Shown: positions 1 to 28,841 of the stretch, in pieces
How positions within the stretch are numbered: the first letter of the stretch is position 1
How the letters are laid out: the number at the start of each line of letters is the position of its first letter
Source of the DNA: a virus
Virus record (IMG/VR): IMGVR_UViG_3300047994_000594
Location: 1 to 28,841 of that record
Direction: 5' to 3' (one strand)
Length of the DNA stretch: 28,841 bases
Notes under the pieces: generated by a model
Told to the model about the DNA's origin: nothing
The model's input: only the letters and a program-made list of their open reading frames with translations
Databases searched by the model: none
Translations under genes and position numbers: made by a program

Positions 1-2025
1 CTACTGAGCCGGGAACATGCCCCCGTTGATGATGCCGGCGTTCACCACAGCCTGGTGCAGCACGGCGGCCGGATGCACCCCGTCCACACTCGCGGCGCCC
101 AGATCCACCCGCCACTTGCCCGAACCCGCTTGATCGGCGAACACGCCATCGACATCGACCAGCCCTGTGCAACCGAGCGCGCCGCGGCCGGAGGCTGTCC
201 GAAGATAGCTGTTAAAAGCCTGCCGCTGGGTCTCAACCCCCGATGCACTGGCGGTTTGGGTCCCGGTCAGCAACGTGACCGACGCAGCAATGGAGGCTAC
301 CGTCGGCTTGCTCAACGTCATGACGTTCGAGGCATAGCCGCTGATGGTAGTCCCCGGCGCGATGCCGGTCCCAAAGGTCAGCGACGCGTTGACCGCGATA
401 CTGCCAGTCGTGGCGGCACTCAGCGCAATCACCGAGCCCGATATGCTGCTGATCACAGTGCCACCAGCAACACCTGGCCCATAGACCGCCTGCCCGACAC
501 TCAAGCCGGAAACGCTCGCCAGCGTGAGTGAAGTCGCTCCGGCCGACGCCGAGACGCTCACGAGCTGCGCCGTGGGAGCCACATCGAGCGTCTGCCCAAC
601 CACCGGCGCTGCCGAAGGGGCGTTGATCGCAATCGTGCTGGATCCCGATGCCGTGACTGCGCTCGTCGTCTGGTTCGTCATCGGGAACGCCTGGTTGGCC
701 AGCGTCGTCCAGCCATCGTTACTGTACGTCGTTGGCGGTACCGTAAAACACCATACCCGCAGTCCGGCCGCGCTATACCGGGCGGCGATGGTTGCCGTGT
801 AGCCCTCCACCATGGCAGCGGTCGCCCCAAACTGCTGAATATCGTTACGACCCAATTCAACGAGCACATCAGTCACGCCGGTATCGATCGTCGCCGCATA
901 TTGGCCATCGCCGCGCGCGACCAGCATCTGCGCTGTGGTAGACCCGCGTGCCGCCGTAATGAATGGGGTCCCATTCTCCAGGCTCCGCTGAACATAGCCC
1001 TGCAGAGCAAGACCATCCGCAAGGTCACCCGTGCCCGCCCCAATACTATCGCCCAGAGCCAGAACCGCTCCCGGCACGGCAACACCGGCATTCGGCGTTA
1101 CCAGGCCGAGCACATACCACGGACAAAAATAACCACCCCCGGTATTGCTCCCGCTGACCGGCGCCATGGTCAAATCGTTCAGCGTCGTGCCGCGGGTGTC
1201 GAACTCATCGTAGGTTATGCCATAGACGGTATTGGCGAGAACCCGGCTGCCGGTGCCAGGATAGTCCATGAGCATGATCCCGGTTCCCGAGAAACTTGCC
1301 GCTGTTCTCACCCAGAATTGTCCGCCCGCTGCCACCTGGACAGCCGCCGGATCCGACGTCAGCACGTCATGCCTGGGCGTCAACACCACGCTGCGCGTGC
1401 CGCCAAACGCCACCGGCGTGAACTGGCCGGCAAAGGTAAACAATTGCCCGCTCGTGGTATTCGCAGTGGTGGGCGACGCTAACGTAATAGACACCGTGGT
1501 GATCGCATTCGAAGCACCGACGACACGCGAAATACCGGTCACATAGTCGCCGCTCGGAATGCCCGTGCCGGTCAGCTGCTGTCCGACCGACAGCGCGTTG
1601 GAGTTGAAGCTGCCACCGGCAAACTGCAGAGTGGAGGTCGGGAAGCTGGTCGCGGCACTTGATGCGATCGCATACTGGTTGTTCGCCGGCTGAAATATCG
1701 AAGCGGTGATCGTCGCCGAGATCAGCCGGTCCTGTTCGCCCATTTGCGGCAAATCGAAACCGGCATACACCAGTTTTACAGCAGTCACCTTCCCCCATGA
1801 GGGTGCCGTGCAGAGCACCTGATCCATGACCGCCGTGTTGGTCGAGTCGGTGTAGGCCGCCGACCCGTTCACCCCCCTACGCGAGCAGATCGGCACCCAA
1901 AGCGCCCGCCCGTTCAGTGTCCGAAGGGATTTCTGCGGCGTCGTGACAGATGCCACCGCCGGGCATCCGTCCAAAGCCGCACCGACAAGAAGCAGGGCCG
2001 CACATGCAGCGCGCATAAATGTCAT
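1..2025 (-). CDS. Secreted SGNH/GDSL-type hydrolase with a split catalytic domain
   Basis: A 674-residue protein with the SGNH esterase signature: GDS with the nucleophile Ser near residues 325-327, a Gly block near 361, GRND near 392-395 and DGVH near 648-651 carrying the catalytic Asp/His. The family removes acyl groups, often O-acetyls on polysaccharides, so a surface-glycan esterase role is inferred. The start at 2025 (MTFMRAAC) follows GGAGG at 2036-2040; an ATG at 2043 lacks such a site. Residues about 4-26 look like a Sec signal peptide ending near AVAS, unusual for a virion protein. Between the GRND and DGVH blocks lie about 140 residues of Ser/Thr/Ala/Gly-rich repeats (VGQ, GVAGGT, GIAPGT motifs), with a similar GIPSGD unit near residue 155. 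It is the last gene of the late cluster, 5 bp after its neighbour. It could be an exported enzyme or a tail-associated depolymerase. Confidence 0.8.
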   Translation of the reverse strand: MTFMRAACAALLLVGAALDGCPAVASVTTPQKSLRTLNGRALWVPICSRRGVNGSAAYTDSTNTAVMDQVLCTAPSWGKVTAVKLVYAGFDLPQMGEQDRLISATITASIFQPANNQYAIASSAATSFPTSTLQFAGGSFNSNALSVGQQLTGTGIPSGDYVTGISRVVGASNAITTVSITLASPTTANTTSGQLFTFAGQFTPVAFGGTRSVVLTPRHDVLTSDPAAVQVAAGGQFWVRTAASFSGTGIMLMDYPGTGSRVLANTVYGITYDEFDTRGTTLNDLTMAPVSGSNTGGGYFCPWYVLGLVTPNAGVAVPGAVLALGDSIGAGTGDLADGLALQGYVQRSLENGTPFITAARGSTTAQMLVARGDGQYAATIDTGVTDVLVELGRNDIQQFGATAAMVEGYTATIAARYSAAGLRVWCFTVPPTTYSNDGWTTLANQAFPMTNQTTSAVTASGSSTIAINAPSAAPVVGQTLDVAPTAQLVSVSASAGATSLTLASVSGLSVGQAVYGPGVAGGTVISSISGSVIALSAATTGSIAVNASLTFGTGIAPGTTISGYASNVMTLSKPTVASIAASVTLLTGTQTASASGVETQRQAFNSYLRTASGRGALGCTGLVDVDGVFADQAGSGKWRVDLGAASVDGVHPAAVLHQAVVNAGIINGGMFPAQ

Positions 2026-2030
2026 TGGCC

Positions 2031-2678
2031 TTAGCCCTCCCATGCTGACAGGACCGCCGCAACCGGGGAATAGAACGTGATTGCACCACGGTTTACATAC
2101 TGCCCGCTCTCATAGAACGTGCCGGCGGCGAAATACGCACAATCCAGTCCATTCGGTGCTGCAACACCACCAAGCAGGTTCACCCACACATAACTTCCCT
2201 GCGGCACCTGGAACGCCAAATAATGGCGGCCAGCATTGCCGGGAAACACCTGCATGCTTTGCTGTGCCACAAGACTGAGCGAGCGCGACACGGGAACGCC
2301 ACCGATCGGCACGGCCGAAACCCCGCCGCCGAGCACCGACCAAACACCTTTCAGCACTGACGTGACCGATCCCGAACCACCAGTATACAGCGAGTCGCCC
2401 GGTGTACCGAGCGCAGTTGCCGAGGTTTGTTCAGCGGTGATCTGCGCCTGCTGATTGGTGGCCGTCGCCGACCCGACGTTCGACCCGCCCGTGCCACCCG
2501 TCACCACCAACGGCATCGCCGCGGTACCGCATGGCACCACGACGTTACCGCCGGTCGAGCAGTGCAAGACCACTGCCGGGGCGCGATTGAGACTATTCTG
2601 CAGCACATAGGGCGTGCCCGCCCAGGCCGGCCCGCTGCCAACCAGGAGCACCGCGGCGCAGCGCAACTTCACCATCAT
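2031..2678 (-). CDS. Putative tail-tip/fibre-associated protein with signal peptide
   Basis: A 215-residue protein of unknown function. I chose the ATG at 2678 (MMVKLRC) because AAGAGG lies 6 nt upstream; a GTG at 2717 is possible but has no such site and would bury the leader. The N-terminus is a clear signal peptide: a Lys/Arg-containing start, a hydrophobic core and cleavage at AWA|GT near residue 20. The middle is Gly/Ser/Thr-rich with a Gln-rich patch (NQQAQITAEQTSA), and the last 90 residues form a predicted beta-rich domain ending SAWEG. That ending resembles C-terminal domains of phage structural proteins, though I recognise no named family. It sits between a small membrane protein and the SGNH hydrolase, both probably co-transcribed. 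Two adjacent signal peptides at the end of a late operon suggest exported products rather than ordinary virion parts. Confidence 0.65.
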   Translation of the reverse strand: MMVKLRCAAVLLVGSGPAWAGTPYVLQNSLNRAPAVVLHCSTGGNVVVPCGTAAMPLVVTGGTGGSNVGSATATNQQAQITAEQTSATALGTPGDSLYTGGSGSVTSVLKGVWSVLGGGVSAVPIGGVPVSRSLSLVAQQSMQVFPGNAGRHYLAFQVPQGSYVWVNLLGGVAAPNGLDCAYFAAGTFYESGQYVNRGAITFYSPVAAVLSAWEG

Positions 2679-2740
2679 TCGCAACCTCTTATTCCAGAGA
2701 GTTTGTGCCGCCCGCACATCGCGGTATCACGTTGAAAAAA

Positions 2741-3166
2741 TTACCGCCGCCCAAAATGGTCCTCGACCAGCCATCGGTACACCGGTTCGGCAAGCCAAAT
2801 GGCAATGCTGCCAATCACACCGATACCAAACACCACGCCTGCGACGCGCGACCGCAACGCCGCAATGTCGGCAATCGGGCGGCCCAGCGCCTGCACAGCC
2901 AGCACGAGATGATCGAGCGCACGGGCGTTCTCACCGGTATCTCGTCGCAACGCCTCAAGATCGTTCTGCATGATGCAAATCACACATTCCAGCTTCTCCT
3001 CCAGGTCCCGCTGATCGCCGCGCAGGCTCGCCAGATCGGCGCGAAGAATTTCATGCAGCTGATCGGCCTGCGATTGTCGCAGCCGTATCGTGTCGCGTAA
3101 TGACTCGATACTGCTGAGAACTTCGCCCATCTGTTGAAAGAGCGGATTTAGGTCCGATCCGGTCAA
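2741..3166 (-). CDS. Small coiled-coil protein with C-terminal membrane segment (XhlA/holin-like)
   Basis: 141 residues. Residues about 5-95 are charged, heptad-like and predicted coiled coil (QSQADQLHEIL, LRGDQRDLEEKLE). Residues about 107-127 form one hydrophobic membrane span (VAGVVFGIGVIGSIAIWLA), followed by a short charged tail. This layout is shared by XhlA-like lysis accessory proteins and other small phage membrane proteins, so a role in lysis is possible but unproven. The start is TTG at 3166, preceded by AAGGAGG with 5 nt spacing, one of the strongest ribosome binding sites in the window. The next ATG (residue 13) has no such site. It lies after the tail spikes, where phages often place lysis genes, but no endolysin is nearby. 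Confidence 0.65.
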   Translation of the reverse strand: MTGSDLNPLFQQMGEVLSSIESLRDTIRLRQSQADQLHEILRADLASLRGDQRDLEEKLECVICIMQNDLEALRRDTGENARALDHLVLAVQALGRPIADIAALRSRVAGVVFGIGVIGSIAIWLAEPVYRWLVEDHFGRR

Positions 3167-3191
3167 GACCGCCTCCTTCTTAAGAAATCAA

Positions 3192-3316
3192 GAAAGGTCT
3201 TCTTTTCTGAAGAAAAGAAGCAAAAGACTTTTGGGGGCTGTCGCGAGCTTATCCGGCAGACATAAGCCCAGATTCAAAAGTTTTTTGGTTCTTTTTTTCA
3301 AAAAAGAACTACTTTA
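3192..3316. repeat. Compound inverted repeat of two palindromic units
   Basis: Two 44-bp arms (3192-3235 and 3273-3316) are inverted copies matching at 34 of 44 positions without gaps. Each arm contains its own perfect 10-bp palindrome with a 2-nt centre: 3199-3208 with 3211-3220, and 3288-3297 with 3300-3309. The spacer has a third hairpin, GCTTAT at 3247-3252 with ATAAGC at 3262-3267. The element fills almost the whole 171-bp gap between the tail spike and the coiled-coil gene. It is far more A/T-rich than its surroundings. It may be a dispersed host intergenic element, and its T/A runs could also act as a terminator on either strand. Confidence 0.8.
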
Positions 3317-3337
3317 CTTCCTTCTATCCGCTTATTT

Positions 3338-5605
3338 TCAAGCAATACTCAAAACCCCGCCATTGTTCCATATCTGATTGGAACCGGCAGCCGGCTTAGT
3401 CGTCGGCAGCCCCGGCGCAAACAAGCCGCCAGAAGGTGCAAGCCACAGCGCGCCCGCGGGCTCAATCCCCAACCCCCCCGCATTCGTCTTCAACAAGCTC
3501 AGATTACCGGCAGTCGCGTTCTGAACGACAACCCAATTCGCCGCGTTCGGCGTATTGAGCAGGCTGAGCAGGTTACCAGATCCACCACTGCCGCCGGCGG
3601 CATTGACATAGAAACTCCCGCCTTTTGTCTGAATGACACCACCCACCGTGGTGTCGGATCCATCAAAGCAAAGCGTCGGCGGATTGGTGGTCGTCGCCGG
3701 CTGGTGGCGAATGAAATTCGCAGCGCTTGGCGTCGAGTTGATACGAAATAGAATATTCCCGGTGGAGTTGGTAAAGACATGATCGTGCGTATTGGCAATT
3801 CCGGCGGGCACGCCGGTCGCGGCGGGTGTAACAAACGACACAAAATTCGCATTTTCTTGCGGTGTATTGTCAATTACGGCCGTCGATATCGGGACATTGC
3901 CCAGATTCAAGCCATACGTTGTCAGACCAACCGTTCCATTGCTCCCGGTTATTTTGATCACTGTCGCCATATTCTCAAAATGGCAAAGACCAATGACATT
4001 GCCAGACGAATTCCACGTACTCTGAAACCCGAACGCAATATCCTGACCGCTGCCCCCTGTCGGGCCGCCAACAAAATTGCACCCCATGATATGGAAATTC
4101 GAGCAGTTTGTTAGATTAAAGAACGTCTGCGCCGTATTCGGGCCGCTGTCGCGGGTTATATCCATGCCGACAAAGAAGCCATCGGTCACGTTCGCGGCTT
4201 GCACCGTCCCAAGATTGGTATTCACCTCGCCGTTTGCCACCCAAAGTCCCAGCAGCAACGGCTTGTTCGCGACATAACCGGGCCATTGCGTCTCATTCGT
4301 CTGTGAAAACAGATAATCCACCCCAACCACCAGGGGGCTGGTGATGTAAATCCCCTCGCAGTATCCGGTTTGCAGAACAAACGAGTTCCCGTAATAGGCC
4401 TGCGCACCATGAATACGTGTATCGACCGACTCGTTGAGCTCAACAAACGCCGACGTTGTGGCTCCGGCCGCAGCAGGGGGCCCGAACCAGGAGATATTGT
4501 TGAGCTGCGCGCTCCAGCAATTATTCAGCACGAAGCCGCGCAGAAAACTCTGCGGAAAAGGTGAAGTCCCGTTAGCGGAGTTCGGATAGCCGAAGCACTC
4601 CACCTCGCAGATGCTCGCAGTGACATAGCCAAATCCGCCGCTGTTGGGAAATGTTATGCGCGCGAGAGCTGCGGTCTGCCCAGCAGAGCTCTCGGCGTAA
4701 CCAGAAAAGTCACGCAGAACGATCTTGTTAAAAATATTTCCCGGAACGAAATCCAGGCCAATGCCCGTATGCGAAAAATGCAGCCTGGTCTGCCCCCGTC
4801 CGGCGCCCCGCAGCGTGACCGCCTTGCCGCTCAGCACCAGCGAACTGGCGAACCAGTAATCGCCGGCCGGCACAAAAATCTCCCCGCCGCCACCCAGGCT
4901 AGCGAAAGCCGCGCCGAATGCCGCCGTGCAGTCCGCCCCGCCGGTCACCGCGCCGAAATCCAACACATTGACCGTATCCAGCGACATCGCGCCGAGCGTC
5001 CGGGCCGGCGCACCACTCGCCACCGTCACGGTCGCGAGCGTGGCCGAGCCCGCCAGCGGCGCCGTCACCTGCCCCTGGCTGTTCAGTGCCGCATAGCCGC
5101 CACTGGGAATTTTTGCACTCAGTGCCGTAACTTGCGCTTCAGTCGAGGTTAGCCCGGAAGTCAACGATTGCAGTTGGCTGGTTACCGACGGATCGGTGCT
5201 GGCGGAAATATCCCCGTTGGCGTCAATAGCCACATTCGTCCCGGCGTTGAACAGCCTGCGCAACAGCGGCATGGCCAACCGGCTTGGTGTGCCCGATGCA
5301 TTGACGATCACGTCATCGGTCAGCGCAAGCGCAGTTTGCGCGACGAATCCGGCATGATCACCACCATTCGCCAGCAGCGACTCGCTCTGCAAAGCCAGTC
5401 CTGTCGATACATAAACCGGCTCCGGACCTCCGGGCCCAAGCGATACCCGGCCCAGCAGCGTTCCGCTCGGAATCTCAATCGCCGTCTGCACGCTGGCGAG
5501 GAGTTCGGAAATTGTAACGGATCGCGTAATCCCCGCCTGACTCAGCGGGATTTCGTCCTGTGCCGTTGTCTCGGTCGCGGGAGGAAGCTGCGGAATGGTC
5601 GGCAT
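3338..5605 (-). CDS. Tail spike 2, right-handed beta-helix (pectate-lyase-3-like)
   Basis: 755 residues. The start at 5605 (MPTIPQLPPA) is fixed by GAGG 9 nt upstream and by a clear match to the N-terminus of the next spike; a longer reading frame to 5851 overlaps that gene and is rejected. Residues 1-80 (MPTI..LPPA, then PSGTLLGR) are shared with the neighbouring spike and probably attach it to the baseplate. Around residues 230-275, VNVLDFGAVTGGADCTAAF and VPAGDYWF are the usual entry of the pectate-lyase-3 type beta-helix. A long Asn/Thr/Gly-rich helix follows, and a C-terminal segment (TTKPAAGSNQIWNNGG) is of the type common at the ends of phage tail proteins. It probably binds or cleaves host surface glycan. 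DNA for the helix body is much more A/T-rich than its 5' end, suggesting domain swapping. Confidence 0.8.
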   Translation of the reverse strand: MPTIPQLPPATETTAQDEIPLSQAGITRSVTISELLASVQTAIEIPSGTLLGRVSLGPGGPEPVYVSTGLALQSESLLANGGDHAGFVAQTALALTDDVIVNASGTPSRLAMPLLRRLFNAGTNVAIDANGDISASTDPSVTSQLQSLTSGLTSTEAQVTALSAKIPSGGYAALNSQGQVTAPLAGSATLATVTVASGAPARTLGAMSLDTVNVLDFGAVTGGADCTAAFGAAFASLGGGGEIFVPAGDYWFASSLVLSGKAVTLRGAGRGQTRLHFSHTGIGLDFVPGNIFNKIVLRDFSGYAESSAGQTAALARITFPNSGGFGYVTASICEVECFGYPNSANGTSPFPQSFLRGFVLNNCWSAQLNNISWFGPPAAAGATTSAFVELNESVDTRIHGAQAYYGNSFVLQTGYCEGIYITSPLVVGVDYLFSQTNETQWPGYVANKPLLLGLWVANGEVNTNLGTVQAANVTDGFFVGMDITRDSGPNTAQTFFNLTNCSNFHIMGCNFVGGPTGGSGQDIAFGFQSTWNSSGNVIGLCHFENMATVIKITGSNGTVGLTTYGLNLGNVPISTAVIDNTPQENANFVSFVTPAATGVPAGIANTHDHVFTNSTGNILFRINSTPSAANFIRHQPATTTNPPTLCFDGSDTTVGGVIQTKGGSFYVNAAGGSGGSGNLLSLLNTPNAANWVVVQNATAGNLSLLKTNAGGLGIEPAGALWLAPSGGLFAPGLPTTKPAAGSNQIWNNGGVLSIA

Positions 5606-5633
5606 GATACAAAACCTCGACGAAATGTTGCAT

Positions 5634-8111
5634 TCAGGCGATTGCCGTCCACCCAGAACTGTCGTTACCAGAAAGCTTGACCCAGAGCGTGCTCCCGGCG
5701 CCACCATCGAGGTTGCGGAAGTCCGAGCCTGGGCCAGCCACCACCGCACCTTCCGGCGAACCACGGCCCAGCAACGAGCTGTAGCCTCCAGGCTCCGCCA
5801 AACTGGCGATGCCAAGCGTGCCGCCGGACCCAGGGCGCAGAGTGAGGTCACCGCCGCCGACGCTCTGCACCACCGCCCCGCCGTCTCCCGTCGGCATCAG
5901 ATAATCAACAGGCGGCGACTGCACCGCGCGCCACTGCCCGAACACACCCTCAAGTTCGACCGCGCCGCCTGGCGGAATACCCATGTCGTAACCGGTCCAA
6001 TTCTGCAGAACCGGCATCGATCCGCCTTGAACCAGGCGCAGCGCGCAATTGCAGCCTAGCCGCAGCCGCCGTCCCGCAATCACCGGCAAACCGACAAACC
6101 CGATCCCGGACGCACCAGCGCCATCACCCGCGATCACGACCTGCACGCTGGCGCCGATCGCGCCATACCCGGACCCAGGATTGGTTACCACCAGCCACAC
6201 CACCGCGCCACCAGACACCACCGCCTGCGCCGCCGCCCCGTTGCCAGCGCCAGTAATCGTCACCGACGCGGTCGTGTACCCACTGCCGCCTGACGTCACT
6301 TGCAGAAATGTCACCTGCCCTAGTGTATCGACCTGATGCTGTGTCAAAACTACGGAAATACCGGGCGGCGCGCTCGTCACCAACACATCATCGGCCACTT
6401 CCGGCAGCACCAGTGCCGACTGCCCATTCACCGCGCTGGCGCCTACATGGAACTGTGCCGTATTGTTCCACCCATTGCCTTGCACGATTGAAGTGCTGGT
6501 GTGCAGCCACAAAGCCTGGCTGCCGAGCGCACTACCCCAGCCATTGATCGAATTGCCGCAAACAGACACATTCGGCGCGCCATCCTGCACAAATACCCCG
6601 CCGCCTAACGCAGCCGAGAAACCGATCCAGTTTTGGTCGACATCGACCACTCCGGTCGGCGTCACGCTCACCGAGGGCTCAATACCAGAAATCGAAACCG
6701 CCCAACCATTCTCCAGCAAAAAATTCTCGCCAATGCGCACGTTGCCGCAGCCGCCGGCGAGAATGCCCACGCCGGCGTGCGAGACATGATTGCCTGCAAA
6801 CAGGCTTGCCGAAGATGCACGACAATCGATGCCAACCGCACCAGCCTCGACACTGTTGCCGGCAACGCGCGACGTCGACACGCGTGCCAGTATCCCGCCA
6901 CCAAAAGCGGGCGTGCCATTGGCCTGCACGACATTATCGGTCACGGCGGCACCGAAGGCGGCAACAGCCAGGCCCCATTGTGCATTGCCCGAGCACATAT
7001 TGCCCGCAACGATGCAGGCCGCCGCGACAGGTGCCGGGGGGCCACCCTCACTCCAGGCTCCAACTGAAATCCCGTTCTGATTGTCCGCACAAAAATTGCC
7101 GCTGAGCCGTACGCCAAGGCCAGCACCCATCCAAATTCCGCTGCCGCCATTACCTTGACATTGCGTGTCAAGAATCGAAACACTTCCGCTGCCCGAGGCC
7201 GCAATGCCATGCAAAGCATTACCCTGCGCCACGCAACCCCGAACACGGTACTGCCCCCCCGACGCGCAATTGAGCAACAGACCAGTCCCCTGCGTCGGGC
7301 CGCCACAATGCACGAACTCACACAAGTCGAACCAGGCAGATAGGCAAGGCGCCTTCACCTGCACGCATGGCGCATCATCGCCAACCAACCCACCGGCGTC
7401 GAAGGTCACACCACTGACCACACAAGTCCCACCGCCAAAGCTAATCCAGCAACCAACGCCGATCGCCTGAGCACGACGCAGCACCGTCGCTCCATGCACG
7501 CCCACCACGGCCACGCTCGCAGCCGCTGACAAGACCCCATTCACAATGTAAGTACGGCCACCCAGGATCAGCGGCAGTCCGCTTGCGAGCGCAAACAGAA
7601 ACGCCGCCGTATCATCGGTGACACCATCGCCAACCGCGCCAAAACTTTCGATCGTCACCGCATCCGCAAATAAATCCGCAATCCGCCGCGGTGCCGATGC
7701 CGCCGCCACAGTGGCCAGCAGACCGGACCCATCGATCCCCGCAACCTGCGGCAATCCGCCCATGAATTGCGCGTAAGTGGCCGCAACATTCTGGCCCCCC
7801 TGCCCCATGGCCACCAGGTCGCCTGGCTGCGGCGCACCAGCGCCCGATAGCATACTCACCGAAAACGCTGCCGGCGCGCTCAGCGCCCCCTGCGCAAGCG
7901 TGAGGTTGGCACCCAGCGCAATCGTCTCCGGCGCGCCAACCCCGGCACTCATCCGCCCAAGCAGACTGCCGGTCGGAACCGCCAGCGCCGGCTGCAACCC
8001 CGCCAGCAATTGCGCACGCGTCGCAGAGCGCGCGATATCGGACTGGCTAACAACCAGCTCGTCACTGTCGGAAACAGAAATCGCAGGCGGCAGGTCATTG
8101 ATCGTCGGCAT
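5634..8111 (-). CDS. Tail spike 1, right-handed beta-helix with GSGY repeats
   Basis: 825 residues. The N-terminus (MPTINDLPPA, then PTGSLLGR) matches the other spike over about 80 residues. At about residues 150-190, FGAVGDGVTDDTAAF and GGRTYIV form a textbook pectate-lyase-3/beta-helix start. Residues about 200-560 contain many short right-handed-helix turns built on Asn-Gly-x-G patterns (GNALHGIAASGSG, GNGGSGIWMGAG). After this come two SGYxxxSVxI units (TSGGSGYTTASV and NPGSGYGAIGASV) seen in phage adhesins, then a C-terminal beta domain ending SSGWTAIA. It likely recognises or depolymerises a surface polysaccharide; I cannot assign catalytic residues. It lies 15 bp after the adaptor gene and 28 bp before the second spike, so the three are probably one transcript. 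Confidence 0.82.
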   Translation of the reverse strand: MPTINDLPPAISVSDSDELVVSQSDIARSATRAQLLAGLQPALAVPTGSLLGRMSAGVGAPETIALGANLTLAQGALSAPAAFSVSMLSGAGAPQPGDLVAMGQGGQNVAATYAQFMGGLPQVAGIDGSGLLATVAAASAPRRIADLFADAVTIESFGAVGDGVTDDTAAFLFALASGLPLILGGRTYIVNGVLSAAASVAVVGVHGATVLRRAQAIGVGCWISFGGGTCVVSGVTFDAGGLVGDDAPCVQVKAPCLSAWFDLCEFVHCGGPTQGTGLLLNCASGGQYRVRGCVAQGNALHGIAASGSGSVSILDTQCQGNGGSGIWMGAGLGVRLSGNFCADNQNGISVGAWSEGGPPAPVAAACIVAGNMCSGNAQWGLAVAAFGAAVTDNVVQANGTPAFGGGILARVSTSRVAGNSVEAGAVGIDCRASSASLFAGNHVSHAGVGILAGGCGNVRIGENFLLENGWAVSISGIEPSVSVTPTGVVDVDQNWIGFSAALGGGVFVQDGAPNVSVCGNSINGWGSALGSQALWLHTSTSIVQGNGWNNTAQFHVGASAVNGQSALVLPEVADDVLVTSAPPGISVVLTQHQVDTLGQVTFLQVTSGGSGYTTASVTITGAGNGAAAQAVVSGGAVVWLVVTNPGSGYGAIGASVQVVIAGDGAGASGIGFVGLPVIAGRRLRLGCNCALRLVQGGSMPVLQNWTGYDMGIPPGGAVELEGVFGQWRAVQSPPVDYLMPTGDGGAVVQSVGGGDLTLRPGSGGTLGIASLAEPGGYSSLLGRGSPEGAVVAGPGSDFRNLDGGAGSTLWVKLSGNDSSGWTAIA

Positions 8112-8125
8112 GCTGCGATCCCGCC

Positions 8126-8608
8126 TCAGCTGGTGGTCAGAGAATTGTCGTTCTGATCAGTAATCGGCGCACCGGTCTGGTCGGTAATCGCCGCCGCCGG
8201 CACCGTGTGCGTCGCCAGCGCCAGCACAGGCAACGCCACAGTCCGCCCGATCGTCCTACCGCTCTGCGTCCCGATCATGATCGTCACCGCATAAGTCGTG
8301 CCCGGAAAGCCCTGAGATAACCAAAGGATCGCCAAAGTACCCTCGGCACTCGACGAATTCAGCGTCAGATCGCCAGGATTGGAAGGTGATATCTGCACGT
8401 CCAGCGTCGCAATCGAATCCCCCTCGTTGCCCGCCAAAGCCTCCGACACATCGAAGACATAGTCGAGCAGATCGGAAGGATCCTTGACCGGCCAGGCGAG
8501 CGGCTGCGGCGCTACCTGCAGCGTGCCGCGCGGGATTACGCCAAACCCGTCCAGCACAATGAGCCGGGCCGTGCTCGGTAACCACGTGATATTGGCAGGT
8601 GTCCCCAT
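8126..8608 (-). CDS. Phage fibre-tail adaptor protein
   Basis: 160 residues. The pattern WPVKDPSDLLDYVFDVS, then GDSIATLDVQISP, then WLSQGFPGTTYAVTI and SGRTIGRTVALPV matches the small phage fibre-tail adaptor family, which couples side fibres or spikes to the baseplate. It ends with a near-duplicated AITDQTGAPITDQND stretch. The start at 8608 has GGGAGG five bases upstream. Its position between the glycine-rich fibre and the two beta-helix spikes is what an adaptor role predicts. The family assignment is from remembered pattern only. Confidence 0.7.
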   Translation of the reverse strand: MGTPANITWLPSTARLIVLDGFGVIPRGTLQVAPQPLAWPVKDPSDLLDYVFDVSEALAGNEGDSIATLDVQISPSNPGDLTLNSSSAEGTLAILWLSQGFPGTTYAVTIMIGTQSGRTIGRTVALPVLALATHTVPAAAITDQTGAPITDQNDNSLTTS

Positions 8609-8655
8609 TGCCGCCTCCCTTCAGCCGTTCATCGCCAAAAGCCCGAGCGGCACGA

Positions 8656-9888
8656 TCACCATTCGACCAGCACCAGCCCCGCACCGCCCTGCCCGCCAAG
8701 CCCGGCACCGGCGCCCCCCGAGCCGCCACCGCCGGGCGCCGTCCCGCCATTACCGTCAACCGCCCCTACCGCGCCCGGGGCGCCTGCGCCGCCATACCCC
8801 GCGCCGCCGCTGCCGCTTACCCAGTCGCTCCCGGCCTGAAACGCAGCACCGCCGGCGCTACCAATCAGCGAAAGCGCACCACCCGACCCATTCCCGCCAG
8901 ACGTGCCGCCGCCGCCGCCAGCACTGGAACTGCCATTGCCGCCAGCGGCGCCACCCGTCGCCGTCGCCAAACTGCCAAAGCTCGATGATCCTCCGGTTGT
9001 TCCAGACCCGGCGCCGCCATTTCCCACCGTCACCGCAAAAGACTCGCCAGGCGCTACAGGAAAGAACCCTTCGCAATAGCCGCCGCCCGCGCCGCCGCCG
9101 CCGCCGGTGCCAAATCCGGCGCCCCCGGACCCACCGCCACCCCAGATCCGCAGCCGCACCGCCTGCACACCGGCAGGCGCCGTCCAAATCCCCTGGTTCG
9201 CCGGCGTAAAGGCGGCCAGATTGCGCGTCCCCGGCGACAATTGCGGCAGCTTCCAAGTCACGAACGGCGCCGCTGCAATCGGCATGATGTTCCCGGCCGC
9301 AATGCTGGTCTGCCCATAGTAAACGCTGATGATATACAGTCCCGCCCAGCCCGCATCGACCGACGGAGTTTCCTGCTCGCCAGACGGCCCCGGCGGCCCC
9401 GCCTTCATCTGCACCTGCACTTGCTGCAGCCGCTGCGTGTTCTGCGCCGTGCCGCTATTTCCAGGTCCACTATAAGGCTGCGCCGGATTGCTCGCGTTAT
9501 AGTAAGGCAAAACTACCGGGGTCGCATCGGTCTCCAGGAGACTCGCCTCAATCAGGTAATTGATCGCCTGACCGGGCAGCGTCGGCGCCGTGGCCGTAAA
9601 ACTCGCCGGCGACAGGCTCACCCCCATCCGCACCAGCGGCAGCGCCTCTGCCGCCAGCGACCCGAAGGCCGTCGTATCGACCACGCCAAACTGCGTGATG
9701 CTGCCGGCGCCCACCACAACCGACATCGATTGCGGCGCTGTCGGTATGCAAACAAGCCCATCGGCGACAACGTTCGTTCCCAGTGTCGCCTGCGCCAGGT
9801 AGCCAAGCGCCACCATGATATTACGCTCGGTGCCGAGCAAATCCGTATCCAGCGGTATCCCGCCGGGATAGACGATCTGTCTGTCCAC
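8656..9888 (-). CDS. Glycine-rich tail fibre / adhesin
   Basis: 410 residues starting at GTG 9888 (VDRQIVYPGGIPL). AGAGG lies 10 nt upstream, and DRQIVYPG is the usual beginning of this fibre type. An ATG at 9969 gives a longer reading frame but lacks a binding site. Residues about 1-230 are a conserved virion-proximal domain (ERNIMVALGYLAQATLG). A short collagen-like GPPGPSG follows near residue 165. Residues about 235-410 begin with WTAPAGVQAVRLRIWGGGG and become glycine runs, the arrangement of glycine-rich adhesins whose tips fold as packed polyglycine helices. Predicted role: receptor recognition at the tail tip. The DNA of the glycine segment (8660-9160) is very GC-rich and repetitive and is a likely site of recombination or replication slippage. 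Confidence 0.78.
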   Translation of the reverse strand: MDRQIVYPGGIPLDTDLLGTERNIMVALGYLAQATLGTNVVADGLVCIPTAPQSMSVVVGAGSITQFGVVDTTAFGSLAAEALPLVRMGVSLSPASFTATAPTLPGQAINYLIEASLLETDATPVVLPYYNASNPAQPYSGPGNSGTAQNTQRLQQVQVQMKAGPPGPSGEQETPSVDAGWAGLYIISVYYGQTSIAAGNIMPIAAAPFVTWKLPQLSPGTRNLAAFTPANQGIWTAPAGVQAVRLRIWGGGGSGGAGFGTGGGGGAGGGYCEGFFPVAPGESFAVTVGNGGAGSGTTGGSSSFGSLATATGGAAGGNGSSSAGGGGGTSGGNGSGGALSLIGSAGGAAFQAGSDWVSGSGGAGYGGAGAPGAVGAVDGNGGTAPGGGGSGGAGAGLGGQGGAGLVLVEW

Positions 9889-9970
9889 GATGCCAGTACC
9901 TCTCTCAAAGGTTTCAGCCGTAGCAGGGCTGCTCTGCAACCCGCCGCGCCCAACGCGACTGCCGCTCATA

Positions 9971-10005
9971 GCCGGCCGGTTGGCCGAGGCCCACCGGCGG
10001 CCGGT
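9971..10005. repeat. GC-rich imperfect palindrome in the gpI-fibre gap
   Basis: In the 132-bp gap upstream of the fibre gene, CCGGT at 9976-9980 can pair with ACCGG at 9993-9997. Flanking CCGG blocks (9972-9975 and 10001-10004) extend the stem with bulges. It could be an attenuator or RNA-stabilising hairpin between baseplate and fibre genes. No T-run follows on the minus strand, so a simple intrinsic terminator is unlikely. The rest of the gap shows only the fibre gene's ribosome binding site. Confidence 0.35.
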
Positions 10006-10020
10006 ATTAAACGAAACCGT

Positions 10021-10701
10021 TCAGTTCGCGATATTCATCCACGCGATACTTGCTGTCGGCAGCAGCTTGGTGACGGTCGTCTGTATATCGGCATCGCTTA
10101 CCACGGTGCTCAACATCGACAGATCGCCATAATACGGCAAGCCGCCCGTTCCATAACCTGCCAGCAGAGCAATTCCACCGCCCGCAGGCCGATATGCAGT
10201 GACGAAAACCTGATACGGCAGCGCCAGAGATCCCCATCCGCCCGCACCAGGCACAAGTATCTCCGAACCTCCCACGACGGTCTGGCCGCCATAGCAAAGC
10301 CCGCCGACGCTATAACCGCCCGTGTCGCTCGGCCGCGCCGGTTCGAACACCCGCGGCGGCCGTCCGGTGAGCTCCGTCAAAGCCAGCACCAAAGCCGAGC
10401 GTGTGGCACGCGGGCGCAGCAGTTCCTGACTTATCCGGGCCCGGAACAACCCATCAGCCTCGGCATTGCGTCGCGGCAGCGCCATCCCAAAGAAATCGGT
10501 GCTGATGAGATCCAGAAAGCCACCGCTCGCGGTAGCAATGCGCGCCTGCGCCTGCACCGTCTGCGCCAGGCTGTAGATCGCCGACCAGCCTGTTCCCAAC
10601 CCCACCAACACTGCCTGCAACAACGGCGACGTATCGCCAAACCAGCGTGCCGGCAGCACTGCCTGCATGCGTGCCGCCATATCGTCACTATCGCCGATCA
10701 T
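10021..10701 (-). CDS. Baseplate/tail protein, gpI- or YmfQ-like
   Basis: 226 residues. The N-terminus (DDMAARMQAVLPARWFGDTSPLLQAVLVGLG) and the conserved PRATRSALVLALTELTGRPPRVFEP segment near residues 95-125 fit P2 gpI / Mu gp48 (YmfQ-type) proteins. These sit at the outer baseplate between gpJ and the fibres. The Gly/Tyr-rich middle (GGYSVGGLCYGGQTVVGG) is typical of the variable part of this family. The ATG at 10701 is separated from the gpJ stop by one base (TGACATG), the same arrangement as between gp25 and gpJ, so translation is probably coupled. Assignment leans on gene order as much as on sequence. Confidence 0.65.
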   Translation of the reverse strand: MIGDSDDMAARMQAVLPARWFGDTSPLLQAVLVGLGTGWSAIYSLAQTVQAQARIATASGGFLDLISTDFFGMALPRRNAEADGLFRARISQELLRPRATRSALVLALTELTGRPPRVFEPARPSDTGGYSVGGLCYGGQTVVGGSEILVPGAGGWGSLALPYQVFVTAYRPAGGGIALLAGYGTGGLPYYGDLSMLSTVVSDADIQTTVTKLLPTASIAWMNIAN

Positions 10702-10702
10702 G

Positions 10703-11824
10703 TCAGTTCACCACCACCGAAGCCGCAATGATCACACCATTCACCGGCGCGGCCACGTCCGCGGTTCCGCCATTGATCGTCGTGCCAACAACGCTCACGA
10801 CCGACGGGTCAGCACCATGTCCCAGCGCATCGAGTTTCGAAATCGCCAGCGTTCCTCCCATCGGCAGCCCAGAAATCCACGCCAACACCGACTGCTGCGC
10901 CGAGTTGGCAACCGCCGCTCCGGTCAGCGGATTGGACGTCTCCAAATTCATGCTCACTGCCACATGCACCACCACCGGCGGCGTCACCGCATAGGTCGAG
11001 CCAAGCGGCCGAACTTGCTCGACCGCCGCTTGCACGTCACTGATCAACGCCGCCGGCGGATTTCCCGTGCCGTCATCGACAGCGACCACGAAATGCCCCG
11101 GCAAAGCATTGCCCGATCCGTCCTGGTTTTCCACAATGCTGTAACGAAGTCCCTGCTGCACAGCGAGGATGGCATTGCTCACCGCAAGCCTGGTAGCCAG
11201 TGGCAGGCTGTTGATATAGGCCTGGAACCGCAACCGCAATGCCGCGTCACTCTCAGGATCGACACCACCCACGAAAGCCGCCGCATTGTTCACCGTATCG
11301 ACGCCAGCGATCGCCGAATTCAGCAAACCGACGGCTCCAGCTAGCACGTTGCCGGCACTACCAGCCACCAATGCCTGCACCGGTACATCAACAGAGGCAA
11401 GCTGCGCCGGCAAGCTATAGCCCACCACACCATTCGTCACCATGCACGATGCGCTCGCCACGACAGTAAAACTCTGCGTGCCATCCACTGTGCGAACCAC
11501 TGTTCCCACCGGCACGAAAGCGTTCAGACCCACGGTATAGCGTGCGAAAGTCACAATGCCGTTCGCCGGCGCCCCCGGCAACCGAACCAGTGAAAAATCC
11601 GCCATCCAGCTATCCAGATCCGGCCCGTTACTGGTCGATGCGCGTGTCATCGACAGTACTTGCAGGATCAGCCACTGCATCCAAAGCGCTACAGAAGCAC
11701 TTGCCTCCAGCACCGCACGCAACACACTGCCCACCGACAAATCGATAAGCTGCTGCGCCCCACCCTGCACGGCAGCAGCCATCTGCTGTACTAAGGTAGA
11801 AAAACCGTTGAGGGGCAGGAGCAT
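10703..11824 (-). CDS. Baseplate J-like protein
   Basis: 373 residues, the usual length for P2 gpJ / Mu gp47. The Baseplate_J signature is clear: an N-terminal helical part, then DLDSWMADFSLVRLPGAPANGIVTF near residues 70-95, VPVGTVVRTVDGTQSF near 105, and GGVDPESDAALRLRFQAYI near 188, the conserved helix of the family. A C-terminal beta domain contains VVVHVAVSMNLE. It forms wedges of the baseplate around the hub. The gene starts one base after the gp25-like stop and ends one base before the next start, inside a tightly coupled baseplate operon. Confidence 0.9.
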   Translation of the reverse strand: MLLPLNGFSTLVQQMAAAVQGGAQQLIDLSVGSVLRAVLEASASVALWMQWLILQVLSMTRASTSNGPDLDSWMADFSLVRLPGAPANGIVTFARYTVGLNAFVPVGTVVRTVDGTQSFTVVASASCMVTNGVVGYSLPAQLASVDVPVQALVAGSAGNVLAGAVGLLNSAIAGVDTVNNAAAFVGGVDPESDAALRLRFQAYINSLPLATRLAVSNAILAVQQGLRYSIVENQDGSGNALPGHFVVAVDDGTGNPPAALISDVQAAVEQVRPLGSTYAVTPPVVVHVAVSMNLETSNPLTGAAVANSAQQSVLAWISGLPMGGTLAISKLDALGHGADPSVVSVVGTTINGGTADVAAPVNGVIIAASVVVN

Positions 11825-11825
11825 G

Positions 11826-12194
11826 TCAAGCGCCTACCTGGAACGACAGCACCTGCGTCGTCCCGAGCGTGGAGTCGACATAGCGAATCTGCACAATCAC
11901 GCTCCCATCAGCAGCAGTCTGCACATCGATCAGCGGCTCGGGAGTTCGCGACACCGCAGACTCCTTGAAAATCTGGCTGCGAATGGCGGCCCTGATGGCC
12001 AGCACGTCCACCGGCATGCCGACAAACCGCGCAAGTCCCGCGCCATAATCAAGCTGCCAGATATAGTCGCCAGGATTGGTCAGCAACCGCCGCAACACGC
12101 GCTGCTGCCCAAGCATCGTATCCGCAGCCAGCGCAATATCGCCCGTCGAGCTCGCAGACAGATCAGCGCCCCAAACCAGGCTCGCATCCTGCAT
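11826..12194 (-). CDS. gp25/gpW-like baseplate wedge protein
   Basis: 122 residues. The start is ATG at 12194 with GGAGG 5 nt upstream; an upstream TTG at 12206 overlaps that site. The sequence carries the gp25 family pattern: an early DIALAADTMLGQQRVLRRLLTNPGDY, then YGAGLARFVGMPV, a helix, and a C-terminal beta hairpin (GSVIVQIRYVDST). The family forms a conserved component of contractile baseplates next to gpJ. Upstream is an 92-bp gap containing a REP-like palindrome; downstream gpJ follows after one base. Confidence 0.88.
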   Translation of the reverse strand: MQDASLVWGADLSASSTGDIALAADTMLGQQRVLRRLLTNPGDYIWQLDYGAGLARFVGMPVDVLAIRAAIRSQIFKESAVSRTPEPLIDVQTAADGSVIVQIRYVDSTLGTTQVLSFQVGA

Positions 12195-12210
12195 CCGTGC
12201 CTCCAAAAAC

Positions 12211-12236
12211 GTAGCGCGGATTGCTTATCCGCCCCC
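12211..12236. repeat. REP-like palindrome, GCGGAT/ATCCGC family, copy 1
   Basis: GCGGAT at 12216-12221 and ATCCGC at 12227-12232 pair around TGCTT, preceded by GTAGC. It resembles the element at 23161-23185 (GTAGGGCGGAT..ATCCGCCC). It lies between the gpV-like and gp25-like genes. Confidence 0.7.
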
Positions 12237-12286
12237 TATGAAATCCCAACGATTGCACGACAACAACCAATCACCAGCACGGCCGG

Positions 12287-12811
12287 TCAATCCGTCGGCG
12301 TAGGGGGCGTCTCCGACGGCGGATGCACATGCTCATTGTAATGTCCGCGCAACCGAGACAATGCACCCTCGCCGTCGTACACGTCGCCACTGACATGCAA
12401 ATCCCCAGTGTGGCTCCAGGACGGCGCAGAGCTCGCAATCGAACCATCATTTAGCAGCTTGAGAAAACTCCCCGACTTATGCACCAGCCACAACTCGCCG
12501 CTCGCCGCAGCCGGCGGCCGCGTGGTGTTCGACCACAAACGCCCCACCACGATCCCGTGCTCTGCATCGCCTTCTTGCCAAATGACAACAACCTGATCCC
12601 CCGGCGAAGGCGGACACGCCAACCCCCAACCGTTCCCAACCCAACTCGCGGCCACAGGCAGCCAGCCGGACAACACGCCCTCCGGCTGAATCTGCACGCG
12701 TACCGTAGCCGCCACGTTATCGACCGAGGTCACGACAGCCAGCCTAGGCTGCGCCCATCCCTGATCCAGCCGTGACGCATGAGCCTTGATCAGATTGAGG
12801 AAGCTATCCAC
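12287..12811 (-). CDS. Baseplate assembly protein V (central spike)
   Basis: 174 residues. Residues about 20-95 form the gpV OB-fold (RLAVVTSVDNVAATVRVQI, then PSPGDQVVVIWQEGD and GIVVGRLWS). Residues 105-155 look like the beta-prism spike (SGSFLKLLNDGSI, GDLHVSGDVYDGEG). The end has HYNEHVHPP with an HxH at residues 161-163. In P2-like spikes HxH binds an iron ion at the membrane-piercing tip. Start is GTG at 12811 with GAGGG 7 nt upstream, inside the 3' end of the hub gene (22-bp overlap), so translation is coupled. The protein ends in a short Pro/Thr tail. Confidence 0.88.
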   Translation of the reverse strand: MDSFLNLIKAHASRLDQGWAQPRLAVVTSVDNVAATVRVQIQPEGVLSGWLPVAASWVGNGWGLACPPSPGDQVVVIWQEGDAEHGIVVGRLWSNTTRPPAAASGELWLVHKSGSFLKLLNDGSIASSAPSWSHTGDLHVSGDVYDGEGALSRLRGHYNEHVHPPSETPPTPTD

Positions 12812-13830
12812 GCCGGCACCCTCGCCCTCACATGCTGCGTAAACCCGTGCGCGAACGACAGCCGCCGTTCCACATCAGAAATAATATAGAGCCCATCAAA
12901 ATCCGTTCCGGTATCCGATAGTGCCAACCCCATGCGCGGCTGCATCGTCAACTCGCCAGGCAACTCCACATCGACGCACAAGGCATGTTGCGCCATTTCG
13001 CCCAGCACACGCTGGGCAATGCTTTGCGCCACGTCAGCCGTCACGTTGGGCCGCACGATCACATAATCCGGGCTACCGCCGGCGCCGCCACCCAGCGTCG
13101 CAGTCTGCGATATCGACGTCTGTCCGCGGCAATCCCAACTCCTCACAGCAACCGATAACGCGCCCTCCAAGCTGAGCGTCCGCTCCAGCCGCAACGACAC
13201 GCAGTCACCCGGCGTCAACGCCACAGTCGTCATGGCAGCAGGAGGCATAAAATTCAGCACTTGCCGATCGACCCACACATCAAAACCCTCCTGGTCGGCC
13301 AGCCGCGTCAGCAAATCCCACTCGGTCGTAAACCGTCCATGCTGGTCCAACGTCGTCCGCGCATGCTGACCCTGAAAGTTCCTCCCCACCGGCAGCGACG
13401 TTGCAGTCACGTTGGGCGTCAGCCCCTGCCGGGTTGCCAGCAGCGTCGCGATATCGCTCGCCGTCTGATTCTGAAAAGTCTCCTGCGTACGAGCCTCGAT
13501 GAACAAGGCGGTCAGGTCCCGCCCATCCACGCTCACCTCACCACGGATAGGATCGATTTCGACAAAATCGGCCTGTCCCAGCAGCATCGGAACCCAAGCC
13601 CCGTCCAGGCCGAATTGAATCCCGATCTGCAACGGGCCAGACGACCAAACCGCAGCCCGCGATACATCGAGCGCCAAGCGAAGCCGAAATCGGTTTGCTG
13701 CCAGATGGCTATTGCTACAAACCTCGGCCTCGATGACGCCGCCCACCGCCACGCCATTGACACTAATGGCAGCGGCAGGCGCGCGCGCGTTACTGCTGGC
13801 CAATGCCACCTCCGGCCGACAGATCGACAT
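12790..13830 (-). CDS. Baseplate hub, late-control gpD-like
   Basis: 346 residues, the normal size for the P2 gpD / T4 gp27 hub family. Supporting features are an N-terminal beta domain (ISVNGVAVGGVIEAEV, NRFRLRLALD), a central DGRDLTALFIEARTQETF with a following helix (SDIATLLATRQGLTP), and WDLLTRLADQEGFDVWVDRQ near 185. The C-terminal QPRMGLALSDTGTDFDGLY and YIISDVERRLS are typical of the family. The hub trimer joins the tube to the spike. The ATG at 13830 is used here, but a TTG at 13803 has GGAGGT five bases upstream and may be the true start. The 5' end overlaps the LysM-like gene by 41 bp. Confidence 0.85.
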   Translation of the reverse strand: MSICRPEVALASSNARAPAAAISVNGVAVGGVIEAEVCSNSHLAANRFRLRLALDVSRAAVWSSGPLQIGIQFGLDGAWVPMLLGQADFVEIDPIRGEVSVDGRDLTALFIEARTQETFQNQTASDIATLLATRQGLTPNVTATSLPVGRNFQGQHARTTLDQHGRFTTEWDLLTRLADQEGFDVWVDRQVLNFMPPAAMTTVALTPGDCVSLRLERTLSLEGALSVAVRSWDCRGQTSISQTATLGGGAGGSPDYVIVRPNVTADVAQSIAQRVLGEMAQHALCVDVELPGELTMQPRMGLALSDTGTDFDGLYIISDVERRLSFAHGFTQHVRARVPAWIASSI

Positions 13831-13975
13831 CAGGAATGGACAGCGTCACCAAGCCTTGCAGAAACGGATCCAGTATGTCGTTGGCCGCCGCAATGCGCAC
13901 CCATTGCGTCGCATCGTCAAGATAGACCGACGCAACCTGAAACAGATTGCCGCCAGCCACTGTCACCATGCGCAT
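13790..13975 (-). CDS. LysM-like tail protein X analogue
   Basis: 61 residues from the ATG at 13975, which overlaps the upstream stop by one base (TGATG). VAGGNLFQVASVYLDDATQ, then IAAANDILDPFLQGLVTLSIP has the LysM-like pattern of P2 gpX, where a small LysM fold sits between hub and tail. It lies immediately before the gpD-like hub, as gpX does in related clusters. A reading frame extends upstream to 14032 but duplicates coding sequence of the neighbour. Confidence 0.75.
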   Translation of the reverse strand: MRMVTVAGGNLFQVASVYLDDATQWVRIAAANDILDPFLQGLVTLSIPDVDLSAGGGIGQQ

Positions 13976-14652
13976 CAGTTGGCCTCCGCCAAATTGGCCA
14001 TAGCCCGTCCAACGTATCCCTGAGCCGAGCACAATTGTGCCAACGTGCCCGATGCACGCACCGCAGTCGCCAGATCGCTCGAACCAAGTCCAGCCTCAGC
14101 GCCGACAATTTTTTGGGAAATCGTACCCTGCGCGGCGCTCAGGGTGGCCGCGGCCGCCGCAGCAGCAGAGGTGCCAGATGTCAGTGCACCCGTCGCACTC
14201 GTCGCCGCCAAGGCCGCCGTCACATTAACATAAAGGCCCGCACTCGCAAGATCGGCAGCAATCTCGCCAGCAGCAGAGACCACGAGCGCACCATCCGCCT
14301 GCGCCTCATCGAGCAGAACCTTGCAGGTAATCCTGTATTCGATCCACCACGGGCTCGTATAATCCAGTTGCAGCCGCGCAATCACGACACTGTAGAAAAA
14401 CTGGTCCCAGCTCAGCGGCAACACGTCTCCCGCCGCCCGCATCGCGTCGAGCATGGCCGCACGGGCGCTCGCGTCCGCACCGGATATCACGCCAGACCAG
14501 GCAATATCCGAATCATCTCGCCCCATCGCGTCGATGACACGCACACCACCTGGCAGCTTATGCACCACCAGCGACTGCGTGCCCCCGAACAACACCCGCC
14601 CAGGCACCTCGAAACCTTGAAGTGCTATCGGACCAAGCTGTAATACGACCAT
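13975..14652 (-). CDS. Tail/baseplate protein in the Mu gp43 / gpU position
   Basis: 225 residues. The first 110 are a compact domain: RVLFGGTQSLVVHKLPGGV, RVIDAMGRDDSDIAWSGVI, then an Ala-rich helix and VLPLSWDQFFYSVVIARL. The rest is Ala-rich and helical (ATSATGALTSGTSAAAAAAA). The first domain resembles proteins that lie between the tape measure and hub in Mu- and P2-like phages (gp43 / gpU type), but I cannot assign a firm family. ATG 14652 shares one base with the preceding TGA; a GTG one codon earlier is also possible. Its place upstream of the gpX-like and gpD-like genes supports a hub-proximal role. Confidence 0.55.
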   Translation of the reverse strand: MVVLQLGPIALQGFEVPGRVLFGGTQSLVVHKLPGGVRVIDAMGRDDSDIAWSGVISGADASARAAMLDAMRAAGDVLPLSWDQFFYSVVIARLQLDYTSPWWIEYRITCKVLLDEAQADGALVVSAAGEIAADLASAGLYVNVTAALAATSATGALTSGTSAAAAAAATLSAAQGTISQKIVGAEAGLGSSDLATAVRASGTLAQLCSAQGYVGRAMANLAEAN

Positions 14653-15869
14653 CACCCCCCCACCGTGGCCCCTGGCAGCAGCGCGTTGCGCCGCTGATCA
14701 AATCCTGTCGGCCCGGCCGAGGCCCGGCCGGCCTCGCGGCTCAAATACCGCGACATCCACCGCCCAACCAGCACACCATCCAGAAACACGTCGCCCTGGA
14801 TCGACCCGCCCGCGCCGCCAGCCGCGCCCCCCGAGTTCTCGCCGGCCTCCTGCACCACCTCGTTGCCGGGTGCCGCACTATCCTGCGCCGCCAGTCGCCG
14901 CTGCGGCGCCTCGGTCAAAACCGGAGCAAAGGACGCCGCAGGCGGTACGTTGGACCAGGCCGCCGGCTGAACCGCCGGCGGTCCTGCACCCCGATCCGCC
15001 CCCTCAAAATCGGCACCGGAAACCACGTCCGGCCGCCGGCTCCCAAACACATCCAGCCGAAGCCCCGAAGGCTCAGCATCCAGGCTACAGGCCATCGCTG
15101 GGGCGAAGTAGGCGGCGCCACGTGCAGAGGCGCCAGCCGCAGGGGCAAATGGGGCGGCCACCGGCGGGCCACGCGTGGCAGCAGCCTGCTCAAGCTGACC
15201 CGGCATCCCCGCTGCCGCCTGCGGGCGAACCGGCGGCGCCAACGGCACGCTACGCTCCGCGCCGACCTGCTCCGCCCGCACCATCGACCCGCTTGCCGGT
15301 TGCTCACCAACCGGTGACGCCAACGGCGCGCCCGGCTCGGCGCCGGCCTGCCCAGGCTGATCCGCCACAGACACCACTGGCTGCTGGCGAACGGGCAACG
15401 GCACCCTGTCCAACCGGAATGAATGGAGCACCTCCATCCGCGGCTCAGCTATTGGCGGTTCAGGCAGGTTGGCCTTAATGTCCGTCGCCCGCAGCGCCTC
15501 CGGTGCCGAACCGGCAGCCCCCGATATCAACGCCGGCACCGGCGATGGCGACATCGGCGCAGCCGCAACCACCTGCGGCCGCTCAACCGGCGCCACGCCC
15601 GCGTCACTGCGCTCGCCAGAGCCTGCCTCAGATCCAGGCGCGACCTTGCCGCGCGCCAATTGGCCTGGATTGAGGCTGCCAGCCAAATTCCGCACCGAAT
15701 GCATGACCGTCAGCGCAGCAATACCAGCCTTCTGCAGCCGCTGCACCGATAGCGCACCCGCACCCACGGCGTGCGTCACCGCATCGGCATCGCGCTGCGC
15801 CTTCGCAATGCCCTCCGAAACCCCATCGGCCAGCGCTAGCGAAATGCCAATTTCAAAAGCCTCGGTCAT
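14652..15869 (-). CDS. Short Pro/Ala-rich protein in the tape-measure position
   Basis: 405 residues, probably with the tape-measure role because it lies between the frameshifted tail chaperone and the baseplate genes. The N-terminus (residues 1-60, FEIGISLALADGVSEGIAKAQRDAD) is helical, as in tape-measure proteins. Residues about 75-330 are rich in Pro, Ala, Gly and Gln and probably disordered. They include three tandem 27-residue repeats at 161-187, 188-214 and 215-241, ending ASPV, APPV and AAPF. The last 50 residues (GDVFLDGVLVGRWMSRYLSREAG, then GPTGFDQRR) look conserved. There are no obvious membrane spans, long coiled coils or peptidase domains, unlike most tape measures. The start at 15869 has an ATGA overlap with the upstream stop. 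It may instead be an accessory tail protein, with the ruler missing. Confidence 0.55.
   Translation of the reverse strand: MTEAFEIGISLALADGVSEGIAKAQRDADAVTHAVGAGALSVQRLQKAGIAALTVMHSVRNLAGSLNPGQLARGKVAPGSEAGSGERSDAGVAPVERPQVVAAAPMSPSPVPALISGAAGSAPEALRATDIKANLPEPPIAEPRMEVLHSFRLDRVPLPVRQQPVVSVADQPGQAGAEPGAPLASPVGEQPASGSMVRAEQVGAERSVPLAPPVRPQAAAGMPGQLEQAAATRGPPVAAPFAPAAGASARGAAYFAPAMACSLDAEPSGLRLDVFGSRRPDVVSGADFEGADRGAGPPAVQPAAWSNVPPAASFAPVLTEAPQRRLAAQDSAAPGNEVVQEAGENSGGAAGGAGGSIQGDVFLDGVLVGRWMSRYLSREAGRASAGPTGFDQRRNALLPGATVGG
15147..15389 (-). repeat. Three tandem 81-bp in-frame repeats
   Basis: Residues 161-241 of the tape-measure-slot protein are three consecutive units of exactly 27 residues. 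Units begin RQQP, GEQP and RPQA. Position 13-14 is DQ or EQ-like, and units end LASPV, LAPPV and VAAPF. The units are diverged, so this is an old duplication rather than a recent slippage. Confidence 0.65.
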
Positions 15870-16141
15870 CCATTCCGCCCCCGCAGTACGTCCGCCACCG
15901 CGGCCGCAACCTGCGGCGCCACGGCCCGGCCGATGCCCTCAAGCACGCCAGCCGGCGGTCGGCCCGGTGCACCCAGTTCCGCATCACGCACCGCCGCAGA
16001 CGCGCTCACCACATGCACGCGCCCATTCCGCACGCGCATGCTCACCTCACAAGGTAAGCCGCGCTCACCCAGCCCGGCGCGCATCGCCTCCGCCAGCACG
16101 CCGCCCGCCGAGGCCAGGGCATCCTTCAGCCTCTCGTCCAT
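15866..16141 (-). CDS. Small conserved-type tail protein, function unknown
   Basis: 91 residues from the ATG at 16141, which has GGAGG four bases upstream. The upstream reading frame to 16198 only repeats coding sequence of the chaperone extension. The N-terminus is helical (MDERLKDALASAGGVLAEAM), followed by a short beta region (RVRNGRVHVVSAS) and a C-terminal Ala-rich helix. I do not recognise the family. It overlaps the end of the frameshift product by 16 bp and the next gene by an ATGA, so it is clearly part of the tail operon and translated with it. Confidence 0.6.
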   Translation of the reverse strand: MDERLKDALASAGGVLAEAMRAGLGERGLPCEVSMRVRNGRVHVVSASAAVRDAELGAPGRPPAGVLEGIGRAVAPQVAAAVADVLRGRNG

Positions 16142-16637
16142 CGTGCCTCCGCAAAATCGTAATCGAGCCCATCGAGCCGGCCCAAAGCCACAATCCACGC
16201 CTGCCGTTCATCGGCCGGCAAAGAAAACGCCACATCGAACGGCACCCCGTTCCGAATCAGGTAGAGCGGATCCACCAGATCGGGGTGCCCACTCAGTTTC
16301 CCAGCGCAGCACTCCCAAGGCCAGGCGCGGTCTCGTCGGCAAATGCACCGGCAGCCGCTGCAATACCTGCATCGCCAAGCCGCGAAACCAGCGCCTCCAC
16401 CTGCCCTTCCGTCACCGGCGGCGGCACCGGCACCCCATCGATGGCGCACACCGACGCCGCAAGCATCGCCATGCCCAGATAAGGCGTATTCTGCGCCAGT
16501 TGCGGTCCAACCGCCTTGAACAGCCGCAACCGGTCCAGCGCACTCATCCGCCGCAACGCCAGTTCACGCCCATCCGCGTCGCGCACCAGCGTCTGCGCCA
16601 GCGCCGCCGCGACAATCCTGCTGCTCGGCGTCTCCAT
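16126..16637 (-). CDS. Tail assembly chaperone, long frameshift product (gpGT-type)
   Basis: Predicted 170-residue product: the 114 residues of the short form, then a -1 slip at GGGAAAC (16296-16302), then 56 residues starting LSGHPDLVDPLYL. The added part contains FSLPADERQAWIVALGRLDGL and ends EARWTRG. In contractile and long non-contractile phages this gene pair, between tube and tape measure, makes a minor long form by programmed slippage; both forms keep the tape measure soluble during tail assembly. The extension frame has no convincing start of its own near the slip, which supports fusion rather than an independent gene. Confidence 0.8.
16293..16637 (-). CDS. Tail assembly chaperone, short form (gpG-type)
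   Basis: 114 residues ending ALGN before TGA at 16293-16295. The sequence is helical and Ala-rich (IVAAALAQTLVRDADGREL, then RLRLFKAVGPQLAQN). A segment GVPVPPPVTEGQVEALVSRLGD matches the style of phage tail chaperones. The start overlaps the tube stop by one base (TGATG). Its role as chaperone is inferred from position and from the slippery site in its last codons. Confidence 0.8.
   Translation of the reverse strand: METPSSRIVAAALAQTLVRDADGRELALRRMSALDRLRLFKAVGPQLAQNTPYLGMAMLAASVCAIDGVPVPPPVTEGQVEALVSRLGDAGIAAAAGAFADETAPGLGSAALGN
16296..16302 (-). promoter_or_regulatory. Programmed -1 ribosomal frameshift heptamer GGGAAAC
   Basis: On the minus strand the last codons read CTG GGA AAC TGA, so the heptamer falls as G-GGA-AAC, exactly the X-XXY-YYZ phase needed for a -1 slip. 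The stop is the next codon. The related GGGAAAG heptamer is used in the lambda G/GT pair. I saw no strong downstream stem, only short complementary blocks (GATC..GATC). Confidence 0.88.
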
Positions 16638-17065
16638 CAGATACGCTGCCGCTGCGTCGCAAAGAACTCCAGCTTCTGCTTGACGCTGGCATCACCTTTC
16701 CAGCTCCCCGCATTCACCAGCTTGAACACGACACCGCTATACTGATAGGTCGACGTCGATCCATCCACCTCAGTCACGTATTGGTACACGGTCCCGGCCG
16801 GCAACGATCCTTGGCTGAGAAAAATCTGCTCGGACGCCGCAATAAAGTCGTCGACCGCGCTCGTCCCGCGCTCCACCTCAAAACTTCCTTCCCAGCCCTT
16901 GGGAAGTTCCGCTCCCATCGGCACGCCATCCAGCCGGTCGAGCCGGACCGACTGCGTAATCTGCCGGCTCTCAAACCCAGTCACGTACGTCAGATCGACG
17001 CGCCCCTGCGGCCCCATGACCACAAGCTGGCAATCGCGCCCGATCGAGAATGAATTGATCGGCAT
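16637..17065 (-). CDS. Tail tube protein
   Basis: 142 residues, the normal size for contractile tail tubes. Start is ATG 17065 (MPINSFSIG) with GGAG 7 nt upstream; a longer frame runs back through a repeat and is rejected. Features are FSIGRDCQLVVMGPQGRVDLT, the conserved VTGFESRQITQSVRLDRLDG, then GWEGSFEVERGTSAVDDFIA and a C-terminal WKGDASVKQKLEFFATQ. These recall the tube family in which FESxQ and GWxGSF are hallmarks. It forms the inner tube around which the sheath packs. It follows the sheath gene after a 158-bp gap with two palindromes, and its stop overlaps the chaperone start. Confidence 0.85.
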   Translation of the reverse strand: MPINSFSIGRDCQLVVMGPQGRVDLTYVTGFESRQITQSVRLDRLDGVPMGAELPKGWEGSFEVERGTSAVDDFIAASEQIFLSQGSLPAGTVYQYVTEVDGSTSTYQYSGVVFKLVNAGSWKGDASVKQKLEFFATQRQRI

Positions 17066-17081
17066 GTGCAAACTCCAAAAT

Positions 17082-17123
17082 CTTCTCCCTCCCCCCCTTG
17101 GGGGAGGGCCGGGGTGAGGGTGG
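17082..17123. repeat. REP-like element, CTTCTCCCTC family, copy 1
   Basis: CCCTCCCCC at 17087-17095 and GGGGGAGGG at 17100-17108 form a 9-bp stem around CCTT, followed by CCGGGGTGAGGGTGG. It is one of four related elements in this orientation in the window. It sits just upstream of the tail tube start. Confidence 0.85.
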
Positions 17124-17144
17124 TCCGACTGGGCACGTAAAGCG

Positions 17145-17173
17145 TAGGATGGGTTGCCCTCGAGCAACCCATC
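17145..17173. repeat. REP-like palindrome, GATGGGTTGC family, copy 1
   Basis: GATGGGTTGC at 17148-17157 and GCAACCCATC at 17164-17173 form a perfect 10-bp stem with a 6-nt loop, preceded by GTAG. It lies in the sheath-tube gap. A second, slightly imperfect copy lies at 28408-28437. Confidence 0.85.
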
Positions 17174-17223
17174 AAAACCCAAGGCGGCGGCCGTTCATAA
17201 CGGCGGTAATCAAGAGCCGAAAA

Positions 17224-18786
17224 TCATCCAGGCGGCAAAACCTGGCTCTGCACGATCACCGTCTGCCCGCCCTCAACATTGACAATGAATTTCTCATTAA
17301 TACCCTGGAACTGTACCTGCGCATCGCTCTGCACATACCCAAGGCTAGTCCGGCTCAGCGGGTTGTTGCTCAAATCGCAAATCACGCTGAAAGGCGGCGA
17401 CCCGTCCACGCTCCCCAAAACGCCCTGGCTCAGCAAACCCTGCAAATAGCTAAGCTGGGTCGACCGAATGCGCTGAAACAGGCTGGCATTAATCACCTGG
17501 CCGACGAAAAGCCCCATGCCCGCCGCCAACGTAGCAGCAATATAATTCGTCAGCCGCGTATAATTGTCGCCGTTTGTCGCCTGGTTGGAACTGGAATTAT
17601 GCCCGCAGCGAACCCCCCAATACGCCCCCCCCGGCTGCGGATTGCTCACCACATCGATCCCGGCCTCGAACAGCACAGTCAATTCCGCGTCGCTGTAAGT
17701 CGATGTCTGCCCGCTGCCCGGAACCCCCGACATCTGCGTCCCAACCACATTATACAGCGGCTTGTTCAGGCTTGATTGTTCAGGCGAAAGATTGCCCAGC
17801 CGGCCTGCCACAAACCCCTGCGGCGAAACCAGTCGAGTCAAGCCATTGGCCTGATCGTTCCAGTAAATCCAATCACCGAACATCAGCTTGGCAGCATAGG
17901 AATCCAGCCCCGCCTGCTGCTTGGCCGTCACCGCATCGGCAATCGTCTGCCCCGCCGGTCCCACCAGGATCATATACACGCCTTCGGACAGCCCAAAGCC
18001 GGCCTGCGCCGTCCACTGCGTCGCATCATCAGCATCAGCAAGCATACCGATGCTACAACCCTGGCCACGCAGCGAATACATGCCAAGCCGAGGCACCGTA
18101 TCCTGCCCCACCAACGTCGCCGCCGTCGCCGAGGACGCACCATCGGTGCCACCCGACAATTTTGCCGTGACCGCCGTCACCGTCACCGTCGTCGCCGACC
18201 CCAAGGTCGCCGCCACCAGCTGCGACGGCCCCCGCAACGGCCCATTGCCCTGGTTCACCGCCGTAACCAGATTCTCCCAAAAAACGGCAGCACTCGGCGC
18301 GAGAATATTATCGAAAACTTCCGGCACCACACCAGGCAGCGCCACGGTCAAGCGCCAGCACCCAGCCTGCGGCGCCGCACCAATCGTCACCGTCAGACTA
18401 TTGCCCAGCGACCCGGTATAGCGCGCCGTCAATTCCGCTGCGAACGTCCCGGCCGAAGCCCCGATCGCATAACTCGCCGCCACATCCGTCCCGTCACTGA
18501 CCCGCACGCAAAGGAACGCGCTCGCCCCTTGCTGCACCGCGCACGCCACGGCCGTTCCCATGTCGTACTTCCGCGCAATCACCGGCCCGAAATATTGCGC
18601 ATAATCCGCCATGGTCCCGACCACCACCGGTCGGCCGACAGGTCCCCACGGCGCGGTTCCAACCATACCAATGACATTCGTCGGCACCCCATTCAGCACC
18701 AAATTCTGCGGCGCCACGATCTGCACATAGAGGTCGGGCACCACCAGCGCCGTCGTGTTCAGCGCGCCTTGCTGGAAAATCGGCAT
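17224..18786 (-). CDS. Contractile tail sheath protein
   Basis: 520 residues. VVVPDLYVQIVAPQNLVLNGVPTN-type opening, GMVGTAPWGPVGRPVVVGTMADYAQYFGP and a C-terminal domain with TRLTNYIAATLAAGMGLFVGQ, LQGLLSQGVLGS and a final beta strand mark the sheath family. GYVQSDAQVQFQGINEKFIVNVEGGQ near the end is the strand that interlocks subunits. Contraction of the sheath drives the tube through the envelope. ATG 18786 has GGGAG 8 nt upstream. The presence of this gene places the phage among the contractile-tailed type. It is flanked on both sides by gaps with CTTCTCCCTC repeats. Confidence 0.93.
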   Translation of the reverse strand: MPIFQQGALNTTALVVPDLYVQIVAPQNLVLNGVPTNVIGMVGTAPWGPVGRPVVVGTMADYAQYFGPVIARKYDMGTAVACAVQQGASAFLCVRVSDGTDVAASYAIGASAGTFAAELTARYTGSLGNSLTVTIGAAPQAGCWRLTVALPGVVPEVFDNILAPSAAVFWENLVTAVNQGNGPLRGPSQLVAATLGSATTVTVTAVTAKLSGGTDGASSATAATLVGQDTVPRLGMYSLRGQGCSIGMLADADDATQWTAQAGFGLSEGVYMILVGPAGQTIADAVTAKQQAGLDSYAAKLMFGDWIYWNDQANGLTRLVSPQGFVAGRLGNLSPEQSSLNKPLYNVVGTQMSGVPGSGQTSTYSDAELTVLFEAGIDVVSNPQPGGAYWGVRCGHNSSSNQATNGDNYTRLTNYIAATLAAGMGLFVGQVINASLFQRIRSTQLSYLQGLLSQGVLGSVDGSPPFSVICDLSNNPLSRTSLGYVQSDAQVQFQGINEKFIVNVEGGQTVIVQSQVLPPG

Positions 18787-18845
18787 CTATCAGTCTCCCA
18801 AATCATTCCGCCTCCTCGTAGGGAGGACATGGCTACTGCGCATAT

Positions 18846-18890
18846 CTTCTCCCTCCCCCCTTGTGGGGGAGGGTAGGGGTGGGGGGGGGA
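18846..18890. repeat. REP-like element, CTTCTCCCTC family, copy 2
   Basis: CCCTCCCCC at 18851-18859 pairs with GGGGGAGGG at 18865-18873 around CTTGT, followed by TAGGGGTGGGG. It lies in the 153-bp gap upstream of the sheath gene; I see nothing else there apart from the sheath ribosome binding site. Confidence 0.85.
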
Positions 18891-18939
18891 CGGGCGCGCT
18901 CGGCGCTTAATCGTATCTGGACAAGAACGTCCTAACCAA

Positions 18940-19740
18940 TTAACCGAAACAGCTTACCCCATTAAACACCACATCGCCGAACAGCATCGCCGGCAGCATG
19001 CTCACAACCGTGGTCGCATACTCGACGTCATAAACAAGGTCGCGCCGATACACCCCGGCACCCTGCCCCTCATCGAAACTCGCGGTATTCCGATAGCGCA
19101 CCCGCCCGCCTGTCTGATCAGCCAAGGTCAAAAACGCCGTCTGCGCAAACGCCGATCCGATGGCACCGCACGCAGCATCGCGCATTCCAGGCGATGGCGA
19201 CCATACCGCAATCCGAAAACCCTGCTCCTGCCTGGCCCATTCGGCCGTACTGACTTGCAGCGCCAAGGTGCGCGCCACCACATGTACAGCGCCTGGCACA
19301 GTCACCACAGAACCCTGCAGCCAACAGATCCGATCCCGACGCACCAGATCGGCCAGAGCAGCCGCCACCAGCCCGGCGCTATCGCCCGCCTGAACCTGAT
19401 AAACGTAAGTCGCGTCATCCACGAGCAAGCCAGCCACGTCGCCCGCATTAGGCACGCCGGAAAAATCCGCCGCATTGCCCGACACGCTGACCATCACGCC
19501 AGGCGATACCAAAGGCGCCCACGCACACGCGCCCCAGCGCGTCGTGTTCCGGGCGGAATTCGGCACCGCCGACACGCTCACGTTCAGCTTACCAAGCGCA
19601 AGATCAGCATCGAGCGCCCCGGGCATCGGCCAGCCGCGATACACGCGCGCCCCGCTCCCAACAATCGCCTGCGCCGACAAACCGCCAGGATACAGCACCG
19701 AACAGACGGCACTCACCAGCGCCGCCTCGACATCCGACAT
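18940..19740 (-). CDS. Putative tail terminator/neck protein
   Basis: 266 residues from the ATG at 19740; a TTG at 19749 with AGGGG six bases upstream is an alternative start. The N-terminal part (VEAALVSAVCSVLYPGG, GARVYRGWPMPG) and the later DRTLALQVSTAEWARQEQGFRIAVWSPSP-style region suggest an HK97-gp10 or tail-terminator-type fold, but I do not recognise a named family. It ends with RRDLVYDVEYATTVVSML. Position between head-to-tail connector genes and the sheath fits the terminator or neck proteins that cap the tail tube. I am fairly sure it is a real gene and unsure of its exact role. Confidence 0.6.
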   Translation of the reverse strand: MSDVEAALVSAVCSVLYPGGLSAQAIVGSGARVYRGWPMPGALDADLALGKLNVSVSAVPNSARNTTRWGACAWAPLVSPGVMVSVSGNAADFSGVPNAGDVAGLLVDDATYVYQVQAGDSAGLVAAALADLVRRDRICWLQGSVVTVPGAVHVVARTLALQVSTAEWARQEQGFRIAVWSPSPGMRDAACGAIGSAFAQTAFLTLADQTGGRVRYRNTASFDEGQGAGVYRRDLVYDVEYATTVVSMLPAMLFGDVVFNGVSCFG

Positions 19741-19758
19741 GTCCGCCAAGGCACACCC

Positions 19759-20694
19759 CTACAGGCAGTTGTCATCCTCACGCCTGGCCCGGAGATATAA
19801 ATCCCACTCGCGCTCCAATTCAGGCTTGTTCCCCGCCCACTCGAGCACGCCAAAACTGTTGCGCTTGAGGTCGGTATCCGGATCGAAACCATGCTTCACG
19901 AACATGTCCCAGCGTCCAAGATACCCGCGATTCTGCTTGGCGCCATGAAAGCGGTGCTCGATGATCCCAGGCACAACCCCGATCCGACCATTAACGAAGC
20001 GTAATGCCCGCTCCTGCCAGCGCAGCAAATGCCGCTTGTAAGTCTCGCTCGTCCCATGCGGCCAACTCCGCTCCACCAGCCCTGCAAACGCCAGCGCCAT
20101 GTGGTGATCGGCACTTCCCATGCCGGCCAGCTCAAAAAGCCCACCTGTCCAGTCCAGCAACTCTCGCCGGCACGCCCAGAAATACCCGCTATGCGGGTAT
20201 TCCGCGTAGCCGCCGTCGAACTTCCAGAAATTCTTTCCGGAAGCCACCAGCGGCGCACCCTCAAGATACTGGGACGCAAACGAATGGTGCACGCCGATCA
20301 GCGAGTCATTCGGCCCCAGGTCCAACGCCCGCGACCAGGTCTGCACCACCCGATAATGCTGCAAATGCTCCACGGTCTCCCGCGCCCACCCGGGCTTACG
20401 GTGCCACACATCTGCATCACCCCAGGCAATATACTCGGCATCAGGAATGCGCCTGATGCCCTCGTTCAGAGCGCACTCCTTGCACCACGCCCAACTATCC
20501 GCCCGCAGGCCAACATGATTGACATGCGGCAGAGCGCAAACAAAATCACGCCTGCCATATTGCACCTCAACCACCGTAAGCCGCGCGCCGGAGTCGAGAA
20601 CATGCCCTACCCAATCGCGGAAATGCCGGTCAGGAGTCTCCCAGCGCAGCGGATTGAACCGCGCCGTCACCACATGCAGTTGTTGAGCGTCCAA
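19759..20694 (-). CDS. GT-A-fold glycosyltransferase-like protein
   Basis: 311 residues. A VVTARFNPLRWETPDRHFR opening precedes a Rossmann-like core, and WGDADVWHRKPGW near residues 91-103 contains DAD (93-95), a DxD-type metal/nucleotide-sugar site. GYFWACRRELLDWTGG (170-185), a DHH triad (196-198) and HRFHGAK (247-253) complete a GT-A, family-2-like layout. It probably transfers a sugar, perhaps to a virion protein or host surface glycan; donor and acceptor are unknown. TTG 20694 has GGGGAG six bases upstream, and no ATG lies near. It sits between the connector and terminator genes, an odd place for an enzyme, but overlaps nothing and is intact. Confidence 0.7.
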   Translation of the reverse strand: MDAQQLHVVTARFNPLRWETPDRHFRDWVGHVLDSGARLTVVEVQYGRRDFVCALPHVNHVGLRADSWAWCKECALNEGIRRIPDAEYIAWGDADVWHRKPGWARETVEHLQHYRVVQTWSRALDLGPNDSLIGVHHSFASQYLEGAPLVASGKNFWKFDGGYAEYPHSGYFWACRRELLDWTGGLFELAGMGSADHHMALAFAGLVERSWPHGTSETYKRHLLRWQERALRFVNGRIGVVPGIIEHRFHGAKQNRGYLGRWDMFVKHGFDPDTDLKRNSFGVLEWAGNKPELEREWDLYLRARREDDNCL

Positions 20695-20709
20695 GTGCAG
20701 CTCCCCGGT

Positions 20710-21339
20710 TCAAGCAGCGGTCTGCCGCACCTGCAGGCGCCATCCCAGCGCGCTCTGCTCGGCCGCACCCACCACATAATTTTGCGAACTATCGTCAATC
20801 ACCACGTCGCCCGCCTGCGGCGACACCGGCAACGCCGGAAGCAGCAAGTTCCAGCCTCCAAGCTTCTGTGCACGCACATCCGTATCACCAGCGCGCGTTC
20901 CGGCTTCGAGCAGACTTGCCGGAAAACCAGTAAGAACCGGCACCGCACTCGTCGCCGAGAACCCGCTATATCCGCCGGTCACCGGCACCGCCGCCCGCAA
21001 AATCTGCACGACCCGGTTGGTCGCCACACATTGCACCGGCAGCAGCGGCCGCTGCGCGCAAATGAAATACGTGCCGCTTGTACCGACCAGATAATCCCCA
21101 GGCTGCGTGTAGGATGCATCGAACACGCCCCACCACACCGGCCGCCCGAACCCCGAAACGGTACGAAAACGTCCATCCTCTGCATTGAACGAGGCATTGA
21201 GTTTTATAATCCGATTCCGCGAAATCAGCGGATTGGCGGCACATGCGGGCCGATAAACAACAAACGGCGTGCCCAGCTTGCGTGCCGCCAGTCCCATGCC
21301 ACGACTGATTTTATCCTGCAGGCAGATACCGTCCATCAT
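20710..21339 (-). CDS. Phage head-tail region protein, function unknown
   Basis: 209 residues from the ATG at 21339 that overlaps the preceding stop (ATGA). Features are LQDKISRGMGLAARKLGTPFVVYRP, then FDASYTQPGDYLVGTSGTYFICAQRPLLPVQCVATNRVVQILR. The pattern resembles a conserved alphaproteobacterial phage protein encoded beside connectors; I recall no assigned function. Probable roles include head completion or minor capsid protein. A longer frame to 21417 runs back through the connector gene and is not used. Confidence 0.6.
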   Translation of the reverse strand: MMDGICLQDKISRGMGLAARKLGTPFVVYRPACAANPLISRNRIIKLNASFNAEDGRFRTVSGFGRPVWWGVFDASYTQPGDYLVGTSGTYFICAQRPLLPVQCVATNRVVQILRAAVPVTGGYSGFSATSAVPVLTGFPASLLEAGTRAGDTDVRAQKLGGWNLLLPALPVSPQAGDVVIDDSSQNYVVGAAEQSALGWRLQVRQTAA

Positions 21340-21710
21340 ACAACCCAGGAAAGACCGCAAGCCCCTAGCCCCTCGCCAGGCGGCACGCCAAAAAACGCGC
21401 ACAACCGCCGGCGCCAAACATCCAGCAGACGGAGCCGGTCGCGCACCTCATTTTCATTATGCGTCCACGCCCCGGCCGCCTCGCTATCCAAATTGTCGCT
21501 TGCAGAAGGCACCGCCAACTCCAGTTGCAGCAACGTCGCCAGATAATTGCCAACAACGGTCTCCTCCGCCGGCGACAGATTATTCATCCGATACTCCAGC
21601 GCCCCATAAGCGACATAAAACCGCCACCCCATGTTCCCGGACGGCGAGGCCCCATAAGCAGGATACCCACAGAACCGCCGAATATCAGTCTTCTGCGCAT
21701 CCGTAAGCAT
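21336..21710 (-). CDS. Head-tail connector (head-completion) protein
   Basis: 124 residues, the size of gp6/gp15-type connectors. MLTDAQKTDIRRFCGYPAYG at the start and RLRLLDVWRRRLCAFFGVPP at the end flank a helical core (LSPAEETVVGNYLATLLQLELA). The length and helical nature fit connectors that join portal to tail. ATG 21710 has AAGGA about eight bases upstream. It follows the capsid gene, as usual for connectors, after a gap with a REP-like element. Confidence 0.65.
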   Translation of the reverse strand: MLTDAQKTDIRRFCGYPAYGASPSGNMGWRFYVAYGALEYRMNNLSPAEETVVGNYLATLLQLELAVPSASDNLDSEAAGAWTHNENEVRDRLRLLDVWRRRLCAFFGVPPGEGLGACGLSWVV

Positions 21711-21720
21711 TCAATGCTTC

Positions 21721-21757
21721 CTTCTCCCTCGCATCGTGGGTGAGGGCCGGGTGGGGG
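21721..21757. repeat. REP-like element, CTTCTCCCTC family, copy 3 (degenerate)
   Basis: CTTCTCCCTC at 21721-21730 and GAGGGCCGGGTGGGGG at 21742-21757 keep the ends of the family, but the stem centre has changed to GCATCGTGGGT. It fills most of the 75-bp capsid-connector gap. Confidence 0.65.
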
Positions 21758-21785
21758 AACACAGCCACGCGAACGTATCGGCGCG

Positions 21786-23114
21786 TTACCCCAGATGCTC
21801 GATCATCACCGCGCGCTTGAAGTTCGCATTCGTCGCCGTCGGCACCGTCAGACTCGTCGTCGTCGTATCGGATGGCGCGCAAAACCCGCCGATCCAATAC
21901 CAGGACTGCGCAATGATCTGTTGCAGCCGGTCGATCGGCTCGCGCGTCACCATGCAAACCCCGTCCACGAGCGAGACCAGCGAGTCCTTCGGCGCCACAT
22001 CGTCGCTTGCCATGCCGGCAAAATCGCCCTCGACCAAGGCACCCTGACCAACAATGATCGGGCGGCGGATATACGCGCCAGCAATCGTCGGATGCGTTTG
22101 CACGTAAGATTCGTTTGTCAGCAGAAACCGTAGCCCCAGGAACTCATTGACCACGCCCTGCCCCGGCCGAAACACCTCATTGGCCGACGTCGCACCAATG
22201 AACAGCCGCTGGAAATCGCTGTCCGCAAACAATTGCCTGGCGCTGATCGGATCCAGATGGCAATTGTACGCGCCATCGATATCCGGCACGGCATTCAGCC
22301 GCAAATTCGCCACGCCATCGAGAATGTTGGCCATCGACAGCGTGTCGCCAGCCACGATCTGCGTCGAGTTCGTCCGTCCATTCGGCCGCAATACCAGAGA
22401 CGCCGTCGAAGCCTGCACGCTATTGAACGCGGTCGCATCGCTCACCGACACGTTGCTTGAAAAGCTCAGAACACCCGATACGCCACCTGGCGTGATCGAA
22501 ACGCTCGTCGCATCCGCGGTCACACCGACAAGCGTATAAATATCCGACCCCACCGTCACCCCAAGCGGGTTGCTTGAGGTCACTGTCTGCTGCACGCCGT
22601 TGACGAACGCTGTCTGAAATCCGCGCACATCATCCACTGCCACGCTCGGGCCAGCACTGCCCAACGTCGTGCGCACAAACGTGTTGCCTGCGAAATAGGC
22701 GTTGAACAGCGCATTGCGCGCCAAATCGTCCAGGCTGCGCGCCGCCTGCTCGCCGTTCACGTAAGCGTTATGCAGGAACACGCTGGCGATCGCCACGCGG
22801 CTCGTCACCATGTTCAAATCCATTGTCGCTGCATAATGATTCAAGGTAATCGAGAATTGCTCGACATTCCAACTACCCGACGTCAGCCCGTTATCCAGAT
22901 TCGTATTCGTGTTCGCCGCCAGTGGCGTCGTCACGGCCGGCCGCAGCCCAGCGCGCGTCTTCGTCAGAGTCTCGCCAATCCCGACAGAAAACTCCTCGCG
23001 ATCGGCACAGGCGCGATAACCGATCCTGGACCGCAGCGCCTGCTGGAACTCACGCTCCAAAAAACCCTGCTGGATAATCGGCTGCAGTGCCAGTGGAAAA
23101 TTCGATACGCTCAT
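21786..23114 (-). CDS. Major capsid protein
   Basis: 442 residues with the HK97-fold style of a phage coat. The N-terminal arm (QPIIQQGFLEREFQQALRSRIGYRAC) precedes a helix/beta body (LNHYAATMDLNMVTSRVAIAS). Then come DDLARNALFNAYFAGNTF and VSVSDATAFNSVQ, with a central insertion domain of about 100 residues rich in Ser/Val. The C-terminal half has DGAYNCHLDPISARQLFADSDFQRLF and ends with a strand (TTSLTVPTATNANFKRAVMIEHLG). No protease is encoded nearby, so processing is not expected. It lies after the scaffold gene across a gap with two hairpins that may stabilise its message. GGGGG precedes ATG 23114. Confidence 0.85.
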   Translation of the reverse strand: MSVSNFPLALQPIIQQGFLEREFQQALRSRIGYRACADREEFSVGIGETLTKTRAGLRPAVTTPLAANTNTNLDNGLTSGSWNVEQFSITLNHYAATMDLNMVTSRVAIASVFLHNAYVNGEQAARSLDDLARNALFNAYFAGNTFVRTTLGSAGPSVAVDDVRGFQTAFVNGVQQTVTSSNPLGVTVGSDIYTLVGVTADATSVSITPGGVSGVLSFSSNVSVSDATAFNSVQASTASLVLRPNGRTNSTQIVAGDTLSMANILDGVANLRLNAVPDIDGAYNCHLDPISARQLFADSDFQRLFIGATSANEVFRPGQGVVNEFLGLRFLLTNESYVQTHPTIAGAYIRRPIIVGQGALVEGDFAGMASDDVAPKDSLVSLVDGVCMVTREPIDRLQQIIAQSWYWIGGFCAPSDTTTTSLTVPTATNANFKRAVMIEHLG

Positions 23115-23132
23115 TCATGCCCCCAAAACTAC

Positions 23133-23147
23133 GGGGGCGTCGCCCCC
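23133..23147. repeat. GC-rich hairpin upstream of capsid gene
   Basis: GGGGGCG at 23133-23139 and CGCCCCC at 23141-23147 can pair around a single base, in practice a 6-bp stem with a GTC loop. It is in the 5' leader of the capsid gene, next to a second palindrome. Confidence 0.6.
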
Positions 23148-23160
23148 TCCGTTGTAACAT

Positions 23161-23185
23161 CGTAGGGCGGATTTCTTATCCGCCC
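23161..23185. repeat. REP-like palindrome, GCGGAT/ATCCGC family, copy 2
   Basis: GGGCGGAT at 23165-23172 and ATCCGCCC at 23178-23185 form a perfect 8-bp stem around TTCTT, preceded by GTA. It resembles the element at 12211-12236. It sits between the scaffold and capsid genes. Confidence 0.8.
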
Positions 23186-23218
23186 AGCCCACCACAAAAT
23201 CGGCCGCCAACGCGAAGC

Positions 23219-23623
23219 CTACCGCCGCCGCAGCAACTCCGCCCGTGCACTACGCCACTCATCGAGGCTCATCTCCGTCGCCAACTTGCGCCGTGTCACC
23301 GCCGCAGTCGGCGCAACCGCAGCACTGCTCGAGCTCGCGGCACCAAAAAGCCAAGGCTTGTCACGCCGCAATTTAGCAATCACGTCAGCGGCACCATGAA
23401 ATTCACCATTTTCTCCCGGCGAGAGCACCGCAGGGTCGATGAGTTTCAATCCATCCAGATCGACCATGCCGGCACGCAAAGCCTCAGTCTGCAATGCCAA
23501 TTGCACAAGCTTTGCACTCGATTTCGCCTGCACCTCCGCCAACTGCCGCTCCAGCCCATCGGCGTGCGCACGCAGCGCCGCCAACTCGTCGCCCGCCGTC
23601 GGCAAACCTGCGCTATCGCTCAT
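23219..23623 (-). CDS. Scaffold-like protein
   Basis: 134 residues. The N-terminal 70 form a coiled coil (DELAALRAHADGLERQLAEVQAK). GMVDLDGLKLIDPAVLSPGENG followed by DVIAKLRRDKPWLFG matches the pattern of phage scaffolds (GPO / DUF4355-like), where such a Leu-Asp and KPxLF segment is conserved. The C-terminal basic tail (RSARAELLRRR) probably binds capsid. Its position between portal and coat supports internal scaffolding. It starts within the portal stop (ATGA), so it is translated with the portal. Confidence 0.75.
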   Translation of the reverse strand: MSDSAGLPTAGDELAALRAHADGLERQLAEVQAKSSAKLVQLALQTEALRAGMVDLDGLKLIDPAVLSPGENGEFHGAADVIAKLRRDKPWLFGAASSSSAAVAPTAAVTRRKLATEMSLDEWRSARAELLRRR

Positions 23624-25011
23624 CGGCCCTCCTCAGCCTTGATACGTGCGAGTTCCGCAATACCATCCTCGATGCCGTACATCGGCCCCAAAACATGCAT
23701 TGCCGTCTCGCGTGAAATCTGTTTCGCCGCCACCAGCGAATTCAGCGTCTCTGCCGCGCGCTGCCGATCCAGCGAGTCGACAGGATACCAGTCCGGCCAG
23801 CGCAGGTTGATCTGTGCATCCGCATCCATCAGCGGCAGCACCAATCCCTCCAGCGCCAGCGGATAAATCCGGGCCGCCCGCAAAATCATCCGCGCCAGAG
23901 ACATCAGCCCGTCGCCGTAGCTTATCCGTAAATTATCAGCTAGCCACAGCAACCCCTGATTCATCATCTCGATCGCACGCCCGCTAGACGGCGCCGTCAA
24001 CCGGCTCGCATCCACCCGGTTGCCATGCACGCTCTCCAGCGCAAGCTCGCGCAGCGTGCGCACATAATCGATCACCGCCTGGCTCGCCGTCCCGCCAATC
24101 TCCAGCAGCTTCGCGTCACCCTTCTCGCTCACCACCAGCGCATTGGCCGCCCCGCGCACCATCGTTCCGTCCAATCCCGCCGGCTCGCGTATCAGCAGCG
24201 TCGGATCGCTGCTATATTTCAGCCCGCGCCCTGCCTGGCTGAGCTGATAATCGATCTCAATCCCGGTCTCAACCGCCGCACGAAACGTACAGGCGCCATC
24301 GGGCGCCTTGCCGCCCGGAAGGTTGCGTATCCAAACAACAGGTACAAACCCAAGCCGGTGTGAAATGCTCCTGTCATGGTCGCGCAACAACGCTGCCTGG
24401 CTTCCCACGCGCGCGGGCAAGAACCAGCTTTCCTCCTGTGCATCCCAGGTCCGTACAAACCAGTAGAGCGCATCGACATCGTCGATGTCATAACCCTGCT
24501 CTGCAAGCTCCCATCCAACCACCTTGACCCGCTCGGTCACGCGCAAGAGCTTGTCCGGCTCCTGCGGATCCCAAACCGGCGTCAGAAAATCCGTGTCTGC
24601 CACATCGACAAACACGCGCCGGTTCCGAATGCGCATAAACAATGCAACCGAGCCTACGCTCCCGCGCAGCCCCGCTTCCGTCATCACCGCATTCAGCCGC
24701 GCATCGCGAACAATGGCGGCCAACGCGTTACGCACGTCGGAGTCAGGCGATTCGATAACCGGGAAATGCCCCTCGCTGAACAGCAAGGCAACACTATCTT
24801 CCACCACCACCCGCGCCAGCGCATACCGCACCGACGGCCGCCGCTCCCGCACCGGAATATATTCGCCGCCGCCGCTACGTTCCTGATGAAACTCATACGG
24901 CAACACATCATAGATCGTGCCATCCAGCACCCGCCGCAGCACCCCCAAAGTCCACGCGCGCTCAGCAAAATCCCGATCACGCGGCACCAGCTCGCAAATC
25001 GTACTGAACAA
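23620..25011 (-). CDS. Portal protein, SPP1 gp6-like
   Basis: 463 residues, normal for SPP1-type portals. RRVLDGTIYDVLPYEFHQE opens the clip region. VRYALARVVVEDSVALLFSEGHFPVI and GLRGSVGSVALFMRIRN form the body. IDYQLSQAGRGLKYSSDPTLLI and SSGRAIEMMNQGLLWLADNLR include the conserved helices of the wing, ending LPLMDADAQINLRWPDWYPVD and RETAMHVLGPMYGI. The dodecameric portal is the DNA channel and the terminase dock. Start is TTG 25011 with AGAGG seven bases upstream and no ATG nearby. It lies after the terminase across a 98-bp gap with a hairpin. Confidence 0.88.
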   Translation of the reverse strand: MFSTICELVPRDRDFAERAWTLGVLRRVLDGTIYDVLPYEFHQERSGGGEYIPVRERRPSVRYALARVVVEDSVALLFSEGHFPVIESPDSDVRNALAAIVRDARLNAVMTEAGLRGSVGSVALFMRIRNRRVFVDVADTDFLTPVWDPQEPDKLLRVTERVKVVGWELAEQGYDIDDVDALYWFVRTWDAQEESWFLPARVGSQAALLRDHDRSISHRLGFVPVVWIRNLPGGKAPDGACTFRAAVETGIEIDYQLSQAGRGLKYSSDPTLLIREPAGLDGTMVRGAANALVVSEKGDAKLLEIGGTASQAVIDYVRTLRELALESVHGNRVDASRLTAPSSGRAIEMMNQGLLWLADNLRISYGDGLMSLARMILRAARIYPLALEGLVLPLMDADAQINLRWPDWYPVDSLDRQRAAETLNSLVAAKQISRETAMHVLGPMYGIEDGIAELARIKAEEGR

Positions 25012-25061
25012 GATGCCACCTCTTCACAATTCTTCGCGCGCCGCGGGAAAGCAGAGCCGGT

Positions 25062-25086
25062 GGTGGGTGGGCGTCAGCCCGCCACC
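25062..25086. repeat. GC-rich imperfect hairpin between terminase and portal
   Basis: GGTGG at 25062-25066 with CCACC at 25082-25086, and GGGC at 25069-25072 with GCCC at 25077-25080 around GTCA, form a bulged stem. It is in the leader of the portal gene and may be an RNA-stabilising hairpin or a dispersed element. Confidence 0.5.
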
Positions 25087-25109
25087 TACGCGCAAGTCGA
25101 ACGCCGCCG

Positions 25110-26576
25110 CTAACGTTCGGAAAACGCCAACCGTGCAAACCGCGCCGGCGGCTTCAACTCCAGAAACATGCCGAACGCCCGCGACAGCGCATCCACCTGA
25201 TCGTCCTTCGATCCATGCGGAAACTGCGCAATCTCATCGAGCAGCGCTGCGTTCCAAGCCGCCCGCCGCATGCTCAGCAACCCATTCTCCAGATTCGCCG
25301 AAACCGACCGCGCCCGCACGGCTTTCTCACCCGTCTCCGGCGTCGCAGTCACCCGGTAGCCGGCAAGCGATTGCACCAGATACATCACCTGCGCCCGCCC
25401 AGCCTGCCCCGGATCCTGCGGCAACCCGATCGCAACCTCCGGCCCATCACGCTCCGCCGCCGCCCGAATGGCCGCAGCCACCGCCGCCGGACCGCGCCGA
25501 AACCTGATCACGTCATCGATGCAGAACGCCCCCGCATCCGTGCGCACCAGCTTCAGCCCAACCGACCAGTCCGGATTACCGCCCGAAGATTCATCAGTGG
25601 CCGCCAAATCCCATGCCCGCACCGCTATGCCCGCAGGCACGGCGTCCACGGCCGCCAGCCGCCGCGGATCGAACATCCGGCCGGTCTGCTCGCGTGGCGC
25701 CTGCTGAAACAGACAGGAGAATTGCCGCTCGCCCAGCACCGCCTGCTTCTCCAGCAGCGCCGCCCGATCCTCCCACTCTGGCCAAAGCGCCTCCCCCGGC
25801 GCCCGTCCCAGCGGATCACCCGGCTCGGCCAGCGCCGGCAGACGCACCACCTCCCAGCCCGGCTGCCCAACCAGCCGGCCTGCCAGATCGTCCACATGCC
25901 AGCGCGTCATCACCAGCACGATCCGCCCGCCCGGCTTCAGCCGTGTCACCAACTCCGACCCGAACCAGTTCCACAAATGCTCGCGCGCCGAATAGCTCTC
26001 CGCCTCCGACACCGAACGCACCGGATCGTCGATCAACGCCAGGTCGGCCCGCCGCCCGGTCACCGCCCCATGCACGCCGATCGAGAAATATTCCCCACCC
26101 TGATCCGTCAGAAAGCAGCCGGACGCCCGCGCATCCGCGCGCACCCGCACGCCGAGCTTCGTCGCATGCTCGTCGATCAGCCCGCGCACCCCGCGCCCGA
26201 AATGCCCGCTCAACCCGGCGGTGTGCGAAGCCGCAATCACCGCGCTCCCGGGATGACGCGCAAACCACCACGCCGGAAACAGCCGGCTCGCATACGTGCT
26301 CTTCGCCGACCCAGGCGGCAGCAGCAGCATCAGCCGCCGCGTCTCGCCGTCCGACACTTTCTGCAACGCATCAAGGATCAGACTATGGTGCGCCGCAGGC
26401 GACTGGCCCAGCGGCGCCAGCGCGTGCCGCGCCCAATCCTCCAGGCCGAAACGAAGCCCCTCCCTGGACCCGGTCTCAGCCACATCGGCCGGACCAGACC
26501 CATCCCGATGCTCATCCTTGATCGCGATGATGTCCCGAGCCCCCGCCCGACGTGCTAACACCCGCGGCGCGGACAA
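25110..26576 (-). CDS. Large terminase subunit (packaging ATPase/nuclease)
   Basis: 488 residues with both terminase halves. The ATPase domain has LLPPGSAKST (residues 85-94), a Walker A with Ser/Ala in place of the usual Gly-Lys spacing; LALIDDP (179-185) as Walker B; and VMTRWHVDD (222-230) as the coupling motif. The RuvC-like nuclease has WDLAATDES (322-330), IGLPQDPGQAG (383-393) and KDDQVDALS (457-465), the acidic metal-binding pattern. It cuts the concatemer and pumps DNA into the prohead. TTG 26576 has GAGG nine bases upstream; a GTG at 26561 is possible. The 5' end faces the oppositely oriented lipoprotein gene. Confidence 0.92.
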   Translation of the reverse strand: MSAPRVLARRAGARDIIAIKDEHRDGSGPADVAETGSREGLRFGLEDWARHALAPLGQSPAAHHSLILDALQKVSDGETRRLMLLLPPGSAKSTYASRLFPAWWFARHPGSAVIAASHTAGLSGHFGRGVRGLIDEHATKLGVRVRADARASGCFLTDQGGEYFSIGVHGAVTGRRADLALIDDPVRSVSEAESYSAREHLWNWFGSELVTRLKPGGRIVLVMTRWHVDDLAGRLVGQPGWEVVRLPALAEPGDPLGRAPGEALWPEWEDRAALLEKQAVLGERQFSCLFQQAPREQTGRMFDPRRLAAVDAVPAGIAVRAWDLAATDESSGGNPDWSVGLKLVRTDAGAFCIDDVIRFRRGPAAVAAAIRAAAERDGPEVAIGLPQDPGQAGRAQVMYLVQSLAGYRVTATPETGEKAVRARSVSANLENGLLSMRRAAWNAALLDEIAQFPHGSKDDQVDALSRAFGMFLELKPPARFARLAFSER

Positions 26577-26617
26577 AGTCCGCCACCTCGACCGGGCGAG
26601 ATTCTCAAAAAGGAGAG

Positions 26618-27139
26618 ATGTTCCAGATGGTCTTTTTCAGGAAAAGACGCCAAACCCGGCCCGACCCGGCATCCAAGGAACACCGGCCGAAACGTCCGAG
26701 CGACCGCACCGCAGTTGCCTGCGCGCAAACCGCCATCGTTGAGAAACTTATAGGGAAAGTTGGGGCAGCTGGGCAAGCAAAAAAGAACAGGTGGAGAACA
26801 TTTTTTCTTGCCCCCCTGATTCTCAGCGCCTGTGCCGGACCGCAGGCCATGTTCACCGGCCAGACCAAGCCTCTCGCCGGTACCTGCGATCCACCCTCAG
26901 CCGCCGTCCTCACCCTGCGCCACCGCGCCGTCGCCTTCGCTCCCAACACCGGCACCCTGGTGCTGAAGGGCATCGAAGATCCGCCCGGCCACCTGACCGC
27001 CGACCTCATCCTCCCCGGCATAGACCACAAACCCTACCGCCTGGCTCTGGACGCCATCCGCCGGGCCGGCACCGTAGACGGCACCTACACCACCCCCCGC
27101 TGCCGCTACGCCATAACCCTGAAACAAACCGCGGACTAA
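26618..27139 (+). CDS. Putative lipoprotein on the opposite strand, possible moron
   Basis: The reading frame gives LAPLILSACAGPQAMF, where LSAC is a lipobox and the Cys (codon at 26831) the likely lipid site. About 100 residues follow (GTCDPPSAAVLTLRHRAVAFAP, then DGTYTTPRCRYAITLKQ) in the style of a small secreted beta domain. Such acetobacterial lipoproteins are known to me only by resemblance; no function is assigned. ATG 26618 or 26627 gives a leader of about 70 residues before the Cys, abnormally long, and most of it is basic and helical. AGGAG lies at 26611-26615. The start may be wrong, or the 5' end may be frameshifted near the T6 and A6 runs at 26779-26806. Being opposite to the late genes, it is probably host-derived cargo. 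Confidence 0.5.
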   Translation: MFQMVFFRKRRQTRPDPASKEHRPKRPSDRTAVACAQTAIVEKLIGKVGAAGQAKKNRWRTFFLAPLILSACAGPQAMFTGQTKPLAGTCDPPSAAVLTLRHRAVAFAPNTGTLVLKGIEDPPGHLTADLILPGIDHKPYRLALDAIRRAGTVDGTYTTPRCRYAITLKQTAD

Positions 27140-27220
27140 CAGCAGCCCCCGAGGAGCGCCCGAAAACCTCCTCTCCGCCCTTGCGGACTATGGCAGTCGC
27201 ACAGCCGCTGAACGAGTGAA

Positions 27221-27243
27221 CTTAGCAAAATCAATTCGCTAAG
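27221..27243. repeat. Inverted repeat CTTAGC/GCTAAG
   Basis: CTTAGC at 27221-27226 and GCTAAG at 27238-27243 flank 11 bp. The TTAGC/GCTAA core matches part of the repeats near the repressor gene (GTTAGC at 28337 and 28382), so it may be a further regulator site, though this is speculative. Confidence 0.4.
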
Positions 27244-27251
27244 CACCGATT

Positions 27252-27293
27252 CTTCTCCCTACCCCCTTGTGGGGGAGGGCCGAGGTGGGGGGG
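27252..27293. repeat. REP-like element, CTTCTCCCTC family, copy 4
   Basis: CTTCTCCCTA at 27252-27261, CCCCC and GTGGGGGAGGG follow, then CCGAGGTGGGGGG. The stem is CCCTACCCCC with GGGGGAGGG, with one mismatch. It shares its orientation with the other three copies. Confidence 0.8.
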
Positions 27294-27415
27294 ACGGTAC
27301 GGGTACAGACCTCAACATTCTTGCACGGCCACAGGAAGACTGCAGGACTGGAACCAGCGAGAAATCGTTTCAACCTTGTTTGCACACCATAGCGCACTTG
27401 CGGAAGAGGAAGGGC

Positions 27416-27435
27416 CCCAGCCCGCAAGGGCTGGG
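27416..27435. repeat. GC-rich hairpin with GCAA tetraloop
   Basis: CCCAGCCC at 27416-27423 and GGGCTGGG at 27428-27435 form a perfect 8-bp stem with a GCAA loop, a stable GNRA tetraloop. It sits 40 bp from the 3' end of the DUF6362-like gene. No T-run follows on either strand, so a strict intrinsic terminator is not supported. Confidence 0.6.
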
Positions 27436-27474
27436 AAGGTGAGGGCGCAAGACACGCAGAAACCGATAACCACA

Positions 27475-28008
27475 TCACGTCACGGAGGCCGGCGGTACCC
27501 ACGCCTTCCCGCCCGCAACCGATGACCGACGGCCGAGCGCCGCCACAGCCGCCACCAGCATATCGATCCCCTGCCCGTGCCAGCGCTGTACCGCCTTGTG
27601 ATCGGCCCCAACCACCTCGCCCAGCCGCCGCCACGAGAACAGATGCCGCTCGGTCACCGGGCTCACCAGGCTCCTCGCCCCCACAATGCGCCTGATCACC
27701 CGCCGGTCGGCCGGTATCAGCGTAATCCACCCCAGCGCCTCATCCATCCGGCTGATTCGCGAGGCCGAAGGCGTCGGCGGCCGCACCCGCCCGCGATCAG
27801 ACCCGTACCCCTCGACCACCGAAGGCATCACTTCCAGATGGCTCACCCGCATCTTCGTCGAATACCCGGTCCCAGGCAGGGCCAGCAGCGTCGCCCCCGC
27901 TTCTTCCAGCCGATACACCACAAACGCGGCATCGATCTCACGCTCCTCCGGCCGTCTCTGGAACATCCCGTCCTCGACCGTAGCCAACACACGCACCGAC
28001 TTATTCAT
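27475..28008 (-). CDS. DUF6362-like protein, candidate small terminase or regulator
   Basis: 177 residues. VYRLEEAGATLLALPGTGYST, then PSVVEGYG, PTPSASRISRMDEALGWITLIP, RRVIRRIVGARSLVSPVTERHLFSWRRLGEVVGADHKAVQRWHGQGIDML matches my memory of DUF6362, found near terminases in alphaproteobacterial prophages. The end has a helix-turn-helix-like (GEVVGADHKAVQRWH) segment, so it could bind DNA as a small terminase subunit or a late regulator. The start has GGAG eight bases upstream. It follows the GcrA-like gene by 12 bp and precedes the terminase across the lipoprotein gene, about 900 bp away. Confidence 0.65.
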   Translation of the reverse strand: MNKSVRVLATVEDGMFQRRPEEREIDAAFVVYRLEEAGATLLALPGTGYSTKMRVSHLEVMPSVVEGYGSDRGRVRPPTPSASRISRMDEALGWITLIPADRRVIRRIVGARSLVSPVTERHLFSWRRLGEVVGADHKAVQRWHGQGIDMLVAAVAALGRRSSVAGGKAWVPPASVT

Positions 28009-28020
28009 GTTTTGTTCTCC

Positions 28021-28311
28021 CTAAAGAAAAACCGGAAAAGGATAGCGTTCGCCCTCCAGCACCGTGCCATCGGTAATCAGCCCCCAGGTCTGCGGATGTC
28101 CGGCCTGCCGCGAAGGACGGTCCCGCGCCTCCACCGTCTCGGCCGGCGCCCTCTGCCGCCACATCCGCACCCCGATCTTCCGCGCCCGTTCGAGCACCGT
28201 GTTGCGGCCCAAATCCATGGCGCCAGCGATGGCGTCCCACGTAAGCCCCGCGTCCCGCAGCGCCCGCAGTTGCTCGTCCCGCGTCTCCGTCCACACCACA
28301 CAAACCCGCAT
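28021..28311 (-). CDS. GcrA-like helix-turn-helix protein
   Basis: 96 residues. WTETRDEQLRALRDAGLTWDAIAGAMDLGRNTVLERARKIGVR at the N-terminus is a homeodomain-like helix-turn-helix of the GcrA/Myb-like type. The C-terminus (RPSRQAGHPQTWGLITDGT and PFPVFL) is a short conserved-looking tail. GcrA is a methylation-responsive transcription factor in alphaproteobacteria; whether this protein acts the same way is unknown. ATG 28311 has GGGAGG five bases upstream; a GTG one codon earlier is also present. It is transcribed leftward, divergent from the repressor gene. Confidence 0.65.
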   Translation of the reverse strand: MRVCVVWTETRDEQLRALRDAGLTWDAIAGAMDLGRNTVLERARKIGVRMWRQRAPAETVEARDRPSRQAGHPQTWGLITDGTVLEGERYPFPVFL

Positions 28312-28326
28312 CACACCCTCCCGCCT

Positions 28327-28396
28327 CTAACGCAGAGTTAGCATTAATAACGGACTTGTGTCAACAACTCTATCTGGATTTGTTAGCAAGACTAAT
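28327..28396. promoter_or_regulatory. Divergent control region with repressor-type half-sites
   Basis: Between the two divergent genes, CTAAC at 28327-28331 and GTTAG at 28337-28341 form an inverted repeat with a 5-bp centre. GTTAG at 28382-28386 and CTAAT at 28392-28396 form a second with the same spacing. A TTGACA-like -35 on the minus strand (28359-28364) points to the GcrA-like gene, but a good -10 is not evident. The layout suits autoregulation by the Xre-type repressor; this is inference. Confidence 0.5.
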
Positions 28397-28407
28397 GCAT
28401 ACTCCTC

Positions 28408-28437
28408 GTAGGATGGGTGGCACTTGGGCAACCCATC
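28408..28437. repeat. REP-like palindrome, GATGGGT family, copy 2
   Basis: GATGGGTGGC at 28412-28421 and GCAACCCATC at 28428-28437 pair with one mismatch around ACTTGG, preceded by GTAG. It matches the element at 17145-17173. It lies in the leader of the repressor gene. Confidence 0.8.
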
Positions 28438-28502
28438 AGGCCACGGCCGATGCCGCCAAGGCCGGCCAACGGTCAACGCCCGGAAGAGATTGCAATCAGC
28501 CC

Positions 28503-28841
28503 ATGGCCGAACACCGCCCCGAGCCGGACCAGACCGTAGGCCAGCGCATCAGTGCGCTGCGCCGCCAGCGCGGCATGACCCAGGACTCGCTGGCGGCAGC
28601 CTGCGACGTCAGCCGCAGCGCCGTAGCCCAATGGGAAACCGACCGCGCTGGCCAACTCCGCGGCAACATCACCCGCATCGCCGAGGCCCTCGGCACGTCC
28701 ATGGAATTTCTTCTGCAAGGCGCGGGCACCCCGAACAGCGCCACCGGCGACGAACTCGCCATGCTCCGCCTCTACCGCGCCTGCGCCCCCGAGGACCGAA
28801 CCTTCCTCCTCAGAACCGCCCGCAAGCTAGCCCGGCCGTAG
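28503..28841 (+). CDS. Xre/Cro-type transcriptional repressor
   Basis: 112 residues from the ATG at 28503. The HTH_3 domain is clear: VGQRISALRRQRGMTQDSLAAACDVSRSAVAQWETDRAGQ, then NITRIAEALGTSMEFLLQG. The remaining 35 residues are a short tail (LRLYRACAPEDRTFLLRTARKLA), and there is no peptidase domain, so it is not a LexA/CI-type cleavable repressor. The longer frame from 28356 runs through a palindrome and is not used. It probably keeps the adjacent leftward genes off in the lysogen, binding the half-sites at 28327-28396. Confidence 0.85.
   Translation: MAEHRPEPDQTVGQRISALRRQRGMTQDSLAAACDVSRSAVAQWETDRAGQLRGNITRIAEALGTSMEFLLQGAGTPNSATGDELAMLRLYRACAPEDRTFLLRTARKLARP

Follow-up and report, generated by a model that had tools for sequence, protein, structure and literature searches.

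The gene at 14652-15869 (minus strand) of the window, by which we mean the whole 28,841-nucleotide stretch of DNA analysed here, probably encodes a reduced tape measure protein (TMP) made of two anchors and a disordered linker, within a contractile-tailed, gene transfer agent (GTA)-like, phage-derived cluster that is vertically inherited in sequenced relatives. The open reading frame starts with ATG and encodes 405 aa, and the original prediction was right to place it between the G/GT pair and the baseplate. Read along the minus strand, the gene order is sheath, tube, chaperone G, a ~90 aa gene, TMP, a hub-proximal gene, hub D, spike V, W, J and I, so that the TMP occupies the expected slot after G/GT and before the baseplate with one small gene in between.

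Genomic context of the gene

The tail sheath (17224-18786), indicative of a contractile tail, matches phrog_23 (E 1.5e-46), while the tail tube protein (16637-17182) is assigned by position, its match being to phrog_12993, a family whose function is not known. Chaperone G (16293-16637; phrog_20383, weakly phrog_344) carries the canonical -1 slippery heptamer GGGAAAC at 16302-16296, and this frameshift site together with the T extension of GT spans 16126-16302. The small conserved protein of ~90 aa that follows (15866-16198) is found in close relatives. On the other side of the TMP lies the hub-proximal tail gene (13975-14655; phrog_21362, E 1e-42), which comes directly after the TMP in short-TMP loci and served as the anchor for our searches, and beyond it the baseplate genes (10021-13830), of which hub, spike, wedge W and J have matches and I is placed by position and order. 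All of these are on the minus strand, as is the head module (20710-26576), in which major capsid protein, portal and large terminase are identified by more than position, and connectors and scaffold by position. The head-tail connector region also encodes a glycosyltransferase-like protein (19759-20694, minus strand) that is 83% identical in genomes G054 and G002, and is better conserved than most structural genes.

Beyond the terminase, the minus strand encodes a DUF6362 protein (27475-28008; Pfam PF19889, E 1.5e-9), likely a small terminase or regulator, and a GcrA-like HTH protein (28021-28311) assigned from an N-terminal pattern only and found in the same place in G054, G011 and G225; a Pfam search of its G054 homologue gave no match. 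This gene adjoins a divergent XRE-type regulator on the plus strand (28503-28841), keeps its position across clusters, and is a candidate cluster activator. The homologue of the XRE regulator at locus L314 matches HTH_3 (E 2.5e-12) and adjoins host genes.

Homology of the two ends to canonical tape measure proteins

The core of a canonical TMP is long, mostly alpha-helical and contains membrane-like segments, a feature that is usual rather than universal, the TMP of the gene transfer agent RcGTA being short. None of the Pfam, PHROGs or NCBIfam HMMs recognises the 405-aa protein directly, tblastn of the TMP against phages found no match, and Foldseek against viral models returned nothing below E 0.5, as expected for a mostly disordered model. 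Direct relatives are encoded at 4 loci in IMG/VR; the hub-proximal gene as query yielded 80 viral and 23 genome loci. Nearly all short forms have in common an N-terminal region of ~50 residues and a C-terminal region of ~45 residues, flanking a variable Pro/Ala linker. Profile searches with each end match longer proteins that occupy this slot, namely L108 (609 aa; N-terminal E 3e-7, C-terminal E 0.006) and L266 (667 aa; N-terminal E 6e-10, C-terminal E 9e-11), and these in turn match TMP families: L108 matches phrog_28 (E 6e-19), and L266 matches phrog_28 (E 1.3e-12) and phrog_794 (E 1.6e-12), the latter alignment extending to profile position 749 of 763, along with a weak match to TIGR01760. 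This bridge through L108 and L266 was needed because the ends of the short family, compared directly with the TMPs of phages phiKX1, phiKM1, phiAP1 and phiAO1, gave no significant match. Since the ends are homologous to those of canonical TMPs, the short proteins are canonical tape measure ends from which the core is gone, and homology of its two ends through these bridging sequences identifies the product of 14652-15869 as a TMP.

The search against tape-measure families that the original prediction had proposed as a check therefore succeeded for the longer relatives and not for the protein itself. Its reading of the protein as a short, disordered tape measure is upheld by this end homology and by predicted disorder, and neither of the results that it had named as contrary, another tape-measure gene or homology to a known non-ruler family, was found. 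In the window there is no second tape-measure candidate, the open reading frames above 450 aa being the sheath, portal, terminase, spikes and an SGNH esterase. We nevertheless file the protein as a reduced rather than a canonical TMP because the helical, membrane-like core is missing: disorder is predicted in its place, and the top 19-residue hydropathy is 1.19 vs a median of 1.97.

Anchors, linker and tandem repeats

AlphaFold2, run with 34 relatives, predicts a helix at residues 3-64 (15678-15863, minus strand, beginning MTEAFEIGISLALADGVSEGI; pLDDT ~85), a second helix at residues 365-381 (pLDDT ~85), and no confident structure between ~72 and 360. The second helix lies within the C-terminal anchor (residues 358-405; 14655-14798, minus strand), the best conserved element, with the consensus GDVFLDG..VGRWMSR.L.REAGR...GPTGFD.RR..LLPG.TVGG. 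Between the two lies the linker (residues 65-357; 14799-15677, minus strand), which contains the tandem repeats and has a pLDDT mostly below 55. The protein had been described as rich in proline and alanine, as the linker is (Pro 13.9%, Ala 21.4%), and as poor in coiled coil, which holds outside residues 1-64 but not for the predicted N-terminal helix. The suggested disorder prediction agrees, with a TOP-IDP value of 0.22 vs 0.04-0.10 in canonical TMPs. Linkers of 50 relatives likewise have high disorder propensity and contain 10-31% proline, vs 2-6.5% in 12 canonical TMPs, and are mostly without the strongly hydrophobic segments found in the latter; total length is 250-419 residues in the short forms vs 502-807 in canonical TMPs. 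In the predicted model, the helical core of a canonical TMP is replaced here by a disordered Pro/Ala linker of ~290 residues.

Values of dN/dS are mostly 0-0.2 at the ends (0.35-0.38 in two nearly identical pairs; 0.10 for the N-terminal helix of the window against its nearest relative, L002) and 0.36-1.0 in the linker across pairs (0.65 for the window against L002). Linker composition is correlated with local GC (r=0.98), such that GC-rich loci have Pro/Ala/Arg-rich linkers and AT-rich loci have Asn/Lys-rich linkers. Linker length, on the other hand, differs by 0-9 residues in independent pairs with linker identity of 0.52-0.89. Exceptions are the window and L002, which are 31 residues apart, largely through one additional copy of the 27-residue repeat, and some less closely related pairs, which differ by 60-119. 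With these exceptions, it looks as though linker length rather than sequence is under selection. Compensating indels are also suggestive of selection on length, though only suggestive, as independent pairs are few and low-identity alignments are unreliable.

The three tandem 27-residue repeats at residues 161-241 (15147-15389, minus strand) are real: scored at about residues 159-240 they reach 135, a value attained in 0 of 1000 shuffles (mean 30.5, sd 10.5), and the copies are 57-65% identical at the DNA level vs 33% for the linker background. Variation in their number had been proposed as setting tail length. The variation exists, with three copies in the window vs two in L002, but significant tandem repeats occur in just 2 of 50 relatives, the TMP lengths of relatives have no 26-27-residue periodicity, and copy number accounts for a length difference only between the window and L002. 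The repeats are a local duplication and not a family-wide mechanism. We also considered one repeat per tail ring (27 x 1.5 angstrom = 40.5 angstrom, for comparison with a ring rise of ~39 angstrom; PMC11948020), and rejected it in view of the missing periodicity and the predicted disorder of the repeats. A different repeat is present in the linker of the L052 TMP, where three 40-residue copies with the pattern SPLPLREG..GEGG look like translated palindromic intergenic repeats that have been inserted.

Distribution in Acetobacteraceae and relocation of the gene

The hub-proximal neighbour gene is present in 156 of 397 Acetobacteraceae genomes, and about 120 of these 156 slots were read and classified. 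They hold long TMPs, short two-ended TMPs and C-terminal-only forms, and in five cases the slot is 'empty', with the GT extension only. Among isolates, Limobrevibacterium gyesilva RN2-1 (L093) carries the cluster, with a TMP of 294 aa. Loss of the gene from these five genomes was considered and rejected: matches to the C-terminal profile indicate that it was kept in all of them, on another contig in G257 and, for G226, G356, G189 and G144 (loci L236, L234, L240 and L332), downstream of the GH108 lysin. In these four, which belong to one host clade, the TMP gene is ~14 kb away at the far end of the cluster, and the relocated TMPs retain the C-terminal anchor.

Several further loci have unusual arrangements. 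At L009 (2956-4681) the TMP and the next gene form one 571-residue frame with a truncated C-terminal anchor, either a natural fusion or a sequencing frameshift. The cluster region occurs twice on one 81 kb MAG contig, as loci L089 and L090, in inverted and seemingly identical copies that are perhaps an assembly artefact. The tail module is also present in a group of more distantly related loci (E about 1e-28), and in one genome of this group (G376, L232) the neighbour gene is not followed by baseplate genes; the cluster may be split in this group, at least in that genome.

Vertical inheritance with host chromosomes

Short-TMP clusters run from the divergent XRE regulator through terminase, capsid and contractile tail to a GH108 lysin, and they border directly on host genes: gmk-mltG-fabF in G054, which belongs to the window's subgroup; mreB in G219; groEL in G157, G198 and G264; Kup and FKBP in G356 and G226, and partially in G257 and G189; and the alr region in G132, with a flanking regulator common to G132 and G002. 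The same host loci are occupied in different species. No PF00589 integrase near the clusters is among the matches listed, and no replication gene turned up in the window or in those flanks of relatives that were read; in those relatives, the head-tail cluster stands without replication genes and, among the matches listed, without integration genes. A cluster tree built from the neighbour gene, tube and sheath has 18 of 26 splits in common with RpoB across 29 genomes, vs a maximum of 2 in 1000 label shuffles, and 21 of 45 across a set of 48 genomes to which G132 and G054, from the window's own subgroup, belong. The elements that encode canonical TMPs, in G305 (667 aa), on a Rhodovastum plasmid (807 aa) and in G372 (690 aa), lie outside the short-TMP clade, although their hosts nest inside it; genes for SSB, helicase, ParA or DnaB are present in the G305 element and on the plasmid. 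This phylogenetic agreement shows that the clusters of sequenced relatives pass vertically with Acetobacteraceae chromosomes, co-diversifying with their hosts, and residence in such vertically inherited, integrase-less clusters is the probable reason for the reduction of the ruler.

The window, a metagenomic contig, stops at the XRE gene, and its own host flanks lie beyond the contig. It does have the same XRE/GcrA-like/DUF6362/terminase end as the short-TMP clusters of relatives, and we infer that its copy is vertically inherited like theirs. That position of the flanks, the complete head module and the listing of the record as a virus in IMG/VR would also fit an ordinary temperate phage with a short tail as the source of the TMP, the vertical signal of relatives then reflecting host specificity. 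This is unlikely, however, given that neither an integrase (among the matches listed) nor a replication gene was identified in the window or beside relatives, that relatives' clusters join housekeeping genes directly at loci common to different species, and that the agreement with RpoB extends to the window's own subgroup.

Tail length and assembly

Phages of acetic acid bacteria provide a scale for tail length. By TEM, the tails of phiAP1, phiKX1, phiKX2 and phiKM1 measure 86.1, 98.9, 95.0 and 104.6 nm (PMC8566455), and their canonical TMPs of 645, 742, 742 and 805 aa correspond to 1.28-1.33 angstrom of tail per residue. The 526-residue TMP of phiAO1, with a 46.6 nm tail, gives 0.89 angstrom per residue, a value from one phage and three measured particles. 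Applied to 405 residues, this range of 0.89-1.33 angstrom per residue comes to about 36-53 nm; we estimate the tail of the window particle at ~35-55 nm, and a TMP without the canonical core should indeed go with a short tail. An extended, polyproline-like linker, at ~3 angstrom per residue, could alternatively set a normal tail of ~100 nm with half the residues; the linker is Pro/Ala-rich, and ~290 residues at this rise would span ~87 nm. We find this quite improbable. Linkers of AT-rich relatives are Asn/Lys-rich, and as composition follows GC no polyproline helix is conserved; moreover, the phiAO1 value, again from one phage and three particles, departs from that of canonical TMPs in the opposite direction.

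Given the contractile tail, a reduced TMP and relocation of its gene in one clade, one might think instead of a killing particle of the tailocin type or a prophage in decay rather than a DNA carrier, but we regard this as very unlikely, since portal, terminase and capsid are kept along with the tail, the capsid is 67-73% identical to the window's across genomes, open reading frames are intact in divergent species and the GH108 lysin is retained. Least probable of all is a plug or adaptor, with tail length set otherwise, for while linker sequence is weakly constrained and one clade has lost the N-terminal part, the protein occupies the TMP slot, both its ends are homologous to TMPs and its length is near-constant among close relatives.

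We therefore return to the reduced tape measure, for which we infer ruler action, a role in assembly, a short tail and transfer of host DNA. The protein would consist of a helical anchor at the N-terminus, ~290 disordered residues as a spacer and, at the C-terminus, a second anchor that docks in the baseplate hub. While the tail assembles, G and GT would coat the spacer, and rings of tube and sheath would keep polymerising up to the point at which the N-terminal anchor brings in the terminator, so that tail length would be set by the length of the spacer and not by its sequence. With terminase, capsid, tail and lysin intact, the cluster would act as a contractile-tailed GTA-like element. There is, in our estimate, an even chance that this is a previously undescribed lineage of contractile-tailed GTAs, co-diversifying with Acetobacteraceae and equipped with a two-anchor disordered ruler selected for length and not sequence. 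The gradation from canonical TMPs through forms with a disordered linker to relocated genes amounts to a natural experiment on the minimum content of a tape measure, and makes the question of length versus structure in tape measuring directly testable.

Comparison with known systems

Canonical TMPs (phrog_28, phrog_794, TIGR01760) occupy the same slot after G/GT and have homologous N-terminal ~50 and C-terminal ~45 residues, but have a helical hydrophobic core where the window TMP has none. Among phages, Komagataeibacter phiKX1 and phiKX2 have a sheath 58% identical to the window's, and their tail genes follow the window's order as far as the TMP; they differ in their 742-aa TMP, 95-99 nm tails and the presence of an integrase (PMC8566455). 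Acetobacter orleanensis phiAO1 resembles the window cluster in having no integrase, a short contractile tail of 46.6 nm (PMC8566455), a Ser/Thr/Pro-rich TMP and a terminase 45% identical to the window's, although most of its tail genes have no BLASTP match to the window's and its TMP has 526 residues. In its sequence (L111, LC644971; 2328-33014), phage genes are interrupted by host genes, which encode sulfurtransferase, peroxiredoxin, superoxide dismutase and catalase. It may represent another GTA-like lineage in Acetobacter, distinct from the one described here, and its particles have been published.

The precedent for a very short TMP in a phage-derived particle is RcGTA of Rhodobacter capsulatus, whose TMP of ~216 residues has its C-terminal domain towards the baseplate, and whose tail has five tube discs (PMC7296036) and measures 49 nm (PMC9662315). 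Unlike the window linker, the RcGTA protein is mainly a 113-residue helix with a structured C-terminal part, and the tail has no sheath around its tube discs (PMC7296036, PMC9662315), whereas the window cluster encodes one. We found no description of contractile GTA-like elements in Acetobacteraceae in the openly accessible literature. A contractile GTA would, if true, be both a new structural type and an extension of GTAs to a new host family, as the recognised GTAs in the ICTV proposal paper have non-contractile tails or none wherever tails have been described (PMC9662315).
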